From Nitrospirales bacterium (GTDB lineage Bacteria > Nitrospirota > Nitrospiria > Nitrospirales > UBA8639), in contig JALDRJ010000002.1 in assembly GCA_031315865.1 (NCBI GenBank), positions 3,632,001 through 3,696,000 of the forward strand: DNA of 64,000 bases, written 5' to 3'. Shown here piece by piece: positions 1-64,000 of the stretch. A program made the position numbers and the translations under genes. The first letter of the stretch is position 1. Each line of letters begins with the position of its first letter. Under the pieces are notes generated by a model. It saw nothing but the letters and a program-made list of their open reading frames with translations. It was not told the origin of the DNA and did not search any database.

Positions 1-1574
1 TTCTTCTTCTCGAACAGGGAGATTTTGGGCATGCCACCTCAAGCAACAGTCACAAAATTATTCATGGGGGACTACGCTATTTACAACATGGGGATCTGCC
101 TCGAATGAGGGAATCCATCGCCGAACGTAGTACACTCGTGCGTATCGCGCCCCATCTCGTCAAACCCATGCCGTTTTTAATTCCGACCTATTCCCATATC
201 GGAGCCAAAAAGCTTCTGCTCCGTGTCGCGCTCGCGATGAATGATTGCATTGCCTTCGACCGCAATCGTCATTTGCCCGAGCCATCGCAATTTCCACCTA
301 GCAGGATCATGTCCAGCCGTGAAACTCTGGAACGTGGCAAGATCATATCCTCGTCCCAGCTCACTGGTGGGGCTTATTATTTTGATGCTCAAGTGCGTAA
401 TTCCGAACGTCTAATACTCTCTCTGTTACAATCGGCTCATGAAAAAGGGGCGGTGTGCTTGAATTACGTGCGTGTTTCGAAACTTTTAACGAACCATGGC
501 TCCGTTTGGGGTGTCCAGGCCGAAGACATCCCGGGAAAAACCACATTAGAGATCCGCGCGAAATGCGTCGTGGATTGCAGTGGCCCATGGGTGAATCGGT
601 TGGTGCCGTCGGAAACCCGTTCCACCACTCCAGGACCACTCCCACTCCTTAAGGCGGTGGTCCTCGTGACCGATCTTATTCTGGAGGACGTGGCTCTCGG
701 GGTCCCAGGCCACTCCACGTATAACGATACTGACGCCGTTATCAACAAAGGACGACGGTATTTTTTTATTGTCCCCTGGCGTAACAGATCGTTAGTTGGA
801 ACCTTTCAGACACCATACGACGGCCACCCAGACGAGGCCTCTGTATCCGAGCAAGAGATTGACATGCAGCTGGAGGAGGTCAATGCCAGTCTCCAGCAGA
901 CAAAGATTACTCGAAAGCACGTTCAGTTCGTCTACTGGGGCCTTCTACCAAGAAACGATGGGCAGGGTAGTACGCACGGAGACGTGCAATTATCGAAGCA
1001 CGCGGTGATCTATGATCATGAGACGCAATCCGGCATCAAAGGCCTCATTTCCGTCTCCGGGGTCAAGTTTACGACGGCTCGAGCCGTCTCGGAAAAAGCG
1101 ATTAATCTCGTCATGACCAAACTTCGCAGGCCGTCGACACGATGCACCACAGCGACCACTCCGGTTTACGGAGGAGACTTTTCTTCATACGAGCAAGTAT
1201 TGCAGGGTGCTTTGGCTCGAAAGCCTCCGAGCCTGTCTTCTGATATCGTCACACATCTCGTGGAAACCTACGGCTCCCGTTTCATCGAAATCTTTCAGTA
1301 CATTGAAGAAAATCCAGAATTAGGCACCAGGCTCGTGGCAGATATACCGGTCAGTAAAGCCGAAGTCATCCATGGAATTCGGGAAGAAATGGCACAAACG
1401 CTAAGTGATATCGTGTTTCGAAGGACTGAGCTTGGCACGGCCGGCTACCTCAGCGATGATGGGCTTCTTACCTGTGCGAACACCATGGCTAGGGAACTCG
1501 GATGGGATGAACACCAGCTTCGAGATGAAGTGTCTAAAACGAACGCAGATTATCGCCGAAGGGGGGTCATCTAA
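1..1574 (+). CDS. glpD: FAD-dependent glycerol-3-phosphate dehydrogenase, 5'-truncated by the window edge
   Basis: Oxidises sn-glycerol-3-phosphate to dihydroxyacetone phosphate, passing electrons through FAD to the quinone pool (family knowledge). The reading frame is open from base 3, upstream of the first ATG at 105. It encodes the conserved block TSSNSHKIIHGGLRYLQHGD, so the real start and the N-terminal GxGxxG FAD motif lie outside the window; roughly 30-40 residues are missing. The middle holds the substrate/FAD region (VDCSGPWVN, then VSGVKFTTARAVSEKA). The C-terminal helical domain carries the family signature AQTLSDIVFRRTELG. The stop codon overlaps the next ATG (TAATG), so it is probably cotranscribed with the glycosyltransferase and epimerases. 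That context suggests a link to glycerol-phosphate or surface-glycan metabolism rather than simple glycerol catabolism (inference). Confidence 0.93.
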   Translation, partial: LLLEQGDFGHATSSNSHKIIHGGLRYLQHGDLPRMRESIAERSTLVRIAPHLVKPMPFLIPTYSHIGAKKLLLRVALAMNDCIAFDRNRHLPEPSQFPPSRIMSSRETLERGKIISSSQLTGGAYYFDAQVRNSERLILSLLQSAHEKGAVCLNYVRVSKLLTNHGSVWGVQAEDIPGKTTLEIRAKCVVDCSGPWVNRLVPSETRSTTPGPLPLLKAVVLVTDLILEDVALGVPGHSTYNDTDAVINKGRRYFFIVPWRNRSLVGTFQTPYDGHPDEASVSEQEIDMQLEEVNASLQQTKITRKHVQFVYWGLLPRNDGQGSTHGDVQLSKHAVIYDHETQSGIKGLISVSGVKFTTARAVSEKAINLVMTKLRRPSTRCTTATTPVYGGDFSSYEQVLQGALARKPPSLSSDIVTHLVETYGSRFIEIFQYIEENPELGTRLVADIPVSKAEVIHGIREEMAQTLSDIVFRRTELGTAGYLSDDGLLTCANTMARELGWDEHQLRDEVSKTNADYRRRGVI

Positions 1575-2794
1575 TGTCTGCCCAATCAATGTCTAACCGT
1601 ATTCTGGTGATTGCGCCTACACCATTTTTCGCAGACCGTGGTTGTCATGTACGCATCCTGGGAGAGATTCGAGCTCTACAAAAACTGGGCTATGAGGCGC
1701 GGCTATGCACCTATCATTTAGGACGCGATATCCACGGGATTGACACCGTTCGGACCATGAACATCCCTTGGTATCATAAGCTGTCAGCTGGGCCCTCCAT
1801 CCATAAGTTTTATATCGACCTCTTCTTATTGTGGGATGTATGGCGTGTGTGTCGCTCTTTTCGACCGGGCATTCTTCATGCACATTTACACGAAGGAATC
1901 GTGATCGGAAAACTGGTGAGCCTCTGGTACGGCATTCCCATGGTTGCTGATTTACAGGGAAGTTTAACGGAGGAGGTGCTTGATCATAACTTTCTCCCAA
2001 GATGGAAATGGCTTGTGGGGGTTGTCCAATGGATAGAAAAACAGGTTAACCGAATGCCGCTCCATCTCATTACCAGCGCCTCGCGCACGACCCAACAGGT
2101 CAAACAGTCGTACGGGATTTCGACCGTCTCGACTATTGGTGATGGCGTGGATTTGGAGCTGTTTTCGCAACAACCCAAAGATGTCGCACTACAGAACGAA
2201 CTTGGCATAGGTTCTGACGATAAGGTCGTGGTCTTTATCGGCGTACTCACCTCGTACCAAGGGATTGATTTACTGCTAGACTCGGCTCTTCAGGTATTCA
2301 AACAAATTCCCACCGCCAAATTCCTAATCATGGGTTTCCCCGAAGAGGCGTATCGGAAAAAAGCCATTGACATGGGACTCCAAGACAATGTCATTTTCAC
2401 AGGAAAAATTGAATACGCCGATGCCGCTCGGTATCTCTCGTTAGGGCATGTTGCGGTATCCCCGAAAGTGTCTTCTTCCGAGGCAAACTTGAAGCTGTTT
2501 ACGTACATGGCAATGGGACTTCCCTGTGTTGTGTTCGATAATCCAGTCAATCGAGAGATTTTGGATGATCTGGGTGTGTACGCCGAGAATGGTGATCCGC
2601 AGGCCTTCGCTCAGAAAATCGTTTCGTTATTGCAGGATAGTAAACATGCTAAGACCCTGGGAGACGCCTGCTATCAAAAAGCATCATCTGAGTATTCCTG
2701 GGATGTCGTAGGACAGCGATTACTGGGTATCTACGAGAGATATACCCCCCCAGACTTGACACAACAACACCTAGGAGGTGAACTCAATGGCTGA
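1574..2794 (+). CDS. glycosyltransferase, GT4 family (GT-B fold)
   Basis: A 406-residue GT-B glycosyltransferase that should move a sugar from a nucleotide-sugar donor to a glycan or lipid acceptor at the inner membrane. The N-terminal Rossmann half starts with RILVIAPTPFFADRGCHVR (residues 8-26), typical of GT4 proteins that bind acceptors. HAHLHEG lies near residue 102. The C-terminal donor-binding half begins near GDGVDL (about 189) and contains the E-x7-E-like segment SSEANLKLFTYMAMGLPCVV at about 301-320. No transmembrane segment is evident. The ATG overlaps the stop of the upstream dehydrogenase, and its end overlaps the start of the epimerase, indicating one operon. Donor and acceptor cannot be told from sequence. 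Confidence 0.88.
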   Translation: MSAQSMSNRILVIAPTPFFADRGCHVRILGEIRALQKLGYEARLCTYHLGRDIHGIDTVRTMNIPWYHKLSAGPSIHKFYIDLFLLWDVWRVCRSFRPGILHAHLHEGIVIGKLVSLWYGIPMVADLQGSLTEEVLDHNFLPRWKWLVGVVQWIEKQVNRMPLHLITSASRTTQQVKQSYGISTVSTIGDGVDLELFSQQPKDVALQNELGIGSDDKVVVFIGVLTSYQGIDLLLDSALQVFKQIPTAKFLIMGFPEEAYRKKAIDMGLQDNVIFTGKIEYADAARYLSLGHVAVSPKVSSSEANLKLFTYMAMGLPCVVFDNPVNREILDDLGVYAENGDPQAFAQKIVSLLQDSKHAKTLGDACYQKASSEYSWDVVGQRLLGIYERYTPPDLTQQHLGGELNG

Positions 2795-3836
2795 TGTGGC
2801 GCTAGTTACCGGTGGAGCAGGATTCATCGGCTCGCATGTCGCAGATGAGCTGCTTGCTCGCGGGTTACGGGTGGTGGTGCTTGATGACCTGAGTGGAGGA
2901 TTTCGTGAAAATGTTCCAGAGACGGCCGAGTTTGTCGAAGGCAGTATCACGGACGCCCACTTGATCGATGACCTGTTTTCCAGATATCGGTTTGATTATG
3001 TCTATCATCTGGCGGCCTATGCGGCAGAGGGGTTAAGCCACTTTATTCGGAAGTTTAATTATGAGAATAATTTGATCGGAAGCATGAATCTCATTAATGC
3101 ATCAGTGAATCATGCAGTCAGATGTTTCGTCTTTACGTCATCTATCGCCGTATATGGCAAAAATCAGCTGCCGATGACGGAAGAGATGGTACCAGTACCT
3201 GAAGATCCGTATGGAATCGCGAAGTTAGCCGTGGAGCAAGATTTGCGCGCCAGCCATGAGATATTTGGTCTCGATTATGTGGTATTCCGACCACATAATG
3301 TGTATGGCGAGCGGCAAAATATCGGAGATCGGTACCGGAATGTCGTCGGCATTTTCATGAATCAGTTAATGCAAGAGCAACCCATGACCATTTTTGGCGA
3401 CGGAACGCAAAGTCGCGCCTTCTCGTACATTCAGGATGTCGCGCCGATTATCGCCAGCTCCCCGTTTAATCGCGACGCGTTGAACCAGGTGTTTAATGTT
3501 GGTGCCGAGACACCTTATACGGTAAATGAGCTCGCTGACATTGTCGCAAAGAGTATGGGATGTCAGAAAGACATCGTCTATCTCGATGCTCGAAACGAAG
3601 TACTCCATGCCTTTTCCAGTCATTACAAACTGCATCAGGCATTTGGTGATGCGCCAGTCGTCTCGTTGGAAGATGGAATCTCCCGAATGGCGTCATGGGC
3701 AAAAGAAGTTGGTGCCAAGGCCAGTAAGACGTTCGAGGGCGTGGAGATCCTCAAGAATATGCCGAAGAGTTGGAGGAATGAATTATCCAGGAGTAAAGAA
3801 TCAACGAACGCGAAGACTCAAGATTCCTATTCCTAG
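2787..3836 (+). CDS. NAD-dependent epimerase/dehydratase (extended SDR, UDP-sugar 4-epimerase-like)
   Basis: Extended short-chain dehydrogenase of 349 residues. TGGAGFIGS at residues 8-16 binds NAD. FTSSIAVYG near 116-124 supplies the catalytic Ser, and Y142-x3-K146 (PYGIAK) is the catalytic pair. RPHNVYGERQ follows in the substrate region. Closest in style to GalE/WbpP UDP-hexose 4-epimerases, but the exact sugar is unknown. An upstream GTG at 2778 is also in frame. I chose ATG 2787 because AGGAGGTG ends 6 bases before it and because the protein then begins immediately at the Rossmann strand. It overlaps the glycosyltransferase stop, so translational coupling is likely. Confidence 0.9.
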   Translation: MADVALVTGGAGFIGSHVADELLARGLRVVVLDDLSGGFRENVPETAEFVEGSITDAHLIDDLFSRYRFDYVYHLAAYAAEGLSHFIRKFNYENNLIGSMNLINASVNHAVRCFVFTSSIAVYGKNQLPMTEEMVPVPEDPYGIAKLAVEQDLRASHEIFGLDYVVFRPHNVYGERQNIGDRYRNVVGIFMNQLMQEQPMTIFGDGTQSRAFSYIQDVAPIIASSPFNRDALNQVFNVGAETPYTVNELADIVAKSMGCQKDIVYLDARNEVLHAFSSHYKLHQAFGDAPVVSLEDGISRMASWAKEVGAKASKTFEGVEILKNMPKSWRNELSRSKESTNAKTQDSYS

Positions 3837-3857
3837 GGAAATGAGGAAAGACTAGCA

Positions 3858-4841
3858 ATGATGAAGGCATTCGTCACAGGCGGAACAGGATTTACGGGAA
3901 GTCATTTATGTGCTGAATTGGTCCGGCAGGGCTACCAAGTTCGTGCCTTGGTTCGCGAGAACAGTCAGGTCAGTGAATTGGAGAAGCTCAAGATAGAACA
4001 GGTGCAAGGTGACCTTTGCGATCCTTCCTCTTTCGGAAAAGCGCTAGAAGGGGTTGATATCGTCTTTCATATCGCGGCGTTGTTTCGGCAACAGGGGGTG
4101 AATCCAGAGGTCTTTCGAAAGGTCAATGGCGAGAGTGTCGGCCATCTGATACGAGCGTCACTTGATCATGGGGTTAAGAGGTTTATTCATTGCAGTACAG
4201 TGGGCGTCCACGGACATATCGAGCATTCACCAGCCAATGAAGACGCGCCATTTGGTCCAGGTGATCTATATCAAGAAACCAAACTAGAAGGCGAGCTCAT
4301 TGCCCGTCAATATCAAAAAGAGGGAAAGCTAGACATCACGATCGTAAGGCCGGCTGGCATTTACGGTCCGGGGGACTTAAGATTTTTGAAACTGTTTAAA
4401 GCAATCCATCGTCGTCGGTTCGTCATGATCGGTAAGGGAACGATCAATTATCATTTTACGTATATCGATGACCTCATACAGGGCATCATGTTGAGCAGTC
4501 AATCCGAGCAAGCCATCGGTCAAACCTATATTATTGCCGGGAAAGAATATGTTCCGTTGAACCAACTGGTCACCATGATCGCGGAGGCGTTACACGTGAA
4601 GCCTCCGTCGTTACGAATCCCGCCATGGCCGGTCTACGCCGCAGGATATGTCTGTGAATTACTCTGTAAACCTTTGAACATCGAGCCGCCGTTGTACCGA
4701 AGACGAATCGATTTTTTCAAAAAAAATCGAGCGTTTGATATCACGAAAGCCAGCAAGGAACTGGGATTTGAGCCACAAGTGAACTTGAAGGAAGGCATTC
4801 ACCGGACAGCGTGCTGGTATAAAGAGCATGGCTACCTTTAG
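3858..4841 (+). CDS. NAD-dependent epimerase/reductase (SDR, HpnA/dihydroflavonol-reductase-like)
   Basis: Second extended SDR of the operon, 327 residues. TGGTGFTGS at 7-15 is the nucleotide motif; Y138-Q-E-T-K142 is the catalytic YxxxK; IVRPAGIYGPGD marks the substrate-binding half. The N-terminus (MKAFVTGGTGFTGSHL) and the region around VALVREN resemble the hopanoid-associated HpnA and dihydroflavonol-reductase branch more than the GalE branch. Two consecutive ATGs open the frame; GAGGAAAG lies 7-10 bases upstream. It ends the glpD-GT-epimerase operon and is followed by a convergent gene. A role in modifying the sugar moved by the upstream glycosyltransferase is an inference from position. 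Confidence 0.87.
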   Translation: MMKAFVTGGTGFTGSHLCAELVRQGYQVRALVRENSQVSELEKLKIEQVQGDLCDPSSFGKALEGVDIVFHIAALFRQQGVNPEVFRKVNGESVGHLIRASLDHGVKRFIHCSTVGVHGHIEHSPANEDAPFGPGDLYQETKLEGELIARQYQKEGKLDITIVRPAGIYGPGDLRFLKLFKAIHRRRFVMIGKGTINYHFTYIDDLIQGIMLSSQSEQAIGQTYIIAGKEYVPLNQLVTMIAEALHVKPPSLRIPPWPVYAAGYVCELLCKPLNIEPPLYRRRIDFFKKNRAFDITKASKELGFEPQVNLKEGIHRTACWYKEHGYL

Positions 4842-4886
4842 AAGACCAACACGACGGACGCTTTCATGAGGGAAAGGAAAAGGTCT

Positions 4887-5165
4887 TTACGGATTATGCC
4901 AGCGTGCGCCTTCAAGTTCGGGATTAAACTGATGGGTGAGTTTCAGGGTGTCTCCATCCTTGACCTTAGACTCGAATGTCGAGATCTTCAGATTAATCGT
5001 CATCATCACTTGATTTGAGTCGAGAAATGATTGAAAAGGCTCAAATCGCTCTGTATGCGTTTCAAATAATTCCCGCACCGTGATGGGGTGAGACACCTCG
5101 CATTCAAATTCCGGTTCTTCGACAGCATCTTGAAGCACTTGACCAAATACTAAGACTTTAACCAT
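4887..5165 (-). CDS. MoaD/ThiS-like beta-grasp protein lacking the terminal Gly-Gly
   Basis: A 92-residue protein with the ubiquitin-like layout of MoaD/ThiS: strand VKVLVFGQVL, then TVRELFE at the first helix, MMTINLKI, and the turn VKDGDTLKL near residue 70-78. MoaD and ThiS act as sulfur carriers through a C-terminal Gly-Gly. Here the chain ends in ARWHNP, so sulfur transfer by thiocarboxylate is not expected unless it is processed. GAGAGG lies about 6 bases upstream of the ATG. No molybdopterin or thiamin gene is next to it. It could be a non-catalytic beta-grasp adaptor or a MoaD-like subunit of an oxidoreductase. Confidence 0.65.
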   Translation of the reverse strand: MVKVLVFGQVLQDAVEEPEFECEVSHPITVRELFETHTERFEPFQSFLDSNQVMMTINLKISTFESKVKDGDTLKLTHQFNPELEGARWHNP

Positions 5166-5240
5166 GTATGCCTCTCGCGTTTATGGTTACCATACGACCT
5201 ATCCAACATTTAACCATGAAGTTCTTGGGGGACACAATGA

Positions 5241-8024
5241 TTATTCGACATGTTCATCCATCACTTCAGCTACATGCTTGACCTTTACTCTTTCACGGAG
5301 TCCGTTCTTCAGCTGAATCATGCACGCAGGACAACTCGTGGCCACCATCTCGGCTCCAGTCTCTAGAATGGCATTGCGCTTGCGTTCGAAAATTTTTTGA
5401 GACGTCTCATAATCCTTCACCATGTAGGTCCCAGCACCTCCTGCGCATCGATCCGCATCTTGCATTTCCACAAACTCCACTCCCGGAAGACTCGCTAATA
5501 CCTCGCGGGGAGCTTTCGTGACGCCGGCCGCACGTAAGTGACAGGAGGAATGATACGTTATTGTTCGTCCATGTCCAGACGAAGCCGGAGATTGAACCGT
5601 TCGAGAAACTTTTACCATCTCAGATATATGCTTCACCCGCTGCGCCACTTGGTTGGCAAGCTCTTCTTCGGGCTCTCCTTTAAACAACCGAGGATAGTCT
5701 TTTAAGCTGAGCGTGCAGGACGCACAGCCTGTCACCACGGTTTCATAGGGTGCCAAATTGGTTAAATTCTCGCGGGCTCCTTCTTTGACTAAATCCCGAT
5801 GACCGTAGGTCTCAATCGGCGTGCCGGAACACCGCTGAACGGGAAGAGCAGGTTCCATTCCCTGCTTTCGCAAGACACGAATGACGGCATCACCCACACC
5901 ATCATTAAAATAATTTGCGGCACAACCATGAAAATAGGCCACCTTGGCGTCGTTGTTTTTCGGGTTTGCGCAGAGCTCAGGATACCGTTCGCGTAATGTC
6001 GCTTTCGCTATGCGAGGGAGAAGCAAATCCTTGGGAATTTTGGCATTGGGGGCCAGGCGACGCAAAAGTGGACGGGTCAACTTCTCCAACACACCTCGGA
6101 AGGACGGTCGATCCCAAAGGTGTTGTGTCATGCCTGCCACCTTGAGGAACGGTTCAAAAAGCCACGGACGCGCATGCCACGCGAATACCCACCCCATGAA
6201 ACGATTGGGATGTTCCGCGCGGCGCTGGAGGATCAAGTCGGCGACATCGACATCCGCCGGACAGACCGTCCGACACGACTTACAATTCAGACAGGCTTCC
6301 ACCACGCGTTGCGACTGGAGATAGCTGTAATCTTCAGCCGTGACGATTTCAAACCAGCCTCGTGAGCTCATATCTTCCGATTGAAACACATCGTACACCG
6401 GACAAACGGCATTACACTTGGCGCATGTCGCACACGGTTTCGCGAGACGTTCAAAGTCGATATGATCGGTAAATGGCGCATCACTGATCTTGACTCCCGG
6501 ATTCATCACCCCGGTCGGATCGAGCTGATGTTTCACGTCCGCAAATAGCTGATACAGGTCATCTCCAAACATGAGACGCACCATCTCTGCCCGGACACGG
6601 CCATCACCATGCTCCCCGCAAATGGATCCCCCAAACTGATCGAGCACCACTCGATGGATGTCACGATGGGCGTCGATCATTACTTGAAAGTCCTTTGCAT
6701 CATTCACGTCCAGCAATGGAAGGATATGGGCATTGCCATCGCCAATGTGCCCGAACACTGCGACCTCGACCTCTTGGCGACGAAAGAATTTTTCCAAATA
6801 ACGAATCAATTCTGCGGTACGTTCTGCCTTGACAACCACATCATCGACGAAGTTAATGGGTTTTTTTCGTTGATCATAACGATATAGAGTCGGATAGAGA
6901 GCCTTTCGAGCCTTCCACAGTTCTTTTTGCTTCTCCCCGTCATACGCGACGACAGGATCTGCAGAGAGACGATAGCCACGGCATAATTTGAGCAGTCGAT
7001 CGCTTCGAGCAGGATCTTCCCCTTGATCGAATTCGATGAGAAGCGTCGCGGCAGAATCGTCAGGAATCCCATACGTTTCACGTCCGATGAGATTGAGCGT
7101 ATTGGCATCCATCACCTCGAGTGCGCTCGGATGGAGGGTCAATAATTCAGGAACGGCTTCCCCCATTTCTTCCAAATGCTGAAAATGAATAAGGGCCGAC
7201 GCAGTAGCCTTTGGCCTATCCACCAGACGAATCGTGGCTTCACTAAAAATCCCAAGAGTCCCCTCACTCCCGACAAAGAGCTTCGGTAAATCGATCTGCC
7301 CTCGTTTCATGCCATCGAGCAGATCAAAAAGGTTATAGCCCGAACTGTTCTTACTCACATGAGGACGCTTGGCCTCGATCAACGTTTCATGGCCTCGCAC
7401 TAAATCAATGAGTGGCTGCAAGACCGGATGAGTTAAGGTGACCTGAGTCCAAGCAGGGCCATCGATGTCTAATGACCGAGCGTCCAGCCATCCTCCATGT
7501 GGCAATCGCACCCGCAGCGCTTGCACATTATCCTTGACAGACCCGTAGCGTAAGGTATGAGGACCAGACGAATTATTGGCCAGCATGCCGCCAAGCTTAC
7601 ACATGTCCCCGCTCGAAGGGTCTGGACCGAACATGCAATCATACCGGGACAACTGTTTGTTCAATTCTGCCAGTACAATCCCCGGCTGCACTCTGGCCCA
7701 GTGTTCTTCTGAATTGACTTCCAAGATCCGATTCATTCTTGACACATCAAGAATGATACCGGTGCCGATAGCAGAACCGGTCAGATTGGTGCCAGCCGCT
7801 CGCGCGGTTACGGAAATGCCCTGCTGAACGGCATAATCAATGATACGATCGATATCGTCTTCGGAATCAGGCAACGCCACCGCGGTCGGAGTTAATCGAT
7901 AGATACTGGCGTCAACGGCATAGGCTCTGAGCGTGGCTTCATCATGTTTCACTTTCTGGGAACCGAGCAGCCGCCGAAGATCTCTGGCCACTGAGGACGG
8001 TTTCTCGGGAAGGATCAACGGCAT
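5241..8024 (-). CDS. fused FAD-linked oxidase / Fe-S oxidoreductase (D-lactate or glycolate dehydrogenase type)
   Basis: A GlcD-GlcF-like fusion of about 927 residues that should oxidise a 2-hydroxyacid to the 2-oxoacid and hand electrons to the respiratory chain. The N-terminal PCMH-type FAD domain includes ARAAGTNLTGSA and GGMLANNSSG. The FAD-oxidase C-terminal part ends near VMNPGVKI. Two 4Fe-4S motifs follow (CATCAKCNAVCP and CLNCKSCRTVCP). The last third contains two CCG cysteine-rich domains (HGCAANYFN...CSGTP and CHLRAAG...CAGGAGTY), as in GlcF/HdrB/SdhE-type quinone or thiol redox partners. ATGs at 8030 and 8024 are both possible; AAGGA sits 8 bases before the second and only 2 before the first, so I used 8024. 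D-lactate is the commonest substrate for this fused form, but glycolate cannot be excluded. Confidence 0.9.
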   Translation of the reverse strand: MPLILPEKPSSVARDLRRLLGSQKVKHDEATLRAYAVDASIYRLTPTAVALPDSEDDIDRIIDYAVQQGISVTARAAGTNLTGSAIGTGIILDVSRMNRILEVNSEEHWARVQPGIVLAELNKQLSRYDCMFGPDPSSGDMCKLGGMLANNSSGPHTLRYGSVKDNVQALRVRLPHGGWLDARSLDIDGPAWTQVTLTHPVLQPLIDLVRGHETLIEAKRPHVSKNSSGYNLFDLLDGMKRGQIDLPKLFVGSEGTLGIFSEATIRLVDRPKATASALIHFQHLEEMGEAVPELLTLHPSALEVMDANTLNLIGRETYGIPDDSAATLLIEFDQGEDPARSDRLLKLCRGYRLSADPVVAYDGEKQKELWKARKALYPTLYRYDQRKKPINFVDDVVVKAERTAELIRYLEKFFRRQEVEVAVFGHIGDGNAHILPLLDVNDAKDFQVMIDAHRDIHRVVLDQFGGSICGEHGDGRVRAEMVRLMFGDDLYQLFADVKHQLDPTGVMNPGVKISDAPFTDHIDFERLAKPCATCAKCNAVCPVYDVFQSEDMSSRGWFEIVTAEDYSYLQSQRVVEACLNCKSCRTVCPADVDVADLILQRRAEHPNRFMGWVFAWHARPWLFEPFLKVAGMTQHLWDRPSFRGVLEKLTRPLLRRLAPNAKIPKDLLLPRIAKATLRERYPELCANPKNNDAKVAYFHGCAANYFNDGVGDAVIRVLRKQGMEPALPVQRCSGTPIETYGHRDLVKEGARENLTNLAPYETVVTGCASCTLSLKDYPRLFKGEPEEELANQVAQRVKHISEMVKVSRTVQSPASSGHGRTITYHSSCHLRAAGVTKAPREVLASLPGVEFVEMQDADRCAGGAGTYMVKDYETSQKIFERKRNAILETGAEMVATSCPACMIQLKNGLRERVKVKHVAEVMDEHVE

Positions 8025-8109
8025 GGACATCGTCCTTACTTAAAGGGAGGTTTGCAATGATCTCGACGGGGATTACTGAACTATGACGATTATGTGATTG
8101 CGTAGTCAA

Positions 8110-8877
8110 TCAGGCGGGCAAATCAATACGACCATTCGCCAAAGCTGCTTCATCGGAGGGACGTTCCCCATCGAACGGGAGATCTAACGTACCTGGTATC
8201 CCCAAATCTTCGATCTCTTTTAAGGGGGGAAGATCGCGAAGATCACGAAGCCCAAACCGCTGCAGGAATTGTTTACTCGTACCGTATAAAATAGGACGCC
8301 CTGGAACATCCTGTCGTCCAACGATACGTACCAACTTTTGATCAAGCAGCGTTCTGAGAACTCCTGACGTTTCCACCCCCCGTATCTTTTCGATATCGAG
8401 ACGAGTAATAGGCTGCTTGTAGCCGATGATCGCCAGCGTTTCAAGGGCAGAACGAGAGAGTTTAGAAGCCGATCTGACCTTGCCTAAACGCCGCATATAG
8501 GTCCCGTACTCAGGCTTCGAGGTCAAGAGAAAACCACCCGCGACTTCCGAAAGCCGAAGCCCCCGCCCTTCCTGTTCATATTCTTCTTGCATAACACGCA
8601 GCATATGAACCACTTGAGATTTCTCAACTCCGTCAAGGACGGTCACGAGCTTTTCGACTGTGATCGGTTCATGGGACACAAACAGGACGGCTTCAAGAAT
8701 ACTCCGAACCTCGCACTCGTCAAGCTCAACTCGGTTTTGGCCTTCGGTCACTTCTTCTTCTTTTTTGAGGGCAGAAAGTGAAGGGCCATCGGAGATCGAA
8801 AGTTGATGATCGACTTCGGCCTCTTTCTCCAAGTCCGATTCAACAAGACTTTCCGAACTGATTGCATTCACCGTCAT
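8110..8877 (-). CDS. scpB: segregation and condensation protein B
   Basis: Subunit of the SMC-ScpA-ScpB condensin-like complex that compacts and segregates the chromosome; ScpB dimers bind the ScpA middle region. The tandem winged-helix core runs from about residue 55 (EVRSILEAVLFVSHEPIT) through the diagnostic block LAIIGYKQPITR, GVETSGVLRTLL and GRPILYGTSKQFLQRFGL near residue 210. An acidic N-terminal extension of about 50 residues and a C-terminal tail after LPPLKEIEDL are outside the core. GGAGG lies 7 bases before the ATG. It follows scpA with a 70-base gap, the usual order. No smc gene is in the window. Confidence 0.96.
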   Translation of the reverse strand: MTVNAISSESLVESDLEKEAEVDHQLSISDGPSLSALKKEEEVTEGQNRVELDECEVRSILEAVLFVSHEPITVEKLVTVLDGVEKSQVVHMLRVMQEEYEQEGRGLRLSEVAGGFLLTSKPEYGTYMRRLGKVRSASKLSRSALETLAIIGYKQPITRLDIEKIRGVETSGVLRTLLDQKLVRIVGRQDVPGRPILYGTSKQFLQRFGLRDLRDLPPLKEIEDLGIPGTLDLPFDGERPSDEAALANGRIDLPA

Positions 8878-8947
8878 ATTCAGCCTCCATGGGAAAAAAT
8901 CATCGAGTCGAAGCGACTTCGTCTAATGCGGGCGTGCGCTCTTGTGG

Positions 8948-9766
8948 TCAAATAGACCGCTCTACGTCACCGGCCACGCCTGAGCTGCCGTCTCCCGGGA
9001 CAAAATTCCGCGTCACACGAATGGGTCCAAAAATATCTCCTTGGTACAAGCGAACAAGATGCATACGTACGAGTTCCAACAGCGCGAGGAATGTGACGAT
9101 CACCATCTGCCGCGAGCCTGCATGATCGAAGAGATCGTCAAACGTCATCCCCGATTCATACTCCAATCGTTCGAGAATGCCGTTGATTCGATCCTGAATA
9201 GACCACGACTCTCTGGCGACATTCATGTACGTCTGACCGGTTTCCACCCGCTTTAATACTTTTTGAAGGGCTCCGACCAGGTCAAACAAACTCAGATCAT
9301 CGGTCAGAATCTCATCTTCACAAGAACCTTGATTGGGTTGAAGGTGCTCGAGGTTGGGTTCCCGGCCAAACGCGTCGCTCCAGACTTTCCCTTGATGAGA
9401 AAGACGAAGCGCGGCGTCTTTAAATTGTTCATATTCGACTAATTGCCGCACGAGTTCCGCACGAGGATCAACATCCTCTCCATCCTCATCCGCCGGAGCT
9501 TCGTCTTTGGGAAGCAGGAGCCTGGATTTAATCTGAAGCAGCGTCGCAGCCATGACGAGAAACTCTCCGGCAAACGAGAGGTTTAAATTCTTCATCAGGC
9601 TGAGATATTCGAGATACTGCTGAGTGATAAGAGCGATGGGAATATCGTATATGTTGATTTCCTGCTTGCGGATTAAATGCAAGAGGAGATCGAGAGGACC
9701 ATTAAAGGAATCGAGCTGAACTTGATAGGCAGAGTCAACGGCTTCATCACTTTGAACAACATCCAT
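8948..9766 (-). CDS. scpA: segregation and condensation protein A
   Basis: The kleisin of the bacterial SMC complex, bridging SMC heads and binding ScpB. The N-terminus is textbook: VQLDSFNGPLDLLLHLIRKQ, then INIYDIPIALITQQYLEYL (residues about 16-55). The middle has the acidic stretch and the DDLSLFDLVGALQKVLKR segment. The C-terminal winged helix includes VTFLALLELVRMHLVRLYQ near residue 225-245. Length 272 residues is normal. No strong ribosome-binding site is visible before the ATG at 9766. The promoter should lie in 9767-9877, where a palindrome is noted. Confidence 0.96.
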   Translation of the reverse strand: MDVVQSDEAVDSAYQVQLDSFNGPLDLLLHLIRKQEINIYDIPIALITQQYLEYLSLMKNLNLSFAGEFLVMAATLLQIKSRLLLPKDEAPADEDGEDVDPRAELVRQLVEYEQFKDAALRLSHQGKVWSDAFGREPNLEHLQPNQGSCEDEILTDDLSLFDLVGALQKVLKRVETGQTYMNVARESWSIQDRINGILERLEYESGMTFDDLFDHAGSRQMVIVTFLALLELVRMHLVRLYQGDIFGPIRVTRNFVPGDGSSGVAGDVERSI

Positions 9767-9844
9767 CTAGGGAACATTTCCGGTCAAATATTCTTTACCT
9801 GTACGATCATTTAGGTATACCATCTTTTGTGGCATCCAGCAATC

Positions 9845-9865
9845 CCCTATCAATATATTGTAGGG
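9845..9865. promoter_or_regulatory. palindromic site upstream of scpA (possible operator)
   Basis: CCCTA (9845-9849), one base, the perfect 10-bp palindrome CAATATATTG (9851-9860), then TAGGG (9861-9865). It sits about 80-100 bases before the scpA start and just beyond the end of the pentapeptide-repeat gene. The core equals the centre of the NrdR-box consensus as I remember it (CwATATwTwG-type), but the outer ACA/TGT bases are absent and only one copy is seen. It could be an operator or a weak hairpin; no T-tract follows on either strand. Confidence 0.35.
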
Positions 9866-9877
9866 AAAGCCTTACAT

Positions 9878-11011
9878 TCACCATGTTTTTCTCCACTTTT
9901 GTACCCCCCAGGCCACGACACAGCAGATCCCCAGAAACGTGAACAGAAACACGAGTTTTCCACTTAATTGTTTAAACTTAGATGCGGCAAATACCTGTTC
10001 ATCGAGGTTCGCATGAGACAATTCTGGGGCCGTGTGAAACTTCGCACGTGAAAAATCAGGAGTTCCCGAGAATGACGCTTCCGAAAAATCACTTACGGCC
10101 TCGAACGTCGTCCCGGCAAAATTCGCCTGGCGGCGAAACCGGGCAAATCGAAAAAACACTTCCCTCTGAAATCGAGCACGCGAAAACAGCGCAGGACCGT
10201 TGAAATGCGTTCCGGAAAATCCAGTTCCCATTTGAAATTGAACACCTGAAAAATTGGCTTGCTGCGAGAACACCACCTCCAGAAATTCGGCTAATCCGTG
10301 GAATCGACTTTCCATGAAATTCGCGACTTGAGCGAATTGAGCCTGATGAAATCGAGAATGTGTCCCAAAGGTCGTTTTTGAAAATCGTGCTGACTGGTCA
10401 AAATACGCGCCGACAAAAAATCCTTCGTATCGAATGACCGAATCGGAAAAGTCGAACGCCTGGAGGAAAAGCGTGTGTGAATGATCAATCGACTGCTCAA
10501 ATCGCGTTCCCGTCACGGCAAACGGTCCGAAGAGGACTAAGAGACCATTTCGTAAATTCGTCGCCCAATTCCCTTGGACCACGACATCTTGCATCGTAAT
10601 CGACCCTGAAATGACCCTTCCCGTTTCTACATGCCGTTCATCGACGATTCGTCGAACACGAGGCGACCCCTGCAAGGCGTGGGGCAAGGATTCAAGAGGC
10701 AAACGATCCAACATGAGATCGCCCTCGACCACAATGCCTCGTAGGTCAAGGCTTTTCCCGTCTTGCAACGCCTGCAAGAGCGATTCAGCAGAAACCGCTA
10801 CCCTTCTGCGGTCGTCCACAGAACAAGGCCCAATCAAATGACGCTGGAATATCTGTGAGTCCTTAGACGATTTCTGTATTTCACAGGCGCTGAGGTTCGG
10901 AACGTTGAACCCGAATAACGCGAACGCCATGCCCACCAAACAGAGTCCAAACGCATGAAATGCCGGTGGCAACCGCATTCGTGGTTGCCTTCCTGTCACC
11001 GGACACGTCAT
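9878..11011 (-). CDS. exported pentapeptide-repeat protein with C-terminal membrane segment
   Basis: About 377 residues. A hydrophobic N-terminal segment (AFGLCLVGMAFALFGF) precedes NVPNLSAC, which can be read as a signal peptide with lipobox LSA-C. From roughly residue 160 to 340 the chain is a run of Phe-centred five-residue repeats (ANFSG, TGFSG, ALFSR, VFFRF, ANFAG and so on), which fold into a right-handed quadrilateral beta-helix. A last hydrophobic stretch (KLVFLFTFLGICCVVAWGV) followed by KWRKTW looks like a C-terminal membrane anchor. An upstream start at 11074 is possible; 11011 is preferred because AGGAG lies 10 bases before it and the signal peptide is then near the N-terminus. 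Function unknown. Confidence 0.8.
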   Translation of the reverse strand: MTCPVTGRQPRMRLPPAFHAFGLCLVGMAFALFGFNVPNLSACEIQKSSKDSQIFQRHLIGPCSVDDRRRVAVSAESLLQALQDGKSLDLRGIVVEGDLMLDRLPLESLPHALQGSPRVRRIVDERHVETGRVISGSITMQDVVVQGNWATNLRNGLLVLFGPFAVTGTRFEQSIDHSHTLFLQAFDFSDSVIRYEGFFVGAYFDQSARFSKTTFGTHSRFHQAQFAQVANFMESRFHGLAEFLEVVFSQQANFSGVQFQMGTGFSGTHFNGPALFSRARFQREVFFRFARFRRQANFAGTTFEAVSDFSEASFSGTPDFSRAKFHTAPELSHANLDEQVFAASKFKQLSGKLVFLFTFLGICCVVAWGVQKWRKTW

Positions 11012-11131
11012 CACAGAAACGCTCCTGGGGTTTTTGTTTAACGAAGGGACAATGATCTCGTTATCATGGCACACGAGGAAGGACTCATAACAGAGGAAAG
11101 AAACGCAAGAACGGTGTACGCAGAAAAGAAA

Positions 11132-11818
11132 CTACGCGGAACTCTCGGAAGGCTCAGCCGTCTTCCTGGCCTTGAGGTCTTTCAGCATGAGATAAAAATC
11201 TTTCTGTTCAAGATCGGACTGCCCTTCACGCTGTTCGACATCTTGAACGGTCTTCGGAGGCGGGACGACCACTTTTTCACCTTCATGCCAATTGACCGGT
11301 GTCGCACAGGTAAATTGTTCGGTCGTCTGCAACGCCGTCACCAGTCGCAAAACCTCTTCGACATTTCTCCCAACATTCATTGGGTAGTAAATCAGCGCAC
11401 GAATGATACGTTTGGGGTCAATCACGAACACGGTACGAACTGTGGCCGTCGAGCTAGCACCGGGATGAATCATGCCATACAGTTGAGACACTTTCATATC
11501 GATGTCGGCGATAAGTGGAAATGAGATAGTAACACCCATTTTTTGTTTCATGTTCTGAAGCCATGCAAGATGCGCATGAACACTGTCAACACTCAGCCCG
11601 ACAAGCTTTACACGCCTCTCAGAAAACTTTTCATGTTGCCGAGCAAATTCGAGCAATTCGGTCGTACAGACTGGGGTAAAGTCTGCCGGATGCGAAAACA
11701 TCACAACCCAGTCCTGTTCTTGCCACGCGCTAAAATTAAACTCCGGGATATGGGTCGTCACAGCCATAAAGTCCGGTGCCCGATCTCCAATCCGCGGCAA
11801 ACCCGTCACCTCAGACAT
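11132..11818 (-). CDS. peroxiredoxin, 1-Cys/Prx6-like (AhpC/TSA)
   Basis: Reduces hydrogen peroxide or organic hydroperoxides. The peroxidatic cysteine lies in the signature HPADFTPVCTTE near residue 46-50 of the 228-residue protein. The length and the C-terminal extension after AIQTTEQFTCATPVNW fit the Prx6 subfamily, including PVNWHEGEKVVVPP. A second cysteine occurs in FTCATP, so a 2-Cys mechanism cannot be excluded. ATG 11818 was chosen over 11848 because AGGAGG is 4 bases upstream and the protein starts near the usual position. It is cytoplasmic (no signal peptide). Confidence 0.93.
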   Translation of the reverse strand: MSEVTGLPRIGDRAPDFMAVTTHIPEFNFSAWQEQDWVVMFSHPADFTPVCTTELLEFARQHEKFSERRVKLVGLSVDSVHAHLAWLQNMKQKMGVTISFPLIADIDMKVSQLYGMIHPGASSTATVRTVFVIDPKRIIRALIYYPMNVGRNVEEVLRLVTALQTTEQFTCATPVNWHEGEKVVVPPPKTVQDVEQREGQSDLEQKDFYLMLKDLKARKTAEPSESSA

Positions 11819-11928
11819 ACATCCTCCTTCACGTGATCCGCTCTCCATCTGTCACGATCATTTATCTTCAGAGTCCGTACTCTCACATGCCTTGCGTGAT
11901 GCCTGACGCATTGGAGACAGGATTCGGC

Positions 11929-12810
11929 TTACCATGAGCGAGAAATATCTTCATCATCATCTTCTAAACCGGACTCGGCATCTCGAAAGAATTTCTCCGT
12001 CCCCAATTCATCTGAGAGATCGTCGGTCAAATCCACATCATCATTCTCATCATCGAGACCTCGAGGAAACGAATCGTCGACGAATTCGTCGGCAAGATCA
12101 TCGGTCAATTCATCCAGGTCTTCATCCGAATCATCTCCCACCTCTACCGCTAATTCATCGACTTCCATCTCGCTATCCGAATCAAGATCGTCGGACTCTG
12201 AAGACTCCACGGTACTCTGGCCGATGTTCTCAGCGCTCAACGCTGCCATCAACGGCGATGACGAAAGATCCTCGTCAAGGATCACGTCCGGCTTAACCTC
12301 TTTCCCAGTCGCTGAAGCTTGCTTCGCACTTCGATTGGTCGTTTTCCCTTTTTTGACGGCGGCTTTCCGAGCCGTGGTTTTCGTCGGACTGTTCTCGGTC
12401 GATTTTCGAGTGATGCGTTTGCTCGCCGCGTTGGCCTTTGACTTGGTGGCAGCTTTACTAGCAGGCTTTTCTTCCTTTGTGCTCTTTGATGTTTGCTTGA
12501 CGGGTTTTTTAGTAGCCGTTTTCTTGGCCGCGCCTTTTTTTGAGGAAGACATGGCAGCAGACGTTTTCACGACTTTGGCCGTTTTCGAAACTTTGCGGGC
12601 ACCGGTTTTTGGTTGGGATTTTGTCTGTTTCGCGGGTTTCGACTTCTTACTCGTCACTCGCGAAGACTTCGGTTTTGCAGGCGCCTTTTCCTTGGTTTTC
12701 TTGGATTTGACCGTAGACTTGGACTTCGTAGGAGTCTTGGCCTTCGATTTAGTCTTAGACGTCATCGACTTTGATCCGGCTTTCAATTTGGGCTTGGCCT
12801 TTCTTGCCAT
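11929..12810 (-). CDS. histone H1-like Lys/Ala-rich protein with long acidic C-terminal tail
   Basis: About 293 residues of low complexity in two halves. Residues 1 to about 175 are rich in Lys, Ala, Ser and Thr with KAK/TKSK/AKKTATKK-type repeats, as in bacterial H1-like nucleoid proteins. Residues from about 177 on are strongly acidic (DESDDLDSDSEMEVDE, ELTDDLADEFVDD, LEDDDEDIS). The basic half should bind DNA or RNA non-specifically; the acidic half may mask it, like a nucleoplasmin-style tail (inference). AGGAGG lies 9 bases before ATG 12810; a longer frame to 12885 lacks such a site. The opposite strand has a long open frame, an artefact of the biased codons. Confidence 0.75.
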   Translation of the reverse strand: MARKAKPKLKAGSKSMTSKTKSKAKTPTKSKSTVKSKKTKEKAPAKPKSSRVTSKKSKPAKQTKSQPKTGARKVSKTAKVVKTSAAMSSSKKGAAKKTATKKPVKQTSKSTKEEKPASKAATKSKANAASKRITRKSTENSPTKTTARKAAVKKGKTTNRSAKQASATGKEVKPDVILDEDLSSSPLMAALSAENIGQSTVESSESDDLDSDSEMEVDELAVEVGDDSDEDLDELTDDLADEFVDDSFPRGLDDENDDVDLTDDLSDELGTEKFFRDAESGLEDDDEDISRSW

Positions 12811-13271
12811 CAGCGAACCCTCCTCATGCATGTAAGCATATCGTGACCTTTGAATGGAATCAGTGAGTTGCTCAGTGGCACCCATCTACCATGGACTGCA
12901 TATCCGTTTCAAGAAAAGAATTGTCGGTGAAGGGTCAAGTAACAAGGCGCGTACGAAGGGACAAGCCTCTTGCAACCATCTCATTCCCTTGATACAACAC
13001 GAACTCTGCACTTTCCTCACGGTACACGGCCAAGGCCCGGCGTGTGAACCGATCGATTCCGCCGCCTCATGGCAACCATGGCCTCGTTATTTTTCCAGCA
13101 ACCTGCATGTAAGGACATTTGAACATCGATCATGTTTCAATCGTGTCTCACACTTAACGTGTCCCTCTCTTCCATTCTCATGCGATTTTTCATTTTCTCT
13201 TTACTTAGCGAAATTTTTTCATAACGTCAATGTATAAAAATTTCCTTCTTATTTCCCCAAACATCTGACCA
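12811..13271. other. intergenic region, divergent between the H1-like gene and the MFS gene
   Basis: No convincing gene. It must hold the promoters of two divergent genes. The part next to the MFS gene is AT-rich and has a TATAAA hexamer at 13233-13238, about 34 bases before the ATG, without a good -35 partner. A 127-codon open frame (12854-13237) has no family-like features and I do not call it. Confidence 0.5.
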
Positions 13272-14591
13272 ATGCTTCCCCCAGCCTCACGGCCTGAACC
13301 ACCGACTCGAACCAGATGGAAAATTCTGCTCCTGCTTCTTCTCATCAGCATCATTACCTATATTGACCGGGTAAACATCTCGGTCGCCGCACGGCAAATG
13401 ATGCCATCCCTGGGCCTAAGCGAGATGCAAATGGGACCAATTTTTTCGTCCTTTGTGTTGGGATATGCCCTCTTTCAAATACCGGGAGGATGGTTAGGGG
13501 ATCGCTGGGGAGCTCGACGAGTCCTGACTCTTGCCGTCATTTGGTGGTCTATTTTTACGGGGATGACGGCCATCGCCCCAGCCCTTCCCCTTGCCGATCT
13601 CGTAGGAATCATGGGTTCTCTCATGGTGGTTCGATGTCTCATCGGGGTTGGAGAATCTGCAGCACTGCCGAATTTCAATCGAGCTGTCGCCAACTGGCAC
13701 CCACCCCAAGAACGAGGCCTGGGGATCGGGATCACCATCGGTGGTATTGGAATCGGCTCCGCTCTCACACCGCCTATAACAGCGTGGATCATGGTCAATT
13801 ACGGGTGGCAAACCGCCTTTTATGCGGCTGGCGGGCTCGGGTTTGCCATCGCCCTTCTCTGGTATTGGTATGCTACCGACTACCCACGCCAGCATCGAGG
13901 AGTGAATGAAGCCGAGGCAGTGCTCATCGAAGGTTCCGAAGAACATGACCAATCGACCGATCTGGGGCGGGTTCCATGGAAGGCGATGTTTCAAACCCCG
14001 ACAGTTTGGTGGCTTGTTCTCAGTTACACCTGCCTGGGCTATGTCGCCTATGTCTATATGTCCTGGTTTTATCTGTACCTTGTGAACGTGCGAAATTTCG
14101 ATGTATTGCGGGGCGCATTTTTTGCTTCTGCACCATTCCTCACCATGGCTCTATTCTGTCCATTGGGAGGATGGATGACTGACAAGCTCACTCATCGTCG
14201 GGGCATAAACTTGGGTCGTTCCATCGTAGGTGGAGCTGGAATGACGCTCGCCGCCCTTTCCATCATCCTCGGAGCTCATATCGAAGCGCCCTACTTGGCC
14301 ATCGCGATGCTTTCGCTCGGTGCTGGATGGCTCTATTTCACCGTCGGAGCCTTTTGGGCCACAACGATCGATCTTTCCAAGCCCCATGCCGGAACGATCT
14401 CTGGCCTGATGAACACAGGAGCTAATTTGGGCGGAACGCTCTCTCCAACACTCACACCCTGGTTGGCGGATCAATTTGGGTGGGAAGCGGCTCTCGGGTT
14501 TGCCGCGATGATTGCATGGCTAGGAGGAATCTGTTGGTTCATGATTCGAGCCGGAGAAGGTCTGCATCACTCGCCACCTGCGTCCGTCTGA
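13272..14591 (+). CDS. MFS transporter, anion:cation symporter (ACS) family
   Basis: A 439-residue inner-membrane carrier with about 12 predicted transmembrane segments. The N-terminus (SIITYIDRVNISVAARQM), the loop GGWLGDRWGARRVL between segments 2 and 3, and the block VGESAALPNFNRAVANWHPPQERG are typical of the ACS family, whose members move hexuronates, glucarate, galactonate, phthalate or sialic acids with protons. The substrate is not predictable. The mid-loop (about residues 215-235) is acidic. No clear Shine-Dalgarno sequence precedes the ATG. The gene stands alone, followed by a cyclophilin on the same strand. Confidence 0.9.
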   Translation: MLPPASRPEPPTRTRWKILLLLLLISIITYIDRVNISVAARQMMPSLGLSEMQMGPIFSSFVLGYALFQIPGGWLGDRWGARRVLTLAVIWWSIFTGMTAIAPALPLADLVGIMGSLMVVRCLIGVGESAALPNFNRAVANWHPPQERGLGIGITIGGIGIGSALTPPITAWIMVNYGWQTAFYAAGGLGFAIALLWYWYATDYPRQHRGVNEAEAVLIEGSEEHDQSTDLGRVPWKAMFQTPTVWWLVLSYTCLGYVAYVYMSWFYLYLVNVRNFDVLRGAFFASAPFLTMALFCPLGGWMTDKLTHRRGINLGRSIVGGAGMTLAALSIILGAHIEAPYLAIAMLSLGAGWLYFTVGAFWATTIDLSKPHAGTISGLMNTGANLGGTLSPTLTPWLADQFGWEAALGFAAMIAWLGGICWFMIRAGEGLHHSPPASV

Positions 14592-14648
14592 ACGATGAAC
14601 ATGATGGCTTGCTGATCGAAACCAACGCTTGGTACATTCCATGGCATC

Positions 14649-15182
14649 ATGTCCCATTCATCCAACCTGCAATTTCGAAAAAAGAATCCCAAGGCGACGA
14701 TCTCTACGAAGCTGGGGAAGATTGAGATCCGATTCCTGACAGATGCTGCGCCGCGACATGTCGAAAATTTTATCAATCTTGCCAAGATAAAGTTTTATGA
14801 TGGCACGACTTTTCACCGCGTCATTCCAGGCTTTTTGATCCAGGGAGGAGATCCCTTGAGCAAAAAATCTGACCGCAGCCTTCATGGAACAGGCAGTCCA
14901 GGCTACAGTATTCCTCCGGAAACTAGCGACCATCCGCATAGACGAGGGGCCTTGGCCATGGCCAAAGTGCCTCGCAACGAAGACCGAACTCGTGACGTGA
15001 ATGATAACGGCTCGCAATTTTTTATTTGCGTTGAGGATTCAGGAAGTCTTGACCGCATGTATACCGTGTTCGGAAAAGTTATCCGGGGAATGAATGTCGT
15101 CGATCAAATCGTTGCTGGGCCGAGAGACGATCGGGATAACCCGCTTGACCCGATAAAAATGACGGTAACAGTGGAAGAATAA
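14649..15182 (+). CDS. peptidyl-prolyl cis-trans isomerase, cyclophilin type
   Basis: Catalyses proline cis-trans isomerisation in folding proteins. The cyclophilin core fills the 177 residues: VENFINLAK, the catalytic FHRVIPGFLIQGGDP (about 55-69), GALAMAK, GSQFFI (about 125), and YTVFGKVIRGMNVVD. The tryptophan that confers cyclosporin sensitivity in eukaryotic forms is not at the usual place. There is no signal peptide, so it is probably cytoplasmic. An insertion (KKSDRSLHGTGSPGYSIPPE) is of the kind seen in other bacterial cyclophilins. The start is uncertain because there is no strong ribosome-binding site. Confidence 0.93.
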   Translation: MSHSSNLQFRKKNPKATISTKLGKIEIRFLTDAAPRHVENFINLAKIKFYDGTTFHRVIPGFLIQGGDPLSKKSDRSLHGTGSPGYSIPPETSDHPHRRGALAMAKVPRNEDRTRDVNDNGSQFFICVEDSGSLDRMYTVFGKVIRGMNVVDQIVAGPRDDRDNPLDPIKMTVTVEE

Positions 15183-15374
15183 GAATCTGTACTCCGCCAC
15201 TTGCAATCGTTTCCACATCTTGATCCTGTGCACGCCCACTTAAGACTCGTGAAGCAAGGCTCAAAAGTCCGGTCCGGTAAGGCGACAAGGCATGGAATAC
15301 TGTACCGCCTGCACGTGAGCCGTACGCGAGGTGGATGATGAGAGACTGAGAGCACAGAGGGGTTACGGGATTTC

Positions 15375-16625
15375 CTAAAAGAAGGAGATACTGGCGTAGG
15401 TGACCGTCGAATTAAACTGATCCGTGATCCCTCGATCATACCGCAACACTTCCCCTTTTTCAGCTTCGATCAGTTTCATCAGCAAGAAAATCGTGGAAAA
15501 TCCCATGATGTGACGGGCATCGCCTTCCGTCAGGATAAATTGCGCGAATTCTTCAGGCTTCATTTCCTCAACCTTCTTGAGCATCTCCAAATCGGTTTGC
15601 ATACACCGGTGGAAAGAAAAATCCGTCGGAGGCTTATTGTCGCCATAACGCAACCCGATATGGGCGAGACTGGCGCTGCCGATCACACAAACATGCTGCC
15701 CCGAAGCCGTTATGGCCTCTTTCAAGCTCACTAAAAATGCATCGATGTCCTCAAATAACGGTTTGAGCTCGGCATTCGCCAACACGTCTGGAGGGAACGA
15801 ACAGAGGACTGGCACGATCGAAACCTGACGCTGACTTCCGATGGCATGCTGAAGGAACGGCAGTTGAAATTCAATGCTATGTTCCTGCTCATGCCGGATA
15901 TCATCGTCAAAGAACATAGCCCCGCCGTGGGTCCGAACATGATCGAGTATCGGACGATACGACGGAATCACCCCAAGCGGTGTTTCAAAATCCTTGTCCG
16001 TCATGGCAATGCCATGCGCCAATTCAGTATGACACGTGCCGATCACCACGAACACATCAGGCGTGACGGCTTCACGCAATTCTTTATAGGCCCACGCATA
16101 AATAGGACCAGCCTCTTTCGGTTCGACATTCGGGGCTACGATGGCCTGAATCCTTGCGCCTTGATGTTCAGAAGGTTTCTGCTCCGGACCTTCTTTTGAG
16201 TCGAAGAAACTATCGATCTGCTTTCGCAATTGCTCGGGATCGGCTTCATAGCTCTTTCCGGCATATACAGGCTTTCTGACAGGACCTTGCCGGTAGGCCG
16301 TAACGGCCGCGGCTTTGGCTTGCTCGAAGCGTTCGCCTTCAAGGAAGAGTTTGTCGTCTAAATCCGTGACCAATTGACTGAGCTTATCCGGCATCAGGAA
16401 TTCACCATATTTCTTGAGATACTCCGCCCCTAGCTGTTCCAGCGAATGTTCCCCGTCAAAAAATTGGAATAAAAAGAAGAATGGTAACGGAATGACGAGC
16501 TTCTCATGGGAAAGTCTCGAGGGATCCCATAAGAGAATATATTGTTCATCCCCCTGTTTGAGGGGAGAAAACTGCAAATTTCGTAATGCAGGATAATGCT
16601 TGGGGTCCTTGACTTGCGTGGTCAT
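15375..16625 (-). CDS. MEMO-family protein (AmmeMemoRadiSam system protein B) with extra N-terminal PqqD-like domain
   Basis: A two-part protein of about 416 residues. From about residue 120 on it matches the MEMO1/AMMECR-associated family (RKPVYAGKSYEADPEQLRKQI, AIVAPNVEPKEAGPIYAWAY, GTCHTELAHGIAMT, EHSIEFQLPFLQ), a fold related to class III extradiol dioxygenases with metal-binding His residues. The first 100 residues (LQFSPLKQGDEQYILLWDPS, FFDGEHSLEQLGAEYLKKYG) resemble the PqqD-type winged-helix that presents peptides to radical-SAM enzymes (inference). The usual AMMECR1 and radical-SAM partners are not adjacent. Start 16625 was chosen over 16676 because AGGAG lies 12 bases upstream and the sequence before it is not family-like. 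Confidence 0.85.
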   Translation of the reverse strand: MTTQVKDPKHYPALRNLQFSPLKQGDEQYILLWDPSRLSHEKLVIPLPFFFLFQFFDGEHSLEQLGAEYLKKYGEFLMPDKLSQLVTDLDDKLFLEGERFEQAKAAAVTAYRQGPVRKPVYAGKSYEADPEQLRKQIDSFFDSKEGPEQKPSEHQGARIQAIVAPNVEPKEAGPIYAWAYKELREAVTPDVFVVIGTCHTELAHGIAMTDKDFETPLGVIPSYRPILDHVRTHGGAMFFDDDIRHEQEHSIEFQLPFLQHAIGSQRQVSIVPVLCSFPPDVLANAELKPLFEDIDAFLVSLKEAITASGQHVCVIGSASLAHIGLRYGDNKPPTDFSFHRCMQTDLEMLKKVEEMKPEEFAQFILTEGDARHIMGFSTIFLLMKLIEAEKGEVLRYDRGITDQFNSTVTYASISFF

Positions 16626-16973
16626 GATGGATGAATACTCCTTCTCTGGTATGAAACGTGGGAAACGACCAGCCACCGATCAATTCAGGGGCAGTTGAAA
16701 AAAGCCGCCAGCGGCGTTCTCGCCATTTTGCCGTGCTCACGTAATGCCAGTACGCTCCGCGCGTCAACATGCCTGTGGCCTTGCTGAACGGACTTTTTTG
16801 AACCGCCCCGATGCCACTGATGCATAACGTCGTTCTGACGAAACATGGCCTTTGATAATTTCATTAGGCAACACTCCCATTCAGAATTGATTTGGAATTA
16901 TACGAAGCCCGCTCTTGGGGCGGCAACCTGGACAGGTTAAAAATCAATGAGAAGAGAAATCGTCCCTCCCACG
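16626..16973. other. intergenic region upstream of the MEMO-family gene
   Basis: About 350 bases between the start of the MEMO-family gene and the end of the transporter operon, both on the minus strand. I see no protein-coding frame with family-like features, no RNA gene and no strong terminator or promoter. Confidence 0.5.
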
Positions 16974-18002
16974 TCACGCTGTACTTTCCCGCTTCACGTC
17001 TCCATACAAATGACACCACACTTGATGAGGAGGCCCGTCCGAATCGATTTGAATCAAAGGTGGTTCGATGTTTTTACACACATCCATTACCTCTGGACAT
17101 CGTGTATGAAACCGGCAGCCGGTCGGAGGATGGAGCGGCGAAGGGACATCGCCTTGCAACATGATTCGTGTTCGCTGACGAGCAGGATCGGGAATAGGGT
17201 TCGCCGACAACAGAGCTTGTGTGTAGGGATGCTTGGGGGCACGAAATAAGTCAGCGACCGGGGCTACTTCGGCTAATTTCCCTAGGTACATCACCGCTAT
17301 CCGCTGAGCCAGATACTCCACGACATTCAGGTCATGGGTAATGAACAAATACGCGAGTTGAAATTCTTGTTGAAGGTCTTTTAACAGATTGATGATTTGC
17401 GCCTGGATTGAGACATCCAGGGCAGAAACGGCCTCATCGCAAACGATAAACTTCGGACGAAGGGCAAGCGCCCTGGCGATACCCACCCGCTGTCGCTGCC
17501 CACCGGAAAATTCATGAGGATATCGTGCATGATGCTCCGGACGCAAACCGACCCGCGCCAAAAGTTGCGACACCTTCTCCTGAAGGTCTTTCCCCTTGGC
17601 GAGGCCATGGATGATGAGAGGTTCCCCAACGATCGCCCCGACCGTCATCCGTGGATTAAGAGAACTATAGGGATCTTGAAAGATGATCTGCATGTAACGG
17701 CGAGCGCGTCGAAGTTCCTTGGCGCTAAACTGGAAAATATTGTTTCCTTCAAAGAGCGCCTGGCCCGCGGTGGGTTCCATGAGACGAAGAATCGTTCGCC
17801 CGACCGTCGTTTTCCCGCATCCCGACTCTCCGACCAGCCCAAGGGTTTCACTTGAATGAACATCGAGACTCACATCATCGACGGCTTTCACCCACGATGA
17901 CACATGGGAAAACACGCCACTGCGAACAGGAAAATACTTTTTGAGACCAGTTACCTCAAGCAAAGGACGACGCGTTTCTATCCTGCCTGACGTATCTGTC
18001 AT
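16974..18002 (-). CDS. peptide-type ABC transporter ATP-binding protein (OppF/DppF)
   Basis: Second ATPase of the peptide/nickel-type importer, about 342 residues. Walker A is [12 protein letters not shown], the ABC signature is [15 protein letters not shown], and Walker B is [12 protein letters not shown] with the H-loop in FITHDLNVV. The C-terminal oligopeptide-transporter extension has the conserved cysteines [18 protein letters not shown] 18002 overlaps the stop of the preceding oppD-type gene by the ATGA arrangement, which fixes the start; an upstream codon at 18053 lies inside oppD. It is the last gene of the five-gene operon. Confidence 0.95.
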
Positions 18003-19012
18003 TGTTCTTCGTTTGAACCTGTTGCCTTCAAAGGATGTCCGGCGTACAACCAACAGGATGTTTCATGGCCGGACTCAACGTGCACGAGTGGCGGAGGCTG
18101 TTCCGCGCATACGTCAAGAATTTCTGAACAGCGTGTCGAAAAATGACAACCCCTGGGATAGTCCAACGGCGAAGGAACCGTCCCCTGAATCGACTCAAGC
18201 CGCTTGGCGCGTTCATTGGGTCGAGGAAGCGAATTCAACAACGCTTTGGTATAGGGATGAGAGGGGTTGCGAAAAAGCTGCTCCACGCTCGCCCGTTCCG
18301 CGATTTTACTGGCATACATGACAATGACCTGTCGAGAAAATTGAGCCACCACGCCTAAATTATGGGTAATGAGCAGAATGGCCATCCCCATCTCTTCCTG
18401 AAGGTTTTTCAAAAGATCCAGAATTTGAGCTTGAATCGTCACATCCAACGCCGTGGTTGGTTCGTCGGCGATTAAGAGATCGGGCTTACAGGCCAGCGCC
18501 ATGGCGATCATGACGCGTTGCTTCATACCTCCGGAAAGCTCATGCGGGTATTGATCAATCCGCTTGTCCGGTGAAGGAATTCGAACTCTCTCTAACAGCC
18601 GCAACACCTCTTGGCGAATGGCGCTGCGCGACAAATCAGTATGAATTTCTAGAGTTTCGCCAATCTGGTCGCCGATCCGGAACACGGGGTTTAAAGATGT
18701 CATCGGTTCTTGAAAAATCATTCCGATCGACTTTCCGCGAATCTTCCGCATAGCCGGATCGGACAATTCAAGAAGATTCTGCCCCTTGAATACAATTTTT
18801 CCACCGACCACTTTCCCTGGTTTGTCGACCAAGCGCATGATGGAGAATGCCGTAACCGACTTTCCACACCCCGATTCGCCGACCAACGCCAGTGTCTCTC
18901 CGGCCTTGATCGAAAAGCTGACGTCGTCCACCGCTCGAATCTCACCCTTGTCGGTAAAGAAAGACGTCGAAAGATGTTCGAGCTCGAGTAGAGGGGAATC
19001 GTGGTCGTTCAT
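17999..19012 (-). CDS. peptide-type ABC transporter ATP-binding protein (OppD/DppD)
   Basis: First ATPase of the importer, 337 residues. Walker [13 protein letters not shown], signature [16 protein letters not shown], Walker [13 protein letters not shown], and [11 protein letters not shown] with the switch His. The C-terminal extension contains [15 protein letters not shown] and a further Cys in TSCWLYAG, the cysteine set typical of OppD/DppD-type subunits. It starts directly at the end of the permease gene (no gap) and overlaps the next ATPase by four bases, so all are expressed together. Confidence 0.95.
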
Positions 19013-19996
19013 TCACCGGCTCCGAAGCTTGGGGTTTACGGTTTCTCGAATGCGCTCCCCTACTACATTAAATGACAAAACCACGATCGAAATCGCGATG
19101 CCTGGGATAAAAAACAACCAGGGGGCGTCAAAGATGAACGCGCGGGCATCGGCGAGAATATTGCCCCATGTGGCATAGGGAGGAGGAACCCCGATTCCCA
19201 AAAAACTTAAGGCTGACTCGGTGAGAATGGCCCCACCAACTCCAATCGTGGCTGACACCAACACCGGGGCTATGGCATTCGGGATCACATGACGAAAAAT
19301 AATTCTGGGTCCGGACACCCCCAACGATTGGGCTGCGATGACAAAGTCCTGCTCTCGCAACGCCAGGAATTCGGCACGAACCAGCCGGCATGTTCCCATC
19401 CAACTCGTGAGTCCGATCACGATCATGATGGTAAAGATACTTGGCGGCAGCAAGACGATGATGGTCAGAATAAAAAACAATGTCGGCATGCACATCATGA
19501 TATCGGTAAATCGCATAATCAACGTATCGACAGTGATGAAACCCAGCTTCACGTTACCATAGTACCCAGCCAAGCCTCCGAGTAAAATACCGAGAAAAAT
19601 GGAAATGCCCATCGCGATAAAACCAACCGAAAGCGACACAAAAGAACCCTGAAGCATTCGCGCAAAGACGTCGCGCCCCAATTCATCAGTGCCCAAGAGA
19701 TACACTCCCAAGGTCGGAAGATCTCGCGCCGGGATCAGATCCTGCGAAGGAGCTGAGAATGGCGGTAAAAATTTATCCGGAAGACGAACCACTTCGGGGT
19801 CAAAGACAACCACCCATTCCGTGAGAATCTTTCCGGCAATGGCCGCGCCTAGCAAACACAACAAGATCACGACACCGGCAACGGCAAACCGGTCTTTTGT
19901 GTAAATGCGAACAAACTCCTGCCAGGGCGTTTCATGCTCCGCCATCGGCTCGGCACGGTCCATAGCGGAGAGCGAAGATGTCTGAGAAGACGTCAT
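19013..19996 (-). CDS. peptide-type ABC transporter permease (OppC/DppC)
   Basis: Inner-membrane permease of 327 residues. A first membrane segment (FAVAGVVILLCLLGAAIAG) is followed by a periplasmic loop with LLGTDELGRDVFARML, the usual OppC signature. Later come five more membrane segments and the cytoplasmic EAA loop AAQSLGVSGPRIIFRHVIPNAIAP that contacts the ATPases. It lies between the other permease (34-base gap) and the OppD-type ATPase. The cytoplasmic N-terminal tail of about 35 residues is common in OppC. Confidence 0.95.
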   Translation of the reverse strand: MTSSQTSSLSAMDRAEPMAEHETPWQEFVRIYTKDRFAVAGVVILLCLLGAAIAGKILTEWVVVFDPEVVRLPDKFLPPFSAPSQDLIPARDLPTLGVYLLGTDELGRDVFARMLQGSFVSLSVGFIAMGISIFLGILLGGLAGYYGNVKLGFITVDTLIMRFTDIMMCMPTLFFILTIIVLLPPSIFTIMIVIGLTSWMGTCRLVRAEFLALREQDFVIAAQSLGVSGPRIIFRHVIPNAIAPVLVSATIGVGGAILTESALSFLGIGVPPPYATWGNILADARAFIFDAPWLFFIPGIAISIVVLSFNVVGERIRETVNPKLRSR

Positions 19997-20030
19997 CCTC
20001 GCCTCCCGTAGACCCTATGCATACACGGCC

Positions 20031-20993
20031 TCATTGCAAACGAATCCTCGGATCGACGATCCCATACAGAATGTCTGAAAGCAAAGTCCCCAATAGGGTG
20101 AGCGCGGCCGCGAAGACGTTAATCGTCAACACAATCGAAAAATCCCTTGACATAATCGCCTCAAACCCCAGTCGCCCCAATCCCGGCCATGCAAAAATGG
20201 TTTCAAAAATCACCGAACCGCCAATCAGCCCCGGTAACATCAATCCCAGGAGCGTGACGAATGGCAACAAAGCATTCCTCAGGGCGTGGCGATAGATCAC
20301 ATCATCCTCGGCCACTCCTTTGGCCCTGGCCGTTCGAACAAAGTCCTGACTGATGACTTCAAGCATTTGCGAGCGAACATAACGGGACAGCACCGCAACC
20401 CCCAACATTCCAGACATGACGGAAGGAAGCACCAAATGCCACACGCGATCCATGACGCGATAGAACGTGTCCGCCTGTTCCATGCCAAAGGTTTTCATCC
20501 CGATTACCGGAACGCCGAACGTCTCCACGACCCATTGAATGAGGAGATACGAGAGGAAGAACCCCGGGATAGCGATGAGCGTGTACGCTATAATATTCGT
20601 GAATCGATCATAGACGGTCCCCCGCCTGACGGCAGCATAGATACCCGTGGGAAACGCAAACGTCCAGGTAATGAGGATCGCCACGAGAAACAAGGGCACA
20701 GAATTCATAAAGCGGCGCCAGATTTTCGGCAAGGCGGGTTGATTGTCCTTGAACGATTTCAAATCACCCGTAAACAAATCCCGCACCCAATAGGCGTATT
20801 GCATGTACAGTGGATCATCCAGGTGAAAAGCCGCCCGAATCTTCGCCACATCTTCCGGCTTCATCCTCGGGTTCATCGGATCGACCGCACTGGGTTCTCC
20901 AGGAGCCAAATGAATAATCGAATGGATAAGGACAGACGCGATAAACAAGAGGACCAATCGCTGGGCCACATTACGAATGATAAATCCTCTCAT
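20031..20993 (-). CDS. peptide-type ABC transporter permease (OppB/DppB)
   Basis: Inner-membrane permease of 320 residues. It opens with the typical first segment after RGFIIRNVAQRL, has the large periplasmic loop DDPLYMQYAYWVRDLFTGDL, and carries the EAA loop RTARAKGVAEDDVIYRHALRNALLP. The last membrane segment is before PRIRLQ. AGGAG lies upstream but rather far (about 15 bases) from the ATG. It follows the binding-protein gene after 67 bases. Confidence 0.95.
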   Translation of the reverse strand: MRGFIIRNVAQRLVLLFIASVLIHSIIHLAPGEPSAVDPMNPRMKPEDVAKIRAAFHLDDPLYMQYAYWVRDLFTGDLKSFKDNQPALPKIWRRFMNSVPLFLVAILITWTFAFPTGIYAAVRRGTVYDRFTNIIAYTLIAIPGFFLSYLLIQWVVETFGVPVIGMKTFGMEQADTFYRVMDRVWHLVLPSVMSGMLGVAVLSRYVRSQMLEVISQDFVRTARAKGVAEDDVIYRHALRNALLPFVTLLGLMLPGLIGGSVIFETIFAWPGLGRLGFEAIMSRDFSIVLTINVFAAALTLLGTLLSDILYGIVDPRIRLQ

Positions 20994-21060
20994 CGGCTGG
21001 TCTTAACTCTCCTCAGACGTCAGGGCATGCCTCGCCCCGGGATCTAAGCGGTCATCAGAG

Positions 21061-23211
21061 TCACATCAACAAGTTCGGGAGAAACTCCAACTTGCGCCAT
21101 CTATGAAAATGAAACATTTCGTTTCCGGTTTTGGTCGGATAAATCTTCCTGTAGTATTCCTTCCCATCCTTCTCCCGGTACACTAACACGATTTTCTTAT
21201 CCAGCACCCTCGTGCTCAACGGCGCGTAGAGAAACGTATAGGGTTGATCCTCATAAATCACGCGATGAAGTTCATGCGCCAAGATCCGCTGCGTCTCCTT
21301 GTCATACTCTTGACGAATGCGCACGATGAGCTCATCGGCCAGAGGATTCTGATAGCCGACAAAATTGAGTTGTTGAGGGCCAACCTGACTCGAATGCCAG
21401 AGTTGATATAAATCAGGATCCGCATTCATACTCCATCCCAAGACCACCGCATCAAACTCGGCGGTATTGACGAAGTCTTTTAAAAAAACCGCCCATTCAA
21501 AAACCTGGGTCTTGCACTTCACCCCGATCTTTTTCCATGAATTCTGGGCGATACTCAAAATATTTTTCCTGATCGGGTTGCCATGATTCGTGATCAAGGT
21601 AAACTTGAACAGTTGACCGTCTTTTTCCAGCACGCCATCCTGATTGAGCTTCCACCCGCGCGCTTTCAGGAGTTTTCTCGCCCCATCGGGATCGTACGGT
21701 ATCGGCGGCACATCCGGGTTGTACCATTCGGTGTTCTTTGGGTACGGACCGGTAATTTGCTCGCCTTCACCGTACACGAGATACTTCAGCATCTCGTCGA
21801 CATTAATCGCCATACTCAGGGCGCGACGAACGTCCGGGTCGGAAAATAACGGCTTTCGGATATTGTACCCGATGTAGTTGTAGGCGAAAGCCAGACTCGA
21901 AAAATGCTGATAGGTTTCATCCTGTTTATACCGAGAGACTTGATGAGGCTGAGCTCCGTAGTAATCCACCGCCCCGGCTTGAAACTCCAGTTCCTGGGTG
22001 AACAAATCGGGAATAATCCTCATGTAATAGTCGTGATACTCGGCGGGACCTTCCCAATAGTCATCAAAACGCGTGAGATGAATGTATTCATCGCTATGCC
22101 ATTCGACAAAACGAAATCGCCCCGACCCCACAGGGTGAAGATTAAAATGGCTATCCCGCATCCCGAATGACTCGCGAGCTTCCTCTGAGAGTCCACGCGC
22201 CGTCATTTCTTCTTGCATCCTCTTCTGATTCAAAAGGTGTTCGGGGAGCATGCCCATCGTCCAGGCATTGATCGCCGGAGAAAACAAGCGTTTGTAAATC
22301 ACTTTGACCGTCAACGGATCAATGATGTCAATCCGTTTGATCGGTTCAAAATCGGACGTTCGGGGGGAGAGATTCTTGGGGTCCATGATGGCTTCATACG
22401 TAAATTTGACATCCTTCGCATCAAATTCATGGCCATCATGAAATTTCACCCCAGGGCGCAAGTGAAAAACGATTTGCGGATTGTGCTCGCCGACAGGAAG
22501 GATTCGAGGGAATTTCATTTGAACCTTCTCGCGGAGATTCGCGGACAATTCCGGAGGCAGGACGATATAGTCAGCATGTGGAAATTGCTCAAGGTAGCCT
22601 TCCCCGATGACCGGAATCAGACGGTCAAAGAGATCCTGATCGACAGAGTCCAGGACGAACTCAATGCGTTCAGGCACCGTGATCGTGATAGAGACGTCGT
22701 GACTTCGGGGAACTCCACGCTCGTCTTTGGCGAACACGGAAACCTTTTCCCTCCGCTTTTCAGGCGGGAGGAGACGAATCGATTGAATGCGCGCGCGCAT
22801 TTCTGGCAGCGTATCCGAAAGAGGCTCCTTGGTGAGATCGGCCCGGATCCGCCGCAAGAGCTCTGAGCCAGTCATCCGGGTTCCGTCAGGGAAACGGCGT
22901 TGAGGATCGACCAGCAGATAGGCATGTTCCGTAATTTCCCATCGCGTCGCAAGACGGCCCCGCAGACTCAGGTCTTCATCTAAATCCAAGAGCCCCTCGA
23001 AGAGATGACCGACGATCGTCGCACTAGCCATGTCGGCGTTTAAGATCGGGTTGAGAATTTTCGCATCCCCGATGGAACCTTCAATATAGGTCTCCAATCG
23101 TCCAGGATTCCCTGATGCCTGCTTCTCATACGTTGGAACCCAAAAGTACGATTGAAGGAGAAAGACGGTGATGACGCAAGGAATGAAGATCAGAAGCCGT
23201 TTAATCGCCAT
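21061..23211 (-). CDS. extracellular solute-binding protein, family 5, membrane-anchored and enlarged
   Basis: Periplasmic binding component for peptides or similar solutes, about 716 residues against roughly 540 for typical OppA/DppA. The N-terminus KRLLIFIPCVITVFLLQSYF is an uncleaved-looking membrane anchor without a lipobox Cys. The SBP_bac_5 core includes ILNPILNADMASATIVGHLFEGL and, near the end, EWAVFLKDFVNTAEFDAVVLGWS. The feature of the family that follows the first lobe (vkFhDG..-ta.DV) occurs twice: once as RRFPDGTRMTGSELL and again, about 170 residues later, as VKFHDGHEFDAKDVKFTYEAI, with an extra segment between. First gene of the transporter operon. Start 23211 is the last plausible ATG before the anchor; 23295 is the alternative. 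Confidence 0.9.
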   Translation of the reverse strand: MAIKRLLIFIPCVITVFLLQSYFWVPTYEKQASGNPGRLETYIEGSIGDAKILNPILNADMASATIVGHLFEGLLDLDEDLSLRGRLATRWEITEHAYLLVDPQRRFPDGTRMTGSELLRRIRADLTKEPLSDTLPEMRARIQSIRLLPPEKRREKVSVFAKDERGVPRSHDVSITITVPERIEFVLDSVDQDLFDRLIPVIGEGYLEQFPHADYIVLPPELSANLREKVQMKFPRILPVGEHNPQIVFHLRPGVKFHDGHEFDAKDVKFTYEAIMDPKNLSPRTSDFEPIKRIDIIDPLTVKVIYKRLFSPAINAWTMGMLPEHLLNQKRMQEEMTARGLSEEARESFGMRDSHFNLHPVGSGRFRFVEWHSDEYIHLTRFDDYWEGPAEYHDYYMRIIPDLFTQELEFQAGAVDYYGAQPHQVSRYKQDETYQHFSSLAFAYNYIGYNIRKPLFSDPDVRRALSMAINVDEMLKYLVYGEGEQITGPYPKNTEWYNPDVPPIPYDPDGARKLLKARGWKLNQDGVLEKDGQLFKFTLITNHGNPIRKNILSIAQNSWKKIGVKCKTQVFEWAVFLKDFVNTAEFDAVVLGWSMNADPDLYQLWHSSQVGPQQLNFVGYQNPLADELIVRIRQEYDKETQRILAHELHRVIYEDQPYTFLYAPLSTRVLDKKIVLVYREKDGKEYYRKIYPTKTGNEMFHFHRWRKLEFLPNLLM

Positions 23212-23982
23212 AGAGTAGAGAACACGCGGGGAAAAAGCAGACAGTTTGTAGCGTATAGTAAATGGTAACAGGAAACACGGAAATGACGCCACCAAAAGAC
23301 ACCTGACCTTGCGGACATTGTCTCCCGATCGGCAGAACCGCCGGAGACATCATAGCCACGAAAATTGCCGAAAGCGGTGAGATTAACGACATGCATAGAG
23401 CTTCTCGGTTTCGTTCAGTTCGATATCTCTCGAGAATGAAGCGATGATTGAAAAAATCAAACGACTTCTCCGCAGTCGGTCATCGCGATAGTCAAAATTC
23501 CTAGCAGACAGATGATTTCAGGCATTTCATTCGACGAGGGATGTCTCACCTACATCGTTCAGCGCTTGTACTGAAATCTATGATTGCCGCTTCCTCGCCA
23601 CCACAAATGGTGTGATACGCTTACCAGGCACCACAATCTGTAGACTCAGCATCTCACCACGTTGTTCCATGATCATTACAATTCATATACTTTAATCGGA
23701 AAAAGATTTATTCCTCACCTCTTGAACAGCTTTGAGCAATCAGCTATTATGCGCGCTCGTTTTTTGGATTCTGTACAATACCGAACACGATCATTCACGT
23801 CATTTATTTATATGGTAGACCTTTTACCTGGAACCATTTTTTGAAGAGGAGGCTCGTCGTTCGCCACTAGCTTTTATCGTTTCTTCCCATACTCTCCGTT
23901 TACTTTTTCCTCGTATCCTCTGCACTCATTTTCTTTTTACGACATTCACAGCATCAAGATAGGCCCCTGAATGGCCATCAAC
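23212..23982. other. long intergenic region between the transporter operon and the hybrid kinase
   Basis: About 770 bases with no gene I can support. It must hold the promoter of the minus-strand transporter operon. Short open frames exist (for example 23662-23844 on plus, 23201-23392 on minus) but have no recognisable features or ribosome-binding sites. Its right-hand end adjoins the 93-bp repeated element. Confidence 0.5.
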
Positions 23983-24075
23983 TTATAGCCGTTTCAAATA
24001 ACGTCTGTATGGTTCAACGTCGTACCGCGCGGGGTTTGTCGTCTGTATCGGTTGGAACGTATGTGGATTCGCTAT
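23983..24075 (+). repeat. 93-bp dispersed intergenic element, copy A
   Basis: Matches the reverse complement of 62163-62255 at 82 of 93 positions by eye, without gaps. It begins TTATAGCCGTTTCAAATAAC and ends ATTCGCTAT. Its two ends are imperfect inverted repeats (ATAGC...TTCAAATA type, clearest in copy B). It contains two similar direct repeats, CGTCTGTAT-GGTTCAACGT (24002-24020) and CGTCTGTATCGGTTGGAACGT (24040-24060), and the imperfect palindrome GGTTCAACGTCGTACC (24011-24026). It ends 35 bases before the start codon of the hybrid kinase. It could be a small mobile repeat, a structured RNA or a regulatory site. Confidence 0.8.
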
Positions 24076-24110
24076 ATTCATTCACGCGTGCATGAGGAAG
24101 GGAATTTTGC

Positions 24111-26048
24111 ATGAATACCACGAGACAATCTTTTACGGTGTTAGTGGTGGATGACAATCCAGGGCTCATTACGCTCATACAAAAATACCTTCATCGCGAG
24201 GGGTTTTCGACCGTCATCGTCCAAAGTGGAGCGGAAGCGATCACCTGGCTGGCGGATCATCACGCTGACCTGATGCTGCTTGATTTACAACTCGCGGATA
24301 TCAGCGGCGTAGACCTCGTGCAGCAGCTGGAACGCCGACAACGGCTACTGCCATTTATCGTGGTCACGGGTCACGGCGACGAGCGGCTCGCTGTCAAAAT
24401 GATGAAATACGGTGCACGTGATTACGTCATCAAAGACGATATGCTCCTCGAACTTCTTCCATCCATCATCGTTCAAACCTATGAGCAAATCCAACGCGAA
24501 CATCGACTGCTAAAAGCCGAGGAAGAACTCAATGCCGAACGAGAACGGTTGGCCATTACGCTCGCGTCTATCGCCGAAGGGGTCATCACCACGGATATCG
24601 AAGGTCGGATCACGTCCATGAATCGAGTCGCAGAAATTCAAACTGGCTGGCATCAATACGAAGCCCTCGGCCACCTGGCCGATGAGGTGGTCCAACTTGT
24701 CACGTCAGATAAGACGACGCCACGGGAACACCCCGTCCGGGATGTCCTTCAAACAGGGCAAACCCTCCATCCCATCCATCACCGTTTGCTACGATCCCAG
24801 GAAGGTGTAGAACGGACCGTGGTAACGAGCACCGCACCTATCCGACGTCAAGACAAAACGATCCTGGGAGCGGTGCTGGTCCTACGAGACATGACTGATC
24901 GGATTCGAGCGGATCAAGAGCTTCTCAAGGCCAGTAAACTCGAATCCTTGGGCATCCTGGCTGGAGGCATAGCCCACGACTTTAATAATTTACTCACCGG
25001 TATTCTGGGAAATATTTCGCTTTCCAAGGTTTCCCTCAACCCGCAAACCGAACCCTACGGATACCTGACCGAGGCCGAGAAAGCCTCCTTGAGAGCCAAA
25101 AGTCTCACTCAACAACTTCTGACGTTCGCACAAGGTGGAGCGCCGGTGAAAAATCCACTCTCGCTAGCCCCGATGATCACGGAATCTGCCACCTTTGCAC
25201 TACGAGGCACTAAAAGTCGCTGTGAGTTTGATCTTCCGGCAAACCTTTGGGGCGTGGAAGCGGATAGGGAACAACTCAGCCATGTGATCCATAATTTAGT
25301 CCTGAACGCCCATCAGGCCATGCCCAAAGGGGGAACGATCACCATCCGGGGTAAAAATGTTTCTCTTTCTGCGCATGATGTGGACCACAAGGTGCCATTG
25401 CCGAATGGCCGCTACGTCAAGATCACCGTTGAAGATCAGGGAATCGGTATTCCCTCCGATTATTTGACGCAAATTTTTGATCCCTATTTCACGACCAAAC
25501 AATCCGGCAGCGGTCTTGGACTTTCCACTGCTTATTCCGTGACAAAAAATCATGGTGGCACGATGACCGTATCTTCAAATTTGGGACAGGGGACATCGTT
25601 GAGTTTGTTCCTGCCAGCGACGACCTCTCAAGTATCGCCAGATGTCCAAACAGTCCCCGATTCTGTCACTGGAGAAGGTAAAATTCTCGTCATGGACGAT
25701 GATGACTCTGTTCGTCTCCTACTCGAGGAGATGCTCGGACATCTCGGGTACCAAGTCGAAAGCGTTCCCGATGGTGGAGATGCCATTAGTCGCTATCAGC
25801 AAGCCAAAGCGGAACACCAAGAATATTCGGCGGTGATTCTGGATTTAACAGTCCCTGGGGGATTGGGGGGTAAGGACACGTTGGAAAAGCTGAGGCAAAT
25901 TGACCCTGAAGTTCGTGCTATCGTAGCCAGTGGCTACAGTAACGACCCCTTATTATCGAGATACACGGCATTTGGCTTTTTAGGAATGGTGGCGAAACCC
26001 TTTCAACTCAGCGAGTTGAGCGAAGTGCTTCATCGCATCATGATCTAA
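24111..26048 (+). CDS. hybrid histidine kinase, REC-PAS-HisKA-HATPase-REC
   Basis: A cytoplasmic 645-residue hybrid kinase. The N-terminal receiver (residues about 8-125) has the acidic pair DD and phospho-acceptor Asp in LMLLDLQLAD. A PAS domain (about 150-275) contains AEGVITTDIEGRITSMN. The dimerisation domain has the phosphorylatable His in GGIAHDFNNLLTGILGN, the NtrB-like subtype. The ATPase domain has NLVLNAHQAM and DQGIGIP with GSGLGLS. A second receiver (about 520-640) has VILDLTVPGG. Two receivers around one kinase suggest a phosphorelay that takes phosphate in and passes it on. GAGGAAGGG lies 8 bases before the ATG. The partner is unknown; the repeat element lies just upstream. Confidence 0.92.
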   Translation: MNTTRQSFTVLVVDDNPGLITLIQKYLHREGFSTVIVQSGAEAITWLADHHADLMLLDLQLADISGVDLVQQLERRQRLLPFIVVTGHGDERLAVKMMKYGARDYVIKDDMLLELLPSIIVQTYEQIQREHRLLKAEEELNAERERLAITLASIAEGVITTDIEGRITSMNRVAEIQTGWHQYEALGHLADEVVQLVTSDKTTPREHPVRDVLQTGQTLHPIHHRLLRSQEGVERTVVTSTAPIRRQDKTILGAVLVLRDMTDRIRADQELLKASKLESLGILAGGIAHDFNNLLTGILGNISLSKVSLNPQTEPYGYLTEAEKASLRAKSLTQQLLTFAQGGAPVKNPLSLAPMITESATFALRGTKSRCEFDLPANLWGVEADREQLSHVIHNLVLNAHQAMPKGGTITIRGKNVSLSAHDVDHKVPLPNGRYVKITVEDQGIGIPSDYLTQIFDPYFTTKQSGSGLGLSTAYSVTKNHGGTMTVSSNLGQGTSLSLFLPATTSQVSPDVQTVPDSVTGEGKILVMDDDDSVRLLLEEMLGHLGYQVESVPDGGDAISRYQQAKAEHQEYSAVILDLTVPGGLGGKDTLEKLRQIDPEVRAIVASGYSNDPLLSRYTAFGFLGMVAKPFQLSELSEVLHRIMI

Positions 26049-26063
26049 TGGAACCTGAAATAG

Positions 26064-26113
26064 CCCCTGGCCCTTCGACAGGCCTTCAGGCCTCCTCCCG
26101 CCCCCTCAGGCAG
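26064..26113. repeat. GC-rich inverted-repeat cluster between convergent genes
   Basis: GCCCTTCGACAGGCC and AGGCCTTCAGGCCT followed by CCCCCTCAGG form overlapping inverted repeats between two converging genes. The core resembles the CCTTCGACAGGCTCAGG-type dispersed repeat I know from many bacterial genomes. It may serve as a bidirectional transcription stop by hairpin formation, but there is no T-tract. Confidence 0.35.
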
Positions 26114-26144
26114 ATTAGTTGCCGCCATCTGGAAAGCGCAAGGC

Positions 26145-26453
26145 TCACGAGATTTCCACCTGTATATCAGAACCCTTCACGGAAACAGGGTAGGAGTGTA
26201 CGCAGGCCGCAGGATTCGTAATGCAGGCCCCGGTCTTCACATTGAATTCCCAGCTATGCCAGGGGCATGTCACCGTCTCGCCATCAAGATCCCCTTCTCC
26301 CAGTGGACCTCCACGATGGACACACGTGTTATCGATGACATAATACGTTCCATCGACGTTAAACACAGCCAGACTTTTCCCTTCCACCTCAGCTACCAAG
26401 CCGTTCCCTGGCGCTAAGTCATCGGTTTTCGCGATCGTGACAAACTCCCCCAT
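26145..26453 (-). CDS. Rieske-type [2Fe-2S] ferredoxin (NirD/dioxygenase-ferredoxin-like)
   Basis: A soluble 102-residue Rieske protein. The cluster ligands are in CVHRGGPL and CPWHSW, giving C-x-H-x16-C-x2-H. The rest (AEVEGKSLAVFNVDGTYYVIDN) is the small beta-sandwich seen in NirD and in ferredoxins of ring-hydroxylating oxygenases. There is no transmembrane anchor, so it is not a cytochrome bc1 subunit. GGAGGAGGAG lies about 6 bases before the ATG. It follows the mrp-type gene by 38 bases on the same strand, so both may be cotranscribed. Its redox partner is not evident. Confidence 0.93.
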   Translation of the reverse strand: MGEFVTIAKTDDLAPGNGLVAEVEGKSLAVFNVDGTYYVIDNTCVHRGGPLGEGDLDGETVTCPWHSWEFNVKTGACITNPAACVHSYPVSVKGSDIQVEIS

Positions 26454-26491
26454 TGAATCTCCTCCTCCCTCTATAGTCGAGTGCAGATGGG

Positions 26492-27385
26492 TTACTTCTC
26501 TTCTTGCATCGGTTTTTTAATCTTGCCCAGCAGGCTGGAAATGGAGGCTTTCCCCTCTGACGACTCACGAGCCGTACGCGTAATCAAAGCCGCAGCCATG
26601 TCGGTAAACGCTTTGGCCTGTGGCGAAGACGGATTCGCGATTACGATGGGCGTCCCCTCATCCCCTCCCCGTCGAATCTCGGGATCAAGAGGAATACGTC
26701 CAAGAAAGGGAACACCAAACTTTTCAGCCGCTTTCTCCCCCCCACCATGCGAAAAGATTTCGCTCCGCTCCCCGCAATGACCACACACATAAAAACTCAT
26801 GTTCTCTATCACCCCAAGAATGGGCACGTTAACCTTTTGGAACATCACGATACCTTTTCGAACATCCTGAAGGGCCACTTCCTGTGGAGTGGTCACAGTC
26901 ACGGCTCCAGTCAACGGAACCAATTGGGACAAGGATAATTGAACGTCCCCAGTTCCTGGCGGGAGATCAATCAGTAAGTAGTCTAAATCGCCCCATACGA
27001 CATCACGGAAAAACTGCTGAATGGCCCCGTGCACCATCGGCCCACGCCAAACAACAGGTGTTTCCTCAGGAACAAAAAATCCCATCGACATGACTTTGAC
27101 CCCATGTCCCTCGGCTGGAATGATCTTCGCGTCTTCTTTGGCTGGTGGTTTCGTCACACCCATCATGGTAGGGATATTCGGGCCGTACACGTCTGCGTCA
27201 AGCAACCCCACGGTCTTGCCAGCTTTTGTTAACGCAACCGCAAGATTCGTCGTCACCGTGGATTTTCCAACCCCACCCTTCCCACTACTCACGGCAATAA
27301 CATACTCGACCCCTGGGATGAGATTATCCTTCGGAGTCATCGGATCACCGTCTTGGCCAGCTGGTCTCGTATTTTCTTCCGGCAT
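26492..27385 (-). CDS. mrp: Mrp/NBP35-family Fe-S cluster carrier ATPase (ApbC-like)
   Basis: P-loop ATPase of about 297 residues that assembles and transfers [4Fe-4S] clusters to apo-proteins. The deviant Walker A is [15 protein letters not shown] near residue 35-45; [29 protein letters not shown] and VSTPQEVAL-type [14 protein letters not shown] follow. The C-terminal cluster ligands are in YVCGHCGE (CxxC). No MIP18/DUF59 domain is present at the N-terminus. I chose ATG 27385 over a TTG at 27421. It lies between a small zinc-ribbon gene and the Rieske gene. Confidence 0.95.
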
Positions 27386-27536
27386 TATTACCCACTTCCC
27401 TTTCTTTCCAACAGGATTCAAACAAGACAGCGGCTAATCGATTCACACCCAGTCGATCAACAGGGAAGAATCCAACCAGCCCTTTGTCATGAGGATGAAG
27501 AATGGATACCCTAACAGCGCGGAGGCAAGATTGCCA

Positions 27537-27740
27537 TCACCCAAGTTGAGTGGCAAACTTTTTTCGCGACCGGCCAAGAAGGGGCTCGTGATGAGATTGT
27601 CGATTCGCAGAAATAACTGGGTCTAAAATTTCACCGCATAAGATACAACGCCAACCGGAAAACCTCATTGCACCCGTTTCGTCGGCAATATCTTCAAATC
27701 TATCGCTCACCATTATACCTTTGCAACGCGGACATTCCAT
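27537..27740 (-). CDS. small zinc-ribbon protein
   Basis: 67 residues with two CxxC pairs, C3-x2-C6 and C32-x2-C35, arranged as a zinc ribbon (MECPRCKG ... WRCILCGEIL). The C-terminal tail is basic (GRSRKKFATQLG). AGGAG lies 7 bases before the ATG, which supports that it is a real gene. It precedes mrp by about 150 bases on the same strand. Function unknown; a nucleic-acid-binding or regulatory adaptor role is only a guess. Confidence 0.75.
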   Translation of the reverse strand: MECPRCKGIMVSDRFEDIADETGAMRFSGWRCILCGEILDPVISANRQSHHEPLLGRSRKKFATQLG

Positions 27741-27862
27741 GGAGTGCTCCTCATATAAGTTAAGATATGGTAATGCAAATATTAACTAGGCATAGATATG
27801 AGGATGCAATAATAGTTCCTTAAAGTCTTTTACCTTAACCTATTGATATTAAAGGAGTAGTA

Positions 27863-27894
27863 ATATTGAAATTCTCGAGTACATGTTTCAATAT
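27863..27894. promoter_or_regulatory. perfect 9-bp inverted repeat in an AT-rich gap
   Basis: ATATTGAAA (27863-27871) and TTTCAATAT (27886-27894) are perfect inverted copies separated by 14 bases that contain CTCGAG. The whole gap 27741-27987 is much more AT-rich than its surroundings. It lies between the end of the sigma54-activator gene and the start of the small zinc-ribbon gene. There is no T-tract of terminator type, so an operator is more likely than a terminator. Confidence 0.4.
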
Positions 27895-27987
27895 AAAACA
27901 ACGTTTAAGGAAATTCAGAGAATAACTCTGCAAGTTCATGATATTACTGAATATATTATGCGATACCAAAAGTAATCACATGAGGTT

Positions 27988-29394
27988 CTAATTTGAAACG
28001 TTTTTCTTTATATTTTCTATACTATACGACTTCATCTTTCTCCAAAGTGTCGAACGACCGATACCCAATTTTTTGGAAGCCTCGGCATATTTCCAACCGG
28101 TTTGTGACAACACGTGATAAATGGCTTCGCGTTCAATATTCTTGAGGCTCTCACTTCCTCTTCCCTTCGTGTGGAGGATACGGTAATGCTGAATTTCCCG
28201 AGGAAGGTCCTCAAATCTGATGATCGTATCATCGCAACAGACGAAGGCATGCTCCATGATGTTTCGAAGTTCTCGAATATTACCGGGAAAATGATACTGC
28301 ATCAGTGCCTCGAGCGCCTTGGGAGAAATCTGCCGCACATGCTTCTTCATTTTGCCGTTGAATTTTTCGAGGTAGTAATTGATGAACAACGGCAAGTCAT
28401 CCATACGACTTCGCAAGGGCGGAAGATCAATGGCCAAGACCCGAATGCGATAGAATAAGTCTTCACGAAATGTGCCAGCCTTGACAGCCGCCGACAAATC
28501 TTGATGGGTCGCTGCGACAAGACGCACGTCGATATGAATCGTGTCATTGGACCCGACTCGCTCTAAATGCCCGCTTTCGAGTATCCGTAAGAGTTTGACC
28601 TGCGTGGAAAGCGGAATATCAGCTACTTCATCCAAAAAAACGGTCCCCCGATGCGCGCGTTCAAACCGCCCAACCTTGTCATAGTAGGCACCGGTAAACG
28701 CCCCCTTGACATGTCCAAAGATTTCACTTTCAAGCACCCCCTCCGAAAGACTTGAACAATTAACGACCACGAACGGAAAATGCTTTCTCAGACCTAGCGC
28801 ATGTAACGCATAGGCCAAGAGCTCTTTGCCGGTTCCGCTTTCACCGGTGATCAACGTGGCCGCGCTTGAAGCCGCCATGGCGGGAAGCTTGGCAAAAATC
28901 TCCCGCATGATTCGACTTTCTCCGATCATATTGTGGGCATTCACCTGATCTTCCAACCGGTTTTTTAATTCATTCACTTCTACGATGACTTGGGAGAGCT
29001 CTCGAGTCGACGACATGTCGCGAATGACTTCGATTAACCCCATTAACTGCCCGCCTTCATCACGCAAGAAATCCGTATTCACGCTCACCGGGATCAGACG
29101 ACCGTCATGCCGCTTCACAAAGGTCTCAAAATTATCCACCCGTTCTCCACGTAAGGCTCGCTCGAGCACACAGTCCTGGCTGGAACAAATCTCACTTTGG
29201 ACCAAGACATCACATGCCAAAACCTGTTCTGACAGTTCCCCCCGGAATCCGAGCAGGTTTTTCATAGCCCGATTGAGGAACGTCACCCGTTTCTGCAAAT
29301 CAATCGTCATCACCCCATCGGCGATGCAATCGAGAATAATTTCGGCATCTCGAAGACGAGATAATGAAGGGGAAGCGTAGTTCATGGGAAACAT
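27988..29394 (-). CDS. sigma54-dependent transcriptional activator, PAS-AAA+-Fis HTH
   Basis: A 468-residue enhancer-binding protein. The N-terminal PAS domain (about 15-130) has three Cys in a CDVL...EICSSQDC pattern. The AAA+ domain (about 158-385) has Walker A GESGTGKE, the sigma54-contact loop GAFTGA and Walker B TVFLDEVADI; R-finger-containing FREDLFYRI follows. A Fis-type helix-turn-helix ends the protein (LKNIEREAIYHVL, ASKKLGIGRSTLWRKM). The intact GAFTGA loop means it should open sigma54 promoters. No sigma54 gene or clear -24/-12 promoter was seen in the window. Two close ATGs (29394, 29385) are possible starts. Confidence 0.94.
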   Translation of the reverse strand: MFPMNYASPSLSRLRDAEIILDCIADGVMTIDLQKRVTFLNRAMKNLLGFRGELSEQVLACDVLVQSEICSSQDCVLERALRGERVDNFETFVKRHDGRLIPVSVNTDFLRDEGGQLMGLIEVIRDMSSTRELSQVIVEVNELKNRLEDQVNAHNMIGESRIMREIFAKLPAMAASSAATLITGESGTGKELLAYALHALGLRKHFPFVVVNCSSLSEGVLESEIFGHVKGAFTGAYYDKVGRFERAHRGTVFLDEVADIPLSTQVKLLRILESGHLERVGSNDTIHIDVRLVAATHQDLSAAVKAGTFREDLFYRIRVLAIDLPPLRSRMDDLPLFINYYLEKFNGKMKKHVRQISPKALEALMQYHFPGNIRELRNIMEHAFVCCDDTIIRFEDLPREIQHYRILHTKGRGSESLKNIEREAIYHVLSQTGWKYAEASKKLGIGRSTLWRKMKSYSIENIKKNVSN

Positions 29395-29621
29395 TCAATT
29401 CATAAGCAATCTAGAACATGGAAATGTTTCACACAGCCGTACGGAAAATCATACGACAACCACCCAGGCTCAGCAAGTTTCTCGTTCCAACGCATAGGCA
29501 TTGAGGTATGGTCTCTTGCCACGACAACGCTTGCAATCACACGTCGACACACCTACTATCATGGAGGATCTGTCGGTCACGACCTGCTGGGCCCATCATC
29601 CGCTACTCCGACGAAAAGGAC

Positions 29622-30443
29622 ATGCTCGTGCTCAACCATTTGTTCGCCCTTCCGTACCCTGAAATTGATCCAATTTTTTTTCAACTGGGACCCCTCGCGT
29701 TCCGTTGGTATGGCCTCATGTACCTGCTGGGCCTTGGGGCGGCATATTTTGTCATCAAATCTCGCGCCGCCGACAAACACGTCAATTTGACGCACGAACA
29801 ATTATCGGACCTCATTGTCTTCGCAGCCTTTGGAGTCTTTCTCGGGGGACGGCTCGGCTACATCCTGTTCTATAACCCGACGTTCTACCTCGAACATCCG
29901 TTAAAGATCTTTGCCGTATGGGAAGGCGGCATGTCCTTTCATGGGGGACTGATCGGAACATGCGTGGCCCTCTGGCTGTTCAGCCGCCGACGTGGATTTC
30001 CACTCTATCGTATCGCGGATTTAGCGGCGGGGGCCGTGCCGATTGGCCTGGGGTTTGGCAGATTAGGAAACTTTATCAACGGAGAATTGTACGGACGGGC
30101 GACCGACGTGTCCTGGTGCATGGTCTTTCCCCACGGTGGTCCCAACTGCCGACACCCATCCCAATTGTATGAAGCGTTTCTCGAAGGATTTGTCCTGTTC
30201 GTGATCCTGAGCATCGTGAATAGACGGTCGACACCTCCCGGGACGATATTCTGGAGTTTTCTCATCGGATACGGGTGTGCAAGGTTCTTTATCGAACAAT
30301 TCAGAGAACCGGACAGTCACATCGGATTTCTTTTCGCATCGCTCACCATGGGACAGATCCTCTGCATCCCCATGATCTTGATCGGCACATTCATGCTCAT
30401 TCGAGGCTATCGAACTCAGGCGCGCGCGCGCCAAAAAACTTAA
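29622..30443 (+). CDS. lgt: phosphatidylglycerol-prolipoprotein diacylglyceryl transferase
   Basis: Inner-membrane enzyme that adds diacylglycerol to the lipobox cysteine of prolipoproteins. About 273 residues with about seven membrane segments. Family motifs: FRWYGLMYLLG, GGRLGYILFY, FHGGLIG, and the Lgt signature GRLGNFINGELYGR; HPSQLYEAFLEG and FREPD follow. Start: AAAAGGA lies directly before ATG 29622 and 7 bases before GTG 29628, so 29628 is also possible; the frame upstream (to 29508) has no Lgt-like sequence. Its TAA stop overlaps the stop of the convergent TPR lipoprotein gene (shared TTAA). Confidence 0.96.
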   Translation: MLVLNHLFALPYPEIDPIFFQLGPLAFRWYGLMYLLGLGAAYFVIKSRAADKHVNLTHEQLSDLIVFAAFGVFLGGRLGYILFYNPTFYLEHPLKIFAVWEGGMSFHGGLIGTCVALWLFSRRRGFPLYRIADLAAGAVPIGLGFGRLGNFINGELYGRATDVSWCMVFPHGGPNCRHPSQLYEAFLEGFVLFVILSIVNRRSTPPGTIFWSFLIGYGCARFFIEQFREPDSHIGFLFASLTMGQILCIPMILIGTFMLIRGYRTQARARQKT

Positions 30444-30910
30444 CTGCCAGCCCCCCCGAATCCGCCAAGACCGCCCCCACCGCCGAGGCTCGGCAACACT
30501 GGCGCGCTGGCATTGTTTGCGGGTTTGTCCGGCACATTCCCGTAACGTCGTAGAGGAGGTGAGTCCCAAATAATCTTATGACCTGGGGCCAGGTTTGCCG
30601 CTTCGATATAATGCTGCCGGGCTTGCTCGGAGTCGCCGAGTCGCTCCAGAGTCAGAGCTAGGTCATAATGCGCCTCGGCTAAATCTGGCTGAGCTTTCAA
30701 TGCCTGCTCAAATTGCACCTTGGCCGCTTCCCACTGGCCTACGGCAAAGCGTTCACTCCCGACCTTCAAGAATGTTGCCGCCGTCGGCAATGTTCCGCTC
30801 GGAGCCAGCAAAGGCGTACGAGGCAGCGATTCGGGTTTAGTCGAACATCCGGCATTCAGCGACACACTCACAATCATCATCGACACGACCAGTATATACC
30901 GTGAGACCAT
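30440..30910 (-). CDS. TPR-containing putative lipoprotein
   Basis: 156 residues. A signal peptide (YILVVSMMIVSVSLNAGC) ends with a possible lipobox NAG-C. Two TPR-like units follow (GSERFAVGQWEAAKVQFEQALKAQPDL; AHYDLALTLERLGDSEQARQHYIEAANLAPG). The C-terminus is Gly-rich (LGGGGGLGGFGGAG). AGGAGGAG lies 5 bases before the ATG. It follows addA by 31 bases on the same strand. It probably mediates protein contacts at the membrane; the partner is unknown. Confidence 0.85.
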   Translation of the reverse strand: MVSRYILVVSMMIVSVSLNAGCSTKPESLPRTPLLAPSGTLPTAATFLKVGSERFAVGQWEAAKVQFEQALKAQPDLAEAHYDLALTLERLGDSEQARQHYIEAANLAPGHKIIWDSPPLRRYGNVPDKPANNASAPVLPSLGGGGGLGGFGGAGS

Positions 30911-30941
30911 CGGCGCTCCTCCTTTTATCTGTTGTCAGTTT

Positions 30942-33900
30942 CTAGATTTCCACAGCTTGCCCTAAACGCACGAACAGCAATTGACATTTCACGTCCTGTA
31001 ATCCTAGGCAGTACCGCACCGCCTGTTGATAGATTTTGGCCTGTGTACGGTAGGAATGCATTCGATCGGAAATTTCCTTTTCTTCTATCCGGTCAGTTTT
31101 GTAATCAAGAATCCAGGTTTGTCCCTCATACTCGTACACCAGATCAATCACGCCTTCCATCACGCCCTGAATTTCATTTATAGCGATCCCGGAATCCTGG
31201 AGGCAATCCCATGGGATCGTAAAGGGTACTTCACGTCCGATAATCGTCGACCGCTCAAGCCGTTGGTAAATGGAGGAAGCCATAAATTTCTTGAACAGGT
31301 CCGTCAGGTCTTGACGTATGTTCTCTCTGACTTCATTCTTTTCACGCTGAAGGCCTTGCCGGCAGAGGCTGGCGATATGGTTCTCGAGCCGATTCGAATC
31401 CTGTGAAAAGTTCCACCGCTCGAGAATACGATGAGCCAACACCCCGACCTGAATCCCCTTCTGACGGCTGGTTTCTGCCTGGCCATTTTGTAATGGCACA
31501 GTCCGACGCTTGAGCGTCAGTGAGGTGGGAGTCATCGAGGTCGGCGTGGCTTTCAGGATATTCCAGATACGGTCTCGCGTCTCCCAAGATGTCTTCCAAC
31601 AGGAAAGATCAATCGCGGTCGTCTTAGCTGAAACAGCTTGACCTGCCTGGGCTCGCGAATGTTCTGAGACCTCGAGCAAGCTCAAGGGAATCGCAGTAGA
31701 ACCAAACAGAACTTCCCCAGACTCCAGGCTACCAATAGGTTGAGAGGCAGCCGCCTCGAGAAGACGGAAAAACGTTCCCGAAGCCTGCCGTTTAGGACAT
31801 GCGCCCGACAGAATGAGACGCTCTTGAGCTCGAGTCATCGCGACATACAATAAACGACTCTGCTCAGCCAGCTCTTTGATCCGTGCCTTTTCCTTCAGAA
31901 ATATTCCCCCTACTGTTGAGCAGGAGCCGACCGAGGCTCCGGCAATTTCCGTTGCCCAGTCCCACGAAACGACTGGACCATCCCCCCCTCTCCGCGCGCC
32001 TTGATGGAGGCCGGGAACGATCACGATGGGGAATTCCAGCCCTTTGGCTTTATGGACCGTCAACACTCGAATCGCATCGAGAGAATCCTCCTCTAAGGTC
32101 TGCTCGGCATCAGTGTGCTGCATTCGGATTCGCTCAGCAAGAAGATTCACGAACCCACGAAACGTCAAGATTGGTCGATCAGCCATGCTTACCGCAATCT
32201 TCTGAACCTTGACCAGATTGGCGACCGCCTGTTCGCCATGCGCGGAGGCCAGGGCCAATTCACGGACCGGCAATCGGGCAAAGATTCTCTCAATGATGGT
32301 TCCAAGCGGATAGAGAAAGGTCTCCACATGTAATCCGGTCAGAGCGGCATAGAGCCGTTTGAGAATGTCGCGTTTGGGATTGGACCAGCCGGCCAGCCGG
32401 CTGGCATTCCGGCAATCAAACGCGTGCAGTCGTCGAAGTTCATAGATCTCATGATCAGAGAGCCCCCCTAAAGCAGAACGAAGAAGACCAAACATCGCCA
32501 CCTCATCACCCGGATGATCCAGGACTCGCAGCAGATTCACGAAATCGATGACTTCTTGCCGTTGGTAAAAATGCTTTTCTCCCTCGGAGATGTACGGGAG
32601 ATCATATCGCTGCAATGCCTCAAGGTAGATGCGTGATGCCGTGAGCGTCCGAAATAACAGACCAATATGGCCAGGCCTCAACGGAACGTTCTGACCCGTG
32701 CGTTCATCGACCAGGTCTCCTCGGAGTAACTCGTCTTTTATCCAACGGGCCAAGTGATCCGCTTCATGACGGGTCATCGCCATACTTCCGTCCTCTTCAT
32801 CGTCCTCATCGGGCCGGACGAGGCGTAGCTCGACACCGACACGCTTCATACCCGGCGGACGTTGAGGAGGGGCACTGAGGGGAATATGACGTGGCTGGAC
32901 ATGCGGTCGCGGCCAAAAGAGTTCTTCGAAGACGGCATTGACCACATGCAGGATCGAGGAATGGCTGCGAAAATTAGTCGTCAATTCATACACCACGCCA
33001 TGACTCTTCACGATTTTTTCTACGATATGGTCAAAAGCTTCGAGATCGGCCCCCCGAAACGCATAAATTGACTGCTTAGGATCGCCGACGATAAATAACT
33101 TGCCAGGACTCAACCGTATGTCTCTCCAATCACGTGCATGTTGACCACGTTGTTCACCGAGAAACATGACCATTTCGTATTGCAAAGGGTCGGTATCCTG
33201 GAACTCATCCACCAAGATGGCCTGATAATCCAGCTTGAGCCGCTCACGGACGACCGGATAATCGCGTAGCAGCGACCGAGCTCGATTCAGCAATCCCTGA
33301 AAAGTGACCCACCCGCTTTGGACAAAGCCATGATGAATTCGCCTGACAAACGGACTTAACACCTCAAGCAGGCTTGCCATCACGCGATGCTCGACGTTCA
33401 CAAGAGCATTCGCGACGCGGATGAGCCCCTTGGCCTCGCTAAAATGTTCTTCCGTCCATCCTGCCGGCATCTTCCCCAACCGTAACTCCCCGTCGTGGAA
33501 CATGAGTCCATGCTCATCAGTCAATGAAGACAGCCCCTCCACCCCATTCTCCAGCAGTGCGGTCAAGACCGTTTCAGTGTCTGCGAGCGCGTTTTCAATC
33601 TTTCGTCGCTTGGGCCCACCATACAAAGACAACAACGTTTGCGCACGGTGACGCATCGTCGAGCACCAACCTTTCAAGTTCTCCGGCAGCCCGGATGACA
33701 TGGACAGCGACGGCACCAGGTCAATCGAAGGCAAATCCAACGAAAGGGTATACGCAAAGTCTCGAATAACAGGAAGACGAAGATGAGCCAGCAAGACGCG
33801 CCATCGTTCATGTTGCCCACCGTCCGAACTCAACTCATCGCCTACCCATGCCTCCCATTCTTGCGTGAAATACTCAGTAAAACGTGTTCCGTCATCCTCC

Positions 33901-34364
33901 TGGAAATTGGGCGGGACCCCGCTTTCGAGAGGGTACAGCCGCAGAAGGTGAGCCGCGAAACTATGCAGTGTGCCGATTTGAGCTTTCTCGAAATCAGCCA
34001 ACGCCGACCGGGCGCGCGATTGGATCTCGTGATTGGACAGCGAAACGTCCGTCAGCCATCCTGCGGGATGCCTGGACCTTGCGGTATGACGGAATTCACC
34101 ATTCTGATGATCATTGGAAAGTTCACGAAGCTGCGCTTGAATACGCACCTTCATTTCCAGGGCGGCCTTGTTCGTGAACGTCAATGCCACGATTTTCGTG
34201 ATCGAAATGGCTTCCGGCTCACGAAACAGAGTCGAGAGAAAGCGATGAACCAACAATGTCGTTTTTCCGGTCCCTGCCCCAGCGATCACCACGACATTCT
34301 GATCGAAATTCGAAACGGCCAATCGTCGGACATCGGAATCCGAGAGATCGAAGGACTCACTCAT
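30942..34364 (-). CDS. addA: AddA-like UvrD/Rep helicase with C-terminal PD-(D/E)XK nuclease
   Basis: Helicase-nuclease subunit for double-strand-break end resection, 1140 residues. Walker A AGAGTGKTTLL at about 28-38, Walker B ILVDEFQDTDPLQ, motif III-like GDPKQSIYAFRGAD, motif V/VI region LTVHKAKGLEFP and LLYVAMTRAQERL place it in the UvrD superfamily. The C-terminal nuclease has the catalytic WILDYKTDR preceded by MEGVIDLVYEYE, and QAVRYCLGL follows. It lies 63 bases after the AddB-like gene. GAGGGGGCGAG precedes the ATG. Together they are the functional equivalent of RecBCD; the recognised Chi-like sequence is not deducible. Confidence 0.93.
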   Translation of the reverse strand: MSESFDLSDSDVRRLAVSNFDQNVVVIAGAGTGKTTLLVHRFLSTLFREPEAISITKIVALTFTNKAALEMKVRIQAQLRELSNDHQNGEFRHTARSRHPAGWLTDVSLSNHEIQSRARSALADFEKAQIGTLHSFAAHLLRLYPLESGVPPNFQEDDGTRFTEYFTQEWEAWVGDELSSDGGQHERWRVLLAHLRLPVIRDFAYTLSLDLPSIDLVPSLSMSSGLPENLKGWCSTMRHRAQTLLSLYGGPKRRKIENALADTETVLTALLENGVEGLSSLTDEHGLMFHDGELRLGKMPAGWTEEHFSEAKGLIRVANALVNVEHRVMASLLEVLSPFVRRIHHGFVQSGWVTFQGLLNRARSLLRDYPVVRERLKLDYQAILVDEFQDTDPLQYEMVMFLGEQRGQHARDWRDIRLSPGKLFIVGDPKQSIYAFRGADLEAFDHIVEKIVKSHGVVYELTTNFRSHSSILHVVNAVFEELFWPRPHVQPRHIPLSAPPQRPPGMKRVGVELRLVRPDEDDEEDGSMAMTRHEADHLARWIKDELLRGDLVDERTGQNVPLRPGHIGLLFRTLTASRIYLEALQRYDLPYISEGEKHFYQRQEVIDFVNLLRVLDHPGDEVAMFGLLRSALGGLSDHEIYELRRLHAFDCRNASRLAGWSNPKRDILKRLYAALTGLHVETFLYPLGTIIERIFARLPVRELALASAHGEQAVANLVKVQKIAVSMADRPILTFRGFVNLLAERIRMQHTDAEQTLEEDSLDAIRVLTVHKAKGLEFPIVIVPGLHQGARRGGDGPVVSWDWATEIAGASVGSCSTVGGIFLKEKARIKELAEQSRLLYVAMTRAQERLILSGACPKRQASGTFFRLLEAAASQPIGSLESGEVLFGSTAIPLSLLEVSEHSRAQAGQAVSAKTTAIDLSCWKTSWETRDRIWNILKATPTSMTPTSLTLKRRTVPLQNGQAETSRQKGIQVGVLAHRILERWNFSQDSNRLENHIASLCRQGLQREKNEVRENIRQDLTDLFKKFMASSIYQRLERSTIIGREVPFTIPWDCLQDSGIAINEIQGVMEGVIDLVYEYEGQTWILDYKTDRIEEKEISDRMHSYRTQAKIYQQAVRYCLGLQDVKCQLLFVRLGQAVEI

Positions 34365-34427
34365 GTTCTCGCCCCCTCTTCAACGCCCTCTTTATCCTCC
34401 TCCCCTTCGCGTCTGGCTGCTCGCTTC

Positions 34428-37400
34428 TCATCGTTTGGTCTTTCCCTGTCGGCCTTGGCTGCTGGGGATATCCTGTTTTCGTATGGCTCGAAATTCCTTG
34501 ACGCGGTTGGATCGGTACCATCGATTCCTGGTCGCTTCATGGACACGTCGACAGGCAACGGAGACCGGACAATACTGACAGTATTCCTCCGGAAGGATAA
34601 AAAACTCCCATTCCTGAATCCCTCTCACCAAACGACTGATGGTGGACTTCAGAAGCTGACCGTCATCCGACTTCCATACGTTCCGCTCAAATTTCGATCG
34701 CGTGATCAGAGACTCCCGGTTCGGCGAGAGATAGATAAACGCCACGGATTCAGGGTCAGCATCTGCTGAAACCTCGATCATGCCGTGAGAGTCCCATTCT
34801 GGCGCCATCAGTGAATAGAGCGGAGCTTGAAGCCTGCGACCACGAATTCCCGAGGCCAACAAATCCTCTTCGTGGGTTTGCTTGCGTACGCTGAGCTTCA
34901 CCTTATAATCGACGATGCGAATATCTCCCGTCTGGTCGCGGTAATCGACCCGATCAAAACGGCCGTGGAGCCGTTGCGTGACGGCGGACTCGTCAGGCCA
35001 CGCCACCTGGCCATGGGCCTTGACCTCCACCGCGATAGGCCGAAACCCGCTATCGAGACAGTCGTGATAACTGGCATCCACTTCGGCCTTCACGACAGAT
35101 GTCACGACCTCTTTGAGCCAGTGCCACATGAGCCAATGACCCGTCGGTTGTGTTCGGGCATGATCAGCAAACACGTCCTCGACGAGTACATCCACACGTC
35201 CGCGATGAAACTCCGGAGATGCCTGCTCGTTCGGCCAGCCCTCTTGAATCAGCGACGCATACACCTTCTGAAGAACGGCATGATACAGCGAGCCGATCAT
35301 GGATGCCGGAAGTTCTTCCGATGGAAGAGTTCGGGGCGTTTCCAGGTCAAGCAGATCCAAAGCCATATACTGGAACGGGCATGAGGCATAGCGTTCGATC
35401 GCCGTCGGGGAGAGACCTGGCTCCAGGAGTTCAGGCCGGTGTCCCTTCACCTCAGTAAGCATTCCATCATACAGTCCTAATCGAGACGATGAATTGTCTA
35501 GCATGGCCAGGGCTTGCCTACCTTGCTGGAAGATCAACGCTTCATGATGTCCAAGGTCGAGCAAGACTGATGGATCTTGAGCCTGCTGTATCAGTTTAAA
35601 CCCCATTTCTTCGCGGGTGAGGAGCCGGTCTCGAAATTGAGGTTCCTTTAACTGATCCGAAAACCGCCTGGCTAAGACCGTTTCCCCGACAGTGGAGGCC
35701 TCTGCTTCTGGATACACAGATTCATGGAGAAACGACGAAGGCGCCAAGAGCCGACCGTCATCGGAAGCTCGCTGATATGAAAAGAAAAGTCGTTCTCGCG
35801 CCGACTGCCGCGCGAGCGCAAACAATAATCTCTCCTCCTCATAACCGGATAATTTTTCGTCAATCTTATACCCCAGAGTTTCCGCTAACACGCGCCGCTG
35901 ACTATCGCGTAACAAGGCATCCTCCCTGATCGCTCGAGGAAAGGCATGCTCGTTCAATCCCACCAAAAAGACGGCACGAAACGGCAAACCCCTGGCGGAC
36001 ATGGCATCCAGAACGCGCAGGCCCCGATGGGGCGCAGCTTTAGGCGCCAATGGCCAGGATTGAACCACTTGAACCAGAAGGTTCGACCAATCTTCCCATG
36101 TCATCTTCTCCCAGAACCCTTCCATCTGATCGAGACAATCAAAGATGTGCCGCACGAGCTCCGCTGGAGCAACTTCCCGTGTAGCGAGGTGGTCTTTATC
36201 GAACGGTTCCAGGTTCACATGTTCGGCAACAAAACGGCGAACGCTTTCTGTGAGTTCTTCAATGGAACCCTCAGCCGGAAAAGCTTCACATCGCTGCAAA
36301 AGTTCCTGGGCGAGTGCATGGTAGGCCTCCACTGATTCACACCCGTGAGATCGCGCGCCAGTCGCCACATATTCAGACATCTCTGCCGTCTTGTTAGACG
36401 CTGTCGTCTGAGGACTTTTCTGGGCGCGTGAAAGTTTTGACCAATCATCTTTTCCCCGAACGATTCCGTACGCCTGCAAGAGCTCCGGCCACCGTTCAGG
36501 CTGAACTGTTCCAGGTCGATCAGCATCAAACCCGCCACGATAAAAAGGTGAACGCAACACATCGATCATGGTGTTCGCTTCATACTGATTGACTGGCAAG
36601 CTTGTCAGGTGGAGCAAAAACTTCACGATCGGTTGGTCAACGATGGAGATAGAAGCTGAAGACGTGTAGGGAATGCGATGCTCTGTGAAAATCGAACCCA
36701 TAAAAGCGTGATAAGGCTCCAACGACCTGGCGATCACGCCTATTTCGTCAAATTGATAGCCATGCGCATCAATCAAGTTCAAGATTTCTTTACAGACAAG
36801 CCTCAACTCATCTTCAGGACCGACACAATTGAGCACGTTCATGATCCTGGCAGGGCTGGCGGAAGGCGAGGAATCTGTCGCAGGTAGCGTCACATCTGAC
36901 TGCGTTCGCTGAAATGCACCAGTCGCGAGATGACGATCATAAAATCGTCGGGCGAATGCATAGGTTGACTCATTCTCCAAAGGCAGGAAAAGCGTCACCG
37001 TCACCCGCCGAGTCACGGCCTCGAAAAGAGACAATTGAATCTGAGTGAGATCATAAAAACCATAGTAATATGCCCGCGACAAGCGAGAAAGAAACGGCGA
37101 ATGGGGCACATAAGAAATAACTCGCGAGGCTAAATCATCCGGCCCGCAAATCTGTAGTGAATCAGTTTTTGCCAATAAGGCTTCATACGCCTCACAGACA
37201 GCATGGAGCGTCTCTACGGAATCCGGATCGAATACCCCCTCATCGAGACCCTGTCGAATCACCGACGGAGGCACCATCGCCTCTTTGAGGTCGCGTATCG
37301 TCGCCCACAACGCCTCACAAACCCCGGGCGAGTATGGCTTTCCCTTCCACGCACCCTCAGAATCTTCACTCAGGCCAAGAATACTTTGCAGCAAGAACCG

Positions 37401-37694
37401 GAAGACAGGGTCCGAGACCTGACGAGAGGCAGGAATATCGCCCATATCTGACGCATCCATCAGCTGTTCGTCACGCAATCGCAGGGCAAGCTGATGAAAG
37501 GTCAGAACATGGACATCATACAGCCCGAGTCCATATTCAACGCACAAGAACTGCTGCACACGGCGACGGAGCATTGCCGACGGGACGACGATCGCGAGGG
37601 GCGCCAGCCGATCATGAGCTTTGACCCGTTGAATTTCTTCAGCCAGAGAAGACTCGAGGACTGGATGAAAGGAACCCTTAACGATGTGAAACAT
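34428..37694 (-). CDS. addB: AddB-like nuclease/helicase-fold subunit with Fe-S-type cysteines
   Basis: 1088-residue partner of AddA. The C-terminal PD-(D/E)XK nuclease has GRFDRVDYR and IRIVDYKVK, and the four-cysteine pattern of AddB-type iron-sulfur nucleases: Cys in ERYASCPFQYM, then CQYCPVSVAC near the end. The middle carries LRVLDAMSARGLPFRAVFLVGLNEHAFPR, a hallmark of the RecB/AddB nuclease family. The N-terminus reads IVKGSFHPVLESS where AddB proteins often have a GxxGxGKT loop, so the ATPase site looks lost. It is first in the addB-addA-TPR run. Confidence 0.88.
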   Translation of the reverse strand: MFHIVKGSFHPVLESSLAEEIQRVKAHDRLAPLAIVVPSAMLRRRVQQFLCVEYGLGLYDVHVLTFHQLALRLRDEQLMDASDMGDIPASRQVSDPVFRFLLQSILGLSEDSEGAWKGKPYSPGVCEALWATIRDLKEAMVPPSVIRQGLDEGVFDPDSVETLHAVCEAYEALLAKTDSLQICGPDDLASRVISYVPHSPFLSRLSRAYYYGFYDLTQIQLSLFEAVTRRVTVTLFLPLENESTYAFARRFYDRHLATGAFQRTQSDVTLPATDSSPSASPARIMNVLNCVGPEDELRLVCKEILNLIDAHGYQFDEIGVIARSLEPYHAFMGSIFTEHRIPYTSSASISIVDQPIVKFLLHLTSLPVNQYEANTMIDVLRSPFYRGGFDADRPGTVQPERWPELLQAYGIVRGKDDWSKLSRAQKSPQTTASNKTAEMSEYVATGARSHGCESVEAYHALAQELLQRCEAFPAEGSIEELTESVRRFVAEHVNLEPFDKDHLATREVAPAELVRHIFDCLDQMEGFWEKMTWEDWSNLLVQVVQSWPLAPKAAPHRGLRVLDAMSARGLPFRAVFLVGLNEHAFPRAIREDALLRDSQRRVLAETLGYKIDEKLSGYEEERLLFALARQSARERLFFSYQRASDDGRLLAPSSFLHESVYPEAEASTVGETVLARRFSDQLKEPQFRDRLLTREEMGFKLIQQAQDPSVLLDLGHHEALIFQQGRQALAMLDNSSSRLGLYDGMLTEVKGHRPELLEPGLSPTAIERYASCPFQYMALDLLDLETPRTLPSEELPASMIGSLYHAVLQKVYASLIQEGWPNEQASPEFHRGRVDVLVEDVFADHARTQPTGHWLMWHWLKEVVTSVVKAEVDASYHDCLDSGFRPIAVEVKAHGQVAWPDESAVTQRLHGRFDRVDYRDQTGDIRIVDYKVKLSVRKQTHEEDLLASGIRGRRLQAPLYSLMAPEWDSHGMIEVSADADPESVAFIYLSPNRESLITRSKFERNVWKSDDGQLLKSTISRLVRGIQEWEFFILPEEYCQYCPVSVACRRVHEATRNRWYRSNRVKEFRAIRKQDIPSSQGRQGKTKR

Positions 37695-37755
37695 GAGAGG
37701 CGAGACGTGAAGAATAGGGAGTAACGAAAAAAACGAAAAACGGGAGACGAATGAC

Positions 37756-37956
37756 CTACCCCGTTTCCGGTCCTACAAGTTCACCATTGCAGTCGATACA
37801 AATCCAATCACCATCGTTAAACTTCATGGGATCACCGCAGAAAGGGCAATCAGGAGGAGGACCGGATTCCAGACTGGGCAAGATAGGGATTTCAATATCA
37901 TCGTCATCATCGTCCATGCCAAACGGACGATTTCGTTCCGTATACCCATCCGTCAT
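37756..37956 (-). CDS. small zinc-ribbon protein with acidic linker
   Basis: 66 residues. An acidic run DDDDDD lies near residue 14-20; CPFCGD and CIDCNGE near the C-terminus form a two-CxxC zinc ribbon. Start 37956 was chosen because it follows the stop of the upstream thioredoxin-fold gene by 4 bases with GAGGGAG upstream; a longer frame to 37992 would overlap that gene. Probably cotranscribed with the redoxin-like gene. Function unknown. Confidence 0.7.
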   Translation of the reverse strand: MTDGYTERNRPFGMDDDDDDIEIPILPSLESGPPPDCPFCGDPMKFNDGDWICIDCNGELVGPETG

Positions 37957-37960
37957 GATG

Positions 37961-38227
37961 CTACCGCTCCCTCGGCTTTGTTTTGGCGGCAAGCGCCTTT
38001 TCGGCAGCTTGACGAGTCGGAACGCCTATGAAGGTCAATTTTCCGTTAATGATCGTCGCGGGCGTGGCACGAATCGAATGACGCTCGGCCAATTCCTGAC
38101 CATTTTCTGTCCCCACATCAATTTCTCGATAGGTAAAGCTGTACTTGACTTTCATGCCTTTCCACAAAGTTTTGGCCGCGGGACAGGCGCCACAAGACTT
38201 GGAGACTAACAAGGTCACATTTGCCAT
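37961..38227 (-). CDS. thioredoxin/glutaredoxin-fold protein with CGAC active site
   Basis: 88 residues with the dithiol motif SKSCGACPAAKTL near residue 12-15 and the cis-Pro loop IRATPATIINGKLTFIGVP. Too short for a full thioredoxin, it fits the glutaredoxin-like or redox-active-disulfide group. It should reduce or sense disulfides in the cytoplasm. GAGGAG lies about 11 bases before the ATG. Paired with a small zinc-ribbon gene downstream. Confidence 0.85.
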   Translation of the reverse strand: MANVTLLVSKSCGACPAAKTLWKGMKVKYSFTYREIDVGTENGQELAERHSIRATPATIINGKLTFIGVPTRQAAEKALAAKTKPRER

Positions 38228-38701
38228 ATGAGAACAGACTCCTCTATGAGATTCCAGCCAGGAGAATGAATGAAACGTATGTTAGCACTAGAGAAAAAGA
38301 GGCCGCAAGGAATAGAGAACGGTGCGATCCCCGCCCTCCCGTCAACACCACGACTTTCCTGTCATGATCTACCTCTCTGCTTCCCGGTTATTTCAACACA
38401 TCATTCGCTATCTTGAAAGGCCTTGCCTGTCTCTCAGTAACAGACTTGCTCTTATACAGGAAAAGCGGCATAATTTCCCTTTCTATCCATATTGTTCATA
38501 CCCGTTCGAAGAACCGTTCATCTGATGGCATTCCTGACTGTCCTCTGTCCTTCTCTTCATACCCGAACTTATCATTTGCTCGTAGTTCCCTCAGCCTGAT
38601 CGTCTAGCAGGCAGATCGAAACGTGGCCGCAACCAAGGAAATGTTTTCCTTAGGGAAGCATTCGACCGGTTCCTCGCACATGAACAAAGGAATTCCTCGT
38701 C
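38228..38701. other. intergenic leader upstream of the CheB-CheR-kinase gene
   Basis: About 470 bases, pyrimidine-rich in its second half. I see no protein gene worth calling (short frames such as 38322-38525 lack features) and no recognised RNA motif. It must contain the promoters for the divergent redoxin gene and the CheB-CheR-kinase gene. Confidence 0.45.
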
Positions 38702-41700
38702 ATGAAAAACCCCAACTTGAAATCCCGGAAAAAATCCAGAACCGCGTCCAAGAAGGTCGAAATACCCTCATTACCGGCCCATGCCTCCCACCCCTCCCAC
38801 CCGGCGGATGACATCAAGCTCGACAACCTGGTGATGGAATCCAACGGCCCACCGGCCAAACCGTTCCGCTACCCTACCCACATCGTCGGGATCGGGGCGT
38901 CAGCCGGAGGGTTGGACGCCATCGAACAACTCTTTCAAAACATGCCGGTCCGTACGGGGATTGGGTACGTCGTAATTCAGCATCTTTCTCCGGTCTTCCC
39001 CAGTATGATGGTCGAAATCTTGTCTCGTCATACCATGATACCGATTAACCGGGCCGAGGACGGAATGCCGGTCGAGCCAGATACGATTTATCTCATTCCG
39101 CCCAAAAAAAATATGATCATCGCTTCGGGCCGCTTGCATTTAACCGAGCAGGATCCAACAGAACCCCTGCATTTGCCCATCGATATTTTCTTTCGCTCCC
39201 TGGCGCAAGACCTCCATAATCGAGCGATTGGCATCATCCTCTCTGGAACAGGGGCAGATGGATCTCGCGGCATTCTTGAGATCCACAAGGCTGGCGGCTA
39301 CGTCATCGTACAGGATGAAACCACGGCCAAATTCGACGGCATGCCACGAGCCGCCATCGCCACCGGGACGGCACATTGCGTGTCGGATCCGTCCGGAATG
39401 CCCACGAACATCCTTGGCCATGTCGGGGTTCCACAAGACACATCAGCCCTTGAGCCATTGAGTGGCCTCCCGACCAATCAGGAAACCCACATTCATGACA
39501 TTTTTACCCTGCTCCGGCTACGGTATGGCATTGAATTTCATTATTACAAGGCGGCCACGATCGACCGGCGTCTTGAACGACGGCTGAAAATCGTTCAATG
39601 CTTAAACCTCCAGGAATATCTTCGCTATCTACAAGAGAACCCCGCCGAACTGGACCGGCTCTACCATGACCTGCTCATCGGCGTCACAAAATTCAATCGT
39701 GATCCCGCGGCCTTCATCGAGCTCCAGACTCATTTCTATAAGTTGTTTCAAACCATTCCCCCGGACCGCGAAGAACTCCGCGTATGGGTGGCCGGCTGTG
39801 CGACAGGCCAGGAAGCGTACACAATCGCCATTACGCTCAAAGAATTCGCTGAGGCCACGAATCAATCAGCTACGATCAAAGTCTTTGCCACGGATGTTCA
39901 CCAAGCATCACTCGACATCGCCGCGGACGGCTGTTACTCGGAAGACGAACTGAAAGTGCTCCCGGCTCAGGTACGGGAAAAATATTTCACGAAAAATGGC
40001 CGAGAATTTCGCATTGCTCGAACCATACGGCAGATGGTTGTGTTCGCCAATCATAACGTGATTTCAGCCGCGCCCTTCACCAAGATCGACCTGATTTGCT
40101 GTCGCAACATGCTGATCTATTTCGAGCCGATGATCCAACGGAAAGTCATCGCGCTGTTCCACTTTGCTCTTCGGACCAGAGGGCTTCTTTTCCTGGGGCC
40201 CAGCGAAAACGTTGGCGGGGCTGAAGACGAATTCGATTCTCTATCCACAAAATGGAAAATTTTCCTCAAACGCCGCGATGTCCGCCTTGCCGAAGCCAAA
40301 CCGCTGCCCACGACCGTCACCAATATGTCGGGCACGCGATTTCCTAGGAAAAAACAGGGAGATCTGACCGCCGAAGGACCGGACAACACGGCTGTTTGGG
40401 CGTATGAGGCACTCCTGTCTGAAATCATCGATACGGGATTCCTGGTCAGTGAAACCCAAGAGGTGCTTCACATTTTTGGCGATGCCACCCAGTTTTTACG
40501 CCCGGCGACCGGACGCCCCAGCGCTTCCTTCACCAAACTCCTTGACGAAGATCTTGCGCGCGCGATCACCACGGGCATTCATCGTGCCAGCCGGACGCGA
40601 GCGCCCGTACAGTATGGCGGCATCCAGCACCAGACGGACGCAGGCAGTCAGGCGCTCACGATCAAAATCAGGCCGCTTCGGAACACACGGACCAATTCGA
40701 CGTTTTACTTTGTGTACATCGAGCGTTCACCGGCCATGCAACTTCTGCAAGAACCGCTCACGGATCCCTCCACTTTCGCCACCGTCTCGACTGACCAGTT
40801 CACCGACTTACAGTCCGAACTCGAATACACCAAGGAAACGCTCCAAACGACGAACGAAGAGCTGGAAACCAGCAACGAAGAATTGCAGGCCGCCAACGAG
40901 GAATTGGTGTCGTCAAACGAGGAACTGCAGAGCACCAACGAGGAGCTATTAAGCACCAACGAAGAACTGCAAAGCGCGAACGAGGAATTGCAATCGGTCA
41001 ACGAAGAACTCCACACGGTCAATTCTGAATTTCAGCAAAAAATCCTTGAACTCACACAGCTCACCTCGGATATGGACAATCTACTGACAAGCTCAGAGAT
41101 CGCAACGATCTTCCTCGACAATTCGCTCTCGGTCAGAAAGTTCACGCCTGCCGTGTCGACCATGATGCACTTGTTGCCGCGCGACCTTGGCCGGCCGATC
41201 GCCCACATCAATCACCAAATTCAGTTGGGGAAGGAACAGTTGGCAGACCTCTGCCAGCATGTCTATGACACGAAGGAGCTACTGGAACGAGAGACGCCGT
41301 GTGGGACCGACAAGTGGCTATTCATGAGGATCTTGCCCTATTTCGATGAATATCAGCACGTCCAGGGTGTGGTACTCACCTTCATGGAGATCACACCACT
41401 CAAGAAAACCGAGTTAACGCTCAAATCCTACACGGCCAAGCTCGAGGCGAGCAATCAAGACTTGCAAGACTTTGCCTTTGTCGCTTCCCATGACCTCCAT
41501 GAACCATTGCGAAAGATCATCAGTTTTCACGAACAATTAAGCCAGGAGCTCAGCGACGTTCAACTGACTCCGGAAGCCAAAGATTTCCTGGCTCGAAGCA
41601 CCAACGCCGCGTCCCGCATGCATACCATGATTCAGGACCTGCTCGCATTCTCCCGCATCCATTCCCGTGGCAAAGAACTCACGAAACAGAACTGTAACGA

Positions 41701-42121
41701 TGCGCTCAAACGCGCGATCGAGAATCTTCAGATGACCATCGAAGAAAAACACGCCATCATCACTCACGAACTTCTGCCCACTCTCCCCATCGACCTCGGA
41801 CAGATCACGCAATTGTTCCAGAATCTCCTCTCGAATGCCATCAAATTCTGCGAAGGATACACACCGATGATCCAGATTTCCGTCTCCCACCAGGACAACC
41901 ATTGGCTCTTCACCGTCAAGGATAACGGCATCGGCATGTCCAGCCAGTATCGACACAAAATCTTCGTGATCTTCCAGCGCCTTCACGGAAAGTCCAAGTA
42001 CCCCGGCAGCGGCTTAGGGCTGGCCATTTGCAAACGAATCGTCGAACGGCATGGCGGGCAAATTTGGGTTGAATCGGAAGAGGGCCAGGGAAGCACGTTT
42101 TATTTCACACTCCCAACCTAG
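38702..42121 (+). CDS. CheB-CheR-PAS-histidine kinase fusion
   Basis: 1139 residues. The CheB methylesterase domain (about 58-240) keeps the Ser (GIGASAGG), His (VVIQHLSP) and Asp (GTGADGSRG) triad but has no N-terminal receiver. The CheR methyltransferase (about 260-530) shows GVTKFNRDP, AGCATGQEAY and LICCRNMLIYF. A heptad coiled coil of repeated NEEL units spans about 715-785. A PAS-like domain follows, then HisKA with SHDLHEPLRK (His about 928) and HATPase (about 1030-1139, GSGLGLAICKRIVE). Such fusions may couple reversible protein methylation with phosphorylation. No MCP receptor is in the window. AAAGG lies 11 bases before the ATG. It heads the clock/signalling region. Confidence 0.93.
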   Translation: MKNPNLKSRKKSRTASKKVEIPSLPAHASHPSHPADDIKLDNLVMESNGPPAKPFRYPTHIVGIGASAGGLDAIEQLFQNMPVRTGIGYVVIQHLSPVFPSMMVEILSRHTMIPINRAEDGMPVEPDTIYLIPPKKNMIIASGRLHLTEQDPTEPLHLPIDIFFRSLAQDLHNRAIGIILSGTGADGSRGILEIHKAGGYVIVQDETTAKFDGMPRAAIATGTAHCVSDPSGMPTNILGHVGVPQDTSALEPLSGLPTNQETHIHDIFTLLRLRYGIEFHYYKAATIDRRLERRLKIVQCLNLQEYLRYLQENPAELDRLYHDLLIGVTKFNRDPAAFIELQTHFYKLFQTIPPDREELRVWVAGCATGQEAYTIAITLKEFAEATNQSATIKVFATDVHQASLDIAADGCYSEDELKVLPAQVREKYFTKNGREFRIARTIRQMVVFANHNVISAAPFTKIDLICCRNMLIYFEPMIQRKVIALFHFALRTRGLLFLGPSENVGGAEDEFDSLSTKWKIFLKRRDVRLAEAKPLPTTVTNMSGTRFPRKKQGDLTAEGPDNTAVWAYEALLSEIIDTGFLVSETQEVLHIFGDATQFLRPATGRPSASFTKLLDEDLARAITTGIHRASRTRAPVQYGGIQHQTDAGSQALTIKIRPLRNTRTNSTFYFVYIERSPAMQLLQEPLTDPSTFATVSTDQFTDLQSELEYTKETLQTTNEELETSNEELQAANEELVSSNEELQSTNEELLSTNEELQSANEELQSVNEELHTVNSEFQQKILELTQLTSDMDNLLTSSEIATIFLDNSLSVRKFTPAVSTMMHLLPRDLGRPIAHINHQIQLGKEQLADLCQHVYDTKELLERETPCGTDKWLFMRILPYFDEYQHVQGVVLTFMEITPLKKTELTLKSYTAKLEASNQDLQDFAFVASHDLHEPLRKIISFHEQLSQELSDVQLTPEAKDFLARSTNAASRMHTMIQDLLAFSRIHSRGKELTKQNCNDALKRAIENLQMTIEEKHAIITHELLPTLPIDLGQITQLFQNLLSNAIKFCEGYTPMIQISVSHQDNHWLFTVKDNGIGMSSQYRHKIFVIFQRLHGKSKYPGSGLGLAICKRIVERHGGQIWVESEEGQGSTFYFTLPT

Positions 42122-42462
42122 CATTCACGGAGGCGGACCAGAGACAAGAAACCACTCGTGACCGGTCTCGTGCTCCCCTTCCCGCCTCACCTACCGGCTT
42201 TTGGCTTTTTCTCTGGTAATGTGCTACTATTCGACATTCTTATTTTTATCGTTCTTACGCTTCATTGGTTCTAGTTATTTCCTAATCTTTTCCTCCGTTT
42301 TCCTTCATACCGTCCTACTGTATTGATGACGGACATCTCTATTTTCCCAGCATGACTGTGTCCGTTTTGACCTGACGATCATGTACCGCGTGTAGGTGCC
42401 CCACTCTTACGTCTTTACGCCACTTCACGAAGGGTTTCTGGAGGTGCGTGAGAGGATAGTAT
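42122..42462. other. intergenic leader upstream of the kai-type operon
   Basis: About 340 bases, pyrimidine-rich, no protein gene. Two weak sigma70-like candidates: TTGGCT (42201-42206) with TACTAT (42225-42230), spacer 18, and TTGACC (42367-42372) with TGTAGG at spacer 18. Neither is strong. No recognised riboswitch. Confidence 0.45.
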
Positions 42463-43326
42463 ATGTCTTATCGCTTATTGCTCATCGAAGATGATCCAGA
42501 AGACGTGCTCATCTTGAAACGTCTTCTTCAAGAAACCAACGGGCAGGCTTGGCTTCAGACTGAATCGACGGTGGAAGATGGCCTGTTGTACCTTCAATCC
42601 GAAAAGCCAGATGTAATTCTGCTCGACCTGTTCCTTCCTGATAGCCGTGGATTGGATACCTTTCAACAGCTTCACGACGATTTCGCCAGTATCCCGATCA
42701 TTGTCCTGACCGGGCATACCGATGAAGAACTGGGCGTGGAAGCCCTCAAAATCGGAGCACAAGACTTCCTGACAAAGGGAGATTTCAATTCGCAAATGCT
42801 CGGCAGGAGCATTCGGTATGCCATCGAGCGCCACCAGCTCAAAATGCTGGCCAAGCAGCGGCAGGACCAGGCGGAAGCCGAGCTTCAGGCTCTGTTTCGT
42901 CTGGTCAAACACAGGGAAAATCAGGTCACGACCGAACAATACGCAGAACCGTTGATTGAAGACAGCTCACCTGCCCTCTTTCATCATGTGAAGCATCAGT
43001 TCGTCCAGACGCTTGAGCGTGCGCTGGAAGAACAAAAGTACAAGACGGAATCCCAAGTCTCGAGTAATCTCAACCGAATCGCGCAACGACTGGGGACACT
43101 CCACGCAGGTCCCCGAGATGTCGTGAACGTCTACCGTGCAGCCTTACAGGAGCTCACGACATCCTCTCAACCTGAAAAGGCTCGCGCCTATGTCGAAGAA
43201 GGACGAATGTTGGTTTTACGGTTAATGGGAGAGGTCCTTTCTTATTATCGGCGCCACAGCCTGAAGCACCTCACGCCGGCAAAGAGTGCTGAGGCCTCTC
43301 AACCCCTTCACCACTCATCACGCTGA
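42463..43326 (+). CDS. receiver protein with C-terminal KaiA/RsbU-like domain; candidate KaiA analogue
   Basis: 287 residues. Residues 1-125 are a receiver with acidic D10-D11, phospho-acceptor D55 (LLDLFLPDSRG), T83 and K105, so it should be phosphorylatable. A helical linker (about 126-155) follows. Residues about 170-268 form a helical segment whose pattern GPRDVVNVYRAALQEL, then EEGRMLVLRLMGEVLSYYRR, resembles the four-helix KaiA C-terminal domain and the related RsbU N-terminal domain. KaiA drives KaiC phosphorylation by binding its tail. kaiB starts 28 bases downstream and kaiC overlaps kaiB, so position supports a KaiA-like role. The assignment of the C-terminal domain is by eye and is inference. 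GAGAGGA lies 8 bases before the ATG. Confidence 0.75.
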   Translation: MSYRLLLIEDDPEDVLILKRLLQETNGQAWLQTESTVEDGLLYLQSEKPDVILLDLFLPDSRGLDTFQQLHDDFASIPIIVLTGHTDEELGVEALKIGAQDFLTKGDFNSQMLGRSIRYAIERHQLKMLAKQRQDQAEAELQALFRLVKHRENQVTTEQYAEPLIEDSSPALFHHVKHQFVQTLERALEEQKYKTESQVSSNLNRIAQRLGTLHAGPRDVVNVYRAALQELTTSSQPEKARAYVEEGRMLVLRLMGEVLSYYRRHSLKHLTPAKSAEASQPLHHSSR

Positions 43327-43354
43327 GCCCGTGATGGGCAAGGAGCCAGGACCT

Positions 43355-43669
43355 ATGAAATCGTTCCTGAAACTCTACATAACAGGACACTCGGTCAAAA
43401 GCCAGGAAGCCATCCGGACCCTGCATAGGATTTGTCATGATGAATTTCGCGAGGACTATGAGATTGAAATCATTGACGTTCTGGAGAATCCTCAACTCGC
43501 GGAAGACGAACGGATCCTCGCGACGCCCACGGTCGTCAAAGAATTACCCCCTCCTATTCGTCGAGTCATCGGCGATCTCTCGGAACGCGAAAAAGTACTC
43601 ATGGGCTTAGACCTTGTTTCATCTTCCATCCCAGTGTTGTCACATGAAAAAGGAGGCCACGTGGCATGA
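43355..43669 (+). CDS. kaiB: circadian clock protein KaiB
   Basis: 104 residues, canonical length. FLKLYITGHSVKSQEAIRTL opens the thioredoxin-like fold; IDVLENPQLAEDERILATPT and RRVIGDLSEREKVLMGLDL are nearly invariant KaiB blocks. KaiB binds the KaiC CI ring after a fold switch and competes with KaiA or kinases. Start 43355 was chosen because AGGAG lies 9 bases before it and the protein then begins at the usual residue; the open frame back to 43286 overlaps the receiver gene. Its TGA overlaps the kaiC ATG (ATGA). The short tail after GLDL (SSSIPVLSHEKGG) is non-conserved. Confidence 0.96.
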   Translation: MKSFLKLYITGHSVKSQEAIRTLHRICHDEFREDYEIEIIDVLENPQLAEDERILATPTVVKELPPPIRRVIGDLSEREKVLMGLDLVSSSIPVLSHEKGGHVA

Positions 43670-45192
43670 TTCCAACAGGATGTACTGAAATTGCCAAAGA
43701 CCCGACTGGCATCCCGGGGTTCGATCTCATTACGTATGGAGGCCTGCCGCGGAACCGAACGGTCTTAGTCTCTGGCACGGCGGGAAGCGCCAAAACCGTC
43801 CTGGCCGCGCAATTTCTTGCGGAAGGCATTCAGCAATTTGATCACCATGGCGTGTTTGTGACGTTTGAAGAAACCCCAGACGATATTCGTAAAAATTTAG
43901 TCGGATTCGGCTGGAACATTCAGGAATGGGAAGAGGAGGAAAAATGGTGTTTCGTGGATGCCAGTCCAACGCTGAACGGACATACGGTCATATCCGGCCA
44001 GTTCGACATGGGCGCCCTCCTGGCCCGCATTGAACATGCGATCGGCAAGGTTGGCGCGAAGCGCGTGTCATTGGACTCGATCGGGTCGATTCTCGGTCGA
44101 TTTCCAGATACGCACCTCGTCCGCAGCGAGCTTCTCCGGATTGCGGCGGCGCTGAAACTGCTCAATGTCACGGCCCTGATGACGAGCGAACGCGTCGATG
44201 AATACGGGCACATCAGCCGGTACAATGTCGAAGAGTTTATCGCGGACAATGTCATTATTTTACGGAACACGCTTCAGGACGAAAAACGCCGACGAACGAT
44301 CGAGGTCCTGAAATTCCGGGGAACCAACCATCAAAAGGGTGAATACCCCTTCACGGTCCGGTCGGGGGAAGGTATCGTCATTCTCCCGCTGTCCGCGATG
44401 GAATTGACCCAAAAATCCACGACCGTTCGCATTTCTTCCGGCAATCAGGATCTGGACAATATGTGCGGTGGCGGATTCTTTCGCGACTCCATTCTCCTCA
44501 TCACGGGCGCGACCGGATGCGGCAAAACGTTGTTGACGAATGTCTTTATGCGGGCCGGCGCGGAAAGCCAGGAACGATGTTTACTCCTGGCATTTGAGGA
44601 AAGCCGCGATCAAGTCGTCCGCAATGCGTCTGGATGGGGTATCAACTTCGAAGAAATGGAGAGTGATGGCTACCTGAAAGTCATCTGCACCTATCCTGAA
44701 CACAATAATCTCGAGGATCATCTCATCCAGATAAAAAAGCTCATCGACCAGTACCAACCCACACGCCTAGCAGTCGACAGTCTCTCAGCGCTACACAGGG
44801 TTTCGAGCCCCAAGGGGTTTCGAGAGTTCGTGGTGGGCCTGACCTCTCACGTGAAGGCGCACCAAATCGCCAGCCTGTTTACCTCCACGGCCAATTATGG
44901 ACTGAATGGGAACTCGACCGTGACCGCCGACCATATTTCAACCATTACTGACTCCATTATCCTGCTTCGGTATGTAGAGTTTTTCGGCGAAATGCATCGT
45001 GGGCTCACTGTGCTCAAAATGCGCGGGTCCTACCACGATAAACAAATTCGGGAATTTACGATTGACGATTATGGCATCCATATCGGACGCCCCTTTCGGC
45101 ATGTCACCGGAATTCTACGCGGCAATCCGCAACATTTACCGCAATCTGAGATCGATCGCCTCGGAGCTTTGTTCGAAGAGGAATCGAGTTAG
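43666..45192 (+). CDS. kaiC: circadian clock ATPase/autokinase KaiC
   Basis: 508 residues, two RecA-like domains. CI: Walker A GTAGSAKT (37-44) and catalytic E68-E69 (FEETPDD). CII: Walker A GATGCGKT (281-288) and E311-E312 (FEESRDQ). The autophosphorylation pair is S425-T426 in DHISTITDS, with T420 at the place of the cyanobacterial regulatory Thr. KMRGSYHDKQIREF and the C-terminal stretch FRHVTGILRGNP (A-loop side) are conserved, and a tail remains for KaiA-type binding. All residues needed for a phosphorylation cycle are therefore present. AAAGGAGG lies 9 bases before the ATG, which overlaps the kaiB stop. Confidence 0.96.
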   Translation: MIPTGCTEIAKDPTGIPGFDLITYGGLPRNRTVLVSGTAGSAKTVLAAQFLAEGIQQFDHHGVFVTFEETPDDIRKNLVGFGWNIQEWEEEEKWCFVDASPTLNGHTVISGQFDMGALLARIEHAIGKVGAKRVSLDSIGSILGRFPDTHLVRSELLRIAAALKLLNVTALMTSERVDEYGHISRYNVEEFIADNVIILRNTLQDEKRRRTIEVLKFRGTNHQKGEYPFTVRSGEGIVILPLSAMELTQKSTTVRISSGNQDLDNMCGGGFFRDSILLITGATGCGKTLLTNVFMRAGAESQERCLLLAFEESRDQVVRNASGWGINFEEMESDGYLKVICTYPEHNNLEDHLIQIKKLIDQYQPTRLAVDSLSALHRVSSPKGFREFVVGLTSHVKAHQIASLFTSTANYGLNGNSTVTADHISTITDSIILLRYVEFFGEMHRGLTVLKMRGSYHDKQIREFTIDDYGIHIGRPFRHVTGILRGNPQHLPQSEIDRLGALFEEESS

Positions 45193-45257
45193 GACTCTCT
45201 TTGACTTATTGACGAAAACACGCCTTGTTGTCGATCATCGAGGCTCATGTATTCTTC

Positions 45258-46778
45258 ATGGCTCCCCACCCTTCACATCACCGGCCCAGTGAACAAGAAT
45301 TCCGCGCGCTGGTGGAGCATAATATCGATGGCATGGTCATCATCGCCGATGATAGCCGCATCAGCTTCGTCAATGCCGCCGCGTGCCGGCTTTTCCATCG
45401 AACCGCCGAAGAACTGCTCGACGCGCCGTTCGGGTTTCCCATCATCGCGGACCAAACCACCGAGATTGACCTTTTGGGCCCCAATGGCCTCGTCACTCCA
45501 GTCGAAATGCGAATGGTCACGGTCGATTGGAAGGGGCAAACGAGCTACCTGGCCTGCCTTCGCGACCTGACAGAGCGTCGAAAAGCTGAAGAAGAACGCC
45601 GTCGATTAGCCAACAAAATGCAAAACGCCCAAAAGCTGGAATGTCTCGGCATGTTGGCAGGCGGGATCGCCCATGACTTCAATAATTTGCTCATGGCCAT
45701 CGTGGCCCGGGCGGGGCTGGCCCTTCGACTGCTCGGTGAAAACTCTCCTGCGAGTCAACACTTGGAACATATCAAGGACTCCGGGCTCCGCGGAGGAGAA
45801 TTAGCGAATCAGATGTTGACCTATGCTGGAAAGGGGAAAGCCTGCATTCAACCCTTGGACATCTCGCAACTCATCAAGGACATGATGCACTTGCTCCGGA
45901 CATCGCTGCCGAAACACATCTCGCTGACCTACGAGTTGGATCCCCACATTCCCCGCATGCAAGCCGATCATTCGCAACTCCAACAATTGTTATTGAGTAT
46001 CCTCATCAACGCCTCTGAAGCGATCGGCGATACCCAGGGCAGCGTGCACATCTCGACGGGAACCGAGAAAGCCCAGATGAATCACCTCCAGGAATGGTAT
46101 GTCGCGGGCGACATTCCGACCTCCCTGAGCGTATTTATCAACATCCAAGACACCGGGTCAGGCATAGACAAAGACACCATTCCAAAAATTTTTGATCCTT
46201 TTTTCTCGACGAAATTTACCGGGCGAGGCTTAGGTCTTGCGGCCTTACTCGGCATCGTTCGTTCACTCAATGGAGCTGTCGCCGTGACGAGTCAAGCCGG
46301 AGAAGGCACGCATTTTCGACTCTTTTTCCCCTCCTTGGTCCCGGAATCGACAGAACCGGCACCGGCAGAATCGCAGGATTTCCATTGGAAAGGATCAGGG
46401 ACGATCCTCGTCGTCGATGATGAAGAGGATGTCCGGGAAGCGACGCAACTCATCCTCGAAGAAATCGGCTTCACCGTCATCACCGCGAATCATGGAGAGG
46501 CCGGCCTTCAAATGTACAACCGGTATCGAGGCGAGATCACGCTCATCTTACTGGACCTGACGATGCCCGGCATGAACGGCGAACAGTTCTTCCACAAGAT
46601 TCGCGAGTACGACCCAGATATTCCCATCCTTCTCATGAGCGGATACAGCGAAGACGATGCGGCTAAACGATTCCAAGGCATTTCGCCGTACGAGTTCATT
46701 CAAAAACCCTATCAGATCGACGCGCTCATTCAAAAGGTTCGGTTCATCCTCGATTCCCACCAGCGCTCAGTACTGTAG
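45258..46778 (+). CDS. hybrid histidine kinase, PAS-HisKA-HATPase-REC
   Basis: About 506 residues, cytoplasmic. An N-terminal PAS domain (HNIDGMVIIADDSRISFVNAA) is followed by HisKA with GGIAHDFNNLLMAIVAR (phospho-His), HATPase (LLLSILINASEAIGD, DTGSGIDKDTIP, GRGLGLAALLG) and a C-terminal receiver with LILLDLTMPGMNG. It starts 65 bases after kaiC on the same strand, so it is a natural candidate for clock output or input. No KaiB-like SasA domain is present at the N-terminus. ATG 45258 was used; a TTG at 45225 extends the frame without family-like residues. No strong ribosome-binding site. Confidence 0.9.
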   Translation: MAPHPSHHRPSEQEFRALVEHNIDGMVIIADDSRISFVNAAACRLFHRTAEELLDAPFGFPIIADQTTEIDLLGPNGLVTPVEMRMVTVDWKGQTSYLACLRDLTERRKAEEERRRLANKMQNAQKLECLGMLAGGIAHDFNNLLMAIVARAGLALRLLGENSPASQHLEHIKDSGLRGGELANQMLTYAGKGKACIQPLDISQLIKDMMHLLRTSLPKHISLTYELDPHIPRMQADHSQLQQLLLSILINASEAIGDTQGSVHISTGTEKAQMNHLQEWYVAGDIPTSLSVFINIQDTGSGIDKDTIPKIFDPFFSTKFTGRGLGLAALLGIVRSLNGAVAVTSQAGEGTHFRLFFPSLVPESTEPAPAESQDFHWKGSGTILVVDDEEDVREATQLILEEIGFTVITANHGEAGLQMYNRYRGEITLILLDLTMPGMNGEQFFHKIREYDPDIPILLMSGYSEDDAAKRFQGISPYEFIQKPYQIDALIQKVRFILDSHQRSVL

Positions 46779-46802
46779 CTGTCATTTCCCCTTGCAGGTA
46801 CT

Positions 46803-49800
46803 ATGTTGAAGACTGAATACGCACAAACTACACCTAAACGCTCAACCTTAAATCCCTTTCGCAGTACGCTTCGCAACAAAATCACATGGATGCTCTCTGG
46901 GATACTCCTGGGCGCGACGTTAGTTGTCCTTCACCAAACGAGACAAAGTTATTTCGCCGCACTGACTGACGCGTCCGCCAATGAGGTTCGACACAGCATT
47001 GAGAGACTGGAAGGGCTTTGGGGCAACCAAATCAACCTCATTGGAGAAGATGTCCGCTTTCTTTCCCAAACGCTTCCCATTCAAGCCATTGTTCACGCAC
47101 GAAAGACCGGAGAGAGCAATCCACCAACGAAAGAGACGGCATCCGATTGGAAGAACCAGGTAGCCATGATGTTTACGGCATTCATGAAAGTCAGAAACAA
47201 CTATCTTCAAATTCGATTGATCGGCATCGAAAATGATGGGAAAGAGCTCGTTCGGGTCGATCGCCAACAAGGCGCTGTTTGGAGAGTCGGAGAATCCAGT
47301 TTACAAAAAAAATGGCACCGGTCGTATATGCAGGAAACGATACGTCAACCTCCAGGAACACTCTACTATTCTCCGATCGACTTAAATCGTGAGAATGGGA
47401 GAATCAGCGTTCCCCATATACCGACTTTGAGGGTCGCCACCCCAATTCATACATCTTCCGGCGAGATTCTGGGAATATTCATCATTAACTACAACATGAA
47501 CGAATTGTTTTCCCAGATGCGCGGCATGGTGCGCGCGAAACAAACGTTGTACCTCACAAACCAAACCGGTGAATACCTCATGAATCCGGACCCTAAAAAG
47601 AACTTTCTGTTCGAGTTTGGCCAATCCTACACAATGCAACAGGATTTCCCTCAATTCAAAACATGGCTGACATCCAGAATGACTCCTCAACTCCCCGCCA
47701 TCTTATCCAGTACCGTCAATGATCATGTGTTCGAACTTAAAAGGCTTCCATTTCCAGACAAGAAGACTAGATACATGATCCTCGGCCTGCATGATTCGTC
47801 CGACCCTTCACTCATTCTCCTTAATACGCTCATAACGAATATTGGTTTTCTATCGGTTGCGGTTCTCTCTTTAATCTGCGTAGCGATGATCTGGCTTGCT
47901 CGTTTCATGAGTCGGAAAGAGCATGAGCTACTCTCAATCATAAACACCGCCCCGACTGGCCTTCTCATGACCAATGAAGCTGGCACCATCGTCCTGACCA
48001 ACGCTTTACTGACTCAAAAATTTGGGTACGAAGAAGAAGAGTTGTTAGGCCAGTCGGTAGAAATGCTTCTTCCCAAACGTTTCCGTTCCGAACATCCTAC
48101 TCATCGTGCCGATTTTTTTGCCGAGCCCAGTCCACGCCGGATGGGCAAGGGGCGCGAACTGTATGCGCTGCGAAAAGACGGTTCCGAGTTTTCGGTCGTC
48201 ATAGGCATTACCTCACTGAAGACTGATGCGGAGACCTTAATTTTAACTTCGGTCGTCGATATCAGTGATCAAAAACTCGCAGAAGCCCGTTACAGAGACT
48301 TGATTCAATCCAACCTGCTCTTGATGTGGACCTGTCGCCCGACCGGTGAATGTGACTTTTTGAACGAACGCTGGCTGGCGTACACCGGCAAATCCGCGGA
48401 CGAGCAGCTGGGGTATGGATGGTTAGAACAACTCCACCCCGATGATCGAGAACGCGTGAATCGCACCTGGCAAGAAGCCGTGAAGAACGGGTCCCACTTG
48501 ATGGTGAAATTCCGTATCCGATGCCATGACGGCAGCTACCGGTGGTTTCTGGCTTTGGCCAATCCCTTAATGGACGACCGGGGAGCGATCGACCGTTGGG
48601 TCGGCTGCAATATCGATATTGAAGAGCAGCATCAGGCGGAAATAGCGCTTCAAGATTTGCTGCAACAGAATCGGCATATTCTTGAATCGGCGGGAGAAGG
48701 CATTTGGGGGTTGGACCTCGAAGGCAATGCCACGTTCGTCAACCAGGCTGCCGCGCGCATGTTAGGCTATCAACCAGAAGAGCTCATCGGAAAACCGATG
48801 CACACGCTGGTTCATCATACCAAACCCGATGGGTCGCCTTATCTTCAGGAATCCTGTCCCATGTATACCGCCTTCACCGAAGGCACGGCTCAACACCGGT
48901 CGGATGAGTACCTGTGGCGGAAAGATGGATCACACTTTCCCGTGTCATACACGAGTAGCCCGAACCTGGACGAACACAAGCGACTAACCGGAGCGGTCGT
49001 GGTGTTCCGGGACATCACCGAAGAGCTGGAAGCCAAAAGAATGATCGCCGAGAAGAATTTGGAACGCACACTCATCCTCGATAATGTTCCAGCCCTGGTC
49101 GCCTCGTTCGACCGGCACCATCACTATCGATTCGCCAATAAACGATACCTGAAATGGTTCAATATCACAGATGATTACCTCAAGGGCAAACATGTCCAGG
49201 AGTTGCTGACCTCCGAAGTCTACACGAACATCATACGCCCTAAGATGGATCGGGCCCTGAATGGCGAACTCACGTCATTCGAGTTGCAAATTCCACATGC
49301 CAACGGGCATCTGCGCTGGGTCCAAGCCACCTACGTTCCGGATCGAGATGTCCAGGGCGTCGTTCATGGGCTGTTTGCGATGGTCGTGGATATTCACGAA
49401 CGCAAGCAATTCGAAGCGCAACTAGAAGAAGTCACGGAACGTCTTCAATTAGCCACGCAATCCGCCGAAATCGGGGTCTGGGACTGGGACGTCACGCGCA
49501 ACGTGCTCACCTGGGACGAACGGATGTACGAGCTCTATGGAGTCACCCGCAACACCTTTGCCGGCGCGTACGAAGCCTGGACCAATGCCCTGCATCCCGA
49601 CGATCACGACCGGGCCCATGGCCAACTCCAAGCGGCCCTGGCAGGGGACGCCACGTTCAATTGCGAATTTCGCATCATCTGGCCCGATCAATCCATTCAC
49701 CATATTCGGGCCTTTGCGACGGTCCAACGCAATCAAGCCGGAGAGGCGATTCGTATGATCGGCGTCAACTGGGATATCACCATCGAGAAACTTCAGGAAC

Positions 49801-50564
49801 ACACGTTGACGCAGTACATCGATAATCTCCGGCGTTCGAACGCAGAACTGGAACAGTTTGCCTATGTGGCCTCGCATGACCTTCAGGAACCCCTTCGAAA
49901 AATCCGAAACTTCTCGGAACTCCTGGCCCTCCGCGCCAAGGGTCACCTGCCACAGGAGGCTGAAAAATACTTGAAGACGATCGTGGATGGGGCCCTTCGC
50001 ATGCAAACGCTCGTGCAAGATCTCCTCGCGTATTCCCGGGTCGCACGCGGCGCACTCAAGGTCGAATCCGTGGATCTTCGTGACGTGCTCAAGACCGTCC
50101 TCGAAAATTTAGATCAACGAATCATTGAAGCCAAGGGAACTATCACGGTCGGCACACTGCCCGTCGTCGTGGCCAATCGAACTCAGATGGAACAGTTGTT
50201 CCAGAATCTCATCGGTAACGGGGTGAAATATCGAACCGACGCGCCTCCTGTAATCGGCGTGTCGGCGGAGCGCAAGTTGACCCATTGGCTCTTCTCCGTT
50301 CGAGACAATGGCATTGGCATCGACCCTCAGTATGTCGAACGGATCTTCGTGATCTTTCAACGGCTCCACACGAAGCAAGAATACACAGGAACAGGGATCG
50401 GACTGGCCATATGCAAAAAAATCGTGGAGTTACACGGCGGTGATATCTGGGTGGAATCGACGCCTCACCAAGGTTCGACCTTTTTTTTCACCCTCCCCGA
50501 TCGCTCGAAATCGTCCTCTTCAATCGCGCACAACACCAGTTCATCTCAAGAGCTTTCAGCCTAG
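46803..50564 (+). CDS. membrane sensor histidine kinase with periplasmic Cache-like domain and five PAS domains
   Basis: 1253 residues. Membrane segments at about 28-45 and 340-365 flank a periplasmic sensor of about 290 residues (RLIGIENDGKELVRVDRQ, LRVATPIHTSSGEILGIFIIN), Cache-like. Five PAS domains follow: about 375-490, 497-610, 620-745, 750-870 and 880-1000; the second and fifth are of the PAS_3 type. HisKA has FAYVASHDLQEPLRKI (His about 1024); HATPase has DNGIGIDPQ and GTGIGLAICKK. No receiver. The SHDLQEPLRK subtype is that of phytochrome-like kinases, whose usual partners are Rcp1-type receivers such as the two encoded just downstream. It starts 24 bases after the upstream hybrid kinase. 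The ligand is unknown. Confidence 0.92.
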   Translation: MLKTEYAQTTPKRSTLNPFRSTLRNKITWMLSGILLGATLVVLHQTRQSYFAALTDASANEVRHSIERLEGLWGNQINLIGEDVRFLSQTLPIQAIVHARKTGESNPPTKETASDWKNQVAMMFTAFMKVRNNYLQIRLIGIENDGKELVRVDRQQGAVWRVGESSLQKKWHRSYMQETIRQPPGTLYYSPIDLNRENGRISVPHIPTLRVATPIHTSSGEILGIFIINYNMNELFSQMRGMVRAKQTLYLTNQTGEYLMNPDPKKNFLFEFGQSYTMQQDFPQFKTWLTSRMTPQLPAILSSTVNDHVFELKRLPFPDKKTRYMILGLHDSSDPSLILLNTLITNIGFLSVAVLSLICVAMIWLARFMSRKEHELLSIINTAPTGLLMTNEAGTIVLTNALLTQKFGYEEEELLGQSVEMLLPKRFRSEHPTHRADFFAEPSPRRMGKGRELYALRKDGSEFSVVIGITSLKTDAETLILTSVVDISDQKLAEARYRDLIQSNLLLMWTCRPTGECDFLNERWLAYTGKSADEQLGYGWLEQLHPDDRERVNRTWQEAVKNGSHLMVKFRIRCHDGSYRWFLALANPLMDDRGAIDRWVGCNIDIEEQHQAEIALQDLLQQNRHILESAGEGIWGLDLEGNATFVNQAAARMLGYQPEELIGKPMHTLVHHTKPDGSPYLQESCPMYTAFTEGTAQHRSDEYLWRKDGSHFPVSYTSSPNLDEHKRLTGAVVVFRDITEELEAKRMIAEKNLERTLILDNVPALVASFDRHHHYRFANKRYLKWFNITDDYLKGKHVQELLTSEVYTNIIRPKMDRALNGELTSFELQIPHANGHLRWVQATYVPDRDVQGVVHGLFAMVVDIHERKQFEAQLEEVTERLQLATQSAEIGVWDWDVTRNVLTWDERMYELYGVTRNTFAGAYEAWTNALHPDDHDRAHGQLQAALAGDATFNCEFRIIWPDQSIHHIRAFATVQRNQAGEAIRMIGVNWDITIEKLQEHTLTQYIDNLRRSNAELEQFAYVASHDLQEPLRKIRNFSELLALRAKGHLPQEAEKYLKTIVDGALRMQTLVQDLLAYSRVARGALKVESVDLRDVLKTVLENLDQRIIEAKGTITVGTLPVVVANRTQMEQLFQNLIGNGVKYRTDAPPVIGVSAERKLTHWLFSVRDNGIGIDPQYVERIFVIFQRLHTKQEYTGTGIGLAICKKIVELHGGDIWVESTPHQGSTFFFTLPDRSKSSSSIAHNTSSSQELSA

Positions 50565-50685
50565 CTAGACAGTTTTGAGGGCATGGGATAAGATGTTTAG
50601 ATAGATACCCGTTTACGCTGCTCTCGCTCTTCGTTGTCCGCAACATTCTCGCAAGAACTAGCATTCGTTATCTAAGGAGAAATCG

Positions 50686-51120
50686 ATGCTCGACCAGTCC
50701 AATCCGATTCATGTTCTCATGGTTGAAGATGATGAAGAAGATGTCGAGCTGACGAAGGTCGCATTGTCAAAGTCAAAAGTCGCCCTTGACCTTCAAGTCG
50801 TCGAGAATGGAGCCGAGGCCATGAGCTACTTGAAGAAAGCGCCTCCCTACCAGGACAGACCTCGTCCGGACCTGATTCTGCTCGACCTGAATCTCCCCAG
50901 AAAAAACGGGCGCGAAGTTCTCGCAGATCTGCAAAATGATGAAAGCTTACGGTTGATCCCGGTGATCATCCTCACCACATCCGACCAGGATGAAGACGTA
51001 CTGAGAACGTATGAGCTGGGGGCCAATTGCTATATCACAAAACCCGTGGGATTGGAACAGTTTTCAAAAGTCGTCAACGCTATCGACCACTTTTGGTTTT
51101 CAATCGTGAAGCTCCCTTGA
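50686..51120 (+). CDS. single-domain response regulator, Rcp1-like
   Basis: 144 residues, a lone receiver with DDEED acidic cluster, phospho-acceptor D67 (LILLDLNLPRKNG), Thr in ILTTSD and Lys in ITKPVG. The C-terminal helix ends HFWFSIVKLP, the mark of Rcp1-type partners of phytochrome-like kinases. AAGGAG lies 7 bases before the ATG. It follows the five-PAS kinase by 121 bases and probably receives its phosphate (inference). Confidence 0.93.
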   Translation: MLDQSNPIHVLMVEDDEEDVELTKVALSKSKVALDLQVVENGAEAMSYLKKAPPYQDRPRPDLILLDLNLPRKNGREVLADLQNDESLRLIPVIILTTSDQDEDVLRTYELGANCYITKPVGLEQFSKVVNAIDHFWFSIVKLP

Positions 51121-51220
51121 CCGGCTGCCATAAACCTTCGCGACCTCGGTCCGATCCCACAGGAATCACCAATCTCCGAACGCAAGGTCCGCGATCAACG
51201 CAAGAGAAAAGGAATGCCTT

Positions 51221-51664
51221 ATGTCACCCCGACCGATATCGATACTGTTAGTTGAAGATGACGACGAAGATATCTATTTGACTGAGGAAGCGCTTCACGC
51301 TTCGAAGCTCGTGATACAGTTAGACATCGTGAAGAATGGAGAGGACGCCATTAAGTATCTTCATCGTGAGGCGCCCTATGGCGACAAAATGTTGCCAGAC
51401 TTGATTATCCTGGACCTGAATTTGCCCAAAAAAAATGGATGGGAGGTACTCGAAACGATCAAATCCAACGCCACGCTCAGAACCCTCCCAGTTACGATCC
51501 TCACCACCTCCAGTGAAGACCCCGACGTACGGCGCGCGTATGACATGGGAGCGAACAGCTACATCACCAAACCCATCGGACTCGAAGCGTTTCGCAGCGT
51601 CGTTCACACGCTTGAGGACTTTTGGTTCACGATCGTGAAGCTGCCTCCCAAGCCAACCAGATAG
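51221..51664 (+). CDS. single-domain response regulator, Rcp1-like (second copy)
   Basis: 147 residues, clearly related to the preceding receiver: DDDEDI acidic cluster, D65 (LIILDLNLPKKNG), ILTTSSEDPDV, ITKPIG and the terminal DFWFTIVKLP. The pair is probably a tandem duplication that has diverged in the first 40 residues. AAGGA lies 8 bases before the ATG. It ends the plus-strand run; the next gene converges on it. Confidence 0.93.
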   Translation: MSPRPISILLVEDDDEDIYLTEEALHASKLVIQLDIVKNGEDAIKYLHREAPYGDKMLPDLIILDLNLPKKNGWEVLETIKSNATLRTLPVTILTTSSEDPDVRRAYDMGANSYITKPIGLEAFRSVVHTLEDFWFTIVKLPPKPTR

Positions 51665-51774
51665 CCATCCCTCCAAGATGATGGAGTACCCTGGGCTCGC
51701 GAATGCCGCAAGTTCTTTCTCGTGCCCAGCATGAAGCGCAAGAAACAAGGGCTCACGGCGATGTCTTCGTAGGA

Positions 51775-52947
51775 TTAAACGGCTGTGATCTGAACGGCAG
51801 CCGATGGCCGGTCTGTTTGAGGAGAGTCAATCTTCGGAAATGTCACGCTGAATGTACTTCCCTGGCCTTCAACGGAATTCACCCAGATTTTTCCGCCATG
51901 AAATTCGACGATTTTTTGACAAAGGGCCAGACCAATACCCGTGCCCTTTGGGATGTTCGTATGGTCTATTCGTTCAAACACCGTGAATATCGTCGTCAGA
52001 TATTTCAGCGGGATTCCGACTCCATTGTCACGAACTTGTAGATGCCAGTATCCATCCTGTTCATCGACCGCGACGTCGATTTGCGGAGGTTCGGCGCGAC
52101 GAAAGCGGATGGCGTTGCTGATGAGATTGCGGAACAATTGCTGAAGCAACCCCTGATTCCCCAGAATCTCTGGCAGAAGCGCGATCGTGATGTTGGCCTG
52201 AGCCTCCTGAACGACATCCTCCAATTCTCCAAGCACCTCGTGAACGGTCTCAGACAAATTCACGGGAAGCAATGGTTGCTGCCCGCCACCGACCAAGGAA
52301 TACGCTAAAAGATTCGTAATGAGTTGCCGCATATGATAGGCATTCTTAAGGGAGCGACTGAGATAATCCGCAACCTGTTCGGGTATATGCCCTTTGAGAT
52401 CCTTCTCCATGATTTCCAGGTAATTAATGATTCGTCTGATTGGAGCCTGTAAGTCATGCGAAGCCCGGTGGGAAAATTGCGCCAACTCCTTCTGCGATCG
52501 TTCGATTTCGAGTCGCTGCTCTTCTGCCTGCCGTATTAACACCGACTTCTCGACCGCGAGGACGACTGCGCGGATGAGGTCGTCTGCCGTCGTCTTTTTT
52601 TTCACGAGGTAATCTGCGGCTCCGCTCTTGAGCGCATTTCTTACGATCGATTCATTGCCATGATTTGTCAGAAGCAGGACCGGAATGTTTCGGTCACGCT
52701 GTTCATGAATCAATTTCGTCATCCATTCCAACCCATCCGCATCGGGAAGCTGATAATCGAGCAAGACGCAATCCGGATGCTCAGCCAGGAACAATTCCCA
52801 GCCTTTCGTTCCGGAATCAGCCTCGAGCACCTGAAAGACCGGGTGTTGATTCTTCCGTAGATAGTGACAGAACACCTCTCGTGCCTCTGCGCTGTCGTCG
52901 ATAAGCAGGACGGTCAAAGAAGAAGTCGTCATCGCTTGGGAAGTCAT
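51775..52947 (-). CDS. REC-histidine kinase (phytochrome-like kinase subtype)
   Basis: 390 residues, no membrane segment. Receiver at about 10-130 (LLIDDSAEAREVF, CVLLDYQLPDADG), short coiled coil, HisKA with FSHRASHDLQAPIRRI (His about 165), HATPase with NLISNAIRF, DNGVGIPLKY and GTGIGLALCQK. The N-terminal receiver should be the input from another kinase, which makes it a relay element. Starts at 52947 or 52932 are both possible; neither has a good ribosome-binding site. It is divergent from the riboswitch-controlled gene. Confidence 0.92.
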   Translation of the reverse strand: MTSQAMTTSSLTVLLIDDSAEAREVFCHYLRKNQHPVFQVLEADSGTKGWELFLAEHPDCVLLDYQLPDADGLEWMTKLIHEQRDRNIPVLLLTNHGNESIVRNALKSGAADYLVKKKTTADDLIRAVVLAVEKSVLIRQAEEQRLEIERSQKELAQFSHRASHDLQAPIRRIINYLEIMEKDLKGHIPEQVADYLSRSLKNAYHMRQLITNLLAYSLVGGGQQPLLPVNLSETVHEVLGELEDVVQEAQANITIALLPEILGNQGLLQQLFRNLISNAIRFRRAEPPQIDVAVDEQDGYWHLQVRDNGVGIPLKYLTTIFTVFERIDHTNIPKGTGIGLALCQKIVEFHGGKIWVNSVEGQGSTFSVTFPKIDSPQTDRPSAAVQITAV

Positions 52948-53270
52948 GAGAATAGAGTGATTAAAAGGGTAATTCTTGATGGATCTCGCATATCCATGAA
53001 GACCGTTGCTTATGATGCCGGGCCTTTACGTGTTGCTGGCACGCCTGCCAGTATCGAGTTTCATGCTATTAACCCTCTCGGCTTATCATCCTTTTTCCTA
53101 AAGGCGCGGCGCCTGCCAGTAGCTAGGATCGAGAAACTGACAGGAACCATCAGATCACGTCCAGTGAATAGTCCCAATGAACGCTTCTCTTCAACACGCC
53201 TGCCCTTTCTGCGCCGGACGATGGGCCAGCCATAAAGTTGTACGCTCCGAAGACCGATCAGAGAATCAAC
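52948..53270. other. intergenic region upstream of the riboswitch
   Basis: About 320 bases between a minus-strand REC-kinase gene and the riboswitch. It should contain two divergent promoters, none of which is clear by eye. I see no gene here. Confidence 0.45.
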
Positions 53271-53368
53271 ATCGTGAAAAGGGCAAACCATCCGTAAGGG
53301 TGGGACGCAAAGCCAAGGGACCTTTGAGAACGGTTGTGCAGACAGAGGTTCGCCCGGTTGCCACTCAT
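53271..53368 (+). ncRNA. cyclic-di-GMP-I (GEMM) riboswitch aptamer
   Basis: The core is diagnostic: GGGCAAACC (53281-53289), hairpin CCATCC-GTAA-GGGTGG (53288-53303) with a GNRA tetraloop, then GGGACGCAAAGCC (53302-53314), and the closing CGCCCGGTTGCC (53351-53362). This is the conserved layout of class-I c-di-GMP aptamers. The next start codon is at 53532, so about 165 bases remain for an expression platform. A hairpin GGGTG-12-CACCC follows near 53406-53430, but no T-tract is seen. The most likely controlled gene is the REC-kinase at 53532. Exact ends are approximate. Confidence 0.9.
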
Positions 53369-53531
53369 GCACCCCCTCCGGCTCGGCTCTCACGCTTCTG
53401 GCTCATGGGTGTCCAGCAGTTGTCACCCAAGATTCCCTTCTCACTCTCACAAGACATTGGTCATCAACCGATAAGGCAATAAAAGATTTCTCCGATGACC
53501 GTAGAGAGAACAAGAAACAAGGTCACCATTC

Positions 53532-54707
53532 ATGTCTGCCGCTGAAGCTCCAGATACGCTGCGCGTCCTCCTCGTGGAAGATGACGAGGACGATGCCGCT
53601 ATGACGCGGGCGCTACTCTCCAATATTCCCGGGACGCGTTTTGAGATGGATTGGGTCTCATCCTACGACCGCGGGCTAGAAATGATTCAAGCCAATCGCC
53701 ATGATGTCGACCTGGTCGATTATCACCTTGGCATGCACTCCGGGCTGGACCTCCTTCACGCAATCCAAGGGGAAACGCGACATGCCCCGGTGATTATGCT
53801 CACCGGCCACGGGAACGAATCGGTCGTCCTCGAAGCCATGCGGTCAGGAGCAGCCGACTATCTCCCCAAAGGATCCATGTCCTCGGAAAGCCTAGAGCGA
53901 GCGATTTCCCATGCAGTCGAAAAATTCCGTTTACGATGCCACCTGGACGAGCGGCATCGTGAGTTGCAACAAGCTAATGACGATCTCAAGATGCGCAGCG
54001 AAGAAATCGAACGCTTCTACCATGTGCTGGCACACGAGCTCAAAACGCCACTCACGGCTGCCAGCGAGTTCGTGGATATTCTCCTCGAAGAAATTTCCGG
54101 CCCCATCAATGCCGACCAACGCGAGTACTTACAGATCATCGACGGTTGTTTCGACTCGTTGAAACAGAACATCAACGATTTATTCGATATCACACGTCTG
54201 GAAACCGGGAAATTAAGCGTGACCTTGGAGTCTGCCCCGGTCGATGACCTCATCCATCAGGTCGTGACATCATTCGGCCCCATCGCCCACCATAAAGGCG
54301 TCACGCTCGACTGCGCTGTCTCTCCAAACCTGTCCGCCGTCTTCATGGACCCGCAGCGCATTCGACAGGTCCTGAATAACTTGCTCAGCAATGCCATTAA
54401 ATTCACGCCATCCGGAGGCTTCGTGACCATTGCCGCATCAGAAGAGACCGCCAACCCGTCCTTCCTGACCATTACGGTCACGGACACTGGACAGGGCATT
54501 GAAGCAGATCAATTGAGCCGCATTTTTGGTCGCCTCTATCAAATTCGTGATGACTCATCACCGTCGGTGGCCGGACTAGGCCTTGGACTTTTTATCGCGC
54601 GGGAGCTCGTGAAGCTTCATGGCGGCACGCTGTCGGTGACCAGCACACCGGGGGTAGGCAGCACATTTTCCTTTACCCTTCGTCACACGTCTCAACCCAC
54701 GTCATGA
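53532..54707 (+). CDS. REC-histidine kinase, downstream of a c-di-GMP riboswitch
   Basis: 391 residues, soluble. Receiver at about 10-130 with LLVEDDEDDAAM and phospho-Asp in VDLVDYHLGMHSG; coiled coil; HisKA with FYHVLAHELKTPLTAA (His about 170); HATPase with NNLLSNAIKF, DTGQGIEADQ and GLGLGLFIAREL. It starts a plus-strand group of three (REC-kinase, receiver, REC-kinase) separated by 25 and 4 bases, so the riboswitch may set the level of all three. AAGG lies 9 bases before the ATG. The HELKTPLT subtype differs from the SHDLQEPLRK kinases nearby. Confidence 0.92.
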   Translation: MSAAEAPDTLRVLLVEDDEDDAAMTRALLSNIPGTRFEMDWVSSYDRGLEMIQANRHDVDLVDYHLGMHSGLDLLHAIQGETRHAPVIMLTGHGNESVVLEAMRSGAADYLPKGSMSSESLERAISHAVEKFRLRCHLDERHRELQQANDDLKMRSEEIERFYHVLAHELKTPLTAASEFVDILLEEISGPINADQREYLQIIDGCFDSLKQNINDLFDITRLETGKLSVTLESAPVDDLIHQVVTSFGPIAHHKGVTLDCAVSPNLSAVFMDPQRIRQVLNNLLSNAIKFTPSGGFVTIAASEETANPSFLTITVTDTGQGIEADQLSRIFGRLYQIRDDSSPSVAGLGLGLFIARELVKLHGGTLSVTSTPGVGSTFSFTLRHTSQPTS

Positions 54708-54732
54708 CGATTTAAGCGAAAGAGAGTGAAGC

Positions 54733-55128
54733 ATGCAGAAGAAAATATTACTCGCTGAAGACGACGAACGAATCGTGAAAGCCATTTCCGTCCGGCTCAA
54801 CGCAAAAGGCTATGAAGTCCTCGCTGCCTACGACGCCATCATGGCCATGCAAAAAACCATGGAACAAGATCCCGATCTGATCTTGTTAGACATCAACATG
54901 CCTGGAGGCAATGGGCTCACACTCGCCGAGCGATTAAAAAATTCCAGCAAAACGAGTCACATTCCTATTATTTTCCTCACAGCGAGCAAACAACCCGATC
55001 TTCAACAACGTGCGATCAATCTGGGAGCGATCGCCTTCTTCGAAAAGCCATTCGACTTTGATGAGCTACTGGCGACCGTTCGGGCCGCTTTGGACCACCC
55101 ACATGTGCGCTTGACGAACGCGTACTAA
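54733..55128 (+). CDS. single-domain response regulator
   Basis: 131 residues, receiver only. Acidic EDDE near residue 9-12, phospho-acceptor D53 (LILLDINMPGGNG), Thr in IFLTAS, Lys in FFEKPFDFDELL. No output domain, so it is a relay or a protein-protein switch. It lies between two REC-kinases; its stop is 4 bases before the next ATG. It is of the common CheY/DivK type rather than the Rcp1 type. Confidence 0.92.
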   Translation: MQKKILLAEDDERIVKAISVRLNAKGYEVLAAYDAIMAMQKTMEQDPDLILLDINMPGGNGLTLAERLKNSSKTSHIPIIFLTASKQPDLQQRAINLGAIAFFEKPFDFDELLATVRAALDHPHVRLTNAY

Positions 55129-55132
55129 GGCC

Positions 55133-56458
55133 ATGTCACTCCTTTCGGTCATACCGGACCGTGAAAAAGCCTCACGTTCCTCACAAAGCCACGACTCCAC
55201 TCAAGCCTTGCGTGTGCTCTTAATCGAAGACGACGAAGACGACGCGCTCATCGCAAAATCCCTATTATCCTCCATAGAAGGCTCCACGTTCCACGTGGAC
55301 TGGATCTCATCATACGATGAAGCCCTCGACGTCATCCTGCAGAATCAACATGATGTCTGTCTGTTGGATTACCGACTCGAAGCGCGAACCGGCATCGAGT
55401 TTTTGAGGGAGACCCTGCAGTATGGTTGTCAAGTGCCCATCATCATGATGACCGGCGCGAAGGATCAAGAACTCGACTTCAAAGCCATCAAACTTGGAGC
55501 CGCGGACTATGTGGTCAAAGGCGAGACGGCTTCCGTTATCTTAAATCGCGTCATTCTCCACGCACTCGAGCGCAAGCGGGCCGATCTCGAAAGGCAGGAG
55601 CTCCAAACGCAACTTCTGGAGACATCCCGGCAGCTCGGCATGGCGGAAATCGCGATCAATGTTCTTCACAACGTAGGAAATGTCTTGAATAGCATCAATG
55701 TTTCCTCGGGCATCATCGCCCAGTCACTACGGCAAGCACATGTCGGAGAACTCGGGAAAGTCGCGGAACTCTTGAATGCCCACCATGATCAGCTTGGGCC
55801 ATATCTGACCGACGATGCCAAAGGCAAGCTGATTCCCCAGTATCTACAAGGACTGGGAACCGACCTTTCCATACGGTTTAACCGTGCCATTCAGGAAGTC
55901 GATGCTCTGGTTTCTCAAGTAGATCATGTCAAACATGTCATCAAAGCCCAACAAGACATCGCCAAACCCGGCGGTCTGCAGGAACCGGTCCGGGCCGAAG
56001 AACTGATTGAGCAAGCGTTGATGATCAGTCACGGGGAGCTCGTCCATCATCATATCGCGATCGTCCGGGACTATGCCCACCTTCCGCAGATCATGCTTGA
56101 CAAGCATCAAGTCTTGCAAATCCTGGTCAATCTTATCCGTAACGCCAAACATGCCATGCTCGCGATACAAAACATCCCCCACCGCCTCACGCTCCGACTG
56201 CGATATTGTGATGACCTGACAGATCACTTTCAGATCGAAGTCCAGGATACTGGGATAGGGATCAAGGCAGAAAATTTGACTCGTATCTTTGCCCAAGGCT
56301 TCACGACCAAGAAACAAGGCCATGGCATCGGACTGCATAGCAGCGCCCTGGCTGCGAAAAACTGTGGGGGCTCTCTTCAGGCCATCAGCGATGGGGAAAG
56401 GCATGGAGCGACATTTATCCTTCGGCTGCCGCTTTCCACGATACAGGCTCCCGCCTAA
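55133..56458 (+). CDS. REC-histidine kinase with non-standard H-box (HNVGN)
   Basis: 441 residues. Receiver at about 24-150 (LLIEDDEDDALIAKSLL, VCLLDYRLEARTG). The second part has the H-box-like NVLHNVGNVLNSINV near residue 182-196 instead of a normal SHELRTPL-type box. A long helical region follows, then HATPase with NLIRNAKHAML, DTGIGIKAEN and GHGIGLHSSAL. The receiver shares the WISSYDEALDVI-like sequence with the kinase at 53532 (WVSSYDRGLEMI), suggesting duplication. Whether the unusual His is phosphorylated is not known. Confidence 0.88.
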   Translation: MSLLSVIPDREKASRSSQSHDSTQALRVLLIEDDEDDALIAKSLLSSIEGSTFHVDWISSYDEALDVILQNQHDVCLLDYRLEARTGIEFLRETLQYGCQVPIIMMTGAKDQELDFKAIKLGAADYVVKGETASVILNRVILHALERKRADLERQELQTQLLETSRQLGMAEIAINVLHNVGNVLNSINVSSGIIAQSLRQAHVGELGKVAELLNAHHDQLGPYLTDDAKGKLIPQYLQGLGTDLSIRFNRAIQEVDALVSQVDHVKHVIKAQQDIAKPGGLQEPVRAEELIEQALMISHGELVHHHIAIVRDYAHLPQIMLDKHQVLQILVNLIRNAKHAMLAIQNIPHRLTLRLRYCDDLTDHFQIEVQDTGIGIKAENLTRIFAQGFTTKKQGHGIGLHSSALAAKNCGGSLQAISDGERHGATFILRLPLSTIQAPA

Positions 56459-56506
56459 CCTCAATCAAGGAGAGACAGCCTTTTCGCGAGACGCCTTGAC
56501 ACTGAC

Positions 56507-56995
56507 CTACCCTGAACGGACTGGTTCGAACACGGACAAGTCCTCTCCCGTCAATAGATACGCTTTTCCAAACCCCATCACGAACCGGCCACTGACCGGT
56601 CGTAAATGGAATAAGAGAAAGTCCGGCAATTGCCGCAATAACGCGACCGTCTTGCCGTGTCGTTGCTGATAGCCGTCCAGCACTACTGTATAGTTCGAAG
56701 CATCCGGCGATACCGGAATCGCCTCACACTGATACATCACCCTGGTCCGCGCAAAAATCTGGCGGCTCGTGTGCTCATCAGCGATCACCATGATCGAAAC
56801 GGTTGGGTTCCCGAGCATGTGCCGGGTATGCGCCGCTAATTGACTGACAAAAATGTAAAAATGATTCGGGGGACGATGGAGGTAGGGCGTATAACTCAGA
56901 TCAGGCAGACCTTCAGGGTTTACGGTCGAAAGCTGAAGACTCTGCATCTTCCTGATGAGTTCCGCACAGACCGTTTCCGGTGCGTCCTCGCTCAT
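56507..56995 (-). CDS. HugZ/pyridoxamine-phosphate-oxidase-like split-barrel protein
   Basis: 162 residues of the FMN-binding split-barrel class. CAELIRKMQSLQLSTVNPEGLPDLSYTPYL and HFYIFVSQLAAHTRHMLGNPTVSIMVI are the usual HugZ-like blocks; FLLFHLRPVSGRFVMGFGKAYLL near the end matches the HugZ/HutZ family of heme-degrading or heme-storing proteins. It could bind heme or FMN; substrate unproven. It lies 63 bases after the NarL-type regulator and is possibly the last gene of the same transcript. Confidence 0.8.
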   Translation of the reverse strand: MSEDAPETVCAELIRKMQSLQLSTVNPEGLPDLSYTPYLHRPPNHFYIFVSQLAAHTRHMLGNPTVSIMVIADEHTSRQIFARTRVMYQCEAIPVSPDASNYTVVLDGYQQRHGKTVALLRQLPDFLLFHLRPVSGRFVMGFGKAYLLTGEDLSVFEPVRSG

Positions 56996-57058
56996 GGCCG
57001 ATACGTCGATTCTCGACGGCGAGCGAATTCATCAAGCAGGTTCCGCGTGCGTGGCGGA

Positions 57059-57736
57059 CTAGGACTGCCGGGGTTCAAGTTCAATGATCCCTTTGCGGAT
57101 GGCCAGAATTGCGGCCTGCGTGCGATCATAGACGTGGAGCTTATGGAAGATATTTCTGACGTGATTTTTCACGGTTTTTTCGCTGAGGTCCAGCACATTC
57201 GCGATCTCTTTGTTCGTCTTTCCATCCGCCACGAGACGGAGCACGGTAATCTCCCGGTCCGTGAGGTCATGCTCGAGCACTCCACGCTTCCGCCCTTTTC
57301 CTTCCGCAAGAAGTGAGAACTCCGCAAGGATTTTACTGGCGACGGAGGGATGAATGAGTGACTCCCCTCGAGAAATCGTGCGGATGGCCGCAACTATTTG
57401 CGCCGAATCACTGTCTTTCAGTAAATACCCGGTCGCCCCAGCCCGAACAAGGTCGAAAATATATTGCTGTTCTTCATACATCGTCAGCGCAATCACGCCG
57501 ATATGAGGAAATTCCCGTTTAATAATCCTGGTCGCCTCGACTCCGGTCATCCCCGGCATACTCACATCCATCAGAATCACGTCGGGCAGAAGCACACGGG
57601 TTTTTTCCACGGCCTCTCCCCCATCACGCGCCTCACCCACAATTTCAATGTCGTCTTTGGTTTCGAGGATCGCACACAATCCTTCCCGGACCACCCGATG
57701 ATCATCAGTGATTAAGACACGGGTTTTTTTAGCCAT
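57059..57736 (-). CDS. NarL/LuxR-family response regulator
   Basis: 225 residues. Receiver with DDHRVVREGL and phospho-Asp in VILMDVSMPGMTG, then a LuxR-type helix-turn-helix (LTDREITVLRLVADGKTNKEIANVLDLSEKTVKNHVRNIFHKL). It binds DNA on phosphorylation. Start 57736 was chosen over 57874: GGAG lies 10 bases upstream, and the earlier part is not receiver sequence and would overlap the kinase gene. The cognate kinase is immediately upstream (14-base gap). Confidence 0.95.
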   Translation of the reverse strand: MAKKTRVLITDDHRVVREGLCAILETKDDIEIVGEARDGGEAVEKTRVLLPDVILMDVSMPGMTGVEATRIIKREFPHIGVIALTMYEEQQYIFDLVRAGATGYLLKDSDSAQIVAAIRTISRGESLIHPSVASKILAEFSLLAEGKGRKRGVLEHDLTDREITVLRLVADGKTNKEIANVLDLSEKTVKNHVRNIFHKLHVYDRTQAAILAIRKGIIELEPRQS

Positions 57737-57750
57737 GCGAAAACTTCTCC

Positions 57751-58854
57751 TTATGATACGATCGGAATACGGATCGTGACGCTCGTCCCCTCGCCAGGCT
57801 GTGACTCCCAATGAACTTTCCCAGCCAGCATACGAGCGCGTTCCATCATTCCCTGCAAACCAAAATGATCCCATTTGGCAGGATTTTTTGATTCCATTTC
57901 CACGTCAAAACCGTTCCCGTTATCGGTGACGGTCGTTGAGAGTACACCATTTTGCGCAAGAACTTCCACCCTCACTCGAGAGGCCTGCGCATGTTTGGCG
58001 ACATTTTGCAAAGCTTCTTGGACCATTCGAAAGACGAATACCTTGGTTTTGGGGTCAAAATGAATTTCATCACCTGTCGCGGTAAACACCGTACGAATTT
58101 TATGCTCCGATTCAAAGGACTTCATATAATTCGACAGGGCGGATACCAGATCGAGCGTGTCATAGTGTCCAGGGCGAAGATTATACACCACCTGCCGTGC
58201 CTCTTGAATCGCACTCTTGAGTTGACTGTTGGTCTGATTCAGCATCGTCAGACATTTGCTGGGGTCTGTTCTGACCAGATCCCGGCAACGTTCGAGCTTT
58301 AAATTGGACCCGACAAGCGTTTGGACCAGCCCATCGTGAATTTCACAGGCGATTCGGGTTCGCTCATCGTTCACGGCGCCTTCGGATTCTTCCTTGACGT
58401 AAAGCTGGAACAACGACTGATACCGCCTCAGCGTGGTTTCAATTTCAGTCGACGCGCGTATTCGGGCTTCGACCAATTGCCACATGAACTTTGCACTGGC
58501 CCCTCCAATAATCGCGAGATGGGAATCATGGATCTTGAATAAGGCTTTTTCCACGTCAGGGTTGCCAGTCACATCGATCACCAGGTCGATATCCTGACGA
58601 TCGAGAAAATCTTGATAATTTTTCGTGACCGGGATTTTGAGACGTTGGGCCAATTGGACGCCACGTGTGCTGGCGCGTTTCTCGGCAAGCCCGACGACAC
58701 GGACGAGCGGATCATCCGCAAAAATTTCAATTAAGGCCGTTCCCCCTTTTCCACCACCGATGATGGCTACTCGCGTCACCTCCACGGTCGCGTTAGAGCG
58801 ACGGGACACTCGCGGTGATCGGGGCGATTTGGCTTTGGTTAGTGGGCGGGCCAT
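57751..58854 (-). CDS. NarX-type histidine kinase with N-terminal Rossmann NAD(P)-binding domain
   Basis: 367 residues. After a basic 25-residue tail, residues 27-130 form a Rossmann domain: VAIIGGGKGGTALIEIF (GxGxxG at 33-38), VRVVGLAEKR, DIDLVIDVTGNPDV, AIIGGASAKFMW, like those of Gfo/Idh, DapB or homoserine dehydrogenases. The kinase part has the HisKA_3 box ACEIHDGLVQTLVGS (His173) and HATPase (FRMVQEALQNVAKHAQAS, DNGNGFD, GLQGMMERA). No membrane segment. The layout predicts a cytoplasmic sensor of NAD(P)H or a related metabolite (inference). It pairs with the NarL-type regulator downstream. Confidence 0.9.
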   Translation of the reverse strand: MARPLTKAKSPRSPRVSRRSNATVEVTRVAIIGGGKGGTALIEIFADDPLVRVVGLAEKRASTRGVQLAQRLKIPVTKNYQDFLDRQDIDLVIDVTGNPDVEKALFKIHDSHLAIIGGASAKFMWQLVEARIRASTEIETTLRRYQSLFQLYVKEESEGAVNDERTRIACEIHDGLVQTLVGSNLKLERCRDLVRTDPSKCLTMLNQTNSQLKSAIQEARQVVYNLRPGHYDTLDLVSALSNYMKSFESEHKIRTVFTATGDEIHFDPKTKVFVFRMVQEALQNVAKHAQASRVRVEVLAQNGVLSTTVTDNGNGFDVEMESKNPAKWDHFGLQGMMERARMLAGKVHWESQPGEGTSVTIRIPIVS

Positions 58855-58984
58855 GCGGGCGGTTTACTCTTTCTGGAAGGACAGAAGGACTCAACACATT
58901 CGAGAAGATGTTCGTCCTGAAAACCTATGCGTTGCGTCGTATAGACAAACCCTCTCGTCCCGGAAGAACTCTCCAGGACCCGGA

Positions 58985-59449
58985 TTACGAGACTTGTTTT
59001 TCCTGAGCCAATACCCTGATCGTATCCATGAATTGGTCGATATCTTTAAACTCTCTGTACACCGACGCGAACCGGACGTAGGCGACAGGATCAAGATCGC
59101 GAAGCTCACGAATCACTTCCTCGCCGACATCACGGCTCGGAATTTCTGTCTCGCCTTTGTCTTGAATCCGTTTTTCAATGCGATCCACCGATGCCCCTAG
59201 CGCGCTAATACTTACAGGCCTTTTTTCGCAGGCCTTTTTGAGCCCGGACAGGATTTTGGTGCGGTCAAATGGTTCGCGACGGTTATCTTTTTTGACGACC
59301 ATCGGCATACTTTCCTCGATACGTTCATAGGTCGTGTACCGGCGGCGGCAGGAAATACATTCTCGGCGACGGCGAATGATTTCTCCTTCTCGAGCCGTTC
59401 GAGAATCAATCACTTTGTCATCGAGTTGGTCACAGAATGGGCACTTCAC
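58985..59449 (-). CDS. nrdR: transcriptional repressor NrdR
   Basis: 154 residues. Zinc ribbon CPFC...CISCRRRYTTYERIEE at 3-46 and an ATP-cone (MVVKKDNRREPFDRTKILSGLKKACEKRPVS) that senses ATP/dATP. It represses ribonucleotide reductase genes by binding NrdR boxes. The length and sequence are canonical. It follows glyA by 30 bases. No nrd gene is in the window. Confidence 0.97.
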   Translation of the reverse strand: MKCPFCDQLDDKVIDSRTAREGEIIRRRRECISCRRRYTTYERIEESMPMVVKKDNRREPFDRTKILSGLKKACEKRPVSISALGASVDRIEKRIQDKGETEIPSRDVGEEVIRELRDLDPVAYVRFASVYREFKDIDQFMDTIRVLAQEKQVS

Positions 59450-59479
59450 CCGGGATGATCCTGTTGCCTACTGAGTCCG

Positions 59480-60751
59480 TTAGGCAGATTGATAGGAATA
59501 AAACATCGGAAAGCGAGCGGATAGGAATTTGACTTCTTTTTTCACTTCGCGCTGCGCTTTTTTATCGTCAGGACGAAGGATGACTCGATCCATCAAGGCC
59601 ACGATTTCCTGCATTTCACCTTGGCCCATCCCACGAGTCGAGACGACAGGCGTCCCAATCCGAATGCCACTCGCCACAGCTGGTGGCTGCTCATCGTATG
59701 GGATGGCATTTTTATTCACCACGATTCCCGCTGCATCGAGCGCAGCCTCGGCTTCTTTACCCGTCACATTCTTGGAGGTCAGGTTGAGCAAGAACAAGTG
59801 GTTATCCGTACCATCAGAGACGACTCGGTAACCCCGATCCAGGAATTCTTGAGCCAACATCTTGGCATTTGCGATGACTTGTCGCTGATAGACCTTGAAT
59901 TCAGGAGCCAATGCCTCTTGAAATGCCACGGCTTTTGCAGCAATGACATGCATGAGTGGACCGCCTTGCAACCCTGGAAATACGATTTTATCGACCGCCT
60001 TGGCATGTTCGGCCTTGCACATGATCATGCCGGCGCGAGGACCGCGCAACGTTTTGTGCGTCGTCGTCGTCACAAAATCCGCGTACGGTACGGGGTTAGG
60101 GTGAAGGCCGGCGGCGATTAACCCTGCGATATGCGCGATATCAACCATGAGATACGCCCCGACTCGATTGGCAATATCCCGAAACCGTGGAAAATCCAAG
60201 ATTCGAGAGTACGCGCTCGCCCCAACCACCAGCATCCGGGGTTTACATTCACTGGCTATTCGTTCCACTTCGTCATAGTTGATACGACCGGTTTCACGAT
60301 CCACACCATACGCGTAGGACTGAAAGAGTTTTCCGGAGAAATTCACTTTATGCCCGTGCGTTAAATGTCCACCATGCGCGAGGCTCATGCCCAAGATCAC
60401 ATCTCCAGGCTTCAGCACAGACAGATACGCTGCCATATTGGCGGTCGATCCTGAATGCGGCTGCACGTTGACATGCTCACACCCGAACAATTGTTTCGCG
60501 CGGGCAATCGCCAATTCCTCGACCGTATCCACATATTGGCAACCGCCATAATACCGACGACCGGGATATCCTTCGGCGTATTTATTGGTCATCACAGAGC
60601 CCTGCGCCCCCAAGACCGCTGGGCTGGCATAGTTCTCTGAAGCGATCAATACAAGCTTTTCCCGCTGGCGTTTCTCTTCGGCGCGAATGGCCGCGTACAC
60701 CTCTGGATCAGTCTCTTGAATCGCCTTGAAGGTTCCGACTGGAAATCGCAC
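59480..60751 (-). CDS. glyA: serine hydroxymethyltransferase
   Basis: PLP enzyme interconverting serine and glycine with transfer of the hydroxymethyl group to tetrahydrofolate; main source of one-carbon units. 423 residues. [57 protein letters not shown] and the Lys loop [17 protein letters not shown] are all conserved. It lies 11 bases after rplI, so the two are cotranscribed. The order rplI-glyA-nrdR looks like one operon. Confidence 0.98.
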
Positions 60752-60762
60752 AAACTGCCTCC

Positions 60763-61272
60763 CTACTCGGACTCAGATTGGGGACTATCCTCTGCTAAAT
60801 CAATCTCATCCTGAACCGGCTCTTCACCGCCTTTCTTCACGACCGTGACCGATACTTCAGGAACAACCTCTCGATGTAATTTCACCGGCACAGCGTACGT
60901 CCCCAGCTCTTTAATCGGCTGCGCCAGGGAAATCTTCCGCCGATCGATCTCGATGCCTTCTTGCGACAACCGTTCTCCGATATCTTTTGACGTGACGGAT
61001 CCGAAGAGCTTGTCGTCTTTACCCGTCTGAACCTCGAACGTCATCGACACGCTGGCAATACGTTTCCCAAGTTCACCTAGCCCTTGAAGTTCTTTCTTCA
61101 ATTGATGAGTGGCGACTCGTTTGAGATGCTCGAACGCTTTGATATTCCTCGGATTTGCAAGGATAGCTTTTTTTCGGGGGATAAGATAGTTTCTGGCATA
61201 GCCATCAGCCACAGTCAGGAGATCTCCAAGATAACCAAGACCGTCCACATCCTCTTTAAGAATCACTTTCAT
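60763..61272 (-). CDS. rplI: 50S ribosomal protein L9
   Basis: About 169 residues. [32 protein letters not shown] opens the N-terminal domain; the central helix and C-terminal domain follow, with an acidic tail ([20 protein letters not shown]) longer than in E. coli. ATG 61278 (MSMK) is also in frame; 61272 is preferred because AAGGAG lies 8 bases before it. rpsF and rpsR are not adjacent, unlike the common arrangement. Confidence 0.96.
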
Positions 61273-61437
61273 CGACATTACTCCTTCTTCACATCAACGA
61301 TATCTTCTATATCCATGACGACCCACGAATCCACACGTGCTATGGCCATCTCGACACGAGTTCATCCACGACAGCGATCCAACTTATTGACAGCCTTGAG
61401 AGTTTTGGGGAAAGTAGGGGCCAACGCTAAGCAATTG

Positions 61438-61466
61438 ATCATAAAGTCGGGTCATCAAAAAGTCAA
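61438..61466 (-). promoter_or_regulatory. sigma70-type promoter for rplI-glyA-nrdR
   Basis: On the minus strand TTGACT (61466-61461), spacer of 17, TATGAT (61443-61438). Five of six bases match each consensus box. The leader to the rplI start codon would be about 160 bases. I saw no recognised regulatory RNA in it. Confidence 0.6.
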
Positions 61467-61641
61467 TTTGCCCCTTTTGAAAACTGTAGGACGGCTCCTT
61501 CCATTCACACATTCGCATGTCCCTCCTAGACACTCTTGAAATGCCTTCACTACAATTAAATCAATAGAAGCCTTTCAACGCTTTCTGGAAAAACTCCAGT
61601 CTTTGAACGACTTAATCAAGTACCGTACCCTATTGCCTACG

Positions 61642-62163
61642 ATGAAAGATTCATTTTCCCCGCCTTCTTTGAGGAAACATGACAGACGTGAAAACATCAT
61701 GCTCATCTGGTGTATGACGATCTGCTGTCTATGTGGGATGTCACTCATGTGGACGCCTTCGTATGGACATGAGGGTGAGGCAGGTTCGATCTCCGGGGAA
61801 TCAACCAATGTGTCGTTAAATATTCGACTCAGCCGTAAAGCCATCCATCCACCCAAGTCCCTGCTTGTCTCCACACTACACATCCCGGACATTCCCATTG
61901 CCAAACCGATCGTTGGCCCTCCACCTCAATCAGCCATATTGGAGGATGACGATCGTCACCGCCTCATGGTCCTGACCGTAGGTGACAATGGAGATTTAAT
62001 CGCGTACATGTTAGATACTATCGACCTGACTCCCCATCTGTCTGCCTTGCGGGCACACATCATGAATCGCAGCTGTGCCACCGATCGTATGGAAATCACT
62101 GGAGGGTTGGGATGTATCGCACTCTGCGTCAAAGAAATTCTCGAGACTGAGATCTTACTTTAA
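61642..62163 (+). CDS. secreted hypothetical protein
   Basis: About 173 residues. A basic segment (RKHDRR) and the hydrophobic run MLIWCMTICCLCGMSLMW followed by TPSYG form a likely signal peptide, so it is exported. The mature part has two Cys pairs (SCATDRM...LGCIALCV) and no motif I recognise. ATGs at 61642 and 61699 both give a signal peptide; neither has a strong ribosome-binding site. The downstream repeat copy B starts at its stop codon. A minus-strand frame overlaps but looks like a shadow. Confidence 0.5.
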   Translation: MKDSFSPPSLRKHDRRENIMLIWCMTICCLCGMSLMWTPSYGHEGEAGSISGESTNVSLNIRLSRKAIHPPKSLLVSTLHIPDIPIAKPIVGPPPQSAILEDDDRHRLMVLTVGDNGDLIAYMLDTIDLTPHLSALRAHIMNRSCATDRMEITGGLGCIALCVKEILETEILL

Positions 62164-62255
62164 TAGCGAATTCAAATACGTGCCAATCGATACAGACGAC
62201 ACCCCCCGCGTGGTACGACGTTGAACCAGACGGGAGTTATTTGAAACGGCTATAA
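62163..62255 (-). repeat. 93-bp dispersed intergenic element, copy B (inverted)
   Basis: Reverse complement of 23983-24075, 82 of 93 bases identical by eye. The ends are 16-base imperfect inverted repeats (13 of 16 identical, ATAGC...TTCAAATA). It begins at the stop of the secreted hypothetical gene and ends 38 bases before the helicase-like gene. The internal direct repeat is less perfect here than in copy A. Confidence 0.8.
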
Positions 62256-62293
62256 CGTCACAAACCACCGAACTGCCCGAACGAACACGCACA

Positions 62294-63808
62294 ATGAAAC
62301 TCCAAGACCTTCTGACCCTGTATATCGATCAATTGCAAGAAGAACGAGACTTGGCCATGACGCAAGGGTTCGATGCTCCAGTTGACGTGGCGCAGGCACG
62401 ACATCTTCGTACCATTGGCACCTTGCATATCTATGCACTAAGCCTTCCGAATGGACACATGTTGACACAAGATCTGCCCATTACGATTTTGCCGTCGAAT
62501 AACTGTGAACCAACAGAAGGGATCGTACTAGGCACTCAGGATGGTGAGGTCCTGGTCCAAACATTCGATGCCTTCGGCGAGACCGTCCATCATTGCACCG
62601 TGGTTCCGGACACATCGGGGTTCCTCGAAACCGCGATTACGCGCCTGTCCGAGATGTCCACTAAACCGGAGTCGTTCACGCTCGGCCCCGCCGAACGGCT
62701 TGTCCCCTGGCTCAATCCCGATGAGAACGCCACCGACCCTGGAGCCAGAGCGAATGTCTCGGCTTCAGTGCTCTCGACGATGTGGCATGCCGACGAACAC
62801 ACACGTCATACGCATATCGGCAGCATGCTCGTTGACCATGCCCGGCAAAACAAACGCGTGCTCGTGATGGGCCCGGATCATGAATCCCTTGATCGTCTCC
62901 TAGGCTTCATCGCCAAGAAACTCCAAAACGCCGCGCTCCCCTTTAAAAGCCTCCTGAGCCGGTATGAACTGGCCATCCAAACAAGCGCAAACGGCATCGA
63001 CTTGCAGGAAATCGGGTTCGAATCCCATATGCATCAATTTTATGCCAAGGCGAACTCCCACAAGGTGCTTCTGCGAAAAAAATATGAGCGTTTTCGAGAA
63101 CTCACCCCCATCTTGGCTTACAAACGGGACAAGCAAAGAGACCTGAATGAAGTCAAACTCCTGGAATGGCGGCTCCTGACTTCATTGAGCGAATGGCAGG
63201 GTAAGATTAAATCCCTCGATAAAACCGTCGCAGATTATGAGGCCATTCCCATATGGAAGCGGCTTGCGATGCAAGCGGCGGGGAAGAATGTCGAAACGTT
63301 AAAAGAGTATCGCCTGATCTATGAACAGAAAATTCACGAACTCATGCGGGAAGTCGAAATCGCCCAGCAACGTATTCGAGAACTGGTTCCGGAAGCCACG
63401 ATCCCTAAGGACATGAGACCCGAATATGACGAATTGAAAGAAGAAATCGCGAAGCTTGGGGGAACCAGAAAGATTCGGGAAATGCTCGCCGCTGGCGAAG
63501 GCACGAATCGCCAAGCATTTATTCAAAATAAGCGCATTGTCGCCACCACGGCCAGTCGGGTCCTCACAGACCCCATATTTCGTCGTACACGCTTTGATAT
63601 GGCCATCATCGCCGACGCGCCCAAGATTCCCGCCCCATGCCTCTTAGGGGCCTCGGGACTAATCAGAGAACGAATCGTTCTTTGTGGCGACAGCGCTGAT
63701 TTACAAGCATGGACTTCCGGGCACAAGACACAGGCATTCGGAAAGTGGCCTCAAACCTTTTTACCAGGAGTTGCCTCAGGGCCCATCCAAGCCGCACAGA
63801 ATGCATAA
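62294..63808 (+). CDS. degenerate superfamily-1 helicase-like protein (ATPase motifs lost)
   Basis: 504 residues. The layout is that of SF1B (UPF1/IGHMBP2-like) helicases: a beta-rich N-terminal barrel (about 40-100), a motif-Ia-like NKRVLVMGPDHESLDRLLGFI (187-206), a long coiled-coil insertion (about 245-365), IVATTASRVLTDPIF and FDMAIIADAPKIPAP (about 415-446) in place of the DEAA box, and IVLCGDSADL (about 461-470) in place of motif III. The Walker A GxxGxGKT is replaced by WHADEHTRHTH, and the DE of Walker B is AD. No ATPase activity is expected. A tRNA gene follows on the same strand. The fold assignment is by pattern. Confidence 0.6.
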   Translation: MKLQDLLTLYIDQLQEERDLAMTQGFDAPVDVAQARHLRTIGTLHIYALSLPNGHMLTQDLPITILPSNNCEPTEGIVLGTQDGEVLVQTFDAFGETVHHCTVVPDTSGFLETAITRLSEMSTKPESFTLGPAERLVPWLNPDENATDPGARANVSASVLSTMWHADEHTRHTHIGSMLVDHARQNKRVLVMGPDHESLDRLLGFIAKKLQNAALPFKSLLSRYELAIQTSANGIDLQEIGFESHMHQFYAKANSHKVLLRKKYERFRELTPILAYKRDKQRDLNEVKLLEWRLLTSLSEWQGKIKSLDKTVADYEAIPIWKRLAMQAAGKNVETLKEYRLIYEQKIHELMREVEIAQQRIRELVPEATIPKDMRPEYDELKEEIAKLGGTRKIREMLAAGEGTNRQAFIQNKRIVATTASRVLTDPIFRRTRFDMAIIADAPKIPAPCLLGASGLIRERIVLCGDSADLQAWTSGHKTQAFGKWPQTFLPGVASGPIQAAQNA

Positions 63809-63841
63809 AGGGCCCGTGAAACAGTTCTTGAGGATAACTCC

Positions 63842-63870
63842 TTGACCAACCTCCGTTAATTCACGATAAT
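63842..63870 (+). promoter_or_regulatory. sigma70-type promoter for tRNA-Leu
   Basis: TTGACC (63842-63847), 17-base spacer, GATAAT (63865-63870). Each box has five of six consensus bases. The tRNA begins 12 bases after the -10 box. Confidence 0.65.
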
Positions 63871-63882
63871 CCAGGTAGATGT

Positions 63883-63968
63883 GCCGAAGTGGCGGAATGG
63901 CAGACGCGCTAGATTCAGGGTCTAGTGTCCTTTGGGGCGTGCGGGTTCAACTCCCGCCTTCGGCACCA
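63883..63968 (+). tRNA. tRNA-Leu(CAG)
   Basis: Class-II tRNA of 86 bases. Acceptor stem GCCGAAG (63883-63889) pairs with CTTCGGC (63958-63964); A then encoded CCA (63966-63968). Anticodon stem CTAGA/TCTAG with the loop TTCAGGG and anticodon CAG at 63916-63918. A long variable arm TGTCCTTTGGGGCGT and a T-arm GCGGGTTCAACTCCCGC complete the cloverleaf. Confidence 0.97.
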
Positions 63969-64000
63969 TATACCTTACAAACATCTCTACTACCAGCCGA

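Follow-up and report, generated by a model that had tools for sequence, protein, structure and literature searches.

The locus analyzed here raises the question of whether a cyclic-di-GMP riboswitch sets the expression of a phosphorelay and whether the kai genes nearby have any part in that control. It lies in a 64,000-nt stretch of a Nitrospirales bacterium genome, hereafter the window, for which an initial annotation had proposed that a class-I c-di-GMP aptamer directly controls a receiver–kinase relay. We favor, with a probability of roughly 60%, a reading in which a FliA-type promoter starts a transcript headed by the c-di-GMP-I riboswitch, and the riboswitch acts as an OFF gate on a REC-HK / REC / REC-HK operon. 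The aptamer, its gene linkage, the promoter motif, the conserved complementarity, and the terminators of relatives were computed directly; the ligand, the OFF direction, and the stop mechanism of the window copy are what we infer.

The aptamer and the operon behind it

The covariance model for c-di-GMP-I (RF01051) matched the plus strand over its full length (model positions 1–87; Table 1), well above the gathering score of 35 bits (E = 1.2e-9 in the window search and 1.7e-11 in the genome search). By eye, the core is complete: GGGCAAACC, a GUAA tetraloop on P2, GGGACGCAAAGCC, and a closing CCCGGUUGCC. This score and the conserved arrangement described below exclude a chance match, and by class, as judged from the sequence, the element is a real c-di-GMP riboswitch. 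The claim of a class-I aptamer with all core elements is thereby borne out, as is its spacing of about 165 bases, the aptamer end lying 166 nt from the ATG. The genome carries five c-di-GMP-I aptamers, this one included. A short ORF spanning the aptamer (53177–53482) was rejected as a protein gene; it has no Pfam match.

The annotation had also described a REC-kinase leading a three-gene signaling unit, and Pfam assignments return that order. The third-gene kinase has no Pfam match to HisKA and carries an atypical H-box, LHNVGNVLNS. Its H-box LHNVGNVLNSINVS is conserved and is common to several kinases behind c-di-GMP-I riboswitches.

Table 1. Features of the riboswitch–relay locus (window coordinates)
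Feature	Position	Strand	Basis
Predicted sigma-28 (FliA-type) promoter, TAAAG-N16-CCGATC	53233..53259	+	Best site in 64 kb; conserved position
c-di-GMP-I (GEMM-I) riboswitch aptamer	53272..53365	+	RF01051, 61.7 bits
Predicted anti-aptamer strand CCCCTCCGGCTCGGCTCTCACGCTTC, complementary to aptamer core AAGGGTGGGACGCAAAGCCAAGGG	53373..53398	+	Duplex -26.9 kcal/mol vs. shuffles -20.5, P = 0.023
C-rich, G-poor stretch, candidate Rho-loading region, where relatives have a terminator	53373..53450	+	C/G 2.13 in best 78-nt window
Pair of weak, overlapping sigma-28-like sites, 3' of the aptamer and 5' of the start codon	53449..53498	+	Scores 12.7, 9.9
REC-HisKA-HATPase_c histidine kinase, 391 aa, first gene	53532..54707	+	Pfam PF00072, PF00512, PF02518
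Stand-alone receiver (REC), 131 aa, second gene	54733..55128	+	Pfam PF00072, 97 bits; same place in relatives
REC-HATPase_c kinase, 441 aa, third gene	55133..56458	+	Pfam PF00072, PF02518; same place in relatives

Aptamers were collected from 40, then 48, related genomes, and orthologues of the first kinase were sought in the 48. Such orthologues occur in 14 genomes of the family, the window's own copy counted, the others being 42–62% identical; in 11 of the 14, a c-di-GMP-I aptamer lies directly upstream on the same strand. At these 11 cascade loci (G000, the window's own, and G001, G002, G003, G004, G018, G050, G055, G056, G057, and G059), the orthologous kinases share 48–62% identity with the window kinase. 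The REC gene and the second REC-HK keep their order at related loci, and an extra receiver gene stands first after the aptamer in G018, G050, G055, G056, G057, and G059. G006 and G015 show a variant arrangement, in which the aptamer directly follows the first kinase and other receiver genes come after it, and G061 has a first-kinase orthologue with no aptamer nearby. A genome_contigs scan with the kinase turned up distant relatives only. The species are related, and these counts are not independent. Relatives both within the genus and in one or more other genera of the family retain the riboswitch–relay unit, and the aptamer is not a chance neighbor of the relay. The presence of the unit at 11 of 14 loci, together with the conserved leader–core pairing described below, supports aptamer control of the relay well.

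A predicted FliA-type promoter and a second FliA-type gene

The putative promoter consists of TAAAG (53233–53237), a 16-nt spacer, and CCGATC (53254–53259), and it would start transcription at about 53266, just 5' of the aptamer. It follows the sigma-28 pattern (TAAAG/TTAAG, 15–16 nt, CCGAT(A)) with one mismatch in the -10 element. A matrix trained without this site scored it at 16.3, against 13.0 for the next site on either strand of the window, and a sigma-70 consensus scan upstream of the aptamer found no promoter. A sigma-28-type site ends 8–11 nt 5' of the aptamer at 19 of 19 REC/HK-type loci (about 0.1 expected) and precedes none of the 25 aptamers of the second FliA-type sigma gene (fliA2). 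Such a site lies in the 120 nt upstream of 39 of 128 aptamers, against about 1.2 expected from same-locus density. Genome-wide, the strict pattern finds hardly more sites than its control (8 vs. 5 for the reversed pattern), so the promoter assignment draws on position and conservation.

A similar consensus, TTAAG-N16-CCGATA, has been described for FliA/sigma-28 promoters in Bdellovibrio, where an abundant c-di-GMP riboswitch RNA, with no downstream gene, belongs to the same life phase (PMC3627812). Here, unlike in Bdellovibrio, a protein operon follows the aptamer, the sigma-28-type motif keeps a constant spacing to that aptamer on its 5' side, and a riboswitch also precedes the second FliA-type gene.

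Two FliA/WhiG-family genes in the window's genome exceed the curated cut-off. The first (265 bits) lies close to flhA; the second (209 bits) has a c-di-GMP-I aptamer of its own in front of it, together with a clear terminator. An aptamer precedes the second gene in 25 genomes, in 24 of them with a terminator. In the window's genome this riboswitch with its intrinsic terminator (locus L111, G000:C2:3555318-3555413, minus strand; also in 24 other genomes) is distinct in its target from the flagellar cluster, whose FliA is not the FliA/WhiG-type gene behind L111. Two further c-di-GMP-I riboswitches of this genome have sigma-28-type promoters. One (G000:C2:2175573-2175654) precedes a Flp/Tad-pilus-like operon whose products, by inspection, are TadE/TadG-like, CpaB-like, and secretin-like. 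The other (G000:C2:715942-716037, minus strand) is followed by a receiver gene and by a PAS-kinase with an H-box (HNVGN) like that of the third window-operon gene; this riboswitch is conserved in G001–G004.

Should the promoter at 53233 be read by the second FliA-type sigma factor, c-di-GMP would control the relay through a two-tier circuit. We put this wider scheme forward only tentatively: A c-di-GMP-I OFF switch would gate the second FliA, and FliA-type promoters would start riboswitch transcripts that gate receiver–kinase relays, forming a coherent feed-forward loop. Rho attenuation would replace the terminator in the window's lineage, and the change of the ligand-reading base from G to A or C in sister species would hint at a changing ligand.

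The leader as a predicted OFF gate

Related genomes show how the leader may work. Among the 11 cascade leaders, an intrinsic terminator lies 20–30 nt 3' of the aptamer in seven (G001, G018, G050, G055, G056, G057, and G059). The 5' arm of this terminator has the typical sequence TTGCGCCCATTC and complements the aptamer P2 3' strand and the GACGCAA core. Across 40 riboswitches with terminators, cognate arms pair at a mean of -12.7 kcal/mol, against -11.8 for swapped arms (0 of 5,000 permutations as good) and a far weaker -8.0 for shuffled arms. In the fliA2 leaders, the base in GG[A/G]CGC covaries with its partner in the arm (A-U in 4, G-C in 19, one A/C exception), probably through one evolutionary event.

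Pairing of the whole core strand with the first 60 nt after the aptamer was then compared with dinucleotide shuffles. Thirteen of 14 leaders (the 11 cascade leaders plus G006, G015, and G017) beat the shuffles at P <= 0.023 and one stood at 0.06; setting the window aside, 12 of 13 did so at P <= 0.02 (the 13 being 10 cascade, 2 of the variant arrangement, and 1 related). The class mean z was -3.2, against -0.44 for other riboswitch leaders of the family, and anti-aptamer pairing was not seen in the PAS-kinase riboswitch leaders. Because the anti-aptamer would exclude the bound fold, and ligand binding would free the terminator arm, this pairing points to c-di-GMP acting in the OFF direction.

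In the window copy, the pairing must be read with caution, since its P of 0.023 (Table 1) comes from a second test; the first, restricted to the P2 3' strand and covering 160 nt of leader, gave a nonsignificant 0.225. The conserved TTGCGCCC element is missing from this leader, and the pairing that takes its place exceeds shuffles by a smaller margin than the pairing of relatives does. The leader as a whole is no more stable than its shuffles (z +1.3), and its unconstrained fold lies about 9 kcal/mol below the aptamer-constrained one. Imposing the aptamer fold raises the predicted openness of the anti-aptamer strand from 0.29 to 0.65 and leaves the ribosome site unchanged.

No intrinsic terminator was found on the plus strand of the window leader, nor in G002, G003, or G004. 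Rho-dependent stopping in its place is plausible for the window's lineage, and we infer it because the four terminator-less leaders are C-rich and G-poor, unlike the seven with terminators: C/G is 2.1–2.9 (n = 4) vs. 0.5–1.4 (n = 7; Fisher P = 0.003, among related species), and values >= 2 occur in 4% of 78-nt windows.

Under the favored reading, the transcript would start at the FliA-type (sigma-28) promoter, with the riboswitch at its very beginning. Without ligand, the strand at 53373–53398 would pair with the central strand of the aptamer, so that the binding core unfolds and transcription continues; once c-di-GMP binds, the aptamer would hold, the strand would be freed, and transcription would end ahead of the kinase gene. 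Most relatives would release this strand as the 5' arm of the intrinsic terminator; in the window's lineage, where the terminator is gone, it would lie inside the C-rich stretch, which may load Rho. High c-di-GMP would lower the relay, and c-di-GMP thus probably turns the phosphorelay down. On riboswitch control of the relay, the initial annotation is well supported; it had overlooked the FliA-type promoter and the predicted OFF logic, as well as the fact that this copy has lost the ancestral terminator.

Terminator loss in the window and three relatives also fits an uncoupled switch, in which the terminator has decayed, internal sites or read-through free kinase transcription from c-di-GMP, and the aptamer is a remnant. 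The two weak leader sites—ACAAG-N14-CCGATAA at 53449, seventh in the window by the leave-one-out matrix, and TAAGG-N15-CCGATGA at 53472—lend themselves to this, and the riboswitch-free transcripts they could start are the main caveat to our reading. We nevertheless judge uncoupling unlikely: All four species without the terminator have an intact aptamer despite divergence of the leader past it, the anti-aptamer complement is present in all four (P = 0.023, 0.003, 0.003, and 0.000), and the promoter 5' of the aptamer is retained.

Control of translation, with the ligand changing ribosome-site access of the first kinase, would likewise suit a leader devoid of an intrinsic terminator, many family c-di-GMP-I leaders lack one and lie near the start codon, and GGTCATC (53459), GATGACC (53496), and GGTCACC (before the ATG) offer a possible alternative pairing. 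Orthologous leaders of the same genes use terminators, however, and predicted openness is alike with and without the aptamer fold (0.73/0.74 for the Shine-Dalgarno, 0.38/0.36 for the AUG), making this account quite improbable. Masking of the Shine-Dalgarno was discarded on the same prediction.

Ligand, clock neighborhood, and known systems

In class-I aptamers, the position equivalent to G20 of Vc2 reads one guanine of the ligand, and G is its state in c-di-GMP binders; adenine there marks the cGAMP-type GEMM-Ib riboswitches. By pattern, we take the ligand-reading base of the window aptamer to be this position, and it is G rather than the adenine of GEMM-Ib. Seven GGDEF domains are encoded in the window's genome; the five readable ones all have the c-di-GMP-type Asp, and the readable GGDEF domains of G002, G004, and G059 have Asp, not Ser. 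A cGAMP maker (Ser/Thr-type, or Hypr, GGDEF) was therefore not seen among the readable domains of these four genomes, and c-di-GMP is the ligand that the sequence suggests for the window aptamer. The GEMM-Ib (cGAMP) subclass of Geobacter (PMC6456294, PMC8835794) shares fold and clan with the window aptamer and differs from it in these two respects, although four orthologues have A.

Among the 11 cascade orthologues, the base is G in five, A in four (G002, G004, G050, and G059), and C in two. Cascade aptamers in which A or C replaces G are those of G002, G003, G004, G018, G050, and G059. At c-di-GMP-I loci outside the cascade, about 7 of 117 lack G (a count made partly by eye), and a non-G base is thus commoner at the cascade locus (Fisher P = 1e-4, uncorrected for relatedness). 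From this drift, the ligand or the constraint may differ between species at the cascade locus.

The second part of the original interpretation, that the riboswitch joins c-di-GMP to the Kai clock, did not survive comparison across genomes. In this genome, kaiBC and a REC-type putative KaiA lie 8–11 kb upstream, and the link amounts to no more than this neighborhood of about 8 kb. Of the 48 genomes, only the window's own encodes a KaiC at E <= 1e-120; KaiB is absent from G003, G004, G055, G056, G057, and G059, all of which have the unit; and KaiB-domain proteins exceed the cut-off in 10 of 48. The riboswitch–relay unit does not co-occur with kai across the 48 genomes, and because it is present where kai genes are lacking, it is independent of them; such coupling is very improbable.

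The kai neighborhood has features of its own. A REC protein whose C-terminal half is unassigned lies immediately 5' of kaiB and kaiC (42463–45192), the layout described for kaiA3 (PMC11372060). Neither Pfam nor solved structures gave a KaiA match for the REC protein, and a solved-structure search found nothing for a KaiA-like C terminus of 42463–43326. A KaiC of such closeness (E <= 1e-120) is missing from the 47 related genomes searched. Two-component genes are packed across 38702–52947, with multi-PAS kinases and several stand-alone receivers; a 1139-aa kinase among them has CheB/CheR-like regions by inspection.

The riboswitch class is already known; the regulon and the proposed circuit are new. 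Cd1 of Clostridioides difficile, which precedes flagellar genes, is an OFF switch whose antiterminator cannot coexist with the ligand-bound aptamer (PMC9262584). The window riboswitch shares its aptamer class and, as predicted, its OFF logic, whereas it precedes a receiver–kinase relay, has no intrinsic terminator, and has an anti-aptamer strand that targets the P2 3' strand and the GACGCAAAGCC core. For two-component genes under a c-di-GMP riboswitch, there is one clear precedent, cmrRST of C. difficile, likewise a phosphorelay-type operon; it has a class II ON riboswitch, an invertible element, and DNA-binding regulators (PMC11477304, PMC12548384), whereas the window operon is class I, predicted OFF, and encodes no DNA-binding regulators. 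In the literature searched, mostly outside subscription journals, no c-di-GMP riboswitch is described as preceding a REC-kinase relay or a FliA-type sigma gene, nor is any described from this bacterial family.

If the favored reading is true, direct c-di-GMP control would reach beyond motility and adhesion genes to the expression of a phosphorelay, and the same circuit would have an alternative sigma factor at a higher level. The orthologous leaders, with or without a terminator and differing in the ligand-reading base (G, A, or C), form a ready test bed for change in the expression platform, and perhaps in the ligand, while the target genes stay.
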